Positions 1 to 51,534 of a DNA stretch of 51,534 nucleotides are shown one piece after another. Under the pieces are notes generated by a model. It saw nothing but the letters and a program-made list of their open reading frames with translations, was not told the origin of the DNA and did no database searches. Position numbers and translations under genes: made by a program. Origin of the DNA: a virus; IMG/VR virus record IMGVR_UViG_3300037246_000967, positions 1-51,534 of that record; one strand, given 5' to 3'. Numbering within the stretch: the stretch's first letter is position 1; each line of letters begins with the position of its first letter.

Positions 1-472
1 GAGCATCCACGGTCTGCTGCTTCTGATAGCCGCTAGTCGGTCGTGCGACACTCTGCGTCTTGTTACGTCCAGCCAGCTCCTGCATGATGGGGCTATTCTT
101 GAAGCTCACGCTAATGTTGCCGGGGATACCCTTGACAGCGCCACCCGTGGGGGCAGTCTTCATAGCGCTCTTCGGAGTCATCATCTTGGACTGAATGGGG
201 TCCGTCGTGAAGGAACCCTTAGGTGCCGTCTTGAAGGCGTCCTTAGGTGCAGTCTTGAAGGAGCCTTTAGGTGCCGTCTTGGTAGCGTCCTGCTTGGCCC
301 TCAACGGATTGACCATCTTCGACTGGACGGATGTAGTCTTGTAGGCGTTGGACGGGGCCTTACGCATAGCAGCCTGAAGAGGATTGGACCTTCTGTTGGT
401 GGGCCGGGGGGTGGAACGCCTGGAGGCCGGGGTGGACGGTCCCCTACGGACGGTAGTACCAAAAAGAGCCAT
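1..472 (-). CDS. Basic repeat protein, 3' part cut off by window edge
   Basis: The start codon is at 472 and 157 codons are visible before the left edge, so the C-terminus is missing. The start overlaps the stop of the upstream gene by one base (TAATG), which fixes it. The protein is rich in Lys, Arg, Ser, Thr and Pro with no hydrophobic core. It carries octad repeats TAPKGSFK, TAPKDAFK and TAPKGSFT around residues 66-89, and a second repeated phrase QSKM(V/M)xP near residues 50 and 94. No family is recognised. The composition fits an intrinsically disordered nucleic-acid-binding or internal virion protein; its place at the end of the virion operon supports that only weakly. Confidence 0.75.
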   Translation of the reverse strand, partial: MALFGTTVRRGPSTPASRRSTPRPTNRRSNPLQAAMRKAPSNAYKTTSVQSKMVNPLRAKQDATKTAPKGSFKTAPKDAFKTAPKGSFTTDPIQSKMMTPKSAMKTAPTGGAVKGIPGNISVSFKNSPIMQELAGRNKTQSVARPTSGYQKQQTVDA

Positions 473-909
473 TATCGTCTTCCTTTGCGTCTGTTCGTGC
501 GGACGTTCATATTGCCGCCTATTGAGAATCCGCCAGCTCTCTTGCTAGCCCTAGCTACTCTGCCTCCTCTGCTGCGCCCCCGCCTGATCCTACTATGCTT
601 CGTTCTCCGACTGGAAGTGCGTGTGCGCGTTTTCGGGGCGCTCAGGGTAGTAGAAACTTTCCCGGTGGATTTAGAACCGGTGCCTAACGTGAAAGACCTA
701 GACGAAGAGGTGGAGGTCAGGGTTTTCGCCTTGGGCTTCGCAGTGGAGGCGGCGAGAGCCTTGTTAGCCTTCTGTCTGTACTTTTTAGTTCCGTGTTTTC
801 CAATCATATGCAGAACATCCTGGGTCATAAAGTTCGAGAAGCCGGAGCCGCCCATCGAACCGGCGTGGGCGGAGCGTCCTGCCATGACGTTTGCTGCTGC
901 CATTCCCAT
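472..909 (-). CDS. Highly basic Ser/Thr/Arg-rich protein
   Basis: 145 aa, extremely rich in Arg, Lys, Ser and Gly, with long Arg-rich runs in residues 90-145 that recall protamine-like tails. The N-terminal 40 residues (glycine, histidine and methionine-rich, with the phrase QDVLHMIGKHG) may form a short helix. No family is recognised. It lies three bases downstream of the fibre gene ending at 913 and is coupled to the next basic gene through TAATG. A DNA-condensing or DNA-co-ejected internal protein is an inference from charge and position only. A plus-strand reading frame covers the same DNA but has no ribosome site and is treated as a shadow. Confidence 0.75.
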   Translation of the reverse strand: MGMAAANVMAGRSAHAGSMGGSGFSNFMTQDVLHMIGKHGTKKYRQKANKALAASTAKPKAKTLTSTSSSRSFTLGTGSKSTGKVSTTLSAPKTRTRTSSRRTKHSRIRRGRSRGGRVARASKRAGGFSIGGNMNVRTNRRKGRR

Positions 910-912
910 ATT

Positions 913-2058
913 TTAAGTCTCCGAAATGATAAGGTAACTCACATCAAGCTCGTCACCGTTAGTGTTGTTCTGCTCCAGCGTAACCGTACCACCGGATTCG
1001 CTGGCTGAAACTGCCGCCTCTGCGGGGGTTCCCGCGGGCTGCTCTGCTAGAGAAGCCGTGACGTTCAAGAATGTCCCGGTGAAAGCCGGGCTGGCGGTGC
1101 CTCCATTAGTGATGGATTCAATGCCATAAGTCAGAGTGAGCCCGCCCGCCAAACTAACAGTGGAGGTGGACGGATTCTGGTCTACGAGGACAAAGTTAGT
1201 GCCGTCTCCGACAATAGCGTTATCAATCGTGGCAGTCGCCGGCATGTTCCAATTAGTCTCGCTCAACACGTTGGAGGAGCTGACCCTGAGCATTTTGCCT
1301 GTGCTCGTTAGCGCGGACGGCACGGTCCATGACGTTTGACCGATGTTCGTACCGGATCCTGTCAGGAGCTGGTTAGCTACGATAGCGGCCGGGAACGTGT
1401 ACGCAGTCTGAACGACATTAGTTCCATTGCCGATCATAGCCTTATTCGACGCTGGGAAGGACGGGAACTGGTAAGCGTACTCTAGTGCCGTTCCTCCAGA
1501 GTTAGCCCTAACAAACTGTAGGCTGTTACCGGGGGCTACGGTCGGGGGTAGAGAACCAACGCCATCAGCTATCTGCTCCTCAGTAACAGCTTCGTCCGCA
1601 ATATCCGCGGTTTGAGCCTGTCCGGTCGAGGTGTTAAGCACAACCGAGAAGCTCCCGAAGGAGCCACTGGTGACTCGCGCTCGAACCCTCGCGTAAACCT
1701 GCTGACCGCCACCGCCGCCTGCCTGCTCGACAGTGGTGAAGTTGAACTCTGTACCGGCGACGTTGAACGCCTGCTTGTTCTCAGAGAACGCTAGGTTCGT
1801 AGCAAACTCCAGCTCATAGCGCCGAAGGTTAGTCAGTCTCAACTGGTTCCAAGAAACAGTCACCGAGCCAGGGGTACGACCCTTAACTCGGAGGCCAGTG
1901 ACAAGGGGTATCGTCGATAGCCTTTGTGTATCTTCCGAAGCACCAAAGTCGCTAGCGCCGATAACTGCATCAAGGCGACCCTCAATGCGCCGAAGCCTAA
2001 GCTCCAGCTCAAGATCGCCTTTTACTTCAAGGCCGTACCGCTTAGAGGAAGTAGCCAT
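913..2058 (-). CDS. Tail-fibre/appendage-like protein with FN3-type domain
   Basis: 381 aa. The N-terminus (KRYGLEVKGDLELELRLRR) matches the short docking motif at the start of several fibre genes near 24-28 kb. Residues about 50-145 read as a fibronectin type III domain (VTGLRVKGRTPGSVTVSWNQ, then YELEF and YARVRA strands). Residues about 185-300 hold degenerate repeats of 28-30 residues with the pattern GxGTNxxQTxxTxPxA, as in collagen-like or beta-helical phage fibres. The last 80 residues are beta-rich and end in LDVSYLIISET. The start overlaps the stop of the upstream gene (TAATG-type junction at 2058). Likely a virion surface or host-contact protein; the exact role is unknown. Confidence 0.75.
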   Translation of the reverse strand: MATSSKRYGLEVKGDLELELRLRRIEGRLDAVIGASDFGASEDTQRLSTIPLVTGLRVKGRTPGSVTVSWNQLRLTNLRRYELEFATNLAFSENKQAFNVAGTEFNFTTVEQAGGGGGQQVYARVRARVTSGSFGSFSVVLNTSTGQAQTADIADEAVTEEQIADGVGSLPPTVAPGNSLQFVRANSGGTALEYAYQFPSFPASNKAMIGNGTNVVQTAYTFPAAIVANQLLTGSGTNIGQTSWTVPSALTSTGKMLRVSSSNVLSETNWNMPATATIDNAIVGDGTNFVLVDQNPSTSTVSLAGGLTLTYGIESITNGGTASPAFTGTFLNVTASLAEQPAGTPAEAAVSASESGGTVTLEQNNTNGDELDVSYLIISET

Positions 2059-2768
2059 TACGCCTCTTCTTCGCCGAACCCATCCGGCAGAATCAACCCG
2101 CCTTCGCGGTCACTCAAGGGCCTGACCAGTTTCTTGGCTCCAGTGAGTCCACCACCACTCATGATGGTTTCCTTCGTTGGGTTAGTCGAGTTCACAATAC
2201 CGCGCTCATAGTTGTCGCGCACACGATTCAGCATGGCAGAATTGACCTTGGAAATCTCATCCATCAGGTCAGTCTTGTCATCCTGAATCTTCTCGCGCTT
2301 GTCGATGTCTGCCTGCTCCATCAGCTTCTGGTATCCGCGGTGGCCGTACTTGTCGTTGTATACAGCAGCCAGATGGATACGCTTTGCGACGAGCCTAAGG
2401 TACTGCTCGTCCCTGGAGTCAATGTTGATGATGTGAGCCCATGCCGCAGCCGGTTCACACCAGCGCCAAACATGCCATGTACCATCCTCTGTCGGGACAT
2501 CTTGGCCGTTAGTCAGGACGTGTCCCATGACCAACTGGCCGAACCTGTGAGTGTTCTCCACAATCGGATACCGGGGATCTTCGAGAGAGCCGGTATAGTC
2601 ATTCACCATGTCGTCCCAGAGAAGCCGGTACGGGTGGAAAATGAAGTGGAAGTCCTTGTCGATCGACCGCATGTCGTAAATAAACTCAGCGGGCAAATCG
2701 ATACCTAGAGCACAATGTCGGTAGTAAACGTCACGCGGACGCCCACGCTCGGGCAGCTTAAGCACCAT
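2058..2768 (-). CDS. Conserved-looking structural protein of unknown function
   Basis: 236 aa, mixed alpha/beta and Trp/Tyr/His-rich in its first 110 residues (for example WHVWRWCEPAAAWAHI). A charged, probably helical, segment follows (residues 130-185, KLMEQADIDKREKIQDDKTD), and the tail is flexible and acidic, ending in FGEEEA. No family is recognised. It sits between decoration-like and fibre-like genes of the virion operon. It has a good ribosome site (GGGGAGGAG) about 11 bases before ATG. A head-completion or tail-accessory role is possible from position; the sequence itself does not show it. Confidence 0.7.
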   Translation of the reverse strand: MVLKLPERGRPRDVYYRHCALGIDLPAEFIYDMRSIDKDFHFIFHPYRLLWDDMVNDYTGSLEDPRYPIVENTHRFGQLVMGHVLTNGQDVPTEDGTWHVWRWCEPAAAWAHIINIDSRDEQYLRLVAKRIHLAAVYNDKYGHRGYQKLMEQADIDKREKIQDDKTDLMDEISKVNSAMLNRVRDNYERGIVNSTNPTKETIMSGGGLTGAKKLVRPLSDREGGLILPDGFGEEEA

Positions 2769-2799
2769 AAAAACTCCTCCCCTGTCCTTGTCGGTTGGA

Positions 2800-3054
2800 C
2801 TAAAATCCGTATAGAGTCAGAATCCCAGTGTCAGCCGACAGATCGTCGTTGTTCAGCGTAACGACACGACCGACAATGGCAACACCAACCTTCTCGGCGG
2901 GGGTATCGTCGTCAGTGGTCGGGACGAAGAAGCCGAACTCGGGGTTCTGAATCGTGCTGGTGACGGTATCAGCATCAGTAACGTCGGTCAAGCTAAGAAC
3001 TTCTTTCTTCTTCGGGCCTTCAACGGCGACGAACGAATCTACAATAGTAGCCAT
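2800..3054 (-). CDS. Small beta-rich virion protein, decoration-like
   Basis: 84 aa, with alternating hydrophobic strands (VAIVGRVVTLNNDDL, TGILTLYGF), Asp/Thr-rich loops and no Cys. It starts after a clear ribosome site (AAGGAGAAATACC). It resembles the other small proteins between 3.3 and 5.8 kb and at 24.0 kb in size and in ending on a beta strand. Such proteins next to capsid genes are often head-decoration or head-fibre proteins in phages; here that is inferred from size, composition and location. It lies beyond the terminator at 3265, so it depends on read-through or on a promoter I did not detect. Confidence 0.7.
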   Translation of the reverse strand: MATIVDSFVAVEGPKKKEVLSLTDVTDADTVTSTIQNPEFGFFVPTTDDDTPAEKVGVAIVGRVVTLNNDDLSADTGILTLYGF

Positions 3055-3074
3055 GGTATTTCTCCTTACTTAAA

Positions 3075-3242
3075 CTATCTTCCGCCGCGCGCTCTGCGCT
3101 GACGGTCATTTTTGAGGTCATCCTTCCAAGCATCTTGCTGTGCCAAACGGCATGAAGCGCAATACTTGGGCGTCTTGGCTTTAGGCTTCTTTCGAATCCC
3201 TAGTCCACAACGCTGGCATCGAAGGGGTGCTTCGTAGCTCAT
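3075..3242 (-). CDS. Small zinc-ribbon protein, 55 aa
   Basis: A short gene of 55 codons with a strong ribosome site (TGGAGGTTCC) immediately upstream of ATG at 3242. The protein has a CxxC pair near residue 9 (CQRCG) and a second near residue 28 (CASC), about 19 residues apart, typical of a zinc ribbon. The Lys/Arg-rich linker and tail (KKPKAKTPK, NDRQRRARGGR) suggest nucleic-acid contact. It lies just downstream of a strong terminator, between virion genes. Function unknown; a small regulator or a DNA-binding accessory protein are the usual options. Confidence 0.75.
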   Translation of the reverse strand: MSYEAPLRCQRCGLGIRKKPKAKTPKYCASCRLAQQDAWKDDLKNDRQRRARGGR

Positions 3243-3264
3243 GGAACCTCCAGTGGAATTAAAG

Positions 3265-3293
3265 TAAAAAGAGGGGGTCCGGGAGGACCCCCT
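3265..3293 (-). terminator. Rho-independent terminator after the 128-aa virion gene
   Basis: Read on the minus strand, an 11-bp perfect stem (AGAGGGGGTCC / GGACCCCCTCT) with a four-base loop is followed by TTTTTACTTT. It lies about 36 bases after the stop of the gene at 3329 and ends the transcript starting at the 3826 promoter. On the plus strand the stem is not followed by a T run, which supports minus-strand use. Confidence 0.9.
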
Positions 3294-3328
3294 CTCTCTA
3301 TTTGTTCAGAACTGTCAGGGAGTTAGAC

Positions 3329-3715
3329 TTACGTCAGCTCCACGTCATGGGCGCTGTCACCCTCGACCACGAAGGTCAGGGACTCAGTAGTTTCAGCGAG
3401 CGGAGCGGTGCGGGCACCATCTTCGTCAGTGCTGAACAGGTAGAAACGTGCGGCGCTATGCGAATACGCAACTTCACGAGTCACAGCCGAGCCAGAGAAA
3501 TCACCAGCAACCTGCTCGCGAACCTTGAGGTCAGCGTGATCGATCGCATTGAGGCCGACATCAGCGGCGCTCAGAGGCTCACCGGAACTGCCGACATACG
3601 AGGTCACGTCGATTTCACCCACAACACGGGTCTTTCCCTGCTTGGGGTTGCCCGCGGAGTCAAAACCTCCACCGGGCAGGAACGAACGGAAACGAATCTT
3701 GACATCAGAAGCCAT
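3329..3715 (-). CDS. Beta-rich virion protein with its own promoter and terminator
   Basis: 128 aa with a predicted mostly beta fold (KIRFRSFLPGGG, TRVVGEIDVTSYV, RFYLFSTDED, SLTFVVEGD) and no Cys. It is a single-gene transcription unit: promoter at 3826-3854, a leader of about 100 bases, the gene, then a strong terminator at 3265-3293. Such a private, strong unit inside the virion block suggests a high-copy product. A tail-tube or head-decoration protein is plausible, but no family is recognised. The ribosome site is AAGAAGGAGAATCC before ATG. Confidence 0.75.
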   Translation of the reverse strand: MASDVKIRFRSFLPGGGFDSAGNPKQGKTRVVGEIDVTSYVGSSGEPLSAADVGLNAIDHADLKVREQVAGDFSGSAVTREVAYSHSAARFYLFSTDEDGARTAPLAETTESLTFVVEGDSAHDVELT

Positions 3716-3825
3716 TGGATTCTCCTTCTTTTCAACAAAGAGTCCTTCCCTACCAATGGGTTGGCAATCTTCTATTTGTTTGGTTATCGGGGCTAGACAC
3801 TCACCGCGTCCTTACCCTCTTCCTA

Positions 3826-3854
3826 ATTATACCGTTTGATTATTTGTTCAAGCA
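3826..3854 (-). promoter_or_regulatory. Phage promoter element, copy 1 (TATAATTAGGAAG family)
   Basis: On the minus strand the sequence is TGCTTG, a 17-base A/T-rich spacer ending in AAACGG, then TATAAT (3826-3831), followed by the conserved TAGGAAGAG. It lies right after the stop of the 3858 gene and points at the 3329 gene. It is one of ten near-identical elements in the window. Confidence 0.85.
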
Positions 3855-3857
3855 GTA

Positions 3858-4169
3858 TCAGGTGGGGTCTCCATCTCGCGAGAGATTATTCAGGGCACCG
3901 GGACGGTGCAGCGTCGCGAAGGTGAAAACGTCACCGGCAGCGCCGGCAGCGATGGTGACGGTGGTCTGGCCTGCGCTAATAGCGGCGGCAGTGACGGTCG
4001 TAGTCGCCTTGAGCGAACCTACGCCATTAGTGCTCTCCAGGCCCGGCACCACAATGGTGTCCGAGGAGGAGCGCAGGGTAACTGTCCAGATGCCGGCTAC
4101 CTGATCGGTAGCCGGAAGGTCGATGAATTTGACGCTCTTCACGTCACCGGGGGTTTGCAGTGTAGCCAT
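3858..4169 (-). CDS. Small beta-rich protein, head-decoration-like
   Basis: 103 aa, Thr/Ala/Val-rich. The C-terminal half has the pattern TVTIAAGAAGDVFTFATLHR, similar in layout to the neighbouring proteins ending SLANGAPAGTVVIVTTHTG (4958 gene) and SVTGKIGQEVLLVSLHD (5556 gene). It is probably one of a paralogous set of beta-sandwich decoration or head-fibre proteins encoded just after the major capsid gene. No recognised family. Ribosome site GGAGGC lies close to ATG at 4169. Confidence 0.7.
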   Translation of the reverse strand: MATLQTPGDVKSVKFIDLPATDQVAGIWTVTLRSSSDTIVVPGLESTNGVGSLKATTTVTAAAISAGQTTVTIAAGAAGDVFTFATLHRPGALNNLSRDGDPT

Positions 4170-4173
4170 TTGA

Positions 4174-4956
4174 TTAGCCTCCTAGAAACATGTTGTAGAG
4201 TTCCAGACGACTCTGGATTCGTTTTTTTCGTCCAGCTTCCTGTTCCTGAAGCGGGATATATTGCTGGTTGAGACGGTCTACTTCAGAATTCAAGTTCTTG
4301 TCGTAGGCAGCTCGCTGACTGGCGGCGCCACTGATGTTCTTCTCGAACCAGTTGGCGTTGAATTGCGTTTTCTTCTGAGCGTCATGAGAGTAGCCGTAGT
4401 TGCCGAGGCCCCATACGTCGGGCGTATCGGGATGGGGACGGACGAGGTACGTGTCTTTCTGCGCGTCCTCGAATTCCTTTGTCTTGGCTTTATCCAGGCC
4501 AATCTCATTAAGAGCGGTTTGTGCGCGGGCTCGGTAAGGGTCAGGAATATTAGGAGTGTTCCCCAACCCACCAAGTAGGTCTGACTGCGTGGAAGGGTCC
4601 CAGCTATAGGCAGGATTGTCAGCGATCTCCTTACCCCACCCTGCGTAAGCCGCAGCATCCTTGTCCAGTCGGTTTTCCAAATCAATATCGCGCAAGCCAG
4701 CCAGCTCGTTAGTGATATTACCCTTCCTCCTAGCAATATCGGCGAGTCCAGTTTGCTGAGCTGTGTTTAGTCGGCTCTGAAGACGGCCACGCATGGTTTT
4801 TCTGCCACCGCCGCCGCCTACGAGGCCGCGAGCCTCTTTATGGAGACCCTGGTACTCAGCGCGCTGATTTTTACGCTTATTATCAACAGCCAATGAAGAC
4901 CCAAGAAGCGCGTGCTTCTTCAGTAGACCTTTACTGGTATACGCTGAGAGTGCCAT
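4174..4956 (-). CDS. Charged helical virion protein of unknown function
   Basis: 260 aa. The N-terminus has a Gly-rich hinge (LVGGGGGRKTMRGR, near residue 46) followed by a Gln/Arg/Lys-rich helical segment. The C-terminus (residues about 205-260) is also helical and charged (LNQQYIPLQEQEAGRKKRIQ). The middle contains the NPAYSWDPSTQSDLLGG and PHPDTPDVWGLGNYGY segments. It has no Cys and no membrane segments. It lies among decoration-like genes downstream of the capsid gene. An internal, ejected or head-associated protein is an inference from location and from its resemblance in composition to the 19599 gene. Confidence 0.7.
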   Translation of the reverse strand: MALSAYTSKGLLKKHALLGSSLAVDNKRKNQRAEYQGLHKEARGLVGGGGGRKTMRGRLQSRLNTAQQTGLADIARRKGNITNELAGLRDIDLENRLDKDAAAYAGWGKEIADNPAYSWDPSTQSDLLGGLGNTPNIPDPYRARAQTALNEIGLDKAKTKEFEDAQKDTYLVRPHPDTPDVWGLGNYGYSHDAQKKTQFNANWFEKNISGAASQRAAYDKNLNSEVDRLNQQYIPLQEQEAGRKKRIQSRLELYNMFLGG

Positions 4957-4957
4957 A

Positions 4958-5239
4958 CTATCTCTGTGTACCGGCGGCAGTGCCGGTATGAGTGGTAACG
5001 ATCACGACTGTGCCTGCGGGCGCACCATTAGCCAAGCTGACGGTTCTTTCGAAATCTGAGTCAGAGTCGCTAATAGTTACGGTCGGAGTTCCGCTAGCCG
5101 GAAGGACAGCGTTCGCAGCTATGGCTGACTGGTCTACCTTAAAGGTTACCGTGGTGCCGTCATAGGCGATCTTGGAGAACTTATAAGTGTTCTGTTGAAA
5201 CACTAGACTATGCTCAGCAACGGGGAGGAGAGCAGCCAT
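4958..5239 (-). CDS. Small beta-rich protein, head-decoration-like
   Basis: 93 aa with repeated beta strands (YKFSKIAYDGTTVTFKVD, TPTVTISDSDSDFERTVSL) and a C-terminus with the GxPAGTVVIVTTHTG layout shared with its neighbours. It is part of the run of five small beta proteins from 5831 down to 3329. One base separates its stop from the start of the 4174 gene. Likely virion decoration; function inferred only from neighbourhood and fold-like pattern. Confidence 0.7.
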   Translation of the reverse strand: MAALLPVAEHSLVFQQNTYKFSKIAYDGTTVTFKVDQSAIAANAVLPASGTPTVTISDSDSDFERTVSLANGAPAGTVVIVTTHTGTAAGTQR

Positions 5240-5247
5240 AGACCTAC

Positions 5248-5553
5248 CTAGTTTTCAAGTTCAACGATGGTGACAGTCTTACCACTACTATTATTAACGA
5301 ACAGGTTAGACCCTACGGGAAAGCTATGGACAACATTGCTGGCGACGTAGAACGGGCTCGCGCCGACGCGGGCAGCCGAGTTCGAACTCACCACGCCCAT
5401 GTCCTTACGGCTATTGGCGTCAGTAGGAGTCGCTGGACCCGTGGAAACGAAGTCGCCAGCGGAGTTAGGGGTACCCTGTCGCACTCTAAGAGTCTCGCGA
5501 CTTCCGGGGACCTTGAACCGAAGCTCCTTCAGAACTGTAATTTCAGGTGCCAT
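5248..5553 (-). CDS. Small virion protein downstream of capsid
   Basis: 101 aa. The N-terminal strands (EITVLKELRFKVPGSRETLRV) are followed by a Gly/Ser/Thr-rich middle (NSAGDFVSTGPATPTD) and a C-terminus FPVGSNLFVNNSSGKTVTIV that resembles an SH3-like or decoration-protein barrel. The start lies two bases after the stop of the 5556 gene. Two short plus-strand frames cover the same DNA and are shadows. Probable decoration or head-completion protein, not assigned to a family. Confidence 0.7.
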   Translation of the reverse strand: MAPEITVLKELRFKVPGSRETLRVRQGTPNSAGDFVSTGPATPTDANSRKDMGVVSSNSAARVGASPFYVASNVVHSFPVGSNLFVNNSSGKTVTIVELEN

Positions 5554-5555
5554 GA

Positions 5556-5831
5556 TTAACGACCACTCTCTACAACGGGATCGTCATGAAGGCTGACGAG
5601 CAGAACTTCCTGCCCAATCTTGCCCGTAACGCTCACGGTGTTAATATCAGTCTGGCTGATGGTAGCGATGGAATCACCAACACGCCTAAGCTGAACAACG
5701 GAGTTCGCTGCCGCAGCCATCTGGGGGAGTTCAACGGTATCGCTCTGGGCGGTGAGCTTCACGACAGTAGTCGCGACGCTGCTCTGACCATGGCGTACCG
5801 TTTCAATACGTTGGTTGAGAAGGAGAGACAT
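5556..5831 (-). CDS. Small beta-rich virion protein after the capsid terminator
   Basis: 91 aa, mainly beta (SVATTVVKLTAQSDTVEL, SVVQLRRVGDSIATI, NTVSVTGKIGQEVLLVSL). The GxxGQEVLLVSLHD ending matches the layout of the 3858 and 4958 proteins. It begins about 30 bases downstream of the terminator that ends the capsid transcript, so its level may be set by read-through. Inferred role: head decoration. Confidence 0.7.
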   Translation of the reverse strand: MSLLLNQRIETVRHGQSSVATTVVKLTAQSDTVELPQMAAAANSVVQLRRVGDSIATISQTDINTVSVTGKIGQEVLLVSLHDDPVVESGR

Positions 5832-5850
5832 AAATGGGCTCCATGAATTA

Positions 5851-5888
5851 AACGAAATAAGGGGGCAGGCGGTGAGGCCCGCCCCCTA
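5851..5888 (-). terminator. Rho-independent terminator after the major capsid gene
   Basis: On the minus strand GGGGGCGGGC pairs with GCCTGCCCCC (one G-U wobble) around a CTCACC loop, followed by TTATTTCGTTT. The wobble pairs only in the minus-strand RNA, since the plus-strand version would have an A-C mismatch, which supports the orientation. It lies about 25 bases after the capsid stop. Confidence 0.88.
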
Positions 5889-5912
5889 TTTCAGATTGTC
5901 AACGATCCAGAC

Positions 5913-7124
5913 CTAGTAGGTCGGAGTCGTCAGGCCGGTGATCTTCGCCGACTGATTCAGGTAACGTCCCACGTTTTCGCAGTACGTCTTCATCAGAACA
6001 GTGAAGGCATCCTGACCGGGGACCCACGCCATGTTGACGCGCTCGTCAATGGAGAAGGGCCTCACAGTGCCACGTTCAATGGCACCGAGGTTCAGGAAGA
6101 ACACCTCGTCCGGAAGGGCAGCCCAAGTCACGAGCCACGGGCGACCTTCGAAGGTCGTCAGCTCCTGCTGAGCACCCAGCTCCAGCCGCATGTCGTTGAA
6201 GCGCCGGAACGGAAGCGCGATCTCGGTATAACGATCATACTGATCGTGATTCGAAATCATCGCGAACCCGTCAAGGCTCTCAACGGCAGTCTCGATCATG
6301 AGCTGCTTCCGCAAACGGCGGAGCATCGACTCATCGAGGCTGGTGGAACCCGCCGCAATAACCTTCGACTGAAGGATGGGGTAGGTAGTCCGGGAGAGGT
6401 TGTAGATGGTGCCGGTGTTGTTCACCAGAGCCGGGAGGCCCAGTGCGGTGATCTCGGAGGGGGCCGAAGCCTCATCCTGCTCACCGCTGATGTACATACC
6501 GTCATCATCACTAACAGTCACTGCCGCACTGACAGTACACTGGTTCTGGGCAACGTCACGCGACGTAATCGTCACGGGACCAGCCTGCCGAAGACCGGTG
6601 ACGTTGTCAAGAAAGACAACCACCTGACCCGAACGAATTGTCCGGGAGTCATCGACCGTGAGGGTCGTAGCTGCGGCCTGAGCGCCGTTCACATTCGTAA
6701 TCCGCCCGGTGCCGTCACCGCGCAGGAACGTGGTCTCGAAGTTGGCACCGGCACGCTTCACAGCTTGGCTGATCGCGTCCGTAATACCAGCGGCGAAGGC
6801 ATCTTCGCCGGCACGCTTCGAAACAGCCTCGGCCAGTCCCGAGAAGGTCACCGTGTGGTAATACTTCTTGGGGCGTACCCGAGCCTGCTTAACGCGCTCA
6901 TTGCCCGCTGAGGGCAGGGTGTTGTCGTCGGTGCCGCGCCAGCCGCCGCCCGACTCATTGCCGTCAATACGGACGGCAAAGTACGCACCATCACCCGAAG
7001 GGATAAAGCGCGTGTTCTCCTTGAGTCGGCTGTGAACCGGCGCAGAAAGCTGTTGCATCTGCCCGATGAAGTCCACGACGTACCGACGGAGAAGCATATC
7101 ACCAAGTGTGGCAAAAGTCTCCAT
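5913..7124 (-). CDS. Major capsid protein (HK97-fold type)
   Basis: 403 aa, the size expected for a major head protein. Seen: an N-terminal helical region (LLRRYVVDFIGQMQQLS), a segment KKYYHTVTFSGLAEAVSK where HK97-fold proteins have the E-loop to spine-helix transition, a long helix AAGITDAISQAVKRAG, an inserted beta domain (residues about 150-235), and a C-terminal FFLNLGAIERGTVRPF and QDAFTVLMKTYCENVGRYL region like the P-domain/A-domain end of phage capsids. It follows the scaffold gene and precedes a strong terminator, the standard order for capsid genes. Family membership is a judgement from layout; a profile search would settle it. Confidence 0.82.
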   Translation of the reverse strand: METFATLGDMLLRRYVVDFIGQMQQLSAPVHSRLKENTRFIPSGDGAYFAVRIDGNESGGGWRGTDDNTLPSAGNERVKQARVRPKKYYHTVTFSGLAEAVSKRAGEDAFAAGITDAISQAVKRAGANFETTFLRGDGTGRITNVNGAQAAATTLTVDDSRTIRSGQVVVFLDNVTGLRQAGPVTITSRDVAQNQCTVSAAVTVSDDDGMYISGEQDEASAPSEITALGLPALVNNTGTIYNLSRTTYPILQSKVIAAGSTSLDESMLRRLRKQLMIETAVESLDGFAMISNHDQYDRYTEIALPFRRFNDMRLELGAQQELTTFEGRPWLVTWAALPDEVFFLNLGAIERGTVRPFSIDERVNMAWVPGQDAFTVLMKTYCENVGRYLNQSAKITGLTTPTY

Positions 7125-7142
7125 TGTAGGATCTCCGTAAGT

Positions 7143-7191
7143 CGGTCTACAGGTATAACCCTCACGCCATGTGAGGACGCACTACAGACCG
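7143..7191 (-). other. Two-tier stem-loop between scaffold and capsid genes
   Basis: In the minus-strand RNA CGGTCTGTAG pairs with CTGTAGACCG (10 bp with two G-U wobbles), enclosing a second hairpin CCTCAC / GTGAGG with a five-base loop. No T run follows. It fills most of the 82-base gap between the scaffold stop and the capsid ribosome site. Such elements often act as RNA-processing or mRNA-stability sites that raise the capsid to scaffold ratio. Confidence 0.7.
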
Positions 7192-7206
7192 GTTATGGGG
7201 TTCCTA

Positions 7207-8157
7207 TTAGCTCTTAGTCCTGCGGAGCAGGTCGGCCATGCCTTTGGAGAAGTCTTCATCGCTCATTAGAGCTTTTCCGCCTTCGTCCGTGGCTGCCCAA
7301 TCCTTTTCCATAAGACCCTTAATAGCATCCTCGTCGGACACCAATTTGGCTTCGGGAACCCTAGATTCAATATCCTTGGTCGTCTTAGCGACCAGAGCAC
7401 CGCGCGGAGTACCATACTCCTTGATAACGTCAGCCAGGGAAGTATTCAAAGCAGAGGGGATAGCATTGCTACCGCTCTCCTCAATACCGCTCCAATCGAC
7501 ACGGGGAGTCCAAAGCTTGCCAATGACAGCTCGGTCTTCGTCCGTGTAGTCTTCAGGAAGTGCTTCCAGCATACTCTTGGCAAGGCCAGCAGCCTCATCC
7601 CAGAGTTTTTCAGCTCGCTGATCGGCGATCATCTCTTCCAGCTCGGTCGTCTTCGCCTCAAACTTCTTGAGTGCGCTCGACTCCGCCTTTTGATCACCAG
7701 TCTGCTCCGCGGTTTCAACCTCATCTTCGATACCCTGAAGAGCCTTATCGATCGCCACAACGTGGTCCCGATACTTATCATCTTGGGCGAGGTTCTTGAT
7801 TGCGTCAAGGATCTGGGACGATTGTTCCATCTCTCCAACGCGGGTGCGGAGCTGCTGCTCGGTTTGTCTGGCAGTATCAAACTGGCTTTCGAGGGCCTTA
7901 AGCCGTTCGGTAGCCTCGTTCTTCTGCCGCACTACCTGAGAAAGCCGCTCGTAAGGAACCGTCTTCTGGCCCTTACCGTCAATCTCAGTGCTCTCGTCAG
8001 CCGCATCGTCAGAAGCGCTTGTCTCGTCCTTTGCCCCTAGGGCGCTGGAGAGGGCTTCGGCTACTTCCGGGGTCGGCTCGTTGGCGGTCTGCGTGTCCGC
8101 CGTATTGTCTGCCAGCGCCGTTTCGAGCGCGGACTGAACTTCATTCGCATCAGGCAT
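7207..8157 (-). CDS. Capsid scaffolding protein
   Basis: 316 aa, strongly acidic and Ala/Asp/Glu-rich with no Cys. The N-terminal 60 residues look disordered. A coiled-coil region runs from about residue 70 to 185 (RLSQVVRQKNEATERLKALE and EMIADQRAEKLWDEAAGLAK), and a C-terminal helical segment ends in MADLLRRTKS, basic as in scaffold proteins that bind coat. It lies directly upstream of the capsid gene and is first in the unit driven by the promoter at 8276-8304. The ribosome site AAGGAGGT is near-perfect. Length and layout match P22-type scaffolds (about 300 aa). Confidence 0.8.
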   Translation of the reverse strand: MPDANEVQSALETALADNTADTQTANEPTPEVAEALSSALGAKDETSASDDAADESTEIDGKGQKTVPYERLSQVVRQKNEATERLKALESQFDTARQTEQQLRTRVGEMEQSSQILDAIKNLAQDDKYRDHVVAIDKALQGIEDEVETAEQTGDQKAESSALKKFEAKTTELEEMIADQRAEKLWDEAAGLAKSMLEALPEDYTDEDRAVIGKLWTPRVDWSGIEESGSNAIPSALNTSLADVIKEYGTPRGALVAKTTKDIESRVPEAKLVSDEDAIKGLMEKDWAATDEGGKALMSDEDFSKGMADLLRRTKS

Positions 8158-8180
8158 TGCCTGTACCTCCTTGAGTTTTA

Positions 8181-8202
8181 CGCCCGCAGGGAGTAGCGGG
8201 CG
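8181..8202 (-). other. Hairpin in scaffold-capsid mRNA leader
   Basis: A perfect 7-bp stem CGCCCGC / GCGGGCG with an eight-base loop lies in the leader RNA about 25-45 bases before the scaffold ATG. It is followed by TAAAACTC rather than a true T run. It could protect the 5' end of this highly expressed mRNA or modulate translation. Confidence 0.6.
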
Positions 8203-8275
8203 AGATAGTGTTCATCATTTACAGCCCCGGGAGATGGGCACGCCATATAGGCAGATGAACTACTCCCTCTTCCTA

Positions 8276-8304
8276 ATTATACCGTTTATTTATTTAATCA
8301 GGCA
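8276..8304 (-). promoter_or_regulatory. Phage promoter element, copy 2 (scaffold-capsid unit)
   Basis: On the minus strand: TGCCTG, a 17-base spacer ending in AAACGG, then TATAAT (8276-8281) and TAGGAAGAGG. It points at the scaffold and capsid genes and sits 15 bases after the stop of the 8320 gene. Confidence 0.85.
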
Positions 8305-8319
8305 GTTTGTTTAATCTAA

Positions 8320-8724
8320 TTAATTCGACAGGGTAGGCTTGCCAGGACCGTTGAAGAACATGAACGCCGTGTTCTCGCTATTGTCGCTGGGGACATCGAC
8401 GCCAGAGACGCCACAGTCGTTCGACGAGTACGCCACGGCGCTGGCCTTCTGCCTGCCGTTGTTATTCGGTACCGTATAGTCTACCGAGACAGTCTCACCG
8501 GGAGACACCACGGCACAAACCAACTGGGTTCCGTCTTCAAGCACCATAGCTACTGAAGCCGTAGCCGGATCCAGGGGATCGCCATTCGCATCCAAAGTCA
8601 CATCAGACGCCAGGATACGGCTGGTGAAGACCCCTCCCACCTGAGGCGGGAAGATAGGCGTGGCGAACGCGCTAGTGGCAAAAGCCAAGGAAATAAATGA
8701 CACAATCGTAAATAGCTTAAACAT
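8320..8724 (-). CDS. Secreted protein with signal peptide, unknown function
   Basis: 134 aa. The first 22 residues form a classical signal peptide (MFKLF, hydrophobic core SFISLAFATSA, then an AFA-T cleavage site). The mature part is Ser/Thr/Asn/Val-rich with two Cys (LVCAVV and NDCGVS) that could form a disulfide, and seems all-beta. It is encoded between internal virion genes and the scaffold unit. Export of a phage product suggests a periplasmic or surface role in the host, for example superinfection exclusion, or a lysogenic-conversion type cargo gene. No family is recognised. Confidence 0.75.
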   Translation of the reverse strand: MFKLFTIVSFISLAFATSAFATPIFPPQVGGVFTSRILASDVTLDANGDPLDPATASVAMVLEDGTQLVCAVVSPGETVSVDYTVPNNNGRQKASAVAYSSNDCGVSGVDVPSDNSENTAFMFFNGPGKPTLSN

Positions 8725-8753
8725 AAAGACCCCTCTTCTATTCTCTTCTATTG

Positions 8754-9323
8754 TTAAATTGAAAGTCGTGCCCGGCGCTCAGCGTCAGTCTCTCTACGAC
8801 CGGAGCTGAAGGAAGGCATCAGAGTCATCTCTTCAGCGAACTTACCGAGACGGTCAGTGAACTGCCCGCCCTCTCTAGTGACAGATTGAGCGGAGCTGAT
8901 CATTCCACCAAGATCAAGCAAACCGCCAAAAAGTCCAAGCCCCCTAGTACCTGTCCGTGCGGCCGTAGAAGCCCTCTTAGCTAGCCTACCCAGTTGCTTC
9001 TTGAAATCGCTTCTAGGCTGATCCATGGAAATGTCACCCGACTCTAGTGCTGTCGAAGCAGATTTAACCGAAAACGTCTCACTGTCAAAATCAGGCTGAC
9101 GTTCGATCGTCGGGGGCGGTCCTCTCATAGTATCCACAGAAGGCTGCGGGCCTCGATCAAATTGCGGGCGTGGCTGAGCCATCACGTCCCCTCCACCGGC
9201 AGCTCCTTGAGGACTTACAAGGTAGTCTTTAATTTTAGGGTTCCGACGAGCCAGAGGCTTAACCCCCTTGGGGGGCTTAGTAGGCGGGAGCAGAGAGTTG
9301 CCAAAGCCTAGTCCGTCAGGCAT
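8754..9323 (-). CDS. Virion-associated protein, paralogue of the 19068 gene
   Basis: 189 aa. The N-terminal half is Pro/Gly/Arg-rich and disordered. The C-terminal 70 residues share an evident pattern with the C-terminus of the 175-aa protein at 19068: GRLAKRA versus GRLTRAA, then EGG, RLGKF, E, T, PS and a terminal LSI. It has no Cys or membrane segment. The conserved C-terminus suggests a common docking or incorporation signal, perhaps for internal head proteins. It lies after a terminator, in the promoter-poor stretch before the scaffold unit. Function unknown. Confidence 0.72.
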   Translation of the reverse strand: MPDGLGFGNSLLPPTKPPKGVKPLARRNPKIKDYLVSPQGAAGGGDVMAQPRPQFDRGPQPSVDTMRGPPPTIERQPDFDSETFSVKSASTALESGDISMDQPRSDFKKQLGRLAKRASTAARTGTRGLGLFGGLLDLGGMISSAQSVTREGGQFTDRLGKFAEEMTLMPSFSSGRRETDAERRARLSI

Positions 9324-9340
9324 ACATAATTCCTTAAATT

Positions 9341-9386
9341 AGAGAGAAAAGGCCCCCAAGGTCGGGGGAGGGACGACCTTGGGGGC
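9341..9386 (-). terminator. Strong rho-independent terminator after the lipoprotein gene
   Basis: On the minus strand a 13-bp perfect stem GCCCCCAAGGTCG / CGACCTTGGGGGC is followed by CTTTTCTCT. It lies about 32 bases after the stop at 9418 and closes the long unit that begins at the 18626 promoter. Confidence 0.9.
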
Positions 9387-9417
9387 AACCGTACCCCGGG
9401 AGGGGGGGTTCGGATAA

Positions 9418-9606
9418 CTATTCAGCCTCTTCCTCAGCCGCCTTCTCAGCGGTCTGGTCGCCGGCACGCAGACGATCAATCTGATCGCAGACCGAGCCCG
9501 CCTCAGAACCGCCAACCACAGCCTCACAAGCTGCAACGCTCATGTCGATCATGGAAGCACAACCCAAGCTAAAGCACGCCAGCAAAACAAACATCAAATT
9601 ACGCAT
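9418..9606 (-). CDS. Small lipoprotein, 62 aa
   Basis: A short protein with a lipoprotein signal: MRNLMFVLLACFSLGC, with a LGC lipobox and the acylated Cys at residue 16. The mature part has two further Cys (AACEAV and SVCDQI) and an acidic Ala/Glu tail. ATG at 9606 is preceded by GAAAGGAAGGG and overlaps the upstream stop by eight bases. Small phage lipoproteins are known as outer-membrane spanin subunits (Rz1 type) or as receptor blockers. An Rz partner is not seen next to it, so a superinfection-exclusion or envelope function is as likely. The larger frame that contains it lacks a ribosome site. Confidence 0.75.
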   Translation of the reverse strand: MRNLMFVLLACFSLGCASMIDMSVAACEAVVGGSEAGSVCDQIDRLRAGDQTAEKAAEEEAE

Positions 9607-9949
9607 TCTTTTTCCCTTCCTTTCCGAACGCCTTTTCCATGCCGCTCGGTGCAGTGTCAGTTTCAAGGACTTCAGTAAGCTGCTCAAGAACCAGCTTCCA
9701 GAACAACCGGCGCCCAGGCTTAGCGTCTCGCCAAGTCTTGGCATGTCCGACGCTGTTAACATTAAAGATGGTGATCGCATAAGGACCTTCCATTCCAACA
9801 AAGCACTCCTGCATCATCCAGTTCTCGTTGGGCTCCATTTGAATGGGGTGCCGCACCCAATATTCCGGGTTTTGGGCATCTTGCATCCTAGGCAAGTCAT
9901 CGATCTTCACCTTAACTTCATTAGCAAACGTCTCAGTAGTATCACTCAT
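9599..9949 (-). CDS. Hypothetical protein, 116 aa
   Basis: The start chosen at 9949 has the strong ribosome site AGGAGGACACC; an in-frame ATG at 9979 overlaps the upstream gene and has no site. The protein is mixed alpha/beta with an aromatic, Met-rich core (QMEPNENWMMQECFVGMEGP) and a helical segment RRLFWKLVLEQLTEVLE. It ends in a basic tail (KAFGKEGKKNA). No family is recognised. It is translationally coupled to the lipoprotein gene downstream. Confidence 0.72.
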   Translation of the reverse strand: MSDTTETFANEVKVKIDDLPRMQDAQNPEYWVRHPIQMEPNENWMMQECFVGMEGPYAITIFNVNSVGHAKTWRDAKPGRRLFWKLVLEQLTEVLETDTAPSGMEKAFGKEGKKNA

Positions 9950-9960
9950 GGTGTCCTCCT

Positions 9961-10470
9961 CTATTTCAATCCTAGCCATTTAGCTACAGTCAGCAACTTG
10001 TTCTGCACGAAGTTGCCGAATGTGCCATCAGAAGTATGCGTGGAGGTAGTTTCATCCCAAACCGCTATAGCAATATCGTCAATGTTACCGGAGGTCAAGC
10101 CACCGGAAGTTTCGATTGCCGTCGTACCAGACGACAGTTCCAACTTGACAATGTTACTGTTAGCGATAGGACTCTGACTAACATCCATGTCATCAAGGGC
10201 GACAAGGTTTCCACCACGAACAGCCGTATCCTGGCTGAGAGTTTGGAAGAAAAGTTGCCAACCATCTAGTAGCGTGGCGGTAATACCCACCGACACTCCG
10301 CCCCCTAGATCCTCCTTACCGCCGGCAGAAATAATTTGATTCAGGTCCAGATTAGCAGGCTCGTCTTCATAGTCACGAACCTTGTCGTACAACTCTTGAA
10401 TCGTAATGATAATATCAGGAGATACGATAATGATCTGCTTACCGACCCTATCAAATTGAAGTTCTGCCAC
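9961..10470 (-). CDS. Phage structural-accessory protein, 169 aa, GTG start
   Basis: Begins with GTG at 10470, six bases after the stop of the 10477 gene. The sequence starts AELQFDRVGKQIIIVSPDI and continues with ITIQELYDKVRDYEDEPANL. It then has a beta-rich middle (GGGVSVGITATLLDGWQLFF) and ends QNKLLTVAKWLGLK. The opening resembles the openings of the two giant proteins beside it (FTVDLVDKKI), which suggests a shared structural module in this cluster. Likely a virion appendage component; no family is named. Confidence 0.7.
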   Translation of the reverse strand: MAELQFDRVGKQIIIVSPDIIITIQELYDKVRDYEDEPANLDLNQIISAGGKEDLGGGVSVGITATLLDGWQLFFQTLSQDTAVRGGNLVALDDMDVSQSPIANSNIVKLELSSGTTAIETSGGLTSGNIDDIAIAVWDETTSTHTSDGTFGNFVQNKLLTVAKWLGLK

Positions 10471-10476
10471 AACACG

Positions 10477-10698
10477 TTACCCCGTCTCAATACCCATGCT
10501 CGACAGCATCTCCTTCTTATCAACAATGACCTGAAGGCGGGCCTTCTCTTCTGTCTGGTTGTCGATAGCCATCTGGTAGGTGGTGATGTTGCCATCACAT
10601 CTACTTATAGCTTCAACGAGAGCTTTCATATCATATTGCTTAGCGTCGATCAGTTCGTCGCTATTCCAATTTATAGTCCGTACTGTAGGATCGCTCAT
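10477..10698 (-). CDS. Small coiled-coil-like protein, 73 aa
   Basis: 73 aa, mostly helical and charged (MKALVEAISRCDGNITTYQ, NQTEEKARLQVIVDKKEML) with one Cys. It has no membrane segment. It sits between a stable hairpin (10721-10740) and the GTG-started 169-aa gene. Ribosome site GGGAGATAATA precedes ATG. It may be a small adaptor or chaperone for the neighbouring virion proteins; this is an inference from size and place. Confidence 0.65.
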   Translation of the reverse strand: MSDPTVRTINWNSDELIDAKQYDMKALVEAISRCDGNITTYQMAIDNQTEEKARLQVIVDKKEMLSSMGIETG

Positions 10699-10720
10699 TA
10701 TTATCTCCCAATGAACGTGA

Positions 10721-10740
10721 GGCAGACCCGAAGGTCTGCC
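10721..10740 (-). other. TTCG-tetraloop hairpin between virion genes
   Basis: In the minus-strand RNA GGCAGACC pairs perfectly with GGTCTGCC around a UUCG tetraloop, one of the most stable known loops. No T run follows, so it is more likely an mRNA 3'-end stabiliser or processing barrier after the 979-aa gene than a terminator. Confidence 0.75.
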
Positions 10741-10751
10741 CCACCATGTTA

Positions 10752-13691
10752 CTACGATGCAATCGTATCAGGCGCTCTAATAGCAGACACCGACATGCCG
10801 GAAGACTGGATCGTGGACTCCTGCGAGAAGGGCAGGATCTTAGTTGCAATCGACCGCCGCACACGAACAATGACCGGAATGTCAATCGAATACTCGATCA
10901 GCGAACTAGCCTCATCGTCACCAGCGGGGATCACCTTGTCAACGAAGGACACATAGGCGGTATCACCGGTAGCGTAGGCCCTTACCAGCTTGTTGATCAC
11001 ATAGTTATCAGCATTCGTGAAGCCATTGGTCACCGGGGGATCCACCGTAAGCTGAATGTCAGAGGCAATCGAGTCAACGATCGACACGTCACCGGTAGAG
11101 GTGTTCCGCAACTGGTCACCGATCTGAATATCATCCGGTCCAGCCTGGAATGAGCCCGCGGAGTCGTTCAGGGTTACGCCGGTAGCATCGGTAGTAGTTA
11201 CCGAACCAGCGTTGTTGGACGCTCCTACCAGAGTAAAGGTGGCAGCGGTATAGCTAGCGTAGCGATACCGCTGCTCTTCACTATCCAAGTTATCCACCAC
11301 CCGGAAAACTCCGGCAAGGTCGGTGGCTCCGCCAGTCGGAGCTTCGGTAGAAATAGTGGTCGAAACGATGAAGGCTTCGTTATCCTGAGCATTACCAGTG
11401 GCAGCCGAACTGTATTCGGTCTTGTCGATGATCAAGCCTGCGCCCGTAAGCCGGAACACTGCAACTCTATCCTGTGCCAGAAGGTTCTGCACCAACACAG
11501 TAACAGTCTGAGGCGGGTTGACAGTCAGGCCATCCGAGGTAACAACCTGATAGTTATTTGCCTCAGCGTTGTTCACGTTATCGAGGACAACGCCTCGGGC
11601 GGTGAACATCGTACCACCAGCGAATGTAGCGAGCGGGCTCGCCTTCACCGGCACGATGGTCTCACTAGCGTTGAGCTGAGTCACCTCATTGGCAGGGGAA
11701 GCATTCGACTGAATAATGTCGTCGTTCGCGAACGTACCCTTTACCTTACGAAGAATCAGGAAGCCCGTGGTACCCTGATCGTGAAGTGAGGTGAGGATGG
11801 CGTTATTGGTCGCAGCGCCTTCAACCTCAACCAGCTCACCCTCAACGAGAGCGGCGCCACCTTCAAGATCATAGTTCACAAGAATATCTCCGATGGAGAC
11901 ATAATGCTCACCTTGAACATCGGTGATCGTAGCACCGTCATCGAGTTCCTGAGTAGCTCCTCGGCGAGTGATGTACTTCAAACGCTCGTAAACAGCAGCG
12001 AGGAGCTGGAGGTTACAATCAATCACACAGGAATACTCTTCGTTATTACCATCATTGTCGATGTCCCGGAGAGCCTGTCCGAAGGTGGAAGTGACATCCG
12101 TAAGAACCTTGGGGCCGTTAGCTCCAGCGATCCAAGCCTGGGTGCCGAGGGGATTGATAGTGACCGTACCGGCATCACTGCGAGCACGGATCCAGTAGAT
12201 CGGGCCTACTGAATCGATAGTGTCCGTGGCCCAATCTGCCGGAATGTCAGTCTCAGCAATATCGATAGTGTAGACAGCCGGCGCGTTCTTGTAGTCGCCC
12301 GTATTGTCCGTAACCGTCAGGGCAGACCAACCATCGGCACCAGTCGAGTATTCCCAGGTCAGAGTATAAGTACCAGTACCGGAAGTACCGAGAGTAAGGA
12401 TCACCTGATCGAACTTTGTAGCATATCCGAAGTAGTACCCTGACGTGTTGGTCGCGGCGGGCACCAGAGCCATATCACTAGCACCAGCACTGACAGCGTT
12501 GGTAGTATCGTCTGTCTTGGTTCCAGTTGTCTCGGTGGCGGCGCCGGCTACATCTTCACCAGCGTCCCTCTCGATAGTGAAGGTACCAGTATCACCCTTC
12601 ACATCGTAGACCGTTGCATCAACGAAATCAGTTAGATCCTTACCAATCAGGTAGTACCCGATAGTGTCGGCGGCGGGGGTGACGGATGGCGGAACGTCCA
12701 GCAAAACCGCAGTATTCTTGGAGGTAGCATTAAGCAGAATAACGTCACCCAGCTCAAGGTCATTACCGGTGAACGACACGTAGTTAATACGGTCATACTC
12801 GGTAATGTTATTCAGGTCATCTCCAGCCGAGAGCGGAATAGGGTTACGGCCTGCACCAGTAGACGAAGAAGTAATGGAGAAGAAGTCGAACGTCTTGGAA
12901 TACTGCCTAGCGTACACAGAGAGCTTACCGCTATCGATCAGCGCACTGGTCTCTCGGACCTTAACCATGAGGTCGATCTGTCCGCTACCGGCACCACCAA
13001 ACCCTCTGGGGTCAGTGAAGACAACATCCGTATCCCACCACGAAGTAAGAGTAGTAGGAACAGCAGTGGCGGAGGGGACGTAGAAGAAGTTGTTCTCCTG
13101 CACCACATACAGCTCAGACTCTGCGGGAATAGTACCCAGGGAGAACAGGTTCGCCCAGCCGGAGTCCCCGGTAGCGAAGCCGTCCGTAGTTTCAGTCTGG
13201 AGGTCTACGCCAGTACCAGTTACATTCTCATTATCATCAAACTGGTTGGCGCTGTCATTCCGGACCCAGGCGATTCGACGGACAGTATCTACCGCCAGAA
13301 GTACGCCAGTAGCCGTAGAAGTGCCGCCAGTCAGCGTGACGCCGATGTCACCAGCGATAGGAGCATCCGAAGAACCGGTAGTCCAGCGAAGAGCCGTGAT
13401 GCCAGCAGAAGCAGCGTAAGTCCACCCGGTCGTAATCAGAGATCCGCCGAAGAGAGACTTGATGGTATCATCATCAATGAACCATGTGTTGAGCATGGTA
13501 TACTCAGTAGGCGTCTGGGCTGACAGGGGGATGTCATCATCCATTCGATCAGGCTCATCGAAGAAGTCCTGAAGGAACACATACAACTCATTCATAGAGT
13601 AGATGTTGGGGAAAATTCCATTGACAGCAGTCTGTGTAGTTAGGATCTTCTTGTCAACAAGATCTACGGTAAAGTCGTCAGCAATAGCCAC
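10752..13691 (-). CDS. Giant beta-rich virion surface protein (979 aa), paralogue of 13725 gene
   Basis: 979 aa, Thr/Asp/Ala/Val-rich, almost all beta, with very few Lys or Cys. Seen: an N-terminal helical part containing YVFLQDFFDEPDRMDD, a long Ig-like or jelly-roll-like body, and a domain around residues 415-510 with the pattern TYTLTWEYSTGADGWSALT followed by DWATDT and YWIRARSDAG. That domain has a clear counterpart in the 958-aa neighbour. The extreme C-terminus (TIQSSGMSVSAIRAPDTIAS) also matches the neighbour's end. These are probably virion appendage or surface proteins. The gene has the ribosome site AGGAGAACC and follows its paralogue after 33 bases. Confidence 0.75.
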   Translation of the reverse strand: MAIADDFTVDLVDKKILTTQTAVNGIFPNIYSMNELYVFLQDFFDEPDRMDDDIPLSAQTPTEYTMLNTWFIDDDTIKSLFGGSLITTGWTYAASAGITALRWTTGSSDAPIAGDIGVTLTGGTSTATGVLLAVDTVRRIAWVRNDSANQFDDNENVTGTGVDLQTETTDGFATGDSGWANLFSLGTIPAESELYVVQENNFFYVPSATAVPTTLTSWWDTDVVFTDPRGFGGAGSGQIDLMVKVRETSALIDSGKLSVYARQYSKTFDFFSITSSSTGAGRNPIPLSAGDDLNNITEYDRINYVSFTGNDLELGDVILLNATSKNTAVLLDVPPSVTPAADTIGYYLIGKDLTDFVDATVYDVKGDTGTFTIERDAGEDVAGAATETTGTKTDDTTNAVSAGASDMALVPAATNTSGYYFGYATKFDQVILTLGTSGTGTYTLTWEYSTGADGWSALTVTDNTGDYKNAPAVYTIDIAETDIPADWATDTIDSVGPIYWIRARSDAGTVTINPLGTQAWIAGANGPKVLTDVTSTFGQALRDIDNDGNNEEYSCVIDCNLQLLAAVYERLKYITRRGATQELDDGATITDVQGEHYVSIGDILVNYDLEGGAALVEGELVEVEGAATNNAILTSLHDQGTTGFLILRKVKGTFANDDIIQSNASPANEVTQLNASETIVPVKASPLATFAGGTMFTARGVVLDNVNNAEANNYQVVTSDGLTVNPPQTVTVLVQNLLAQDRVAVFRLTGAGLIIDKTEYSSAATGNAQDNEAFIVSTTISTEAPTGGATDLAGVFRVVDNLDSEEQRYRYASYTAATFTLVGASNNAGSVTTTDATGVTLNDSAGSFQAGPDDIQIGDQLRNTSTGDVSIVDSIASDIQLTVDPPVTNGFTNADNYVINKLVRAYATGDTAYVSFVDKVIPAGDDEASSLIEYSIDIPVIVRVRRSIATKILPFSQESTIQSSGMSVSAIRAPDTIAS

Positions 13692-13724
13692 GAGTGGTTC
13701 TCCTAGTTAGTTAAAGACGGGTTC

Positions 13725-16601
13725 TTACCCGCCAGCGATAGTGTCCTCAACCCAAACAGCAGGAACAGTCAGCCCTGTAGATTCAATAGAACCGGACCCA
13801 TCAAAGGGAAGGTACTTCGTCGGGTTACCATTTATCTTAGTCGCGGTCGGTCCCGCTCCAGCACCGGTAAACGAAGTGATCTTTGCGCGTACAAAGTATA
13901 GCACCGTCGTCGTTTCTCCAGCCGCTGAAACGGTTGTCGTATCCCAGTCACCGGGAAGATCCCAGGTGACCATCGGACAGCCTGTGTTAGCGAAAGAATC
14001 TGTTCCGTCTACGACGTTGGATAGCGCCGTCCATATACTACCGTTCCAGTATTGCCAAGTCACTGTCCAAGTGCCAGCTCGTCCCTGCCCAGCACTAACC
14101 GTGAAAGTCAAGTCAGTATACTGCGCGAGCATTCCGACGTAAAAAGCGTCGTCAATGGCTTCAGTGGCTGGCATCAAGATCACGTTGTTAAGCGTTGAAT
14201 CGTTCGTTTCAGTCTGGAAGCCAGTAAACGATGCCAGACTGTTGTCTTCCTGAATCGCAGAGATAGACGCACCAGAGTATCTAGCTCTCACGTTCACCGG
14301 CTGAGGGTTCGTGAATGAGTGAGACGAAGACGCCTCACCTACTGAGTCAGCAAGCGCAGGGTAGGTGCCAATGACTGTTCCTTCTGCAAGGTCTCCTCCA
14401 GCATCAGCCAGCATAGTGGCTGACGCTCCTTCTGTGAGTCCAGCCACCGTAACCGTGACGTTGTTGTTCACGTCATACGTTCCCTGATCTAGCGGGAATG
14501 AGCCTGCATCGTCTACATCGTAATCCCACACGTCCAGCTCAAGTGACGGGCCGCTAGCTCCGGTGTTGTCGTCCTGAATCGGGAAGCTAGTAGTTCGTCC
14601 CGCAAGTGCGTCAGTGCCACCGCTGTGGTTCAAAACTATGGTGGACACCGCAGTGTTCGCAGCCGTGGTATCGTCTATGGCGACCACTGCCACGTACAAG
14701 TAGCGCTCCGCGTCTACTGTACCCTTGCCGGCGTCGCTGTTACCTGCGCCATAGCTAAACGTGATCGTGCTGGCGGCACGAACTACCTGCCAGGGGCGCA
14801 GGGCAGGTTTGGTGCTGTCCGTCAAAGCGTCTAGGTTTACCACAGGTGTGCCGCCAGCAGCCGCATCAACATGGACGATGCCCTGGACGGATTCAGACTC
14901 TGTGCCGGCGTAGACCGGGAAACCAACTCGGGTCGCCGCGGCGAAGGTAGCTTCATCAATACCTTGGCGCATGACCACGCCGCCGCCTACTGACGGTTCG
15001 TTGAACTCCGACCCATCCTCGTACTCGTCGCTCGCTCCCGTGTAGGTCAGAGTGTCATTGAACGCTCCGCCTGGGCTCACCGCCGCGATGGCGAACGTGT
15101 CGTCATCGACGGCTAGTGACGCCGTTGTTTGAGTGATCAAAGTACCGGTCGCGCTACTGAGGTCGTTCGTCTCGGTACCGAGAGCTTCTGACCACGTTCC
15201 TGCCATCACCGCGAGAAAATCGCAAGTGCCAACCATAGTGACCGTGATGGTCGCACCGTTCGTCACTCCAGGCGTGTCACCAGTCTCTAGTACGTTGAGC
15301 TGTACGTCGCCTGAGGTGTTCGAGAGCAGTACATCGCGGTTGGTCCCGTTACCCGAGAACGTAACGCCTCGAAGGTCGAACTGTCCGGACGATGACGGAA
15401 TCTCGATGGCGAACCACTTCATGTTCGCGAAGCCGTTGAAATCGAACTGACCGTTGAAAGGAGTCACGCCACTCGTGAATACAATCTGCGCTCTAGGCCC
15501 TGGAGCGGCCGAAAAGAAGTTCGAGAGCATTACCGGGCCACCAGAGACAGCGCCGGTCAGCGTAATCGTGTCGCAGTCTGAGTACACGCACGAAATAATT
15601 TCTACTGCCGCGTCGTCAATCGACCATGGTCCGGAACCAGAGAAGGAACACCCGTACAGGTTGAAACCATCCATGTTCGCGTCTTCTGCGTCGATGAACC
15701 AGCGCGGTCCACCAGTAATGATTGTCCAGCCGCCAACGCCGACCGCAGTCTCGCCAGATCCCAGCTTCGTTCCAGCGTTCACCTGTACCGTATCAGTGGA
15801 ATTGGCCGATACGGTGATGCCCAGGAACCCTGGTTCCGTGAACTCCTGATTACCGAACGCAATGACTACGCCCTGATCCACTAGGTTCGTGTCAACACTC
15901 GATATAGTGGTATCACCAAACTCAATAGGGCCGTTGATAATGAACACGCCCTCGGAATTCTGAGTAATGATCCCGCGCCCCGTGTCGGCAATCGTGGCAA
16001 CGGCTACGTCGTTCCAATCGAAGTCGCCAGAAGAGCCCGTGCCAGTGCCTTCGTAACGCAGCGTAACGGAGCCAGCAGGGATTTGTGAGACCGACGCAAC
16101 GGCCATGTTATCATTGTTGCCGCCCACGTTCCCTAGAATATCAACCACGATCCCGACGTGCTGGATAAGTCCAATGGCCGGAGTCCAGACGCCGCCGATG
16201 GCGTCGGGATTCTCAATGACACGATCAAGCGAGACAACCACGTACTGCCAGCCAGATTTCCCGGTGTCTACTCCATCGATGAATACATCGGCGAAGTCGG
16301 TCACCAAAGCTCCGGCTATCCTGAATCGGATGCCACCAAGTGCCTTAGTGTCTAGTTCACCGAAGAAGAAGTTGTACCAGATGCCAATGTGGTCACCTGA
16401 AGTGAACGTGCCGATACCGCCCGGGGCGTCGTAGAGCAACCCGTCAATACTGTTCGAGACCTTATCCGAGATAGAGCTAGTAGCACCGGGAGGAAACGAA
16501 TCGGTGTTTACAGCCGCGGAGCCACTGACCGCCGGTACCCAGTTTGTAGTAGCGGTCCCGTCGTCAAGGACAGTCATGACTTGAGTAATCGCAACGCCCA
16601 T
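13725..16601 (-). CDS. Giant beta-rich virion surface protein (958 aa)
   Basis: 958 aa, all-beta in appearance with Gly/Thr/Asp/Val repeats and few charged helices. The middle (residues about 270-430) has parallel-beta-helix-like features (short strands with Asn, Gly and Ser turns, for example GFNLYGCSFSGSGPWSI and DLRGVTFSGNGTN). Residues about 840-930 hold the domain shared with the 979-aa protein (TWTVTWQYWNGSIWTAL, DWDTTTVSAAGE, LYFVRAKI). The ending STGLTVPAVWVEDTIAGG is also shared. Possible roles are surface fibre, tailspike-like receptor binding or capsid decoration; no enzyme motif was recognised. It starts five bases after the sulfotransferase-like gene. Confidence 0.75.
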   Translation of the reverse strand: MGVAITQVMTVLDDGTATTNWVPAVSGSAAVNTDSFPPGATSSISDKVSNSIDGLLYDAPGGIGTFTSGDHIGIWYNFFFGELDTKALGGIRFRIAGALVTDFADVFIDGVDTGKSGWQYVVVSLDRVIENPDAIGGVWTPAIGLIQHVGIVVDILGNVGGNNDNMAVASVSQIPAGSVTLRYEGTGTGSSGDFDWNDVAVATIADTGRGIITQNSEGVFIINGPIEFGDTTISSVDTNLVDQGVVIAFGNQEFTEPGFLGITVSANSTDTVQVNAGTKLGSGETAVGVGGWTIITGGPRWFIDAEDANMDGFNLYGCSFSGSGPWSIDDAAVEIISCVYSDCDTITLTGAVSGGPVMLSNFFSAAPGPRAQIVFTSGVTPFNGQFDFNGFANMKWFAIEIPSSSGQFDLRGVTFSGNGTNRDVLLSNTSGDVQLNVLETGDTPGVTNGATITVTMVGTCDFLAVMAGTWSEALGTETNDLSSATGTLITQTTASLAVDDDTFAIAAVSPGGAFNDTLTYTGASDEYEDGSEFNEPSVGGGVVMRQGIDEATFAAATRVGFPVYAGTESESVQGIVHVDAAAGGTPVVNLDALTDSTKPALRPWQVVRAASTITFSYGAGNSDAGKGTVDAERYLYVAVVAIDDTTAANTAVSTIVLNHSGGTDALAGRTTSFPIQDDNTGASGPSLELDVWDYDVDDAGSFPLDQGTYDVNNNVTVTVAGLTEGASATMLADAGGDLAEGTVIGTYPALADSVGEASSSHSFTNPQPVNVRARYSGASISAIQEDNSLASFTGFQTETNDSTLNNVILMPATEAIDDAFYVGMLAQYTDLTFTVSAGQGRAGTWTVTWQYWNGSIWTALSNVVDGTDSFANTGCPMVTWDLPGDWDTTTVSAAGETTTVLYFVRAKITSFTGAGAGPTATKINGNPTKYLPFDGSGSIESTGLTVPAVWVEDTIAGG

Positions 16602-16606
16602 CTATA

Positions 16607-17233
16607 CTATCTCCCGTGAACTCTATCAGCTCTGCTGTGAGCGCTCCAAATCTTCTTAAATGCTTTTTCGCTAGCAACTACTGGTTTCCTAGAACCGACA
16701 AGTTGACGGTTTAGGGTGTCCCAGGCATAATCTTCATCGAGAGCAATTCTAGGGAACCAGCAGATAGTGTAACTCCACTGCCTCTCCTCAATGCCCTCCA
16801 GATGAGCGTAAAACTCTTCCATCACGTATTCGTAGAGCCCAGGCTTGTGCTGTACTACGCGATGCGGGTTATTACTTGCCGCGGAGAGAGTGCGATTGTA
16901 GCGCGACTCCTCCATTCCTTCACGACTCCGTAGCATGAATACTACGTGGTCAATCTTCCAGTTCAGTAGGTCCGCATCCCTAAACAAGTGGATCGGCCTA
17001 TGTAGTTCGCCTGTCTTGTGGTTCGGAGTATGAAAAGGGTACTTGATCACTCTAGGAGATTGATCGTGGTAGCCCTTTTTCTTGGCATCCAAGTGGAGCT
17101 GATGGTAGCGCCACTCAAGCCCCTTCTCTACAGACAGGGCATCGAAGCCAGTCTCTTCACCTAGTTTACCGAGCAGACCTACCATGTAGGTAGTGCCGGA
17201 GCATCCAGGCCCGGACACTATGATCTTGCCCAT
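16607..17233 (-). CDS. Sulfotransferase-like P-loop protein inside the virion operon
   Basis: 208 aa using ATG at 17233, which overlaps the upstream stop (TAATG); a longer frame to 17269 lacks a ribosome site. Residues 4-14 (IIVSGPGCSGT) match the 5'-phosphosulfate-binding loop of the PAPS sulfotransferase superfamily. HVVFMLRSREGMEESR near residue 98 fits the 3'-phosphate-binding segment (LRxPxExxxS). Residues about 140-170 (FYAHLEGIEERQWSYTICWF) probably belong to the core. A related sulfotransferase-like fold binds other phosphorylated donors, so the substrate is open. It lies immediately upstream of the giant surface proteins, which makes modification of a virion or host glycan an attractive inference. 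Confidence 0.72.
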   Translation of the reverse strand: MGKIIVSGPGCSGTTYMVGLLGKLGEETGFDALSVEKGLEWRYHQLHLDAKKKGYHDQSPRVIKYPFHTPNHKTGELHRPIHLFRDADLLNWKIDHVVFMLRSREGMEESRYNRTLSAASNNPHRVVQHKPGLYEYVMEEFYAHLEGIEERQWSYTICWFPRIALDEDYAWDTLNRQLVGSRKPVVASEKAFKKIWSAHSRADRVHGR

Positions 17234-17634
17234 TACGGGCCATAGCTCAGTGTGAGTCGATCGTCCCAAATATGGACGAAGCTAGTATCGTTGCTCGCGA
17301 ACTCTACGGCTACATCGTCCGAGTTCGGAGAGTTCGTAGTAAACGTAGTCCTAGTGATGCGCCATAGAGCTTCACTTGACTCAGTGCCAGGATCAGCAAA
17401 CCCTTGATAGATAACAGAGTCGCTAGCTGTGAAGTCTACTTCTTTCTGTAGGGTTGCCACTTCAGCATCACTTCCCGGTTCCGGAGCAATTAGCCTGTCT
17501 CCCAATCCGTCACTAGGAGGAGCCGTGCCCGGCACACCTTGTCCTATAGTATACTCAAATGCGTTTCTAAGCGAAGGCTGAGTTCTTGTCCAATTATTTA
17601 GAGCTTCGCGTTGCTCATCAGTTAGGTTTGCCAT
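17233..17634 (-). CDS. Virion protein, 133 aa, unknown
   Basis: 133 aa. The N-terminus is helical and starts ANLTDEQREALNNWTRTQPS. A Pro/Gly/Asp linker (GTAPPSDGLGDRLIAPEPGSD) follows, then a beta-rich C-terminus (SDSVIYQGFADPG, SFVHIWDDRLTLSYGP). Coupled to the sulfotransferase-like gene through TAATG. It resembles short adaptor proteins of phage structural clusters; no family is recognised. Confidence 0.68.
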   Translation of the reverse strand: MANLTDEQREALNNWTRTQPSLRNAFEYTIGQGVPGTAPPSDGLGDRLIAPEPGSDAEVATLQKEVDFTASDSVIYQGFADPGTESSEALWRITRTTFTTNSPNSDDVAVEFASNDTSFVHIWDDRLTLSYGP

Positions 17635-17636
17635 GG

Positions 17637-17966
17637 CTAGGCACCTATATTGATTACCAAGCTAATCTGCTTGTCCTTCTTTTCATCGTCATAGTCATTA
17701 AGATCTGAGCCGAAGTGTTCAGCTTGCGCCCAGGCTTGCATAGCTCTCTTGTGGAGCAGACCCTTCAAAGTCCTGTCTGCGTCAGGGTAGTGGTTCTCGA
17801 AATAGCCATTGCTGTAGACCTTATCGAGTATACACTTAACGTCCAGTAGAGGTCCAACTCGCGAGGCCATGCGCTTAATACTACCCTCAGGCGGGCGTAC
17901 CATAGGCACCTCAGGCTTCTCACCATGGATGAAATCAACAGGAGACTTACTTCCAAAGATCTTCAT
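17637..17966 (-). CDS. Hypothetical protein, 109 aa
   Basis: 109 aa, mixed composition. The N-terminal part is basic with Pro turns (GEKPEVPMVRPPEGSIKRM). A helical middle (LDVKCILDKVYSNGYFENH) leads to HKRAMQAWAQAEHFGSDLND and a hydrophobic end (ISLVINIGA). No motif is recognised. It lies in the run of small basic proteins between the 18626 promoter and the giant surface proteins, with two bases to the next gene. Confidence 0.65.
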   Translation of the reverse strand: MKIFGSKSPVDFIHGEKPEVPMVRPPEGSIKRMASRVGPLLDVKCILDKVYSNGYFENHYPDADRTLKGLLHKRAMQAWAQAEHFGSDLNDYDDEKKDKQISLVINIGA

Positions 17967-17974
17967 ATGCCGCC

Positions 17975-18181
17975 CTAACGACTCCTACCGCCCATACTGC
18001 TAGTAATGCTGCCAGTAGTGCTAGAACCCTTCTTGCGTCCCGTACCAAACTCGTAGCCCTTACCGCCGCGCTTCATCTTCTTCAGCTTGATAGTCTGCTC
18101 CTTAACGAACGAGCCGGTGGTGGAGGCATCACCAATGATGATGCGCGTCCGAGCCTTCTTCTTTAGGTTCTCGGGAGGCAT
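17975..18181 (-). CDS. Small basic protein, 68 aa
   Basis: 68 aa, strongly basic (NLKKKARTRIIIGDAS, TIKLKKMKRGGKGYEFGTGR), with a Gly/Ser/Thr-rich tail. It has no Cys. Start coupled through TAATG to the upstream basic protein. Nucleic-acid binding is a charge-based inference; no family is recognised. Confidence 0.68.
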   Translation of the reverse strand: MPPENLKKKARTRIIIGDASTTGSFVKEQTIKLKKMKRGGKGYEFGTGRKKGSSTTGSITSSMGGRSR

Positions 18182-18405
18182 TAGAACTTCCTCTCGTACT
18201 CAACTCCGAAATGACGCTTGCCCTTCGGGTGAGATCGGCGCTTGCCAGCCATGAAGGAGTCAACCTTGGTGGGCTCGTAGCTCAGGACTCCACCCTTGAT
18301 CTTCATCTTGCCCTTGATGGCCTTCTCAACGCGAGAGGCCCAACTGGGCTTGTGCTCTTCGCTCTTGTCTTCGCTGAGCAGGATCTGACGTTTCTTATCG
18401 GCCAT
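18181..18405 (-). CDS. Small basic protein, 74 aa
   Basis: 74 aa, Lys/Arg/Glu-rich. The N-terminus (ADKKRQILLSEDKSEEHK) is followed by SWASRVEKAIKGKMKIKGG and a basic C-terminus (GKRRSHPKGKRHFGVEYERKF). Coupled by TAATG at both ends. A mixed-charge protein of this size next to two others of the same kind suggests a small virion-internal or DNA-binding set. No family is recognised. Confidence 0.68.
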   Translation of the reverse strand: MADKKRQILLSEDKSEEHKPSWASRVEKAIKGKMKIKGGVLSYEPTKVDSFMAGKRRSHPKGKRHFGVEYERKF

Positions 18406-18614
18406 TAGAATCCAACCTCTTCCTTTTTCTTGCCAAATTCGCGAGCCTTAGACACGCGAGTCTTGTGCTTGTGCTCTTCAGGGCCGATGTTCTCAACCTC
18501 ACCCTTGGCTTCAGGAACTCCGAAGCCATAGTTAGCTACCAACATCTCTACGCCACGATTGAGAACAGTGTCCCCCAGGCGATTCGGCTCTAAAACTTTA
18601 GTAGGATCAGACAT
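18405..18614 (-). CDS. Small protein heading the 18.6-kb operon, 69 aa
   Basis: 69 aa, first gene of the unit starting at the 18626 promoter; its ATG lies about 12 bases after TATAAT, so the leader is very short and the conserved AGGAAG is the only ribosome site. The protein has a helical N-terminal part (NRLGDTVLNRGVEMLVANYG) and a charged C-terminus (EEHKHKTRVSKAREFGKKKE). No motif is recognised. Confidence 0.68.
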   Translation of the reverse strand: MSDPTKVLEPNRLGDTVLNRGVEMLVANYGFGVPEAKGEVENIGPEEHKHKTRVSKAREFGKKKEEVGF

Positions 18615-18625
18615 GTATCTTCCTA

Positions 18626-18654
18626 ATTATACCGTTTGTTTGTTTGATTAAGCT
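18626..18654 (-). promoter_or_regulatory. Phage promoter element, copy 3
   Basis: On the minus strand: AGCTTA, a 17-base spacer with repeated CAAA, then TATAAT (18626-18631) and TAGGAAG. It points at the 18405 gene and the operon down to the terminator at 9341. The -35 is the least like the TGCYTR consensus together with copy 4. Confidence 0.82.
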
Positions 18655-18677
18655 TATTGTTCAATTCTAGGTAAAGA

Positions 18678-19058
18678 TCAAGATCCAAAGGGTACCTGTA
18701 CCACACGGTAGCCCTTTCTTATGAGTCGAGCAGCCATCTTTCTGGCTGCGGGGATGTTCCAACTATGAACAATGAATCTTACGTGCGAGTACCGCTCCGC
18801 GTCTTGTTTCTCTAGCCACCGGACGATTTCCATGCCACAGTCTTCTCGACTGGTGTGAACATACTGCTCACTGCCCAGGTCGTGGTCTAGTGCCACGATG
18901 TCCAATCGCTCGCGATACGTCTTGAGCATGTCAAGCGTCTCATTCACGGTGGTTATCCAGAACGTGCGCTTCTGGTCCTTCGGTGTCATGCGCTGGAACT
19001 GGAGTGCGGCCCGCTTAGGGTCGTCGTCCAGAAACACGATTACGCTGTCCTCCCTCAT
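18678..19058 (-). CDS. Receiver-like protein, probable cREC (cyclic-phosphate processing) domain
   Basis: 126 aa. Seen: VIVFLDDDPKR (D11-D13, R16), then IVALDHDLG (D58, H59, D60) after about 45 residues, Gly at 75 in DCGMEIVRWL, and VRFIVHSWNIPAARKM (H98, S99, N101, P103). This order matches the family described as the cyclic-phosphate processing receiver domain (cREC), a response-regulator-like fold with LDHDLG and HSxNP motifs, predicted from genome context to act in cyclic-phosphate RNA-end processing. Here the last motif reads HSWNIP. It is a single-domain protein at the end of the portal operon. Function in phages is not established. Confidence 0.72.
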   Translation of the reverse strand: MREDSVIVFLDDDPKRAALQFQRMTPKDQKRTFWITTVNETLDMLKTYRERLDIVALDHDLGSEQYVHTSREDCGMEIVRWLEKQDAERYSHVRFIVHSWNIPAARKMAARLIRKGYRVVQVPFGS

Positions 19059-19067
19059 ATAGTCTCC

Positions 19068-19595
19068 CTAGATGCTCAGAGCGGTCTCTTTTTCCTTGTC
19101 AGTCATGGGGCGATTCAAGGTGCCCGAGGGGAACCCTGTAGCTCGCTCAACAAACTTACCGAGACGGGCTGCTCTGGGACCGCCTTCCTTCTCAATATCC
19201 AGATAGTCCATAACGGCTGCGGGGAGACCGAGCATCATGCCCAGGCCACCCATGCGGGAGCGAGCCTTTGCAGCCGCTCTCGTTAGCCTACCGGACTTCA
19301 CAGCACTCTTCATCTGATTGGGGTTGTTCTGCCACTGACTCTCCGACCACCGCTTCTGCGGGTGCTGGGCTGTGCGCCGTGCCCTCTGCGTGTACTCAGC
19401 CTCAGCCTCCATGGCCTCCGTAAGCGCGATCGGGTTCTGGCGGGGGGGAGGGGTGATCTGTCGGCCTGCGGCCTTCTTACTCAGAATGGACTCAACAGCC
19501 TTAGCTGCACCAACAGTAGCGGCAGAGCCGGCTACGGTATTTAGTAGTAGAAGCTTGTCGGTTCTGGGAGCGTCGTAGTGAATTTCTTCAGCCAT
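19068..19595 (-). CDS. Virion-associated protein, paralogue of the 8754 gene
   Basis: 175 aa. The N-terminus contains a hydrophobic stretch (LLLNTVAGSAATVGAAKAVE, residues 15-34). A Gln/Arg-rich middle follows, and the C-terminus has GLGMMLGLPAAVMDYL plus the shared EGG-RLGKF-E-T-PS-LSI pattern found in the 189-aa protein at 8754. It lies next to the Gly/Arg-rich protein at 19599 and the portal gene, a position typical of internal or ejected head proteins. Function inferred from context only. Confidence 0.72.
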   Translation of the reverse strand: MAEEIHYDAPRTDKLLLLNTVAGSAATVGAAKAVESILSKKAAGRQITPPPRQNPIALTEAMEAEAEYTQRARRTAQHPQKRWSESQWQNNPNQMKSAVKSGRLTRAAAKARSRMGGLGMMLGLPAAVMDYLDIEKEGGPRAARLGKFVERATGFPSGTLNRPMTDKEKETALSI

Positions 19596-19598
19596 GAC

Positions 19599-20429
19599 TT
19601 AGACTCGTCCCGACGTGTAGTTACGGGAGTCGTTCCGTTTGTAACCGATGGATTGGTTTCGATCTCCGCCGAGATAACCCTGAGTCCTTGTACCCGTGGT
19701 GTTGTTAGGATCAAAAGAGGCAGGCGTCCACTGACCGAAGGTCTCCGGGCGCTTCTTCCTCCCGGTCTTATTCTGCTCGAATTCCGACCAGGGGAGCTGC
19801 CTAGAAGCCGTCGGAGAGTTGGGATCTTCGGGGCGACGATTTTCTCTAAGTGCCTGCATCTGCTGGCCGAAGTGTCTACTCTCTTCAACTCCACGACCAC
19901 GAAATGTAGTTTCACCACGGAGTAGATCTCGTGACTGCTCTTCGGTTGCTCGGGTTCCGCGCTCCCGCTCGACGAGGCCGGCTGGACTCATGTGAGCGGC
20001 TGTTCTGTTGGTAGCCCAATAATTGTGGGCACCAACAGACATATCACCGCCCAGTTGATCGAGGCCGGCAAGGCTGTTGTCAACGGTCCTAGCGTTGAGC
20101 AGACCTTCTTTAGCTGTACGCAGCCAAGGCTTAGAGTGTTGAGTAGCGCCCGCGGCGTATGCACCGAAAGCTCGGCCTCCAGCAATATCACGATACTTGC
20201 TGGCAAGTTCGCCAGCCTGTTTCGTCTCAGTAATGCGACGCTCGACGTTGTGGACCTTATTCGTCTTCAGCCTATGATCTTTACCCATGAAACCGATAGC
20301 GGACTCATACCCGATATTCTCACTAGCAGAGAGATAACCCTTAGCGTCCTTAGCTTTCCAATCATAAGCGTCGTAGTTGCCGCCGCGTCCCGCGGAAGTT
20401 GCGGCACCTCGACCGTAGGCATTAGCCAT
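19599..20429 (-). CDS. Gly/Arg/Asn-rich internal virion-type protein
   Basis: 276 aa, low in hydrophobic residues and rich in Gly, Arg, Asn, Ala and Gln, with tyrosine-containing blocks at both ends (GGNYDAYDWKAKDAKGYLSA and QGYLGGDRNQSIGYKRNDSR). It has no Cys. The middle has a probable helix (ITETKQAGELASKYRDIAGG). It follows the portal gene after three bases, with ribosome site GAGGAGTAAACG. Proteins of this type just after the portal are often co-ejected or head-internal; the sequence gives no family. Confidence 0.7.
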   Translation of the reverse strand: MANAYGRGAATSAGRGGNYDAYDWKAKDAKGYLSASENIGYESAIGFMGKDHRLKTNKVHNVERRITETKQAGELASKYRDIAGGRAFGAYAAGATQHSKPWLRTAKEGLLNARTVDNSLAGLDQLGGDMSVGAHNYWATNRTAAHMSPAGLVERERGTRATEEQSRDLLRGETTFRGRGVEESRHFGQQMQALRENRRPEDPNSPTASRQLPWSEFEQNKTGRKKRPETFGQWTPASFDPNNTTGTRTQGYLGGDRNQSIGYKRNDSRNYTSGRV

Positions 20430-20432
20430 CGT

Positions 20433-22655
20433 TTACTCCTCGGATCCTTGTCCCATTTTGGATGCTTGTTCCATTTCCATTTGCATTCTCATCTGGTCTT
20501 CCATCATCTGGCGCTGCTGCATCTCGCGAAGAGCGATCTGCCTCTGGTAGATCTCTATGAGCTGAACCATCATCTGCTGCTGATCCTGCGGCATATCGAT
20601 GAACCCGTCGCTCTTGGTCTCATTGACCAGCAGGGCGGCGAAGATGTTCGGATCGTCCTCAGGCATCATGGCGATGCGATCGAACTGACCCTGCTTGATC
20701 AGGCTCACCATCTTCTTGGCACGGTTCACGTCCGGGCCACTCGGCATGATGGCGTTCTTCAAGCCTAGCTCGTCAAGAATTGCTTGTCTCAAACCAACGT
20801 CCTCGATAGCTTGCAGGTTCGGCAGGTACTGGAGTACCTCGATCATCTTAGCCTCACGGGCCTCCTTGGAGACCAGGGCCATGCTTGCCGTGTCCACGCG
20901 CACCATCACGTTGTCCGACAGGTCCGCTCCGGAGAACGCCTCAATCGAAACTCGGCTGTGCTTCTCGCGGGCGAGGATGCGGATACGCTCAAGGTATCGC
21001 GCGTCTTCAGCAACGTGCCGGATAGTGGTCTGTAGCATCAACTCACCAAGCTCCTGATGGGACTCGTCCCATGCCTGGAGAATGGCAGAGCGGCTAGCCA
21101 GGGCCTGCTTCCGGAGGATGTCAACCATCGCCGCGGAGTTCACGCCAACGGGGCGCTCACCACGGAGAATCTGCTCAGTACCTGCGATGGCTTCCATCTC
21201 TTGGATCTGAGTCTCACGCTCTTGGATAGCTGCAACCGGGTACGGCGGCGGCATGACAGGCTGCGGGGCAGCACCGTTAGTCCGTCGCGGGTCGTACTCC
21301 CAGATCATTCCAGGGCGTCCAGTCCACAGATCCTCAACCGGCATGGAGCCCTTAGGGGCAATCCATGTCGCAATAGGGACAGTATGACGCCACATAATGA
21401 GGGTAGTGTCGATGGCGTTAATTCGCTTGATCTTAGGCAGGAGCTTCGATACAAGGCTCCGTCCGTGGATGCTACCTACCTGCGGTTCCCACCGATAGCG
21501 AATATAGGGGTGCCAGCGGTGGGGCCAGCGCTTGTCGTATGCACGGGCACCGATCTTCTTCGGCGAGTCGTAGAGAACCCGGTCACCAACAGTGATGATA
21601 GTTCGACCATTCGGCCAGCGAGACGAGGGAGCCCGATCGAAGGTACGGACAATGACATGCCCGTCCCAGTAATCCGGGGAACCGATGTAGAGGCTGGGGC
21701 CAGGGCCTTCAACCAACTCACTAATCCGCTCCCACCACCACAGCGAGAGGGACGTTACATTCTCATCAGCCAGATCGTTCAACGCATCGAGGTGCCAACC
21801 ATTATCAGAGGTCAGACCTGCTGCCTGCTTGCCCGGGGTGAGGTACTTGTCCCGGAGCTTGTCAATCGGCTGGAACTCTTCTTTCAGTACCCAGCCCAGG
21901 TCTTCCCAGTAGTGGGTAGCCGGGGTGTGATACTGGAACGAGGAGACGATACTCGCTCGGATGTCTCCGTACTCAATAGTCTCAGACATGACCGGGCGAC
22001 CCTCTTCATCGAGGACCGGTACATTACGAGGAGCTGCAATGGGGGGTCCAGCGCCCTCAGGGAGAGTGACGCCGATCTCTTCTTTTGTGGAGGCAGTCTG
22101 GACTCGACGGGGAATAGTCGGGTCCCATGCAATCTCCATCAGGCAAGAGCCGGTATGCAGGACAAGGCGAGCCATGTCACGCATCTTGTCGGGCATCCTC
22201 AGAGATTCCCAGAGATGCTCCAGGGTCAGCTCAGACAGCTCAGCGGCGGTCTGGTCTTCGTCACGCTCAGACTTAGGGGTCACCCTAGGGCGGGGACGGT
22301 TCTCAGTCAAGAGGGCGATGTTCGTTTCGATGTACCGGCCGAGCAAGTCATTGGTCGGCTTCGGTATGTTATTCGTGGTTTCCTGCACAACGGACAAGTC
22401 ACCAACGCTGCTTTCACCAGAGTTGGACAGCCGTGAAGTGAGGATGTCGTCAATGTAGTGACGACCCGACGTGAAGAAGATATTCTCAATCCAACGGACA
22501 GAACGCTGCCAATGGAGGCTCTGCTTGTTTGAATTGACGGTATCCGCATAGGTTTTGATAGCCGCACCGACCTTATCGCGGTCTCCAACACCCAACTCAT
22601 CGATAGCGTGGAGATGACCCTTGGCCGTCAGCTTGTAGGTTACACCGTCTTTCAT
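20433..22655 (-). CDS. Portal protein
   Basis: 740 aa, within the size range of P22-type portals (about 725 aa). Seen: an N-terminal helical clip/wing region (SNKQSLHWQRSVRWIENIFF), the segment NDLLGRYIETNIALLTENRP, a middle with Trp-rich strands (RWPHRWHPYIRYRWEPQVG), and the phrase AIAGTEQILRGERPVGVNSA followed by a long helix, as found in many portal proteins near the crown/wing junction. The last 70 residues are very rich in Gln and Met (a helical barrel-like tail). It starts by ATGA overlap with the upstream gene. It forms the dodecameric DNA entry channel of the head. A 459-codon frame on the opposite strand is a shadow. Confidence 0.85.
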   Translation of the reverse strand: MKDGVTYKLTAKGHLHAIDELGVGDRDKVGAAIKTYADTVNSNKQSLHWQRSVRWIENIFFTSGRHYIDDILTSRLSNSGESSVGDLSVVQETTNNIPKPTNDLLGRYIETNIALLTENRPRPRVTPKSERDEDQTAAELSELTLEHLWESLRMPDKMRDMARLVLHTGSCLMEIAWDPTIPRRVQTASTKEEIGVTLPEGAGPPIAAPRNVPVLDEEGRPVMSETIEYGDIRASIVSSFQYHTPATHYWEDLGWVLKEEFQPIDKLRDKYLTPGKQAAGLTSDNGWHLDALNDLADENVTSLSLWWWERISELVEGPGPSLYIGSPDYWDGHVIVRTFDRAPSSRWPNGRTIITVGDRVLYDSPKKIGARAYDKRWPHRWHPYIRYRWEPQVGSIHGRSLVSKLLPKIKRINAIDTTLIMWRHTVPIATWIAPKGSMPVEDLWTGRPGMIWEYDPRRTNGAAPQPVMPPPYPVAAIQERETQIQEMEAIAGTEQILRGERPVGVNSAAMVDILRKQALASRSAILQAWDESHQELGELMLQTTIRHVAEDARYLERIRILAREKHSRVSIEAFSGADLSDNVMVRVDTASMALVSKEAREAKMIEVLQYLPNLQAIEDVGLRQAILDELGLKNAIMPSGPDVNRAKKMVSLIKQGQFDRIAMMPEDDPNIFAALLVNETKSDGFIDMPQDQQQMMVQLIEIYQRQIALREMQQRQMMEDQMRMQMEMEQASKMGQGSEE

Positions 22656-23053
22656 GACTCGTCATTTCCATGTAGCGATGCCGTCTCACTGAGGGGCGCA
22701 CCCGTACCGCGAGTCAGAATCTGGATCATGTCATCAGGGCTCTTGAACAAGTCGCTCTCCATTTCAACTAGGTAGCGACCAGCGATCTCAGCACGTTTAC
22801 GCTGGAGACGGGAGGCTTCCTGCTCTGCCTCAGTAGGCTCCTCAGCCGCGGCCAGATCAGCTTCGTACTTCTGATCGCGGTAAGCCTCGGGTGACTCCTT
22901 GGCGATCAAGGCTTCCTGAGTGGACTGGAGCTGACCCTTCAACTCAAGGCGGTCCTGCTTCAACTCACCGATCTGCTCACGGAGTAGTTCGATCTCACGT
23001 TTCTGCACCGCGTTCTCAGCGATGAGTAGTTCTTTCTTTTCACCCCAAGCCAT
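22652..23053 (-). CDS. Coiled-coil protein upstream of portal
   Basis: 133 aa with a heptad-rich coiled coil (residues about 8-55, LIAENAVQKREIELLREQIG and DRLELKGQLQSTQEAL) and a second helix (PTEAEQEASRLQRKRAEIAG). The C-terminus is a short Ser/Thr/Gly tail. It ends by ATGA overlap with the portal gene. A portal-associated or small structural accessory role is inferred from the overlap only. Confidence 0.7.
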   Translation of the reverse strand: MAWGEKKELLIAENAVQKREIELLREQIGELKQDRLELKGQLQSTQEALIAKESPEAYRDQKYEADLAAAEEPTEAEQEASRLQRKRAEIAGRYLVEMESDLFKSPDDMIQILTRGTGAPLSETASLHGNDES

Positions 23054-23055
23054 GA

Positions 23056-23334
23056 CTAATTCTCCCAGGGGCGAGGCTCTTTTCCAGTGACGATCTCTCC
23101 GTCATCATTGTATATGCCTCCGTCAGCCTTGTCCAACATCTCGTCACGGCGTCCCGGGTTACGGGTAGCTTCCATGGCGTCCCTCGCGAGAGCCTTCTTA
23201 TTGCGCTCCTGCTTCAGCAGGCTCGCGATGGTATCGGTCATAGTCTTCTCGTAAGCCTCAAGCTTCGCCTTTGCACGTTCAAGCTTCGCCTCTTCCCTAC
23301 GAATGAGCATCTCGCCTCGTGTATCTTCAGACAT
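23056..23334 (-). CDS. Small helical protein, 92 aa
   Basis: 92 aa, helical and highly charged in residues 5-70 (LIRREEAKLERAKAKLEAYE, SLLKQERNKKALARDAMEAT), with a polar tail. Two bases separate it from the coiled-coil gene downstream. No motif is recognised. Probably a small partner of the neighbouring coiled-coil and portal proteins. Confidence 0.68.
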   Translation of the reverse strand: MSEDTRGEMLIRREEAKLERAKAKLEAYEKTMTDTIASLLKQERNKKALARDAMEATRNPGRRDEMLDKADGGIYNDDGEIVTGKEPRPWEN

Positions 23335-23350
23335 ATATTATTCCTCTCCC

Positions 23351-23968
23351 TTATGTATCGTCTCGTATCAGCCACATCTTGACGACGGTATAGACGTTAT
23401 TGGTCCCATAGAAGAGACCGTCACTCCCGAATCCGTCAGTCGTCTGCGTATTAGAGCAGCGGTGCTGGACTTCCAAAGTCCTAGTCCCGGAAAGCTGGAA
23501 CCTTCCAGTAACGAAAGATCTGGTCTGACTGGCAGACGCGACGAGCATTACCCTATCTTCGAAGTCTCGCCAAAGCTCAGTATCCGCAGCGAACTCCGAG
23601 GTCCCCAGGACGACCGTCGGGGCCGAGTCACCAGGGTCATCTGTCACGTCCGCTAGGCGGGCAACGTGCTCATTGACGTTAAATGCCGGCGCCGATATAT
23701 CACAGTAGTAGAGTCCTGCATTCAACGTAAAATCGCCGCCTAGGCCCAGGTAGAAGCCTGGATTGGTGGCAAACGAGAAATCATCAAAAACTACGTTAGT
23801 CAGGTCACGGGTACGCCAAGTACCCCCTGTGAACGTGCCAGCAGAGGTGCCACTGACCTTTTGATCAATGATCTCCAGATAAGGGCTATCCACTCCCTTG
23901 CTGAACTTAGCGTTACCGCCAACAGCAAGTTCGCGCTTTACCGCATGGTCACCCCTAGTCTCAGCCAC
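23351..23968 (-). CDS. Appendage-like beta protein, 205 aa
   Basis: 205 aa. The N-terminus (GDHAVKRELAVGGNAKFSKG) resembles the docking motif of the fibre proteins at 24.3-28.8 kb. The body is beta-rich (FSFATNPGFYLGLGGDFTLN, YYCDISAPAFNVNEHVARL, RTLEVQHRCSNTQTTDGFG) and reads like a small C1q/TNF-type or fibre-head domain, ending in YTVVKMWLIRDDT. Two Cys are present. It lies between the fibre block and the portal block and is likely a virion appendage tip. Confidence 0.7.
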   Translation of the reverse strand: MAETRGDHAVKRELAVGGNAKFSKGVDSPYLEIIDQKVSGTSAGTFTGGTWRTRDLTNVVFDDFSFATNPGFYLGLGGDFTLNAGLYYCDISAPAFNVNEHVARLADVTDDPGDSAPTVVLGTSEFAADTELWRDFEDRVMLVASASQTRSFVTGRFQLSGTRTLEVQHRCSNTQTTDGFGSDGLFYGTNNVYTVVKMWLIRDDT

Positions 23969-23970
23969 GA

Positions 23971-24264
23971 TTAAGCGCCGGGACGCCAGATCACGGTGAC
24001 GAACGATGTAGACAGCGTAACATCGGCAATGAAGCCATTACTAACAACAAACGGAGTCTGGATCGACTCCGTGTCGTTGGCTCCAACGGCGATAGTAGCC
24101 AACGTGACATCAGCCGAGTCGGTAAAATCAACAATATCATTAGCGGTGGCGGCGACGTAGATACCTATGATAAGCGCCGACTCGTTGGCGGCTACCACCG
24201 TACGGAGGCCGAGAACGGCGTCTCCTGCGAACGTATTAATTCGTGTTCCTACATATGCAGGCAT
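23971..24264 (-). CDS. Small beta-rich protein heading the portal operon
   Basis: 97 aa, beta-rich with Ala/Thr/Val/Asp (LGLRTVVAANESALIIGIYV, ATIAVGANDTESIQTPFVV), ending in SFVTVIWRPGA. In size and layout it resembles the decoration-like proteins near 3-6 kb. It is the first gene after the promoter at 24286, whose AGGAAGAGGAG supplies the ribosome site. Confidence 0.72.
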   Translation of the reverse strand: MPAYVGTRINTFAGDAVLGLRTVVAANESALIIGIYVAATANDIVDFTDSADVTLATIAVGANDTESIQTPFVVSNGFIADVTLSTSFVTVIWRPGA

Positions 24265-24285
24265 AGTAATACTCTCCTCTTCCTA

Positions 24286-24314
24286 ATTATACCGTTTGTT
24301 TGTTTGATTAAGCC
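24286..24314 (-). promoter_or_regulatory. Phage promoter element, copy 4 (portal unit)
   Basis: On the minus strand: GGCTTA, a 17-base spacer with repeated CAAA, then TATAAT (24286-24291) and TAGGAAGAGGAG. It points at the 23971 gene and the portal operon. It is nearly identical to copy 3 over the spacer. Confidence 0.83.
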
Positions 24315-24330
24315 CAATGATCAACATTAA

Positions 24331-24830
24331 TCAAGGCCATTCCGTGATACTGACGAAGCTGCCAACCTCGAAATAGATGTTATCGTTAACGACCTCGGTG
24401 ATCCCCGAGAACGTGACCGTCTCAGTATTCGTCGGGGTATAGAGGAAGAAGAAGGAGACGGTCCTACGATGCACGTCGGCTGAACCGTCGTTCGAGTGGT
24501 CATCCGGTATAGCCAAAAAGAGAGCGTCACTGAGACCGCCTGTAGTGCCTACTCGGATGTATACCCTATGACGGGAGTTGCCGGAAATCGTATCGGCGTT
24601 GGCCGTCCGGATCATGCCTTGCACAATGTACTGGGTCTCGCCGTCCGGGGTACCGGGGAACGTGAGCGCCTGTAGCTCGGCGATCGGGATAGACTCTACG
24701 TTGGTGAACGTGGCAGAGGCTTCCGAGGTGACGGTCAGCGTGCTCAGCAGCGTCCCCACGGGGTTATCCGCGGTGAGGTTGACATTGAGATTACCTTCGA
24801 TTTCTACGTCACCGTTGTGTTCGTAAGCCA

Positions 24831-24831
<1 letters not shown>
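24331..24831 (-). CDS. Fibre/appendage protein with docking motif (166 aa)
   Basis: The start at 24831 is fixed by TAATG overlap with the upstream gene; a longer frame to 24933 has no ribosome site. The N-terminus MAYEHNGDVEIEGNLNVNL carries the docking motif NGDxExxGNLxV shared with the next two genes. The rest is a beta-sandwich-like domain of about 130 residues (NSRHRVYIRVGTTGGLSDA, RRTVSFFFLYTPTNTETVTF) ending in YFEVGSFVSITEWP. It has the same architecture as the two upstream genes, so the three look like tandem duplicates. Probable virion fibre or head-fibre tips. Confidence 0.75.
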
Positions 24832-25836
<1,005 letters not shown>

Positions 25837-25837
<1 letters not shown>

Positions 25838-26022
25838 CAGTTAGGGTTCCCAAGGGGAGGCATGTCAGGGTCCTGCCTCTGTCGATCACGCTGTTCTCGC
25901 TGCCTCGCTGTGATGGCATTGAACTTTGCGAGGTTTTGGGGTGAGATAGTCTGCAACTCCAGCTCGGTAAGCCTCCTGAGGCGGGTGTTCCTGAGATCGC
26001 GTTCTCCTCGTTCATCGGGCAT
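25837..26022 (-). CDS. Small charged protein, 61 aa
   Basis: The start chosen at 26022 follows GAGG about 11 bases upstream; a longer frame to 26055 overlaps the upstream gene. The protein is highly charged and helical (PDERGERDLRNTRLRRL, TARQREQRDRQRQDPD) with no Cys. It ends in TGATG overlap with the next fibre gene. It could be a small fibre chaperone or an assembly adaptor; no evidence beyond place. Confidence 0.62.
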
Positions 26023-26024
26023 GA

Positions 26025-27512
26025 CTAAGCAGCCTCGTCCTGTGCGAATACGCACTCGCCGACAAATAGAATGCCACCCTCATACCCGGCAGAGCCGTCA
26101 TCGCGTCGGTTGTACATCGTGTTGGAAACCTCAGGGTTCACCTGAACCGTGTAAGTATGGGTGCCGGGACCCGGCTTATCAGCCCAGATGCAGTGAACGG
26201 GGGCGGTCTGGTTGTCCGTGGAAGGGGTCACATTGCTATGACTGTCCGTGGTGCCGCCAGAAGACGTGTTGGTGATCTTGTCAACCAGAGTCACGCCGTT
26301 CCGCTGAATACGGAAACGCTGGTCGTTCGAATCGAGACCGCCTCTGTCATGCCTAGTGGTGGCGAAGAGAATGAGCACCTGACCGGCATCGGCCGGGAGG
26401 GTGATTTCCGTGGTCCAGGGAGTGGGACCGTAGGAGCCGAGGCTACCCGTGGTCAGCGCATCAGTGATCTTGTGATAGGAGCGATTCCTGAAGTGGTTCA
26501 AGCGCCACATATTGAAGGTGGCGTTGTCGAAGTTCTGGTTGTCGGTATTGGCCTGATGCCGGTTCCATACCCACCACGCCTCATAATCTCCGGCCGGTAG
26601 CGTCTTGACCGTCATGTGGAACTGGAGGCGCTCCTCGAAGTTCTGTACGGGCTGGACCCAGTTGAAGCCGCGGCCAGTCTTCGTGGCACCAGCGGTGATG
26701 TTGTTAGTCCGGACGTTGAACATGTCTACCCCGGTACCGAAGCTGGGAGGGCCATCTAGGTACGGAGTGTAGCGGTTGTCCGTGGGATCGCCCGAAGCGT
26801 GGTCGGCGTCGTTCTCATTTCGACCTGTGATGACGAACAGCCATTCCTCGTTATCCGACTGAAACGGAATCGTGAAGGCTTTCTTCTCGGAGGTCACGTC
26901 CGTATCACCACCGGACTCTGACTCCCAGAGGTGCTGAGCCCAGCCGTCACGGTTGATGAACCCGTTGAAAGCGGGGAAGATCTCGCGCTCAGGGAACCGA
27001 AGGACCTTGGGACGGAACTGTTCGTTGCTGAACGCGATGACGCAACTGGAAGCTAGACTCATGTCACCGAACTGGACACCCCATTCCGCGTCTCGACCAC
27101 TGCTCGGACGGAGGTGGTTGAACAGACCGCCAGCTCCGTTACGACCCGATCCGGATTCCATGTAGTTGTCTGCGATACGTGTGCCGGGGGAGTCGGACGT
27201 GGCGTCGGTGGTAGAGCAGTTGGTACCCTCTCGGAGAGTCATGACACCACCATTATCGGCGGCGACGGTGGCACCAGTGAACCACGTAAAGACAGAATAC
27301 GTGTAGTCCGTATCAATAGCGAAGTGGAGGGCAACGGTATCCCCCGCCCCACCACCGTCGGCGAGGGTCTGGAAGTGGCGAGGGTCACCGCCGCCTTGGG
27401 CATCGAGCTGGGCGGTGGTGTTGGCCTTGAAGTCGATCTCAGTCGGATGCTGATAATTGAACGCGGTGGCAGCGGACGGGCCACCGTTAGAGAATAGGAT
27501 ATGTCGCGGCAT
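26025..27512 (-). CDS. Tail-appendage protein, 495 aa
   Basis: 495 aa, beta-rich with many aromatic and Asn residues. The first 150 residues (for example ALHFAIDTDYTYSVFTWFTG) look like a jelly-roll or lectin-like domain. Residues about 190-360 hold a second domain (EEWLFVITGRNENDADHAS, LQFHMTVKTLPAGDYEAWWV) and residues 365-490 a third ending in GGILFVGECVFAQDEAA. It lies between fibre genes in one operon. Carbohydrate binding is a reasonable guess for a phage surface protein; no catalytic motif is seen. Confidence 0.72.
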   Translation of the reverse strand: MPRHILFSNGGPSAATAFNYQHPTEIDFKANTTAQLDAQGGGDPRHFQTLADGGGAGDTVALHFAIDTDYTYSVFTWFTGATVAADNGGVMTLREGTNCSTTDATSDSPGTRIADNYMESGSGRNGAGGLFNHLRPSSGRDAEWGVQFGDMSLASSCVIAFSNEQFRPKVLRFPEREIFPAFNGFINRDGWAQHLWESESGGDTDVTSEKKAFTIPFQSDNEEWLFVITGRNENDADHASGDPTDNRYTPYLDGPPSFGTGVDMFNVRTNNITAGATKTGRGFNWVQPVQNFEERLQFHMTVKTLPAGDYEAWWVWNRHQANTDNQNFDNATFNMWRLNHFRNRSYHKITDALTTGSLGSYGPTPWTTEITLPADAGQVLILFATTRHDRGGLDSNDQRFRIQRNGVTLVDKITNTSSGGTTDSHSNVTPSTDNQTAPVHCIWADKPGPGTHTYTVQVNPEVSNTMYNRRDDGSAGYEGGILFVGECVFAQDEAA

Positions 27513-27514
27513 GG

Positions 27515-28801
27515 TTACCTTCTGATCCTCACAGTACCAGCAACGTCCCGAGCTTCGACTACGCTCTCAACGCCCATGAACCACTCGTCACCCTGTCCGA
27601 TAGGGAATGGGGTGATCGTGAAGGTCTGCTTGTCCTGAGTGATGTAGAAGTCAATCAGGCCCTCAATCGGGCGACCGTATCTACCAGCGCCAGTTCCGCC
27701 CACCGGATCCACGTAGAACGAAGCAATGCCAGTGCCCGATTCAGACCGGAGTACAACCTCAGAGATCTCATAGTCATACGGAGCGCTCACGTCTATGAAG
27801 TAGTTCTTTGCTGAGAGAGTCTCGATTTGGAAGGTGATGAAGTCGTCAGATAGGTCACCACCTCGTCCAAGGTAGAAGTTCTCAGCCTTGAACTTATGGG
27901 GCGTTCGGACGCCTGCCTTGCTGAAGTGCATAGCTTCAGTCTCGTCAGCACCGATGGCGATCTCACCCGTTCCGGGCTTGTAGATACCGGACTGGGCGGT
28001 GGAAGCATCCGAGTTGAACCGGATGGACGGGCCGATTGCGGTGCCATCAGGGATCAGCAGCGGCTTGGCGATCTTCACCGCGATAGCGGTAGCATCGAAG
28101 CTGAGGAACTCCTCGTTACCGATCACGAAGGTGAGCTGGTCCGTGGCCTCCTTATACATGCCCATGTCTGGCTGTGAAGCGAGGCCAAGGGAAGGAAGCG
28201 CTTGGGTGCCGTCAGGCAACAGCCACTGGTCGGCGCTCAGATCACCGCCACCCTTAAGGTAGAAGGCTTCAGCCTTGACCCTGTTGCCGGCTGTGAAGCC
28301 CTCGCGATCCGCGGAGAAGATCTGCGAACCGATCGAGTCGATAGCCTTAAGGCCGTCGTTCGCTTCGATGATTAGAGTACCGGACTGGTTCCAGAGTCCG
28401 AGGGCGTTGTTGCTCTGGAAGGTGAAGCTCGGGGCGCCGAACTCACCATCAATAGCCTGGAAGCCAGCCTCGCTCCACTCACCACCGGACTCAAGGTAGA
28501 AGCCCTTAGCGGTGACAGTATTGAGGCGGGGATTGGATCCGCTGCCGCCAGCGACGCTAACAGAGCCGCCGCCATTGTCGGTGACAGTAGTGTTCGAGAA
28601 CTTGAGTAGCGTGACATTGGGGATAGTGGGGTTGCCGTCCTCTTCCTCTACGGTAAGGGCACTACCTCCACCGCCAACCTCTCCACCGGTCTTCAGATAG
28701 AAGGCTTCAGCCGTGACCACATCCTCAACGTGCAGCCCACTCCTTACCTGCCCGCGGACGCGGAGGTCACCCTTGATCTCAGTATTCGCATTATGCTTCA
28801 T
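27515..28801 (-). CDS. Modular tail-fibre protein with AFYL-GG repeats (428 aa)
   Basis: 428 aa. The N-terminus NANTEIKGDLRVRGQVRSGL is the docking motif. Four repeats with the core (A/G)xxFYLxxGG(E/D) occur (AEAFYLKTGGE, AKGFYLESGGE, AEAFYLKGGGD, AENFYLGRGGD). Phrases such as LLPDGTQALPSLGLASQPDM, NALGLWNQSG and SGIYKPGTGEIAI are typical of beta-helical shaft segments of phage fibres. The C-terminal 90 residues form a different beta domain. The gene is directly downstream of the 760-aa fibre gene that shares the AFY repeats. Role: long or side tail fibre. Confidence 0.8.
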   Translation of the reverse strand: MKHNANTEIKGDLRVRGQVRSGLHVEDVVTAEAFYLKTGGEVGGGGSALTVEEEDGNPTIPNVTLLKFSNTTVTDNGGGSVSVAGGSGSNPRLNTVTAKGFYLESGGEWSEAGFQAIDGEFGAPSFTFQSNNALGLWNQSGTLIIEANDGLKAIDSIGSQIFSADREGFTAGNRVKAEAFYLKGGGDLSADQWLLPDGTQALPSLGLASQPDMGMYKEATDQLTFVIGNEEFLSFDATAIAVKIAKPLLIPDGTAIGPSIRFNSDASTAQSGIYKPGTGEIAIGADETEAMHFSKAGVRTPHKFKAENFYLGRGGDLSDDFITFQIETLSAKNYFIDVSAPYDYEISEVVLRSESGTGIASFYVDPVGGTGAGRYGRPIEGLIDFYITQDKQTFTITPFPIGQGDEWFMGVESVVEARDVAGTVRIRR

Positions 28802-28818
28802 CAGACCGTATCCTTTGT

Positions 28819-31101
28819 CTAGCCTACCGCAAACAGGACGGCTTTGCCTGCCATTGCTGTAGTGAAGTAGAAGTAGGCCGTGTTATGGTTAGAAACATCG
28901 ATCGTGTCCGGGATGACCTGAAGCCCGTTATCTTGCCACGCCTGAGCTATGAAGTGAGGGCGTTGCAGGCTGTGATTGACGATCCACTCCAGGGAAGTTG
29001 TGAACTCCTCGACGTAGCTCTGAGGGGCCTCGCCGCCGCTATTGAAGTAGAACGCCTCAGCGGTGACAGCATTCTCTACGTTCAGCGTGTCGTTAAAACG
29101 GACATGACCAGCGACGGTCAGGTCGCCCTGGAGCGGGCCAGTGAATGCTCGGGTGCCGTCAGCCAGTATGTACTGGGTGTGATCGTCATCGGCAAGGCCG
29201 TCAAGGCTACCGTGATCGCGGGTCAGCTCTCCGCCTTCTTTGATGTAGAACGCCTCAGCCGTGAGGCTGCCCTCAACGTGGTTATCGCCAGTGATGAGGC
29301 CGATACCAGTGAGGTTGTTCTCGCCAAAGTCCACATCGCCAGTGAATGCTCGGGTGCCGTCAGCCAGTATGTACTGGGTGTGATCGTCTGAGATCAGGCC
29401 GCCAAGGCTAGAGTGAGAGCCTACATTGGCAGAAGCACCGATAGTGCTGATGACAGCCCTACCAGCCTGGGCTTCCACGAAGTAGAAGTAGGTAGTGGCC
29501 GGATCGGAGGCGTCGATAACATCGGGTACGATCTGGCGGTCTTGGTCGTCATACGCCTGGGCAATAACGAGTGTAGCGTCCAGATTGTGATTAGCAATCC
29601 ACTCCACAGTCGGCGGAGACTGAGTATGGATGTAGGCGGTGACTTCGGGGATGGAGTTGACCACCGGGTTGCCGTCTTCATCGGAGCTGAGATAGAAGTT
29701 GACTCCGTTGTAGTTCTGCTGGGCTACCTCAAGATAGACATTAACGCCGTCCGTTACGGTCAGGTCTGTTCCGCCGCCTACGAGGTTGACCACCGGGTTA
29801 CCGGAGAGATCGGAGCTAAGGTAGAATTCAGCGCCGTTGTAGTTCTGGAAGTCAACAGACGAGTAGAGATTGGTCCCGTCTGTGACTTCCAAGTTACTCG
29901 CGACATTCGCGATAGAGACAGTATTATTACCGTTGTCGGTGACGATGCTGTTAGCGAAGATGATCTTCTCTACATCAACGACGGAGGGGTTCCCGTCAGT
30001 CTCCTCAACGATGAGGAGCGCCTTGGGCTCAAGGTTGACTACCGGCTCGCCGTCAAGGTTCGAGGACAGGTAGAAGTGCTCTCCATTGAAGTTGACATCG
30101 GGGGCGGAGAAGTAGACGTTGTCGCCATCCGTTAAGGTGATGCCCGGGTTGGTCGCCTCGTCAGTCAGACTAATGCGAACCGTCTTGTGGGCTCCGCCAG
30201 CGATTTCGTCCTGATCGGGATTGATGTAGAACCACTTCTCATCAAAGATCATGTCAGCGTTCGGGCTGAACGTGTTGTCCGGGCGTGCAGGCTGGCCGCT
30301 GTGACGTACCGTCAGGTAGAACGGGTCACGCGGTACCAGGGAAGCAGCACCGAGACCGCCCGAGGCGATATAGACGCTGCCGGTGAAGACTTCATCAAAA
30401 TAGAACCATGCGGTATTCGGATCCGAAACGTCAGCCAGATCCGGGATGATAACTTGGTCGTCACCGTCCATGACCTGAACCATGACCGGGCTCACTCCGA
30501 AGTTATGGTTAACCTGCCATACCTTACCGGACTTGGAAAACTGCTGAGCCTTACCGAAGGGTTGAGAGAATCGAATCTCTGGCTGGCCCTGGTTAGCGCC
30601 CCCGGCGATGGGCACGACCTGTAGGCCGTCATCCGAGTTGAAGAAGATCCTAGTGGGGTTACGGATAGAAACGTCGGCTGAAGAGCTGCTCTCGGCAACC
30701 TCCTCAATGGACTGGAGACCGGGACCGTAGAAACCAGCCTCACTCTGTATGCCGCCCTGGCTGACGACCTGAAACTGACCGTCCACAAAGCGAACACACC
30801 AAGCATCGGTCCAGATCGGTACATCCACTGTACCGTCATTCTTCTGGCAGCACAGCTCCTTGGTGACTTTGTCGTAGAAGAAGCGGAACTTGTTACGGAA
30901 GGTTAGGTCACCGTACGCCTGACCCAGCAGAGAGCGTAGGGCGTTCAGCTCATCTACGCCGTCCTCCAGCTCCTGCTCTGAGTTACGAACGATAGCTTTA
31001 AGCTCTGCTTGATTCGACCGGATCTCACCCCACTGAAGATTCAGGGGCTTGCCGTCAAGGACGGGCCAGATTCCGTAAAACGTGCCTTCTCTAGTCGCCA
31101 T
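28819..31101 (-). CDS. Long modular tail-fibre protein (760 aa)
   Basis: 760 aa with several repeat families: three copies of a ~57-residue domain (W-x2-NH-x9-AQA...PDxxDxSxxxTxYFYF...AG-AV), three copies of NGxxFYLSSxxxGxPVVN, two copies of DDHTQYILADGTRAFTG (a motif seen in many phage tail fibres), and the TAEAFY-GGE core twice. The N-terminal 100 residues (EGTFYGIWPVLDGKPLNLQW, then a coiled-coil-like segment) are unique and probably attach it to the virion. A 51-bp exact repeat inside the gene could mediate in-frame deletion. It binds, presumably, a host surface structure. Confidence 0.82.
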   Translation of the reverse strand: MATREGTFYGIWPVLDGKPLNLQWGEIRSNQAELKAIVRNSEQELEDGVDELNALRSLLGQAYGDLTFRNKFRFFYDKVTKELCCQKNDGTVDVPIWTDAWCVRFVDGQFQVVSQGGIQSEAGFYGPGLQSIEEVAESSSSADVSIRNPTRIFFNSDDGLQVVPIAGGANQGQPEIRFSQPFGKAQQFSKSGKVWQVNHNFGVSPVMVQVMDGDDQVIIPDLADVSDPNTAWFYFDEVFTGSVYIASGGLGAASLVPRDPFYLTVRHSGQPARPDNTFSPNADMIFDEKWFYINPDQDEIAGGAHKTVRISLTDEATNPGITLTDGDNVYFSAPDVNFNGEHFYLSSNLDGEPVVNLEPKALLIVEETDGNPSVVDVEKIIFANSIVTDNGNNTVSIANVASNLEVTDGTNLYSSVDFQNYNGAEFYLSSDLSGNPVVNLVGGGTDLTVTDGVNVYLEVAQQNYNGVNFYLSSDEDGNPVVNSIPEVTAYIHTQSPPTVEWIANHNLDATLVIAQAYDDQDRQIVPDVIDASDPATTYFYFVEAQAGRAVISTIGASANVGSHSSLGGLISDDHTQYILADGTRAFTGDVDFGENNLTGIGLITGDNHVEGSLTAEAFYIKEGGELTRDHGSLDGLADDDHTQYILADGTRAFTGPLQGDLTVAGHVRFNDTLNVENAVTAEAFYFNSGGEAPQSYVEEFTTSLEWIVNHSLQRPHFIAQAWQDNGLQVIPDTIDVSNHNTAYFYFTTAMAGKAVLFAVG
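29137..29388 (-). repeat. Exact 51-bp direct repeat within the 760-aa fibre gene
   Basis: The sequence at 29137-29187 recurs identically at 29338-29388. The offset is 201 bases (67 codons), so recombination between copies would remove or add one module in frame. The repeat encodes the DDHTQYILADGTRAFTG segment, and its DNA identity exceeds what protein similarity requires. Confidence 0.9.
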
Positions 31102-32061
31102 CTAACAATCCTCAATCGTGGCAAGGTACCACGAGGAACTAGGTTCATTACTCTCAAACGTCCAGTCGTCCTGCCCGTGCTGGACTCCAGACCGCTTAGG
31201 TGAGTTGGTCGGCACCAGCTCTAGTTTGCTGGGCTTGATAAGTAGGTCGCCCGGTGCAGCAGTCTGCTCTCCGTGCTGATCGCCGTTGTTCGGCAAACGC
31301 CATTCATACGTGTCAGTCTTGCTCGGGCCTTCCACATCGCTCCAATCGATAGGTGGCGCTAGGAGCGTGTCGCCCATGACGTACCACCGATTATCCGGGA
31401 TATTCGTGTAAGTCCAGTCTACCTGACCGTGCTGGACGCCTTCTCGTTTAGGAGAATTGGTAGGTACCAGCGCCAGCTTGCTAGGCTTAATCAGTAGATC
31501 ACCGGGACCTACGGTCTGTTCTCCGTGCTGATCCTCATTACTCGGTAGCCGCCATTCATACGTGTCAGTCTTGCTCGGACCCGGGACGTTGTCCCAGCCG
31601 CCAGCTAGTCCAGCTACCGTGTCGCCCGCAACGTACCACGACGGGCACGGAACGGTCCTAGTGTCCCAGTCGTCCTGTCCGTGCTGTACCCCAGACCGCT
31701 TAGGTGAGTTGGTAGGTACCAGCTCTAGTTTGCTGGGCTTGATAAGTAGATCACCGGGACCTACGGTCTGTTCGCCGTGCTGATCACCGTTGTTCGGTAG
31801 ACGCCACTCGTATGTATCACCAGTGTCAGGGCCGGGGACCAGGGTCCAGGGCGGGAGCTTTACGGGTCGTATCGCTCCGCCTTGTGCCTGGAAGATTAGA
31901 GATGCAGTGCCCGTGATGATCGGATGGTCTAGGTTACCCTCTGCGGTAACGTAGAATACTAGCGACGAGATGCCTGACAGTGCTGTGCTCTGAAATGCGG
32001 TGTCATTCGCTAGATTGGACCAGAAGATGGCCGCTGTTCCATCTATGTTTATAAGCGCCAT
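31102..32061 (-). CDS. Tail-associated protein with three 84-residue tandem repeats
   Basis: 319 aa. Residues 1-82 form a unique N-terminal domain (ALINIDGTAAIFWSNLAND, then GISSLVFYVTAEGNLD). Residues 83-166, 167-250 and 251-319 are tandem copies of one unit that begins TYEWRLP(N/S)N and continues with DQHGEQT, PGDLLIKPSKL, LVPTNSPKR, GVQHGQ and DW; the third copy stops after 69 residues. The first 50 residues of each unit are almost identical, while the remaining 34 differ, which suggests conserved frame plus variable face. It lies between the 309-aa and 760-aa fibre genes. Likely a repeat-built receptor or adhesion protein. Confidence 0.8.
   Translation of the reverse strand: MALINIDGTAAIFWSNLANDTAFQSTALSGISSLVFYVTAEGNLDHPIITGTASLIFQAQGGAIRPVKLPPWTLVPGPDTGDTYEWRLPNNGDQHGEQTVGPGDLLIKPSKLELVPTNSPKRSGVQHGQDDWDTRTVPCPSWYVAGDTVAGLAGGWDNVPGPSKTDTYEWRLPSNEDQHGEQTVGPGDLLIKPSKLALVPTNSPKREGVQHGQVDWTYTNIPDNRWYVMGDTLLAPPIDWSDVEGPSKTDTYEWRLPNNGDQHGEQTAAPGDLLIKPSKLELVPTNSPKRSGVQHGQDDWTFESNEPSSSWYLATIEDC
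31105..31815 (-). repeat. Tandem repeat array, 252-bp unit, 2.8 copies
   Basis: Units at 31564-31815, 31312-31563 and 31105-31311 (truncated), each 252 bp (84 codons). The front ~150 bp of each unit are strongly conserved at DNA level and the remaining ~100 bp vary. The array is in frame throughout. Confidence 0.88.
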
Positions 32062-32063
32062 AA

Positions 32064-32993
32064 TTACACATCCAGCGTAATATCAAATGTCTCTAGTAGA
32101 ATTTGGAACACATCACCTATGGCAACGGCGGCGAGATTAGCTCTCTCAGCCCAGAACAACAAATTCCCGCCTCCGGATCCAGGGTCGGAGCTTCCTCCCG
32201 GATCCGAACCTGCGGAGTCTAGGATTATGATAGACTTTGAGCCGAATCCGAAATCCACAGTAGTGAAGGGCGGGAGAAGGAACGTCCCTACGTTATGCAC
32301 TCCACCGGCCTTATGGTTCTCCCAGTTAGTAAAGCCCGCGAAGAAACCGTCCTCCGGAATAATTACAGTTCTAAGGTAGCCAGTATTAGCAATAGCGTCC
32401 CAAACTTCTCCGAAAGAAAAGGGGTCTGGGCTGTAGTTCGGCACTGCAAAGAACGGGAAGCTGTGAACGCCGATGAAAGTAGCGGCTACGGTAGCAGCCG
32501 TATTTCTCAGCATGGATTTCAGTATCTGGTCGTCCACGTAGGCCGTGGAGTGCATGTCGCTGAAGGTGCCGTTGTCGATTGTGCCTAGATCGAAGAAATT
32601 GACCGGAAGTGTCAGCCTCTCGTTTGCGCCTATAGTTTGAGACGTGCCAAATACTTCAAAGTACCTGTCCGGGGCAACGCCGCGAGTTCCACTCGTGGCA
32701 ATGAACCAGTGCGTGATCGTACCCCAGCTAGCAGTAGCTATGGGGAAGTTGATCTCTGTGCTGTTCTTAGCCACACCGAGAGTTATGGCCCAGCCAATGG
32801 ACGACGTATCTCCGATGTTCACTCGCGTATAGCCGGCAGAAGTCGCGGGCTCCGCGATGCCAGATCCGTCATCAAGCGGGTCTGCGGTGCTGAGCCCCAG
32901 ATAGACCGTAGTGTCTCCGGAGAGCGCGGTAGAATTGACCTCCACGAACCAGTGGTCAATCACCGCCTGGACGAACACATCGCTCATGCTCAT
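32064..32993 (-). CDS. Fibre-tip/appendage protein, 309 aa
   Basis: 309 aa. Residues 10-130 (ALSGDTTVYLGLSTADPLDD, SAGYTRVNI, EINFPIATASWGTITHWFI) match the first part of the 138-aa protein at 33508 (AITGPTTVYLALFTTGPDDD, SYTRATI, ITFPEPTGSWGTIVL), a pattern common in phage tail-fibre tip proteins. Residues about 140-230 form a second domain, and the C-terminus contains a Gly/Ser/Pro linker (GSDPGGSSDPGSGGGN) before a last beta strand set. It starts by ATGA overlap with the NlpC/P60-like gene. Confidence 0.75.
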   Translation of the reverse strand: MSMSDVFVQAVIDHWFVEVNSTALSGDTTVYLGLSTADPLDDGSGIAEPATSAGYTRVNIGDTSSIGWAITLGVAKNSTEINFPIATASWGTITHWFIATSGTRGVAPDRYFEVFGTSQTIGANERLTLPVNFFDLGTIDNGTFSDMHSTAYVDDQILKSMLRNTAATVAATFIGVHSFPFFAVPNYSPDPFSFGEVWDAIANTGYLRTVIIPEDGFFAGFTNWENHKAGGVHNVGTFLLPPFTTVDFGFGSKSIIILDSAGSDPGGSSDPGSGGGNLLFWAERANLAAVAIGDVFQILLETFDITLDV

Positions 32994-33508
32994 GACGTGA
33001 TTACTTCCGGGTCTCTATCCGCCTCCTCTGGGGTAGGGCGGTCGGATAGGTTAGCCTTTACAGGCGGAAAATTGAGTCTCTGGATCACACCGAGCAGCGG
33101 CCGGCTGTGAATTATGTCTTCCAACAGAACCTCTTCAACGACCTTTCCAGGGCGCTGAAGGATGATCGTGAACTCCCCCTCCTCGTTCTTCGCGAGGACC
33201 CCACAGTAGTAAGGGCCGGAGGTAACCAAGCTCTTCTGCATGATCAGAATGTCGCCCTCTTGCTTGGCTTGCTGGGCTACCCGGTGACAACCGGGGAACG
33301 GACCCCAGATGCCGACTTTACCTTTGGTGGCATGTCCGAAACTGTGGTGGTCTGTGTCAGGGTCGAATGATTCAACAGCCCACCCGGATGCGAAGATCAA
33401 GCCTCCGCAGTCCGTACCTTCGGCATCGTGGCCCTTGGACTTCCAGGGAGTGCCTAGAAACGCTCTGGCGGCTGCTACGAAGGCAGCTCTGTGCTCGGGG
33501 GCGGGCAT
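32990..33508 (-). CDS. NlpC/P60-like cysteine peptidase, possibly inactive
   Basis: 172 aa. FLGTPWKSKGHDAEGTDCGG (C34) matches the N-terminal part of NlpC/P60 domains (GxPYxxGG...DCSG), including the catalytic Cys. Then GDILIMQKSLVTSGPYYCGV aligns with the GDLxxF...HVGIYLG segment, where the catalytic His position appears to be Tyr; no other obvious His follows at that place. The family cleaves peptidoglycan cross-links and occurs as a tail-associated cell-wall peptidase in phages. It may be an active variant with a displaced His or a non-catalytic structural version. It sits second in the fibre operon. Confidence 0.68.
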   Translation of the reverse strand: MPAPEHRAAFVAAARAFLGTPWKSKGHDAEGTDCGGLIFASGWAVESFDPDTDHHSFGHATKGKVGIWGPFPGCHRVAQQAKQEGDILIMQKSLVTSGPYYCGVLAKNEEGEFTIILQRPGKVVEEVLLEDIIHSRPLLGVIQRLNFPPVKANLSDRPTPEEADRDPEVITS

Positions 33509-33924
33509 TAGCTAGCCGTGACCTGAAGCTCTCCCGTGGGGAAGATGACGGGCTGGCCGGTGACGACCGTGAATTCGCCGTTGCTGAGCGTGACTCGGAA
33601 CAGCAGGTTCCCAATGGACACGGAGTCATAGACTCCGCCGAGGACAATGGTGCCCCAGGAGCCGGTAGGCTCCGGAAAGGTGATGCGGACGCTGTTGGTG
33701 GCTAGACCATCAGTGATAGTGAATCTGGAGGAGTCTATTCCGGTGGGAGTAATGGTGGCACGAGTGTACGAGTTTCCTGACACTTCAGTGCCGCCAGTCC
33801 CATCATCATCAGGACCAGTAGTGAACAAAGCCAGATATACGGTGGTAGGACCGGTGATGGCGGTGGACCCATTCAACCAGAAGTCGAGAGAGCCATTCTC
33901 CACATAATCGCTAGCACTGCCCAT
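33508..33924 (-). CDS. Tail-fibre-tip-like protein, first gene of fibre operon
   Basis: 138 aa. Seen: DFWLNGSTAITGPTTVYLAL, FTTGPDDDGTGGTEVSGNSY and SWGTIVLGGVYDSVSIGNLL, typical of a phage tail-protein module (YLALFTxxPxDDGTGxEVSGxxYxR). It is homologous to the N-terminal part of the 309-aa protein two genes downstream. It is the first gene of the long fibre operon driven by the 33944 promoter, with AGGAAGAGGAG about 10 bases before ATG. Confidence 0.78.
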   Translation of the reverse strand: MGSASDYVENGSLDFWLNGSTAITGPTTVYLALFTTGPDDDGTGGTEVSGNSYTRATITPTGIDSSRFTITDGLATNSVRITFPEPTGSWGTIVLGGVYDSVSIGNLLFRVTLSNGEFTVVTGQPVIFPTGELQVTAS

Positions 33925-33943
33925 GGGAAGTCTCCTCTTCCTA

Positions 33944-33972
33944 ATTATACCGTCTTATACTTTAATTAGGCA
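33944..33972 (-). promoter_or_regulatory. Phage promoter element, copy 5 (fibre operon)
   Basis: On the minus strand: TGCCTA, a 17-base spacer ending in AGACGG, then TATAAT (33944-33949) and TAGGAAGAGGAG. It drives the fibre operon leftward and is divergent to copy 6, with about 65 bases between the two -10 boxes. Confidence 0.85.
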
Positions 33973-33991
33973 GTTTGTTTAGCTTTATGGT

Positions 33992-34020
33992 TGCCGTTGA
34001 CCGGAATAAAAAGGTATAAT
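33992..34020 (+). promoter_or_regulatory. Phage promoter element, copy 6 (integrase unit)
   Basis: TATAAT at 34015-34020 followed by TAGGAAGAGGAG and ATG at 34040. At 17-base spacing upstream is TGCCGT (33992-33997), sharing TGCC with the other copies. TTGACC nearby has a spacing of only 12 and is unlikely to be the -35. Confidence 0.8.
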
Positions 34021-34039
34021 TAGGAAGAGGAGACATCAC

Positions 34040-34858
34040 ATGGAATTCGAAGACACATTCTACGGCAGACCGAACACGCTCATCACCTACAAGAGCCTGT
34101 TCCGCAAGCACATCAAGATGGAGGATGTCCATCCTGAGTTCGATAAGTGGAACGACGACATGACGAGGCTGATGCTAAGCTCCTGGGACAAGAAGGGGCT
34201 AGCGCGGAACACTAAGATCACTCTCATGAGGTTGCTGGGGCGGTATGTCACATTCAAGGGTGGCCCGAAGATCGACACGCAGAAGTACATCAGGAGCTTG
34301 CAGCGCAGTGAACAGCAGACCGAGGTGACGGCTCTAAACGCCACACAGGCCGCTAGACTGATGGCAGAAGCTCGCAGGCTGGAGCCCAGGTTCTACCCTG
34401 TCCTCCTTCTGGCCCTCCATGGGGGATTGAGGCGAGGGGAGATCTTTGGCCTACGGTGCTCGGACGTGGACATGCTCAAAGGGCGTGTCAAGGTGGCCCA
34501 CTCCTATGATGGGCCTACGAAGTCGGGCAGGACTCGATTCGTGCCTTTGAGCCCTGAGCTGTCGAAGGCTCTCACCTCAGCCCGGAACCTCCTCCTCAGG
34601 GACCCGGAGTCCAAGGTATTTGAACAATTCGACCCCAACCCCGTCCTGAGACGGCTGTGTGGACACGCCGGTCTGGAGAACATCCGGTTCCACGATCTGC
34701 GCCATACGTTCGCTTCCTTGGCCCTGGACAGCGGGATCAGCCCGAAACAGGTGCAGGAGTGGCTGGGGCACGCCAGCGTGGTCACGACCCTTTCGATCTA
34801 CTGGAATCTGACTAAGGAGGAGGCCAATCTGGACTTCCTTCCGGGAGTTGCACAATGA
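34040..34858 (+). CDS. int: Tyrosine recombinase / integrase
   Basis: 272 aa. The N-terminal 95 residues form the core-binding helical domain (TLITYKSLFRKHIK, ARNTKITLMRLLGRYVTF). The catalytic domain has the full set of residues: R131 in GGLRRGE, K161 in PTKSGRTR, H218 and R221 in HDLRH, H244 in WLGHAS, and Y254 in SIYW. It lacks an arm-binding N-terminal extension, so it is on the short side for phage integrases. It could integrate a prophage, resolve dimers or drive site-specific inversion. It begins 20 bases after its own promoter and overlaps the next gene by ATGA. Confidence 0.9.
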   Translation: MEFEDTFYGRPNTLITYKSLFRKHIKMEDVHPEFDKWNDDMTRLMLSSWDKKGLARNTKITLMRLLGRYVTFKGGPKIDTQKYIRSLQRSEQQTEVTALNATQAARLMAEARRLEPRFYPVLLLALHGGLRRGEIFGLRCSDVDMLKGRVKVAHSYDGPTKSGRTRFVPLSPELSKALTSARNLLLRDPESKVFEQFDPNPVLRRLCGHAGLENIRFHDLRHTFASLALDSGISPKQVQEWLGHASVVTTLSIYWNLTKEEANLDFLPGVAQ

Positions 34859-35439
34859 AGTTGAACGTAGGTAGCAGTTGCGCGCGGGGACAGTACAAGA
34901 GGGCGGAGTGGATCAACTTTGACATCAACCCGCAGGGTAGACCTAACGTGATAGGTGATGGGTTCCAGATGCCGTTCAGAGACAACACCTTTGATGAAAC
35001 CCACTCCATCCATGTGCTGGAGCATCTGCCTCGGGACAAGTGGCCTCTCATGCTGGAAGAGATGTTCCGGACGCTGAAGGAAGGTGGTACCTTCTACGTG
35101 GAGGTACCTGACTTCGAAAAACAGTGCGAGACGTACCTTGTGAATCTGAAGCACGGGACCAATGAACAGGCCCACCTCATTAGAACAGGGATCTGGGGAA
35201 AGACTGAGCGTCCTGGCATGGGTCATCAGTTCGGCTTCGATGGCGGTCTGTTGGAGCGAGCACTCCACCGGACGGGATTTAAGGGTACAGAGTTTCTCTG
35301 TAAGCAAGAGGACATGATCAGTTCTCACTGGAGATCAGGGCACATCCTGTTGTTCCGTGCTACAAAGACGGACTTCCGCCCGACGAGGAAATCATCCGAG
35401 ATGATCTTCAATGAACTTCGGGAGCATATCATCAAGTAA
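34855..35439 (+). CDS. SAM-dependent methyltransferase, class I
   Basis: 194 aa. The N-terminus MKLNVGSSCARGQYKRAEW is the glycine-rich SAM-binding strand (LNVGSS). Acidic residues follow in WINFDINPQG, DGFQMPFRDNTFDETHSIHV contains the motif II-like segment (D..PF.D..FD), and HVLEHLP is the post-motif found in the Methyltransf_11 type. The C-terminal half lacks a recognised substrate domain. Same type as the sugar or lipid methyltransferases of polysaccharide loci. Coupled to the integrase by ATGA. Target unknown. Confidence 0.8.
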   Translation: MKLNVGSSCARGQYKRAEWINFDINPQGRPNVIGDGFQMPFRDNTFDETHSIHVLEHLPRDKWPLMLEEMFRTLKEGGTFYVEVPDFEKQCETYLVNLKHGTNEQAHLIRTGIWGKTERPGMGHQFGFDGGLLERALHRTGFKGTEFLCKQEDMISSHWRSGHILLFRATKTDFRPTRKSSEMIFNELREHIIK

Positions 35440-35446
35440 TCTATTC

Positions 35447-35475
35447 TGCTTCATCAAACGAACAAACGGTATAAT
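35447..35475 (+). promoter_or_regulatory. Phage promoter element, copy 7 (lysis-packaging unit)
   Basis: TGCTTC (35447-35452), a 17-base spacer ending in AAACGG, TATAAT (35470-35475), then TAGGAAGGGAG. It starts the unit carrying lysozyme, holin-like and terminase genes. Confidence 0.85.
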
Positions 35476-35497
35476 TAGGAAGGGAGATCTATGCACA

Positions 35498-35848
35498 ATG
35501 GCCGACAAGAAGGTAGCGATAGACGGATTTGATGAAGCGAATGCTGCCACACTCGCTGAGCTACTGGTTGACCCCAGTACCTCGGAAGCGGTCAGACTCC
35601 AGATCATCAATGAGTTGAACGAAGCGTCAAAGAACGAAACCTTCTTTGAGGCCATGTTCGCTGAGACCCTGAGTCTGGGGGCCTGTCCCTGCTGCCACCA
35701 TGAGAATCATTGGCTAGTTCCGGAAGATAATCTCAATCAGATGGGGTGGGTGTCCTACAAGAAGGACACCCGAGTCAAGGAGAAGCCGGATCGGCTCTCG
35801 TGCCCTGACTACCAAGAAGCCTGTAGCAAAAAGAAAACCACCGCCTAA
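35498..35848 (+). CDS. Small zinc-binding-like protein, 116 aa
   Basis: The start at 35498 follows the promoter leader (AAGGGAG); an upstream in-frame ATG at 35411 lies inside the preceding gene and before the promoter. The N-terminal 65 residues are helical and acidic (DEANAATLAELLVDPSTSEA). The C-terminus has ACPCCHHENHW and later LSCPDYQEAC, a set of Cys and His suitable for one zinc site. It opens the lysis-packaging operon. Function unknown; a DNA-contacting or packaging accessory protein is possible. Confidence 0.72.
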   Translation: MADKKVAIDGFDEANAATLAELLVDPSTSEAVRLQIINELNEASKNETFFEAMFAETLSLGACPCCHHENHWLVPEDNLNQMGWVSYKKDTRVKEKPDRLSCPDYQEACSKKKTTA

Positions 35849-35856
35849 CTGGAGAC

Positions 35857-36981
35857 ATGATGGCTAGAGAATTCCCCGATTGGATGATGGAGAAGTACAC
35901 CGTCAACAGCGATTCGGCCGAGGCCGAGAAAGCTGCGGAACCTGCTCCCTCTCCCAAGCAAGACCTATACCGGACGTTTCTGAATCTTGAGATGGGTGAC
36001 TCTCAGCAGGAACGTGATTACCTGAGCGGTGCTGCTCGTGAGTCTACTAAGGTCAAGACGGACCCTATCCTCTTTAGGCGTATGGCTGAGAAATACGCTA
36101 TGCCTGTCAACGAAGACCCCTCCGACATCCTGCTGAACGAGCCTGAAATTGCTGGCCCGTTCAGTTCACCTCCCGTTCGTAAGCCTACCGTTGAACTTCA
36201 GATGCAGGGCATTCCTGTGTTCACCGATCAGAATTCGCTGGAGAAGGTCGTCGCCGAGGCGCCCGCGGCGTCCTCGCCCGTATCGTTCGGTCGGACGTTC
36301 GATAGGGAGCGCCGTAAAGGTAAGGAGGAATTCTCGTATGAGGGAAAGCTGTTCAACACCCGTAAGAAGGGTGAATCTGATGATGACTGGGCCAAGGGTC
36401 TCGGCATTGTAACGCCCAAGCAGAAGAGCATTCCCCCGCTAGAGCAGAGTCTTCCTGCGGTTGGGGCCGGTCCTAAGGTCGTCGATGATACTCGCGTGAT
36501 GGACATGGTGAAGCGTCACGAGGGTACGCTGGAAATGCTACGCAAGCTTGGACACGTCGATGATCAAGGAATGCACCATGCCTACGAGGACAAGAAAGGC
36601 AATCTCACTATCGGCTACGGCCACCTTCTCGACCCCGGTGAAAAGATGCGGAGCATCACCGAGGCTGAAGCTCAGGCTCTGTTCGAAAAGGACTACGCTG
36701 AGCACAAGGCGGCGGCTGAACAGATCCCGGGGTACGGCAAGGCTGGTCCCGCGCGTCAGGCGGCGCTGATTGACCTGACCTTCAACATGGGTCCGGATTG
36801 GCACAAGGAGTTCGATGGCTTCAGCGCTGCGTTCCTGGCTGGAGACTACAACTTGGCTGCGGACGAGCTGATGTATACGGACCCGACTGCGGCCAAGCCG
36901 AAGTACAGTGATTGGTTCAAAGACGTTGAACTGCGCGGACCGGAAATCGTTGAGATGATGCGAAGTGGAGCGGTGAACTGA
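35857..36981 (+). CDS. GH24 lysozyme (endolysin) with long N-terminal extension
   Basis: 374 aa. Residues about 213-374 are a T4-type lysozyme domain: KRHEGT (catalytic E222), AYEDKKGNLTIGYGHLLDPG (D245, T251), then QAALIDLTFNMGPD and a helical end. The family hydrolyses the beta-1,4 bond between MurNAc and GlcNAc. The N-terminal 210 residues are unusual, acidic and Pro-rich with no signal peptide or membrane segment, so export would need the holin. The extension might anchor it in the virion. A holin-like gene follows by TGATG overlap. Ribosome site CTGGAGAC lies before ATG. Confidence 0.87.
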   Translation: MMAREFPDWMMEKYTVNSDSAEAEKAAEPAPSPKQDLYRTFLNLEMGDSQQERDYLSGAARESTKVKTDPILFRRMAEKYAMPVNEDPSDILLNEPEIAGPFSSPPVRKPTVELQMQGIPVFTDQNSLEKVVAEAPAASSPVSFGRTFDRERRKGKEEFSYEGKLFNTRKKGESDDDWAKGLGIVTPKQKSIPPLEQSLPAVGAGPKVVDDTRVMDMVKRHEGTLEMLRKLGHVDDQGMHHAYEDKKGNLTIGYGHLLDPGEKMRSITEAEAQALFEKDYAEHKAAAEQIPGYGKAGPARQAALIDLTFNMGPDWHKEFDGFSAAFLAGDYNLAADELMYTDPTAAKPKYSDWFKDVELRGPEIVEMMRSGAVN

Positions 36982-37262
36982 TGCCTGTTGATACACTCAC
37001 TATTGCCGTTGCGGAGATGCGAGGCGAAATGCGTTCTGTCCGTGAGATCTTCAATGCTCACACTCAACAGGACATGGAGCAGTTCAGCGAGTTGAAAGCC
37101 ACGATGCACGATCTGGATACGAAGATGGATCAACTCTTGATTGAAGGAGCCCGCAGGGGCGGTGAGATGGAAGGTATGAGACGCAGCGCTGTGATGCTGG
37201 CTACCAGTATTTCTTTGTTTGTAAGCATGGCTGGCGTTGCGGTAGTATTCATTGTCGGATAA
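36981..37262 (+). CDS. Holin-like small membrane protein (XhlA-type layout)
   Basis: 93 aa. Residues 1-65 are polar and helical (VREIFNAHTQQDMEQFSELK, MHDLDTKMDQLLIEGARR), then a single membrane segment SAVMLATSISLFVSMAGVAV at residues 69-88 and a short end. This coil-plus-C-terminal-membrane layout is that of XhlA-like phage proteins associated with lysis. Start overlaps the lysozyme stop (TGATG). Presumed to make the inner membrane permeable to the lysozyme; alternative is a lysis regulator. Confidence 0.75.
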   Translation: MPVDTLTIAVAEMRGEMRSVREIFNAHTQQDMEQFSELKATMHDLDTKMDQLLIEGARRGGEMEGMRRSAVMLATSISLFVSMAGVAVVFIVG

Positions 37263-37452
37263 GCTAGCAGCACTGATGCACGCAGCGACCCCTGAACCTC
37301 GTAGGACAGAGGATCCCGACAAACGACTGGAGGAGGCGCTTGAGAAAGCGTTGAAGGCAACGACACCCGAACGACCCGGTTGTCCGTGGGATAAATTGGA
37401 GGAGGAGCATGAGCGACGAGAACCCGGAATCTGGATCCCCGAAGGAGACTAG
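37252..37452 (+). CDS. Small charged protein between holin and terminase, start uncertain
   Basis: Up to 66 aa if the TTG at 37252 is used; an ATG at 37276 gives 58 aa. Neither has a strong ribosome site. The protein is Glu/Lys/Pro-rich with one helical segment (DKRLEEALEKALKATTPERP) and ends in EPGIWIPEGD. It overlaps the terminase gene by 44 bases. The dense coding layout and absence of another gene in 37263-37408 support it. No family is recognised; a spanin is unlikely because there is no membrane segment. Confidence 0.55.
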   Translation: MSDKLAALMHAATPEPRRTEDPDKRLEEALEKALKATTPERPGCPWDKLEEEHERREPGIWIPEGD

Positions 37453-39625
37453 GACCAAGCGCATTTCCCCCCGGGAGATGCACTTCGCCAAGTTGATGGC
37501 CGATACTGATATGGGTGGTGTAGCAGCCGCCCGTATTGCTTTTGGCTGGAGGTGTGAGCCTAACTCCAAGGAGAACGACAAGGCTCGTAATCTCGCCCGT
37601 GCGCCCCGCATCCAGGCTGAGGTTGACAGGCTTCAAGCGAAGGATCTCCATGAGCAGGAGGCCAAGGAGTCCCTACGGGTTGACTTCGGCGAGATGCACA
37701 AGGGAGACCTCCGAGAGTACGCCTACAAGGTTCTGGAGAATCTCCGCGATAATCCCAAGGGCAAGGCAGCAGACCGCTTCAATGCGATCAAGATGCTCAA
37801 GAAGCTGCATGACCCTGGCAAAGACATCAACCTCATCTATAAGTGGATTGATCTGGCTTGGCGGTATCAGACTGCCCATTGCCCTTCCTGTCACAACTCG
37901 TTCTCTCTGACCGACATTCCCAATCCGAAGCTAGAAGAGTGGCGTGAGCGCACCGGAGCCGATACAGCTCCCGGGAAGATGCCCGACCGCTTCACTCGTC
38001 AGATGGAAATCATCAAGCGTTGCGATCCGCGACGTACCCCCCACGAAGGACAGATAAAGATCTTGGCCGCTCCTGAGCGGCATGTGGTCGGCGAAGGTGC
38101 TGCTCGTGCAGGTAAGTCTTACCTGCTGGCAGTCATCGCCGCAATGGGGATCTGTTTGCCTGGAGTCGAGGTCTGGATTCTATCTGAGACTTACGACCGG
38201 GCAAGCAAGGAAGTAGAGTACCTCAAGAACTTCCTGAACGCGATGTTCTTCCCGTACTTCCGTCAGATGATCAACATCATTCAGGACAAGAAGACCGGTG
38301 AGACTATCATCACCACTAAGTGGGGCTCTGAGGTCAGGGTAAAGTCGGCGAAGGCCAAGGGCTCTATTACTGGTCACGCACTGGAATACGCCCTGTGCGC
38401 GGAGCCCGGCTGGCTACCCGCAGACATCTACGAAGAACTTCGTGCTCGTATGTCAGAGCGCCTAGGCCGGATCATCGCATTGGGTACTCCTAAGGGACTT
38501 GGCGGTTTCATCGGTCGTATGACCAATATGCACGGTCGTGACCCAAAGACCGGCAAGATGATCCGTTGGAAGCGTGAGGATCGTTTGATGTCGAACGGGT
38601 GCCCCTGGAACGTCTCCATGCTAATCACCCGACTGGAACCCGGTGACAACCCTGAGTACGTGAAGTCGGAGCTAGATGCTGCACGTATGGAGCTTACGGA
38701 CGAAGAGTACGCCTCGGAGTTCGAAGGTATCGGTATGTCCAAGGAGGGTGCCAAGTTCGGGCTAGTGCGTGAGGATCATCTACGCGAGATTGACCCTGGG
38801 TTCTTTGAGAAGGCTATGTGGATCCTCGGAATCGACCAGGGACCGAAGAACTTCGGTGCTGCGCTAGTCGGCTACGATGGGACCGACATCGTTACTGTCT
38901 GGGAATACTTCAACATGGACGAGCGGACCACCATGAAGCGTAACCTGATCCGCCTGCGGTCACGAGTACCCAGGTGGATTGAGGCTCTCGGTGGGGACCC
39001 TGACCGTTGGACTATCACCATCACTGACCAAGATCCGATGCTGGAGCCTGTGTTCGCTGAGATGGAGGACGAGGGCCAGCCGTGGCCTACCGACATCAGC
39101 AAGCGTCACCGTAACATGGCAAAGCTTCAGGAGAACTGGCGTCGTGAGAATCAGGAATACATCAACAATATGGCCCGCCACAACCACATGTGGTTCCATC
39201 TGTACGATGTACCGGTCCCGGAAGAGGATGAGTCCTCAGGTGCTTACCTGCTCCACGATCAGGTTCGACAGACCATGGACGTTGCCCCTGACCCTGAGCG
39301 TGAGTCCAAGGCTGACCAGAACAAGGGTTGGCAGGTATCTGACCCCTTCCGAGGAGATCACGTTCTCGATGCTTGGTACTTCGCTGTATGGTTGGTCTGC
39401 TCCCAGCAGGTAAACGTACCGAAGCAGAAGCTTACTCGTGCCGCTAGCAATGACCCGTGGGCATACGAGAAGCAGCAGTTCGAGGCGCAGATGGCTGCTC
39501 GCGAGGCTAAGGAGTTGGGTCTGAAGCCTAGACCGAAGGATGCCCAGGAGGCATGGAATAAGCTACTGCGTGGTGGGCGCGGAGGTGGAGGCCACTTCGG
39601 CGGCCACTACGGTAACGAAGCATGA
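37409..39625 (+). CDS. terL: Terminase large subunit with small-subunit-like N-terminus
   Basis: 738 aa. Residues about 20-140 (MHFAKLMADTDMGGVAAAR, NLARAPRIQAEVDRLQ) read like a terminase small-subunit HTH domain. The ATPase follows: Walker A GEGAARAGKS (228-237), a Walker B strand LEYALCAEPGW with Glu332 but Ala in place of the usual Asp, and motif III ALGTPKG (357-363). The nuclease domain has WILGIDQGPKNFG (D476), TDQDP (540-543) and RGDHVLDAWYF (D650, D654). A CPSC pair lies at 158-161. It cuts and pumps DNA into the head through the portal. Ribosome site AGGAGGAGC is strong. Confidence 0.88.
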   Translation: MSDENPESGSPKETRTKRISPREMHFAKLMADTDMGGVAAARIAFGWRCEPNSKENDKARNLARAPRIQAEVDRLQAKDLHEQEAKESLRVDFGEMHKGDLREYAYKVLENLRDNPKGKAADRFNAIKMLKKLHDPGKDINLIYKWIDLAWRYQTAHCPSCHNSFSLTDIPNPKLEEWRERTGADTAPGKMPDRFTRQMEIIKRCDPRRTPHEGQIKILAAPERHVVGEGAARAGKSYLLAVIAAMGICLPGVEVWILSETYDRASKEVEYLKNFLNAMFFPYFRQMINIIQDKKTGETIITTKWGSEVRVKSAKAKGSITGHALEYALCAEPGWLPADIYEELRARMSERLGRIIALGTPKGLGGFIGRMTNMHGRDPKTGKMIRWKREDRLMSNGCPWNVSMLITRLEPGDNPEYVKSELDAARMELTDEEYASEFEGIGMSKEGAKFGLVREDHLREIDPGFFEKAMWILGIDQGPKNFGAALVGYDGTDIVTVWEYFNMDERTTMKRNLIRLRSRVPRWIEALGGDPDRWTITITDQDPMLEPVFAEMEDEGQPWPTDISKRHRNMAKLQENWRRENQEYINNMARHNHMWFHLYDVPVPEEDESSGAYLLHDQVRQTMDVAPDPERESKADQNKGWQVSDPFRGDHVLDAWYFAVWLVCSQQVNVPKQKLTRAASNDPWAYEKQQFEAQMAAREAKELGLKPRPKDAQEAWNKLLRGGRGGGGHFGGHYGNEA

Positions 39626-40365
39626 ACAACTGGGTGACATTCATTGGGGAAGGTAGAAGCGGGCATACGCTAGCTTCGGCGATCATAGCCTCACATCCGA
39701 ATGCACGAGTAGCGCATGAACTGAAAACTATATCCGCGTGGGATCGCACAAGAGTCTCCAGGGAGGAAGTGATCGAGTCAATTTTCGCATCAGGCATCGG
39801 TAAGGAACGCCGAGATATGGGCTTCGAAGGTATCAACACGCACGAAGAACCGCTGATGTTGATAGGTGATAAGTGTGGGTGGGACCTTAACGGATACGCC
39901 CGTAAACATGATGTTGAGAAGACCTGGGAGTTGCTTGATGACTTCTCAGACAACATGAAGATGTCTGTGAAGACTGTCCTGACCTTGAGGGATCCTATCC
40001 AGAACATCTCGGCTTGGGTAGCCAGTCCGAAGTACCAGAGGCTTTGGGGTTCCACCTCTGGACGTAGAATTTGGAGTAAGTCGTGTAGACGATATATACG
40101 ATTCCATAACCGTGCAGCGAGATTGCTAGAAGGTATGGATAACATATTCGTGCTCAGAAACGAAGAACTAATCGCAACCCCCTCCGATACAATCGACGCC
40201 TTGAGGAAGTTCTTGGAGCTACCTGAGGATGTCGAGTGGTTGAAGCACACTTCGTCTAAGGTATTCTCAAAGCCTAGACGTAGAGAGCTTGAGTGGCCCG
40301 AGAACTATTTGACTTTTGCTCAAAACTACATTAAGCTAAGTCCGCTTCACGAGTATTACAGATGA
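39622..40365 (+). CDS. Sulfotransferase family protein
   Basis: 247 aa. VTFIGEGRSGHTLASAII (residues 5-22) is the phosphosulfate-binding loop of sulfotransferase-type enzymes (xRSGTT). VLTLRDPIQNISAWVASPKY is the 3'-phosphate-binding segment (RDPxxxxxS). FVLRNEELIATPSDTIDALR plus a C-terminal helix match the Sulfotransfer_1/3 core, where a loop with E(E/D)L is common. Uses PAPS as sulfate donor if active. Starts by ATGA overlap with terL and ends by ATGA overlap with the rhamnosyltransferase-like gene, so it is part of the late lysis-packaging operon. Confidence 0.8.
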   Translation: MNNWVTFIGEGRSGHTLASAIIASHPNARVAHELKTISAWDRTRVSREEVIESIFASGIGKERRDMGFEGINTHEEPLMLIGDKCGWDLNGYARKHDVEKTWELLDDFSDNMKMSVKTVLTLRDPIQNISAWVASPKYQRLWGSTSGRRIWSKSCRRYIRFHNRAARLLEGMDNIFVLRNEELIATPSDTIDALRKFLELPEDVEWLKHTSSKVFSKPRRRELEWPENYLTFAQNYIKLSPLHEYYR

Positions 40366-41042
40366 TCATCTACTCTCGGTTTAACCCACGGCAATATGTA
40401 CTAGACGATAATCGCGTAGGTAAGCGCGTTGACAAGCGCAGGGCTGCTAGGCGTATGGACGGGTATAGATTCAATGATGAGTGGCTACAGAACAGGCTTG
40501 ACTTGTTCGACAAGTTCACCTATCCTTCTATAGAGGCTCAGACAGATCAGAAGTTCCGATGGATCGGCATCGTACATAAAGACTCCCCCTCATGGTTCTT
40601 CAAGGAACTAGAGAAGTACCCTCGCATGGAAGTGCATAAGACTGAGTTTGATATTGATGTAGCTGTCAGGGGAGAGGATAGCGTCAATCTCGATACCGAT
40701 GATGCTTTATCCAGGGACTTCATTGAGGAGGCCCGTAGTATCGACTTCGAAGGGGAGATCCTATTCCAGCGCGGTCTCAGGTATAGGATATTGACGGGTA
40801 ACTGGATAGGGGCTCATGCCTTCTACGGGCACTTCAACGTAGTGAAGCACCCTGAAATGACCGTGCTGGACTTTTCACACGGTAGGAGTAAGAGGATAGA
40901 AACGAAGGTAATAGATAACCGCCGCCCTATGTGGCTGGAAATCATTCACGAAGAAAACATCGCCAACAGAATGAGGTCAGCTTCGAAGGATAAGAATCTA
41001 GGAGAACCCTACGCTGCCCAATTCTTCGAGATCAGGCCATGA
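40362..41042 (+). CDS. Rhamnosyltransferase-like glycosyltransferase
   Basis: 226 aa. IIYSRFNPRQY and WLQNRLDLFDKFTYPSIEAQ, then FRWIGIVHKDSPSWFFKELE, and the metal-binding SVNLDTDDALSRDFI (D111, D113, D114) follow the order of the putative rhamnosyl transferase family (Rhamno_transf). The C-terminus contains GLRYRILTGNWIGAHAFYG and a MWLEIIHEENI end. The likely reaction is transfer of a sugar from a nucleotide-sugar donor. Coupled to the sulfotransferase gene by ATGA. Acceptor unknown. Confidence 0.8.
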   Translation: MIIYSRFNPRQYVLDDNRVGKRVDKRRAARRMDGYRFNDEWLQNRLDLFDKFTYPSIEAQTDQKFRWIGIVHKDSPSWFFKELEKYPRMEVHKTEFDIDVAVRGEDSVNLDTDDALSRDFIEEARSIDFEGEILFQRGLRYRILTGNWIGAHAFYGHFNVVKHPEMTVLDFSHGRSKRIETKVIDNRRPMWLEIIHEENIANRMRSASKDKNLGEPYAAQFFEIRP

Positions 41043-41046
41043 GATA

Positions 41047-41196
41047 ATGCCCGACCGAGTTGTTATATTCGTCAGCAGCTCGCCACCCTCACATGAGGAA
41101 GTGATACCCTATCTACGAGACGGATACAGAGTTCTCTGGAAGACCAGACACAGCAGCGTAGAGATTCACTGGGGCAACCTAAGCAAATTTGTCTAA
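41047..41196 (+). CDS. Short protein at convergent junction, 49 aa
   Basis: A 49-codon gene starting four bases after the stop of the rhamnosyltransferase-like gene and ending at 41196, overlapping the end of the convergent GT2 gene by four bases. The sequence starts PDRVVIFVSSSPPSHEEVIP and ends HWGNLSKFV. No ribosome site is clear, so it may depend on coupling. It resembles the beginning of a larger alpha/beta enzyme and could be a truncated remnant. Confidence 0.5.
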   Translation: MPDRVVIFVSSSPPSHEEVIPYLRDGYRVLWKTRHSSVEIHWGNLSKFV

Positions 41197-42101
41197 AGGT
41201 CCCGTCTGGGCGGTAACTCGATCATCTTAGAGAGCGCCTCCATGCCCCTGAAGAAAGACCGGTTGAGAGGCCGGTTAGTGTTCGCCGGGGAGTTATAGAA
41301 GTCCACGAAGGGCTCCAGGCTACTGGTATCGAAGTACGGGAAGATACGATAGTGGCCGTAGAAATTATTCATGCTTTCACAGGTTGACTTGTAGCTACTC
41401 AGATCGTACTTGTACTTCTTGCTTATCTTACGTGAACCACTGGTATAGCGGTCCATAGCGGCTGCTGGCGTCCTGCGACCCTGGTGCTCAAGATACGGCA
41501 TATCTAGCGACAGCTCCCCATCCATATCCCTCCACTTGTACTGCACCTTCTGTATCCCCTGAGGCCAGGGGTACTTAGCGCTATCGTAGCTCAACTGAGG
41601 CGTGATCTTGTACGCGATGATCATTCGCTCGTCAAACTTGAACCATCGCGCTAGAGTTCTGATGTGGCTGTAGTGCGGGTACGGATCATTCGCCTCAGTC
41701 CACGGGTCCATCCGGTGCCGTAGGAAGTCGAGCTGCACACCTTCCACTGCTTCAAACCCACCAGTTCTAGCATCTTCCACTATCTGCCTGGGCGTACTGT
41801 TCAGGAAGAACCGGTCACCCATGGTGATGACCACCCACACCTCCTCGTTCGGGAAGTCCTTCTTGATCTGGTTGAAGAGGTGACGGTAGTTCCCGCGGTG
41901 GCGATCCATGCGGTCAGGCTGCTGCTGGGTCGCGTAGTGCTCGTTCTTCACTAGGCTCCACGTATCGTCCCGTGAGGCGTCTTCGTAAACGTATAGGTGA
42001 TCCACTAGGGATCTGACGTGGGGGAGCACCTGAGGCAGAAGGTCGGCCTCGTCACGCACACACATCAGACCTACTATCTTAAATTGTTGGGACATAGCCA
42101 T
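41193..42101 (-). CDS. Glycosyltransferase family 2-like protein
   Basis: 302 aa. FKIVGLMCVRDEADLLPQVL and VDHLYVYEDASRDDTWSLVK match the N-terminal part of GT2-type transferases (V/I..VRDE...L..L, then DDxSxDxT). VWVVITMGDRFFLNS stands where the DxD-containing strand would be, but the motif is degenerate (GDRF). The C-terminal 150 residues (EWRDMDGE-like and YLEHQGRR segments) are not assigned. ATG at 42101 (or 42095) overlaps the upstream sulfotransferase-like gene by about 23 bases. Probably adds a sugar to a glycan; may be catalytically unusual. Confidence 0.75.
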   Translation of the reverse strand: MAMSQQFKIVGLMCVRDEADLLPQVLPHVRSLVDHLYVYEDASRDDTWSLVKNEHYATQQQPDRMDRHRGNYRHLFNQIKKDFPNEEVWVVITMGDRFFLNSTPRQIVEDARTGGFEAVEGVQLDFLRHRMDPWTEANDPYPHYSHIRTLARWFKFDERMIIAYKITPQLSYDSAKYPWPQGIQKVQYKWRDMDGELSLDMPYLEHQGRRTPAAAMDRYTSGSRKISKKYKYDLSSYKSTCESMNNFYGHYRIFPYFDTSSLEPFVDFYNSPANTNRPLNRSFFRGMEALSKMIELPPRRDL

Positions 42102-42657
42102 GCCGCTTCACGGACCGCTTGAGGCGCTTAAGGTGTTTGGGACTGATAGACTTCTGGTGCGCCACATTGAACTCCTCCTGGGTGAAGTCTTCGGGGAGTA
42201 CCACCTTGACCCTATCGTACATGTACTCGGGTGAGAGAACGCTCTCCGGGCAGCGAACTATAGTGAAATCGTGACCACGCTCAATCAACTGGATCATGCC
42301 GCTAGAGAGGGTGCCCTTGTACATCTCCAACGACTCCGCACGAGTAATCTTTCTGCGACCCATGTAGCTCTCAATCTGCAACTCCAAGGGCTGAGTCGCT
42401 AGGAAAATGTGCTCGATCTCCCAGTCGTGCCGATCGATGTGTTTGTTCAGATTAACCATGAACCCGCCTAGGTGCTTGATGACCCGAGGCATCTCGATAG
42501 TCTTCGGATCCACCCCATGCTCGATAAGCTTACGCACGGGGCCGTGCTGCATGTAGGAGTTGTAGCCTCCGTTGTCGAGACCACAGTTCTCCAGGGTTCT
42601 GACGATGAAGCCGGAACCACAGCCACCCACACCCATGACGAGTATCTTCTTGCTCAC
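42079..42657 (-). CDS. Sulfotransferase-like P-loop protein, GTG start
   Basis: 192 aa. ILVMGVGGCGSGFIVRTLEN is a phosphate-binding loop of sulfotransferase type (GxxxxGSxFI). HDWEIEHIFLATQPLELQIE sits where the second phosphate-binding segment would lie, and the last third is helical and basic (HLKRLKRSVKRHGYVPTI). The start is GTG at 42657, overlapping the upstream stop (GTGA). It is shorter than typical sulfotransferases (250-300 aa) but similar in size to the 208-aa protein at 16607. Substrate unknown. Confidence 0.7.
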   Translation of the reverse strand: MSKKILVMGVGGCGSGFIVRTLENCGLDNGGYNSYMQHGPVRKLIEHGVDPKTIEMPRVIKHLGGFMVNLNKHIDRHDWEIEHIFLATQPLELQIESYMGRRKITRAESLEMYKGTLSSGMIQLIERGHDFTIVRCPESVLSPEYMYDRVKVVLPEDFTQEEFNVAHQKSISPKHLKRLKRSVKRHGYVPTI

Positions 42658-43196
42658 GGTAGGATCCGAGCGAAGGGCTTGTCTTCGTCAAAGCCGAAGA
42701 TCTCAAACTTGGAAGCCACGATAGCTTGTGCGTACATAATACCAGTCCTCATGTCGTAGGGACGGTGGAAGTCATCGATGATGACGGGGACCGTCTGGTC
42801 GAAGATGGAGCGGTTGAACAGGAACCCAGGACGACGGGAGGGACTTTCAGGCCCATCCACAATGATCGCGTCGTACTGCTTCCCCGCCAGCTTGGTGCGG
42901 AGCAGCTCTGCATCGTACCATTGCTTGTAGAGCGGAAACCGCTTGGAAATCGATCCAGGGATGTTGAGCTGGTCTACAACGGGAACCTCGATCAGCTCCG
43001 ACACACCCTGATGCCAGTGGGGGTTGTTCTCAATCGAGATGACCTTGAACTTCTCCGCAATAGGGATCGTGCCGAAGCCAGTACCCAGCTCAAGTACAGT
43101 GGAGCCCTCAGGGATAACCTCCAGCAGCTTCTCGATAACAGTCTTGGAGATCTGCCCTTGTACTCGGTTTGACATTCTAGCGTAGGAATCGCTCAT
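42654..43196 (-). CDS. Class I methyltransferase in glycan cluster
   Basis: 180 aa. STVLELGTGFGTIPIAEKF is the SAM-binding motif I. KVISIENNPHWHQG gives the acidic motif II, YDAIIVDGPESPSRRPGFLF gives motif III/post-I (DGP), and QTVPVIIDDFHRP follows. No target-recognition domain is seen. ATG at 43196 overlaps the upstream gene by 20 bases; an alternative ATG at 43175 would avoid the overlap. One of three methyltransferases alternating with GT-A transferases, so an O-methylated sugar is the likely product. Confidence 0.78.
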   Translation of the reverse strand: MSDSYARMSNRVQGQISKTVIEKLLEVIPEGSTVLELGTGFGTIPIAEKFKVISIENNPHWHQGVSELIEVPVVDQLNIPGSISKRFPLYKQWYDAELLRTKLAGKQYDAIIVDGPESPSRRPGFLFNRSIFDQTVPVIIDDFHRPYDMRTGIMYAQAIVASKFEIFGFDEDKPFARILP

Positions 43197-43887
43197 GGTA
43201 GTCTCCTAGTCTGTGCATACGGTGGCCCTTGAAATGTATCACTTTGGTTTTCCCGGGGCCAAGCTCGTAGTGGGGAGACCTGATGCACCAGAAGTTGTTG
43301 TAGATCTCACACGGGAAGAACTTCACCTTGTACCCACGGACCATTCGGGTCTCCCATGTCAAGTCCCAAAGAGGCTCTTTGATTTCCGGCAACAGAATCT
43401 CGTTCTCAAGGGTCTGCTGGTCAGAGTAGTTCGGAGGCTTGGTAAGGGCATCGAGGTCCGGGACGGGAGGCATGGCGTCGATCCACTCCTCCACGAATCC
43501 GAGGCCACTCTGTCTAGCAAAGAAGACACCAGCGTTGATGTAGGTGGTCTTCTTGTTGGTCCTCTTCGGACGCACAGTGATACCCACGTCCCAGGGCTCA
43601 GCGTTGAACACCTCGTCAATAGGCTTAATCAGGGTGGCGTCCCCATCTATCCAGGCCACAGGGCCGTCATACGTGGCAATGGCCTCCCGGAGCAACTCAG
43701 GCTTCATCGCGCTCTTCACGCGGCGAAACTTGGACTGGACGCGGGGATCGTCAACCTTGGTACCGAAGCCCAGCCCACCAAGGTCATACACCTTGAAGTC
43801 GTATCCGTACTTCTTGCAGTTCGCCTCGTTGTAGCGGATAGTGTCCGCAAAGGCGTAGTTCCCTGAGCCGGCTGTAACTACACGCAT
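43177..43887 (-). CDS. GT-A glycosyltransferase with DxD motif
   Basis: 236 aa. The N-terminal strand RVVTAGSGNYAFADTIRYN is followed by YGYDFKVYDLGG, FRRVKSAMKPELLREAI and AWIDGDATLIKPIDEVF (DGD, metal and nucleotide binding). TTYINAGVFFARQSGLGF and KTKVIHFKGHRMHR close the fold, as in GT8/nucleotide-diphosphosugar transferases. A close relative is two genes upstream (44465). It transfers a hexose from a nucleotide-sugar; acceptor unknown. ATG overlaps the upstream stop by ten bases. Confidence 0.8.
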   Translation of the reverse strand: MRVVTAGSGNYAFADTIRYNEANCKKYGYDFKVYDLGGLGFGTKVDDPRVQSKFRRVKSAMKPELLREAIATYDGPVAWIDGDATLIKPIDEVFNAEPWDVGITVRPKRTNKKTTYINAGVFFARQSGLGFVEEWIDAMPPVPDLDALTKPPNYSDQQTLENEILLPEIKEPLWDLTWETRMVRGYKVKFFPCEIYNNFWCIRSPHYELGPGKTKVIHFKGHRMHRLGDYHERFLR

Positions 43888-44468
43888 AGCTCTTCGATGA
43901 CCTCATACGAGAGAAGCATGTCTCGACTGTTCAGGCGTCTCTGCTTTCCAGCCCATCTGACAAACCTCCGGTCACGACCGTCATTGAATCCAAGCACTAG
44001 GGATCCGCCCTCATTCAAGAGATTGTCATACACATCTCTCAGAAAGAATCGCCACTCAGCCTCGCCCCAGGTTCGGTCAAATGCCATCCGATAAGCAGTT
44101 ACCACGTCGTATTGCCGGGTAAGGTTCAACAGTGTGAATGCCTCCACTGTGAGTTCGTGCTTAGAAACATCGAGCAGTGCAGTGACGGTATCATACAACT
44201 CGTCGGGCATGTCAACAGCCTCGATCACAGCGGCCTTGTTATGGTGGAGCCCGTACAGAGGAAAGTAGCCAAAGCCAGTCCCAATGTCTAGGACTGTAGA
44301 CTCAGGCGTAACAACTCCCTCCAGCTCAGCCCATCGTTGCTTAACGACTTTCAACCAAATGTGAGTGTTGAAGTATTTAGTGCTACTCTTTTTGGTAATG
44401 AGGTGGCTCTTTTTCAGATCGCTCCAGCCGGGGATGGACCCAATCATCTTTAGAAGATCGGCAGTCAT
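43878..44468 (-). CDS. Class I methyltransferase in glycan cluster
   Basis: 196 aa using ATG at 44468, fixed by ATGA overlap with the upstream gene; the longer frame to 44495 has no support. ESTVLDIGTGFGYFPLYGL is motif I, AAVIEAVDMPDELYDTVTAL gives motif II, TRQYDVVTAYRMAFDR gives the next strand, and NLLNEGGSLVLGFNDG is the post-motif. Probably methylates a sugar made by the flanking GT-A enzymes; substrate not shown by the sequence. Confidence 0.77.
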   Translation of the reverse strand: MTADLLKMIGSIPGWSDLKKSHLITKKSSTKYFNTHIWLKVVKQRWAELEGVVTPESTVLDIGTGFGYFPLYGLHHNKAAVIEAVDMPDELYDTVTALLDVSKHELTVEAFTLLNLTRQYDVVTAYRMAFDRTWGEAEWRFFLRDVYDNLLNEGGSLVLGFNDGRDRRFVRWAGKQRRLNSRDMLLSYEVIEELCV

Positions 44469-45034
44469 AGCACTCCGTCCCTGTACGCCGCCCACTTCTT
44501 CTGGAGCGCACCCTTGAAGTGTATTACCTTCTCTGTCTCTTTCGGAAGCCGCATATCCGAGATTGGATCTACAGCCACGTAGACATACGGATCAAGCAGC
44601 TTCAGCTCGAACTCGGTGGGGCTATCCATCACGACGTGCAGCGCGGCCTGATCTGACTTGTTGCCAGGAAGGGCATTCGACCAGTCAAGTAGGAAGTCCA
44701 GCCCAGCTCGTGTCTGGCGAACGAAGACGAATCCAGAGTAGTAGAGGGACCCGTACCTGCGGGATTGCGTGCCGGGGTGCTTTGTGCAGAAGGCAATATC
44801 ATGATCACCTACGATCACCTCTGGGATAGGCTGGAACAGCATAGAGTCTGCGTCCATCCACAGCACCCACGGATTATCCTCTAGGGTGGTGATCATGGCG
44901 CTGACCTTCTCCAAGTTGGGTCTTCGCGAGGTAAAGTCGAATTTGGTAAAGGGATAGTACGAACTGGCATGACGCTCACAGTACGAGAGCATATCTTGAA
45001 ACTTGAAATTGTCATTGGCCCCGGAGATGATCAT
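44465..45034 (-). CDS. GT-A glycosyltransferase with DAD motif
   Basis: 189 aa. The start at 45034 is set by ATGA overlap; a longer frame to 45082 lies within the upstream gene. NDNFKFQDMLSYCERHASSY, PNLEKVSAMITTLEDNPWVL and WMDADSMLFQPIPEV (DAD) make up the nucleotide-sugar site. YYSGFVFVRQTRAGLDFL and TEKVIHFKGALQKKW match the C-terminal part of the 43177 protein, so the two are paralogues. It is a second sugar transferase of the cluster. Confidence 0.78.
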   Translation of the reverse strand: MIISGANDNFKFQDMLSYCERHASSYYPFTKFDFTSRRPNLEKVSAMITTLEDNPWVLWMDADSMLFQPIPEVIVGDHDIAFCTKHPGTQSRRYGSLYYSGFVFVRQTRAGLDFLLDWSNALPGNKSDQAALHVVMDSPTEFELKLLDPYVYVAVDPISDMRLPKETEKVIHFKGALQKKWAAYRDGVL

Positions 45035-45660
45035 GTGCGACTCCACACCGTAATGGACTGGACGGCATGAATCTGCTCCCAACCGAACAGGTGCAACTCA
45101 TGAGTCTTAGCGACTCCCGGTAGATGTGAGTCATGGAAGGCCACGGCACCGTCATCGGCAACTAGGTCCTTCCAGGCAAACCAGTCTGTCATACAGCCGT
45201 CGTAGCTATGGTCGGCGTCGATGAATACGAAGCGGACAGGGCGGTCCAGATCCTTAGGGACAACAGTGGTCTCGGAGGAGATGATCCTCACGTAGTCGCT
45301 CAAACCTCGTGAATCCATCACTTCCTGAACCTCAGCAATACGCTCAACCTCCATCGCTGCCTTCTTAGTGCTCTCCGGCCTCGGAAGATTACCGCGGCGA
45401 CGAGGTTCAAGATTGTCTTTACTCCAGCGTGAGCTGAGTGCGCGACGATCAAAGGTATCAAGAGTCCAGACTTGGGTGTCCTTCAGATTCGCCTTTCGGA
45501 AACTATCCGCCATGCACACAGCAGAGCGCCCGCGGAAAGTGCCAAGATCAATGTAGATCCCCTGTCCCAGCTCGGCACCGATGTTGTGCAAGTAATTAGC
45601 TTCGCCACGGCCAATCAGCCCGTTAACGCCGTGCATTATCTTCGGATAGGTATCAGCCAT
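45031..45660 (-). CDS. Class I methyltransferase (Methyltransf_24-like)
   Basis: 209 aa. GQGIYIDLGTFRGRSAVCMA is motif I, TQVWTLDTFDRRAL gives motif II, VRFVFIDADHSYDGCMTDWF (D..H.Y..C..D) and DLVADDGAVAFHDSHLPGVA are the hallmarks of the Methyltransf_24 family, known from sugar and antibiotic O-methyltransferases of polysaccharide loci. ATG overlaps the deacetylase stop by eight bases. Probably an O-methyltransferase. Confidence 0.82.
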   Translation of the reverse strand: MADTYPKIMHGVNGLIGRGEANYLHNIGAELGQGIYIDLGTFRGRSAVCMADSFRKANLKDTQVWTLDTFDRRALSSRWSKDNLEPRRRGNLPRPESTKKAAMEVERIAEVQEVMDSRGLSDYVRIISSETTVVPKDLDRPVRFVFIDADHSYDGCMTDWFAWKDLVADDGAVAFHDSHLPGVAKTHELHLFGWEQIHAVQSITVWSRT

Positions 45661-46189
45661 TTGTTACGATCTCCAAGGCTGTTTGCAGCCTGTTAACACC
45701 CTGCCACCAGTGGATGAAAATCTCAACATCCTGGCCGCGGAACTTGTCAGGGTCTTTTCTGATGTGGTGAGGTATCACCGTGCCGTCCACCCCTACCAGC
45801 TTCATAGAGTGCTTCTCAGCTAGTGTGCGGAGTAGAGGTGAGTCTGCTCCCCAGGGGGTGTAGAAGATGGAAGGAGGCTGACCGAAGGTGTTGTTGAACC
45901 AATCCACACAACGCCCTAGGTCAGTATCAGCTTCCTGCTCGGTCATCTTTCCGTAGTCCACATGCCTCCAGCCATGAAGCTGAGGTGCCATACGCCCGAG
46001 AGCCATCTCTGCCTTGATGTACTTAATCGTCCCCGGGAAGACCTGAATGTCACCACACAGGATAGAGGGAACATGAGTAGCACCGTACTTGATGATAATC
46101 TCGTGGACCTTAACGAAGCGGGCTTCAGGGTCTGCATGACTACTGGAGTGAACCAGCACATCATCATCCCTTACAGTGACTACGCCCAC
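45653..46189 (-). CDS. Polysaccharide deacetylase (NodB-like), GTG start
   Basis: 178 aa, close to the size of a bare NodB domain. Seen: VVTVRDDDVL (the D-D pair near the N-terminus), LHGWRHVDYG (HxxxH, H72 and H76), FYTPWGADSP (the RPPxG-like motif 3), and EIFIHWWQGV (H160, motif 5). This is the carbohydrate esterase 4 arrangement, which removes N- or O-acetyl groups from GlcNAc-type polymers with a divalent metal. It starts with GTG at 46189 in a TAGTG overlap. It could edit the glycan built by the neighbours or a host surface polymer. Confidence 0.78.
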   Translation of the reverse strand: MGVVTVRDDDVLVHSSSHADPEARFVKVHEIIIKYGATHVPSILCGDIQVFPGTIKYIKAEMALGRMAPQLHGWRHVDYGKMTEQEADTDLGRCVDWFNNTFGQPPSIFYTPWGADSPLLRTLAEKHSMKLVGVDGTVIPHHIRKDPDKFRGQDVEIFIHWWQGVNRLQTALEIVTNG

Positions 46190-46596
46190 TACATAGGCTC
46201 CGAGTCAGCAATACCCTTCTGCAAGAAATCATGTTGCGGGACGGACGTGTTGAACTTCTGGGCGTTCAGCAAAATTTCCACGCCCATGTGGATCGAACGA
46301 ATCAGCTCATCACCCTCGCCGGTACGGAAGGGCATGGAACCCGAGATGTCCGTGCGCTCAAGCGCGAATACCTGCTTGGGATAGAACCGGATCACGAACG
46401 GCGTGTTCTTGATGTGATCCGGGACGTTATCAAGCTCGATCATGGAAAGAGCCATAGCGATCAGCTTCGTAGCCCGATCAGCCTCGGCGGGTGTGAAGTC
46501 AAGCGAAAACACTGGCTGACCCTCCGCAACCTGCCGCTTGATCTGGATACGACCCTGATGCGCGCCTACGTGGAAGCTCAGCTCCTGACCCGCCAT
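46189..46596 (-). CDS. Hypothetical protein, 135 aa
   Basis: 135 aa with beta-rich N-terminal part (ELSFHVGAHQGRIQIKRQVA, QPVFSLDFTPAEADRATKLI), a helix (IAMALSMIELDNVPDHIKNT) and a beta C-terminal part (FVIRFYPKQVFALERTDIS). No Cys. Overlaps the deacetylase start and the upstream stop by one base each. No family is recognised. It may be a structural or regulatory companion of the 46596 protein. Confidence 0.68.
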   Translation of the reverse strand: MAGQELSFHVGAHQGRIQIKRQVAEGQPVFSLDFTPAEADRATKLIAMALSMIELDNVPDHIKNTPFVIRFYPKQVFALERTDISGSMPFRTGEGDELIRSIHMGVEILLNAQKFNTSVPQHDFLQKGIADSEPM

Positions 46597-47255
46597 TACT
46601 CGATCCCTGCGATGAACTGCTGGATCGCCTCGACCGGCTCACTCTGAGCTTCGGGGGAACCATCAGCCTGCGCGTTGAAGGCAGTGTGACGGGCATTGAC
46701 ATCCGAGTTCTGCTCAAGGAAGAACTCCATGGCAGCAACGGACGGGAACTCACGCGGAGGATCCATCACGAACACAGTCCGTGCCGGGTCCATCTGCTGT
46801 CGGGAGTTCCGATCATCAGTGTCACCAACAACGTCTTGGAACTTGGCCGCAGCTTCCTTCAGCACACCGATCTTGCGTCCCAGCTCCTCGTAACCCATCT
46901 GACGGAGAGTCTCTTCAAGAGCCTCCGGATTCGGGGCAACGCCGGAAGCGGCACGGCGATCAGTGATATTCCGGACAGCCGAGTCGTACTGGGCCTTCTT
47001 GGCGGCGTGCGCGCGGCGCAGTGCCTCAAGAGCCTGATTGTCATACGGGCGATCCGAGTCCAGCAGGAACAGGCCATGGTAGTCGAGAACTGACTTCACG
47101 TCAGCCGAACCGGGCTTGCCAGGACGGAAGTCGTCCATCTGCTCCATGGTCAGCTCAGTGGAATCGAACGCTTCAACCTTGATGTTGACGCCGCGATCCC
47201 AGGGCAGCTTGACCGGAAAGGGGGTAGGGTTACACAGTTTCGAGGAAAAGGCCAT
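46596..47255 (-). CDS. Hypothetical protein, 219 aa
   Basis: 219 aa. The N-terminal 60 residues are beta-like (LCNPTPFPVKLPWDRGVNI, EAFDSTELTMEQMDDFRPG). A helical Ala/Arg/Glu-rich middle (ALEALRRAHAAKKAQYDSAV, ALEETLRQMGYEELGRKIGV) follows, and a Gln/Pro/Asp-rich end. No Cys-based or enzyme motif. It lies between the HTH regulator and the 135-aa gene, with TAATG coupling. Function unknown. Confidence 0.68.
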   Translation of the reverse strand: MAFSSKLCNPTPFPVKLPWDRGVNIKVEAFDSTELTMEQMDDFRPGKPGSADVKSVLDYHGLFLLDSDRPYDNQALEALRRAHAAKKAQYDSAVRNITDRRAASGVAPNPEALEETLRQMGYEELGRKIGVLKEAAAKFQDVVGDTDDRNSRQQMDPARTVFVMDPPREFPSVAAMEFFLEQNSDVNARHTAFNAQADGSPEAQSEPVEAIQQFIAGIE

Positions 47256-47527
47256 TAAAAGGCACCTCCTTCATACGTCTGGGGAGCCTCTTCCGTGGTC
47301 GCCTCCTTGGCGGGATCGGTAGCGAGGATCCGGGGGTCATGGGTCTCGGACTTCTTCCGACGACCACGGGCGCGCATAGTCTCGCCCATTTCCTTGAGGA
47401 TGTTGCGAACCGTACCCGGGGACACCCCATGCACGTCGCCGATCTGCCGTAGGGTCGCACCGTTGCGATACGCCTCACGGACCTGATCCTGGCAGTTTGC
47501 CAGCTTGTTCTTCAATCGAGTAGACAT
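47255..47527 (-). CDS. Small HTH DNA-binding protein, likely regulator
   Basis: 90 aa. Residues about 20-48 (YRNGATLRQIGDVHGVSPGT, then VRNILKEMGE) form a helix-turn-helix of the resolvase/Hin-like or homeodomain-like type (TLRQIGDxxGVSPGTVRNIL). A basic stretch MRARGRRKKS follows. First gene of the glycan-cluster transcription unit, with promoter 47568 and a 6-bp inverted repeat in its leader. Ribosome site TAGGAGGAGTAAC is strong. Autoregulation or regulation of the glycan cluster is inferred. A terminase small subunit is an alternative, but terL already carries such a domain. Confidence 0.75.
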   Translation of the reverse strand: MSTRLKNKLANCQDQVREAYRNGATLRQIGDVHGVSPGTVRNILKEMGETMRARGRRKKSETHDPRILATDPAKEATTEEAPQTYEGGAF

Positions 47528-47539
47528 GTTACTCCTCCT

Positions 47540-47558
47540 ACTATCATTAAAGGATAGT
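47540..47558 (-). promoter_or_regulatory. Inverted repeat in HTH gene leader (operator/hairpin candidate)
   Basis: ACTATC / GATAGT, perfect 6-bp arms with a seven-base centre, lies between the -10 box and the ribosome site, about 10 bases downstream of TATAAT. It could be an operator for the HTH protein or an mRNA leader hairpin. Confidence 0.5.
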
Positions 47559-47567
47559 ATCTTCCTA

Positions 47568-47596
47568 ATTATACCGTTTAATTATTTGTTTAGGCA
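47568..47596 (-). promoter_or_regulatory. Phage promoter element, copy 8 (HTH and glycan cluster)
   Basis: On the minus strand: TGCCTA, 17-base spacer ending in AAACGG, TATAAT (47568-47573), then TAGGAAG. It sits two bases after the stop of the 47599 gene and drives the HTH gene and the genes down to 41193. Confidence 0.85.
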
Positions 47597-47598
47597 AC

Positions 47599-48270
47599 TT
47601 ATACGCAAAACTGCCCGTTATCCCACTCTACGACCTTGGTGTCATATCGGCCTAGGGTAACCACAGGGGTGTCCTGAACCGCATCATAGACCTTCCGATT
47701 AACCTGACTCACAGTCACAATCAGCTTGGGCCTCGTGGCGTAGATCACGTTCCGGAGCCCAGGGGAGTCTAGGTGCTCGTAGAGCACTAGGAGGTCCGTA
47801 GGCCCTGAGGAGCACGCTCGCTCCACATCCCGCCTTGTATAGTGACGGTGGGACTTCTTTCCTCGCTCCCCGTTGAAGGTGGCCTCAGAGTAGGCCCGAC
47901 CGATGCCAGTAACTCGAATGCCCTCAGGCTCATCGAAGCCAATGACGGTACGGTAGCCTTGAGACAGCCAGTGAACATTGTTCAAGATCTCAGTGTTGTT
48001 CGCTGACTGGCGTTGATTGAGCCACCTGTTGTCGTCATGGGAGCCTGCCACTGTGAGCACCGGAATGTTGATCGGACTGGAGTCCATACCCACATACCGC
48101 TTAGCGAAGTCCGTGGCAGCGTACTTCTTGGAGGCTCGATCCATGCGCTGTGTGTCAGGCCAGATGCCGAAGTCCCCCGCACACACGATCCAATGGGCCT
48201 CCTCCTTCTTCGCATCTCTGAAGAGGAGGTTCAGGTAGCCTTCAACCGGTCCTGCTAGTAGGATTTTCAT
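47599..48270 (-). CDS. Metallophosphoesterase-fold protein resembling Dbr1, ligands degenerate
   Basis: 223 aa. The layout follows the lariat debranching enzyme Dbr1: MKILLAGPVEGYLNLLF (Dbr1 has AGCCHGELDKIY), HWIVCAGDFG (D33), KKYAATDFAKRYVG, NIPVLTVAGSHDDNRWL (Dbr1 GGNHEASN), GIRVTGIG, then DLLVLYEHLDSPG where Dbr1 has FLSHDWP, and PKLIVTVSQVN where Dbr1 has FSAHLH. The usual metal ligands Cys/His, Asn and the final His pair are missing or changed; D33, H78 and H166 remain. So it is a metallophosphoesterase fold, perhaps with altered chemistry or non-catalytic. The comparison is from memory of Dbr1. Starts by ATGA overlap. Confidence 0.7.
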   Translation of the reverse strand: MKILLAGPVEGYLNLLFRDAKKEEAHWIVCAGDFGIWPDTQRMDRASKKYAATDFAKRYVGMDSSPINIPVLTVAGSHDDNRWLNQRQSANNTEILNNVHWLSQGYRTVIGFDEPEGIRVTGIGRAYSEATFNGERGKKSHRHYTRRDVERACSSGPTDLLVLYEHLDSPGLRNVIYATRPKLIVTVSQVNRKVYDAVQDTPVVTLGRYDTKVVEWDNGQFCV

Positions 48271-48674
48271 TTCATGGGAGCCGGATTGTAGGACTCGTCA
48301 ACGCGGTTCAGATCTTTGGTGAGGGATCGAACATCAGCCTTCAGGTGCATGATCTCATCAGCCTGCTTCTTCTGGGTCTCGTGGACGCTCTCCAACATGG
48401 CATCGTGGAGTCCCACGATGGTCTTAACCTTATCCAGAGACTTCTCCATCTTGTCAAAGGCGGCAGATACAGCAGTCTGTAGCTTCCGGATGACCTGAAT
48501 GGACTTGCGCTCGGAAGCGTGCTCGATGGCCGAAGCCATGCGCTCACCTACCGCACGGATCCGCTCATGAGCGTTTCCAGGGGTCATAGTGATCCCTGCC
48601 GCTCGGAGGAGGTCATGGAAGAAAGCTCCCATATTCTCCTTGAAGCGGGCATCGGGCGGGGTTATGTTACTCAT
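48267..48674 (-). CDS. Coiled-coil protein, 135 aa
   Basis: 135 aa. Residues about 55-125 are a coiled coil (SERKSIQVIRKLQTAVSAAF, DKMEKSLDKVKTIVGLHDAM, KADVRSLTKDLNRVDESYNP). The N-terminal part is helical (ENMGAFFHDLLRAAGI). No Cys or membrane segment. It is coupled to both neighbours through ATGA overlaps. Function unknown. Confidence 0.7.
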   Translation of the reverse strand: MSNITPPDARFKENMGAFFHDLLRAAGITMTPGNAHERIRAVGERMASAIEHASERKSIQVIRKLQTAVSAAFDKMEKSLDKVKTIVGLHDAMLESVHETQKKQADEIMHLKADVRSLTKDLNRVDESYNPAPMK

Positions 48675-48826
48675 TTGGAGTCCTCCCTATTCTGAATTCT
48701 TCGGTCCAGATCGGCGATAGACTTCTGGAGCCGCTCGGTCAGGAGGGCTCGCTCTTCCGGCGTCTGCTTTTCGAGGCCAGCCTTGACCTTAGCAATAGCG
48801 TCTCCCATCTCCTTACTCACGGACAT
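48671..48826 (-). CDS. Small helical protein, 51 aa
   Basis: 51 codons from ATG at 48826, preceded by TAAGGAGGTTCCC, a near-perfect ribosome site; the longer frame to 48982 is a shadow. The protein is charged and helical (MGDAIAKVKAGLEKQTPEER, LLTERLQKSIADLDRRIQNR). It overlaps the upstream stop by 14 bases. Function unknown. Confidence 0.72.
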   Translation of the reverse strand: MSVSKEMGDAIAKVKAGLEKQTPEERALLTERLQKSIADLDRRIQNREDSK

Positions 48827-49175
48827 TGGGAACCTCCTTACGGGCCTCACGGAGCAGGGCCACGAAGTGCTTTCCTGCACGAGCGCCCCAATTCGCACTG
48901 GCGATCTCCTCGATCCCCTCGAACGTGCGATCAGACGGATCTTTGACGAAAACCTTGATAGCGTTCTCGGCAGGAAATCCAAAGCTGCTAGGCTGGATAG
49001 CGTAGATCGTCATCTCGTGCGTGCCACTCTTGATCTGATCGATCTCAGTCTGGATGGTCTCGAACGCAGACTTCAGCATATCCTCATCCCATACCACTCG
49101 CGTCTCGGAACGCTGCTCGGCGGGGGACAAGGTGTCCTCGAACTCGACTTCGTTAAAGAATTCACCCATGATCAT
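48813..49175 (-). CDS. Hypothetical protein, 120 aa
   Basis: 120 aa, acidic N-terminus (GEFFNEVEFEDTLSPAEQRS), a helix (DMLKSAFETIQTEIDQIKSG), then a beta part (TIYAIQPSSFGFPAENAIKV, FVKDPSDRTFEGIEEIAS) and a helical end. The ATG at 49175 or the one at 49169 may be used; both overlap the preceding gene. No family is recognised. Confidence 0.7.
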   Translation of the reverse strand: MIMGEFFNEVEFEDTLSPAEQRSETRVVWDEDMLKSAFETIQTEIDQIKSGTHEMTIYAIQPSSFGFPAENAIKVFVKDPSDRTFEGIEEIASANWGARAGKHFVALLREARKEVPNVRE

Positions 49176-49362
49176 GGGCCTTGGTGTACATGTCCAGGCA
49201 GAGGCGGAACCAGATGAGGTTCAACTCGAAACCCTGCCCTGAATGGTGCTGGTTGGCCCAGCGGGTGTGGCTAACCCACTTGACCTCACCGCCATCGCCA
49301 TTGGCTTTGAACGGTGAGAATGCTCCCTTACTACAGAAGCTTACGGTAAATGTGACTTCCAT
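49162..49362 (-). CDS. Hypothetical protein, 66 aa
   Basis: 66 codons from ATG at 49362, with GGGAGGAAACGTG as ribosome site; a longer frame to 49599 runs through the terminator and structured region and is rejected. The protein starts EVTFTVSFCSKGAFSPFKAN and ends YTKAHDHG, with a central KWVSHTRWANQHHSGQGFEL rich in His and Trp. First protein gene after the ncRNA-like region. Function unknown. Confidence 0.7.
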   Translation of the reverse strand: MEVTFTVSFCSKGAFSPFKANGDGGEVKWVSHTRWANQHHSGQGFELNLIWFRLCLDMYTKAHDHG

Positions 49363-49450
49363 CACGTTTCCTCCCTTGTTGGTAAGTGTGCCGGGAGGGG
49401 CAGCAGGTAACCCGTAGGCGCTGCTGCTTCCTCCCAGCGGTAGGGAAGGT

Positions 49451-49467
49451 AAAAACCGCCAAAGCGG
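49451..49467 (-). terminator. Weak rho-independent terminator ending the ncRNA candidate
   Basis: On the minus strand CCGC TTTG GCGG (4-bp stem) is followed by TTTTT. It separates the structured region from the 66-aa gene, about 90 bases upstream of its ATG. The short stem suggests partial read-through into the downstream genes. Confidence 0.6.
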
Positions 49468-49931
49468 GAGAACCCTTGCCCCTATTTCTAGCGTCCCCCT
49501 AAGGGAACTGACCCCGTATAAGGGGGCTACGACCTTTTCAGACTGCTTCAGGCACCGCTTTGAGGCTGGTTGCCATCTGAAGAACACTGGGTGAGCCAAC
49601 GCTCGCCGTCCTTGTGCTTGTTCTTCTTCTTCTACTGTTCGTAGATGTTGTAGTAGTAGTATATGTCTTTCTCACTGCGTTCGAAAGACCATTCATATAG
49701 TATATAGGAGTGGTCTTTCTCAGCAACTAAGAGACGCTGGTCGCTAGTTCCAGCTTCCCCGTGGCACAATGCCATCGCCATGGTCCGTACAGGTTACCGG
49801 TCAATGTCTCCCACCACTGACTATCTGGTTTTTGCGTATCCACTGGGCAGCCGGCTTTTCGAACCCCAGTGCTGTCTCCCCCGGTTCTCCCCGCGGGCCA
49901 AGACACAACAAGATGATTGGAGTGTTGCATC
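49451..49931 (-). ncRNA. Structured non-coding RNA candidate (~480 nt)
   Basis: The stretch 49363-49930 is the only place in the window of more than 300 bases without a supported gene. It begins at the 49938 promoter and ends at a TTTTT-tailed hairpin. In between are several perfect stems: CACTGGG/CCCAGTG (49841-49871), GAAAGACCA/TGGTCTTTC (49683-49719) and AGGGGG/CCCCCT (around 49495-49528). A 67-codon frame opens right at the promoter but has no ribosome site or leader. No tRNA or riboswitch family is recognised. The role is unknown. Confidence 0.55.
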
Positions 49932-49937
49932 TTCCTA

Positions 49938-49966
49938 ATTATACCATTTCATTAATTGTTTAGGAA
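49938..49966 (-). promoter_or_regulatory. Phage promoter element, copy 9 (ncRNA and 49-kb genes)
   Basis: On the minus strand: TTCCTA, a 17-base spacer ending in AAATGG, TATAAT (49938-49943), then TAGGAAG directly followed by ATG. It drives the structured region and the minus genes down to 47599. It is the copy with a variant base before TATAAT (ATGG in place of ACGG). Confidence 0.82.
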
Positions 49967-49973
49967 ACTTTCG

Positions 49974-49985
49974 TCCCCGCGGGGA
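49974..49985. promoter_or_regulatory. Perfect 12-bp palindrome between divergent promoters
   Basis: TCCCCGCGGGGA is self-complementary and lies between promoter copies 9 and 10. It covers the position where the -35 of copy 10 should be (49977-49982) and sits next to the -35 of copy 9. An operator for a dimeric repressor or activator is the natural reading; a simple GC-rich hairpin is the alternative. Confidence 0.6.
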
Positions 49986-49989
49986 TTCT

Positions 49990-50020
49990 GAGGAAACGGT
50001 ATAATTAGGAAGAGGAGGCT
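49990..50020 (+). promoter_or_regulatory. Phage promoter element, copy 10
   Basis: AAACGGTATAATTAGGAAGAGGAG with TATAAT at 50000-50005 and ATG at 50023. Core and ribosome-site part are perfect, but there is no -35 match; the palindrome occupies that place, which hints at activator-dependent or controlled use. Confidence 0.75.
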
Positions 50021-50022
50021 CC

Positions 50023-50247
50023 ATGAGCGGACACCACGTAAACACAGACGACTCTGCGGTACAGATCGGCGACTGGCACCTCAAGGGATTCAACAACACG
50101 TTGTACCATTGCCATCGGGTGGACGGGGCCAGCGAGGCTCGCTCCTTCTACAGCACCAACAAGGGAAGGTGCTGGCAGTGCAATGAGGAGGCCCCGGTTT
50201 TCTTTAAGTGGACTGAGATGTCGAAGGAAGTGAGGATGAGCAAATGA
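50023..50247 (+). CDS. Small protein with CxxC, 74 aa
   Basis: 74 aa. HVNTDDSAVQIGDWHLKGF, then YHCHRVDGASEARSFY and RCWQCNEEAPVFFKWTEM. C31-H and the CWQC pair could bind a zinc ion (CHxnCxxC). First gene of the plus-strand unit from promoter copy 10, with ribosome site GAGGAGGCTCC. It overlaps the next gene by ATGA. Function unknown. Confidence 0.72.
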   Translation: MSGHHVNTDDSAVQIGDWHLKGFNNTLYHCHRVDGASEARSFYSTNKGRCWQCNEEAPVFFKWTEMSKEVRMSK

Positions 50248-50618
50248 CCCAGCAGTTCACACCCATGTACGAGCTGATCTACGGACACTATGCCACTTGG
50301 CTGAAAGCGCGTCCCGCCTACGTGAACCCCAAGTTCGCTGTGGCCGGTGACCGTGTTAGTCTAGTTGAATCAACGGGCAAGAACAGTCCTCTCAGCCTCA
50401 CGAGCAGAGCGGGTTACTACTGGATCCACATCTGTAGACCCAGGGTTTTGTTCAAGGGTCTCAAGAAGGGCTATGCCACGCCGGATATTGACTGGGAGTA
50501 CACCTACAACACGAACCTCAACCTGCTCCACGAGACGACATGCGCGTGCCGGTACAAACTGACTCACAGTCAGGAAATCCTCCTCAAGCTGGCGGTACTG
50601 GAGGCGAAGGTCAAATGA
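50244..50618 (+). CDS. Hypothetical protein, 124 aa
   Basis: 124 aa, aromatic-rich (TPMYELIYGHYATWLKARPA, SRAGYYWIHICRPRVLFKGL, DIDWEYTYNTNLNLLHE), with a C-terminal helical segment (LTHSQEILLKLAVLEAKVK). Cys at CACRYK could add to a zinc site with a partner. Coupled by ATGA overlaps at both ends. No family is recognised. Confidence 0.7.
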   Translation: MTQQFTPMYELIYGHYATWLKARPAYVNPKFAVAGDRVSLVESTGKNSPLSLTSRAGYYWIHICRPRVLFKGLKKGYATPDIDWEYTYNTNLNLLHETTCACRYKLTHSQEILLKLAVLEAKVK

Positions 50619-51337
50619 ACGACAAAGACACTGATCTGCCGCCCATGGAGTGGTCCTACCAAGAGGTGGAGATTCTCACCGCTGAGGCGTACAAGCAGTT
50701 CGTCAAGCTGGACGCCGGCCCGTATTCGGGCTGGTCGGGTAAGCCTCTGGTGGTGGACAAGGACGGGGTGGACTCGCACCAGCCCAAGCCGGTAGAGCGA
50801 CCTATACTGGAGGCCGACGGCATCACAGCTCATGGCCCTGCTGGGACGTACAGCACGAACTCTCAGGCGGTACTGGACAAGGACGGGGTGATCTACACCA
50901 AGCACCTTCAGAGTGACGGGACGGACATGCCCAAGCTCCCGGGCCACCATTTTACTCTTGGGCCGTTCCCTACCCCTGCACAGCTAAAACCTCCGTACCC
51001 TATCCCTTCTTACAACCCGGTAGGGCTGGCCCAACCTGAGGCCCCGTGGGAGCTAAAAACGGAGAAGTTCCTCACTAATCCCCAGGGGAAGAAGATCACC
51101 ACAGAGGAGCAGTGGCAGCACCATCCGTCAAAGTGTGCTATCTGTATGGGTGAGGGGCGTAACGAACTTGTGGACTCCGCGGTCAATGACGGCAATGGTA
51201 AGCAGGCTGTGTGTATCTCATGCTCTGGACGCGGGGAGTGTCCGTGCCCTATCACTGAGTTCCGTGACTACAAGGATACCAAGAAGATCGGTGAAGACAA
51301 TCCTCGTAGCAATCCGTTTGGTAGATCCAATGCCTGA
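50615..51337 (+). CDS. Protein with C-terminal DnaJ-type zinc-finger motif, 240 aa
   Basis: 240 aa from ATG at 50615, which overlaps the upstream stop (ATGA); a longer frame to 50540 is unsupported. The N-terminal two-thirds is Pro/Gly/Asp-rich with repeated phrases (LVVDKDGVDSHQPKPVE and QAVLDKDGVIYTKHLQ). The C-terminus has CAICMGEGRNELVDSA and VCISCSGRGECPC, two CxxCxGxG knuckles like the zinc-binding repeats of DnaJ. It may bind nucleic acid or act as a small chaperone-like factor; no fuller assignment. Confidence 0.75.
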   Translation: MNDKDTDLPPMEWSYQEVEILTAEAYKQFVKLDAGPYSGWSGKPLVVDKDGVDSHQPKPVERPILEADGITAHGPAGTYSTNSQAVLDKDGVIYTKHLQSDGTDMPKLPGHHFTLGPFPTPAQLKPPYPIPSYNPVGLAQPEAPWELKTEKFLTNPQGKKITTEEQWQHHPSKCAICMGEGRNELVDSAVNDGNGKQAVCISCSGRGECPCPITEFRDYKDTKKIGEDNPRSNPFGRSNA

Positions 51338-51515
51338 TCCCAAGATGAAGCCTACGGAAGCGAGATGCTGGACGTGCTGGGGTTGGGGAACCAACATCCA
51401 GCTAGTGCCTAGTGAAGAGGGGGAGGTGCGGGACTCTTACTTGAAACGAGCTAGCGCACCGTGTGTCCGATGTGCAGGTACTGGGCTGCGTATGGTACCT
51501 GAGGGGGAAATATGA
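51330..51515 (+). CDS. Small DnaJ-zinc-finger-like protein, 61 aa
   Basis: 61 aa starting at ATG 51330, overlapping the stop of the upstream gene by eight bases. It contains CWTCWGWG and CVRCAGTG, two CxxCxGxG knuckles about 30 residues apart, with an acidic spacer (SEEGEVRDSYLKRASAPC). It looks like a duplicated, freestanding version of the upstream gene's C-terminus. Function unknown. Confidence 0.72.
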   Translation: MPDPKMKPTEARCWTCWGWGTNIQLVPSEEGEVRDSYLKRASAPCVRCAGTGLRMVPEGEI

Positions 51516-51534
51516 CCAGACGATGGGACCACAT
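51512..51534 (+). CDS. Start of next gene, cut by window edge
   Basis: ATG at 51512 overlaps the stop of the upstream gene (ATGA) and reads MTRRWDH up to the edge. The junction type is the same as elsewhere in this operon and a GAGGGGGA ribosome site precedes it. Nothing can be said about the product. Confidence 0.55.

Follow-up and report, generated by a model that had tools for sequence, protein, structure and literature searches.

A hypervariable island of sugar-enzyme genes in an uncultivated podovirus-like phage lineage, with a possible role in decorating the virion

A ten-gene island of putative glycan-modifying enzymes was located between the large terminase gene and a helix-turn-helix/metallophosphoesterase block in a virus record of 51,534 bases (the whole stretch is called the window here), which covers part of a podovirus-like phage genome. 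The chances are judged to be about even that the island serves a phage-encoded glycan pathway of the cytoplasm as its hypervariable decoration cassette, most likely acting on virion proteins. The phage type was recognised from the following genes of the window.

5913-7124: major head protein
20433-22655: P22-type portal
34040-34858: integrase
35857-36981: lysozyme-type lysin
37409..39625, + strand: large terminase (phrog_2 terminase, 1.7e-24)

The terminase forms the left border of the island and lies in the rightward run that the first two island genes continue. The integrase is of the tyrosine type with its catalytic residues and is conserved in five members of the lineage, which suggests a temperate life style. 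No prophage relative was detected in 84,980 species genomes by terminase and head-protein pattern scans. Cultured phages held nothing close to the window or its proteins: a DNA search gave no match to the window, and the ten island proteins, joined and compared by tblastn, returned only one weak record.

The island (39622-46189) contains ten genes, g1 to g10, followed by its right border block.

g1, 39622..40365, + strand: putative Sulfotransfer_3-type sulfotransferase (Pfam PF13469, 1.5e-7)
g2, 40362..41042, + strand: Rhamno_transf glycosyltransferase (PF11316, 5.1e-16)
g3, 41193..42101, − strand: GT2-type glycosyltransferase (Pfam Glyco_tranf_2_4, 4.9e-8)
g4, 42079..42657, − strand, GTG start: P-loop sulfotransferase-like protein (leave-one-out HMM against relatives, 7.8e-18)
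g5, 42654..43196, − strand: class I SAM-dependent methyltransferase-like protein (predicted fold; homologue in contig L055)
g6, 43177..43887, − strand: GT-A-fold type glycosyltransferase, paralogue of g8 (27% identity, 1e-7)
g7, 43878..44468, − strand: class I methyltransferase (Methyltransf_18, 7e-4, below cut-off)
g8, 44465..45034, − strand: Nucleotid_trans glycosyltransferase (PF03407, 5.9e-6, above cut-off)
g9, 45031..45660, − strand: Methyltransf_24 sugar O-methyltransferase-like protein (Pfam, 5.9e-17)
g10, 45653..46189, − strand, GTG start: NodB/CE4-type polysaccharide deacetylase (Pfam, 2.7e-7)
Right border block, 46189..48270, − strand: genes at 46189, 46596, 47255 and 47599, leading into g10-g3

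Four glycosyltransferase and three methyltransferase genes are thus clustered within ten genes, together with two sulfotransferase-type genes and one deacetylase. The preliminary description had recognised these same kinds of enzyme, which Pfam, motifs, folds and HMMs bear out, and had counted nine of them where there are ten. Its reading of a glycan-modification island with methyltransferases interleaved among glycosyltransferase genes also stands. The open reading frames of the island are real: those of at least 170 aa number 12 (the ten genes and two antisense shadows), versus 0.15 expected from 200 first-order Markov simulations, in which the maximum was two per simulation.

The island is made of two converging runs. 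g1-g2 extend the rightward lysis-terminase unit, and g3-g10 end a leftward unit whose first gene, the helix-turn-helix gene, lies near 47.5 kb; since these opposing units meet inside the cluster, the island straddles a convergent junction. g1 overlaps terL, and g2 overlaps g1, each by the four bases ATGA, which suggests late expression. The likely starts of g8 and g7, as read from their gene boundaries, are the ATG codons at 45034 and 44468, with which the g9/g8 and g8/g7 boundaries become 4-base overlaps. For g8, this ATG was preferred over the TTG at 45082 because it aligns with the start of g6 and gives an ATGA overlap with g9; for g7, it was preferred over the GTG at 44495 because of the ATGA overlap with g8. 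Tight co-expression, which had been proposed from the dense overlaps, is plausible within each unit, but the units are two and opposed, each with an operon-like extension outward. No membrane segment was predicted in any island protein by 19-residue Kyte-Doolittle averaging (highest mean 1.31, the others below 1.0), and the island therefore holds no flippase, polymerase or membrane glycosyltransferase.

Pfam matches were accepted only above the curated cut-off, as obtained for g1, g2, g3, g8, g9 and g10. g4, g5 and g6 were without an accepted Pfam match, and NCBIfam gave no island match above cut-off. The assignment of g1 and g4 as PAPS-dependent sulfotransferases is putative, with variant P-loops and weak fold matches. 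The 5' PSB loop of g1 reads SGHT and not SGTT, so its sulfotransferase class rests on a variant loop; its homologue in the relative G001 (60-446) is 34% identical. g4 is a member of a P-loop family of phage proteins in which the loop is mostly SGTT and reads CGSG in g4 itself, and its best fold matches, although weak (TM about 0.5), are led by the sulfotransferases TPST1, Teg12 and StaL.

Among the glycosyltransferases, g2 has an intact LDTDD motif and is 48% identical to G001 7885-8664, the gene after the terminase-side methyltransferase of that phage. g3 has an atypical metal motif (MGDRF), and its homologues in the G015 and G001 islands are 24-25% identical (leave-one-out HMM, 5e-17). The paralogues g6 and g8 have DxD, SDQ and HFKG motifs in common (in g6, D81xD83, SDQ and H218FKG); scans of viral contigs with g6 alone or with a g6/g8 alignment found no relatives. 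The g5 model has a pLDDT of 70, its PDB fold matches are nearly all methyltransferases, with MycE first, and its L055 homologue is 36% identical. The nearest solved structure to g9 is 6g7d/6g80/6h40 (5.7e-8, labelled 'Methyltransferase domain protein'), which we take to be MeT1, the sugar O-methyltransferase of a mycobacterial cluster; homologues of g9 occur in G001, G015 and G014. For g10, a profile search finds CE4 structures, and the metal and catalytic residues D9, D10, H72, H76 and H160 are invariant in five phage homologues.

The same junction was compared in related phages. G001 (87 kb) was found by a terminase scan, and 16 further contigs were found by a head-protein scan. In the two closest relatives, G001 and G015, the terminase is 73% and 76% identical to that of the window, the portal 76-81% and the head protein 92-93%; across the phages of the lineage that have sugar-enzyme genes at the junction, head protein identity is 82-93%. 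No island protein exceeds 48% identity to those of the relatives, and g6, g7 and g8 are without counterpart there. In the right border, 47255 encodes a helix-turn-helix protein (Pfam HTH_58) and 47599 a metallophosphoesterase (Pfam Metallophos); these genes and 46596 have homologues at the same junction in G017 and G014.

Sugar-enzyme genes occupy this junction in four phages of this uncultivated lineage: the window, G001, G015 and G017. G001 carries Methyltransf_24 and Rhamno_transf genes on the terminase side and, on the opposite side, two epimerases, a deacetylase, sulfotransferase-like proteins, GT17, GT2 and a methyltransferase. G015 has a sulfotransferase-like protein and a deacetylase on the terminase side, with Methyltransf_24, GT2 and an epimerase opposite. 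The G017 island, recognised by the conserved right border and not by a terminase, holds an epimerase, GT17 and a pair of methyltransferases. G014 has no such enzymes at the junction, where the border block follows the terminase. Content, order and strand vary from set to set, and enzymes of the same family swap sides and strands. The three terminase-linked islands (window, G001 and G015) have four kinds of gene in common, for deacetylase, sulfotransferase-like, Methyltransf_24 and GT2 proteins. By this comparison, the junction is hypervariable but draws repeatedly on the same repertoire of enzymes. The preliminary description had known of no characterised phage pathway with this exact gene order, and no cultured phage record has it; the exact order is less important than first thought, because order, strand and content are shuffled in the relatives.

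Three candidates were rejected in this comparison. The 708-aa junction gene of G017 was considered as a terminase, and Pfam identified it as an epimerase with an intein, so the G017 junction counts as occupied. G001 1222-1947, grouped with g9, and G015 3974-4546, taken as a g1-type sulfotransferase, each failed the leave-one-out profile test.

A second glycosyltransferase module was found beside the tail genes. It is conserved throughout the six larger relatives, where the tail unit ends in another convergent junction, and comprises four glycosyltransferase genes where the contig is long enough, one of them a GT2-GT1 fusion of about 1,040 aa. Identity among the relatives is 35-73%. Because the window fragment ends before that region, only the relatives show the module, and the core-plus-decoration pattern of conserved glycosyltransferases and variable enzymes is accordingly present at the gene level in the relatives, with the window cut short of it. 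A conserved tail-side module together with shuffled islands suggests a conserved backbone pathway with an exchangeable decorating set.

Under the decoration-cassette reading, the conserved tail-side glycosyltransferases would make a backbone from host nucleotide sugars, and g2, g3, g6 and g8 would extend or branch the chain, possibly with rhamnose. g5, g7 and g9 would O-methylate sugars, g1 and g4 would sulfate them with host PAPS, and g10 would de-N-acetylate a hexosamine. The acceptor would most likely be a virion protein, late in infection. Sugar-nucleotide epimerases are present in the islands of G001, G015 and G017; the island of the window holds no sugar-nucleotide enzyme, and its pathway would therefore depend on host precursors. 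Fast exchange of the decorating genes would change the particle surface and leave the capsid untouched. We propose tentatively, as the fuller form of this reading, that the lineage makes a complex virion glycan in the bacterial cytoplasm, with a conserved backbone and a per-phage exchangeable set for O-methylation, sulfation, deacetylation and branching. It would be a bacterial-virus counterpart of the chlorovirus glycans, with surface variation arising from exchange of the decorating genes at a single convergent junction.

Of the targets named in the preliminary description (virion, phage DNA or host envelope), the virion is favoured on gene content and position, the host envelope is a rival and DNA is disfavoured. 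The virion is favoured by the soluble enzymes and their coupling to the terminase, by the lineage's glycosyltransferase module beside the tail genes, and by an additional gene of the g4 family among the structural genes.

16607-17269, − strand: extra g4-family sulfotransferase-like gene (leave-one-out HMM, 1e-19)

This gene lies 5 bases ahead of two Ser/Thr-rich proteins of about 960-980 aa (S+T 20%), which are absent at that place in G001 and G015. Envelope polysaccharides are the usual substrates of NodB deacetylases and rhamnosyltransferases. This, the integrase, a backbone module known only from relatives, and the variant P-loops and weak fold matches behind the sulfotransferase assignments speak against the virion reading.

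The integrase makes remodelling of the host envelope the chief rival explanation. The island would then place methyl groups, sulfate or extra sugars on host lipid-linked polysaccharide, or deacetylate it, in lysogeny or infection, and superinfecting phages may be blocked or the cell surface altered. Enzymes such as the NodB deacetylase and the rhamnosyltransferase typically belong to pathways for envelope polysaccharides, lysogenic conversion would suit a lineage with an integrase conserved in five members, temperate-phage cargo genes often sit at operon ends as here, and cytoplasmic glycosyltransferases could act on host lipid-linked intermediates. However, no membrane protein, flippase, polymerase, ligase or initiating transferase accompanies these genes, g1-g2 form part of the late terminase unit, the species genomes scanned yielded no prophage relative, and the conserved glycosyltransferase module of the lineage sits with tail genes. 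This explanation is considered possible but rather unlikely. The gtrABC cassettes of temperate phages, which combine the membrane flippase GtrA with membrane glycosyltransferases, are likewise phage-borne glycosyltransferase genes that change surface sugars; unlike them, the island has no membrane flippase or membrane-anchored GtrB/GtrC, and a gtr-type serotype conversion of the host is disfavoured because the island lacks any membrane protein.

It is unlikely that a recombination hot spot has simply gathered unconnected accessory genes here, with separate targets (tRNA, small molecules, host polysaccharide) and no common pathway. The shuffled contents and order among relatives would fit such a collection, and a class I methyltransferase assignment does not fix the substrate. 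Against it, the same four enzyme families recur together in the three terminase-linked islands, the islands of the relatives also bring sugar-nucleotide epimerases, and translational overlaps run along the cluster. Glycosylation or hypermodification of phage DNA, evading restriction, is very improbable: phage glycosyltransferases can modify hydroxymethylated pyrimidines, as established for T4 (literature noted in PMC12619734), but the thymidylate-synthase/hydroxymethylase family PF00303 was absent from the window and six relatives (of which the largest have 83 and 87 kb; the records may be fragments) in a search where controls matched, and known base modifications do not involve a deacetylase, a rhamnosyltransferase or several O-methyltransferases. 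The Tet/JBP search gave no match in its control genomes.

The decoration-cassette reading was compared with known systems. In cluster O mycobacteriophages, an O-methyltransferase gene and three tandem glycosyltransferase genes modify the capsid and tail tube (Freeman et al. 2023, as cited in PMC11600133). As in those cassettes, proposed there to modify virion proteins, glycosyltransferase genes adjoin an O-methyltransferase gene here; unlike them, the present island has ten enzymes, including sulfotransferase-type and deacetylase enzymes, lies at a terminase junction and belongs to an unrelated uncultivated lineage. Chloroviruses (PBCV-1) have a common capsid N-glycan core, virus-specific decorations and a methylated rhamnose cap, and their A064R, a GT-A/methyltransferase protein without signal peptide or membrane span, is tied to methylated rhamnose (PMC5408694). 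Conserved glycosyltransferases predicted for a common core and variable decorating enzymes are common to both systems, and A064R resembles the island proteins in its lack of a membrane span. The chloroviruses differ in being eukaryotic algal viruses with scattered genes, the likeness is drawn from descriptions and not from homology, and the account of their glycan used here describes neither a deacetylase nor a sulfotransferase. In the mycobacterial methylmannose polysaccharide cluster (MeT1/pMeT3/ManT), steps of mannosylation and methylation are proposed to alternate (PMC9883506). It resembles the island in combining sugar methyltransferases with a glycosyltransferase, but it is cellular, has four genes and makes a free polysaccharide, and only g9 is similar.

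Phage-encoded glycan cassettes are therefore already known, and what stands out here is the presence of sulfotransferase-type and deacetylase enzymes, a fixed junction with shuffled contents and a conserved partner module. No phage with sulfotransferase, deacetylase and glycosyltransferase genes together was found in a literature search that covered few subscription journals. The phage group probably makes, and continually alters, a sugar coat of its own. If so, phages build and diversify such coats with a conserved backbone and swappable decorations, which bears on their avoidance of host or environmental recognition, and the islands would offer a range of naturally occurring methyltransferases, sulfotransferases and deacetylases for sugars. 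The fixed genomic address, from the terminase to the helix-turn-helix/phosphoesterase block, means that the variation can be sampled in metagenomes.

The GC content of the island is slightly low (0.527 v 0.553, p=0.004), and its GC3 is not different from the rest (p=0.45); with so small a shift and GC3 unchanged, composition is weak evidence for recent transfer. Promoter- and terminator-like sites in the region were no commoner than chance. The best promoter-like site and a further methyltransferase gene, in the lysis-terminase unit, are as follows.

47568..47597, − strand: promoter-like site TTGCCT-18-TATAAT, in the 71-base gap ahead of the leftward unit
34855-35439, + strand: extra Methyltransf_11 protein (Pfam, 2.5e-9)

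A homologue of this Methyltransf_11 protein sits in the island of G017.

The major head protein (window 5913-7124) showed 92-93% identity among the closest relatives, compared to 73-81% for the terminase and portal. This difference may reflect either exchange of the major head protein gene or strong constraint on the protein.

Two large proteins were encoded further along.

window 10752-16601, two proteins of 979 aa and 958 aa

Both contained approximately 20% Ser+Thr and had a weakly similar domain in common. Neither exhibited a family match, and their counterparts were missing from G001 and G015, the relatives closest by terminase. They are possibly adhesin or fibre proteins.

In the glycan island, the gap between the glycosyltransferase genes g2 and g3 was occupied by a candidate ORF.

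window 41047-41196, + strand, candidate ORF of 49 codons

In the relative G017, a LAGLIDADG intein (Intein_splicing, 1e-13) split a sugar-nucleotide epimerase gene within the glycan island (L036:1973-4099; L-numbers denote stretches of relatives' DNA). A LAGLIDADG homing-endonuclease insertion was also present in the terminase gene of the relative G014 (L041:8704-11895).

Several relatives carried a second NodB-type deacetylase in the early region, close to replication genes.

L010:4016-4669, second NodB-type deacetylase
L055:2173-2808, second NodB-type deacetylase
L056:7875-8519, second NodB-type deacetylase
L036:10955-11557, second NodB-type deacetylase

G001 encoded a single 902-aa protein combining an N-terminal uracil-DNA-glycosylase domain with a family A DNA polymerase (L009:15224-17932). 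Its tail-side glycosyltransferase module (L008:9653-17972), which is conserved in the lineage, included a GT2-GT1 fusion of approximately 1,040 aa. An HNH/AP2 protein and a peptide deformylase were encoded in the module as well.
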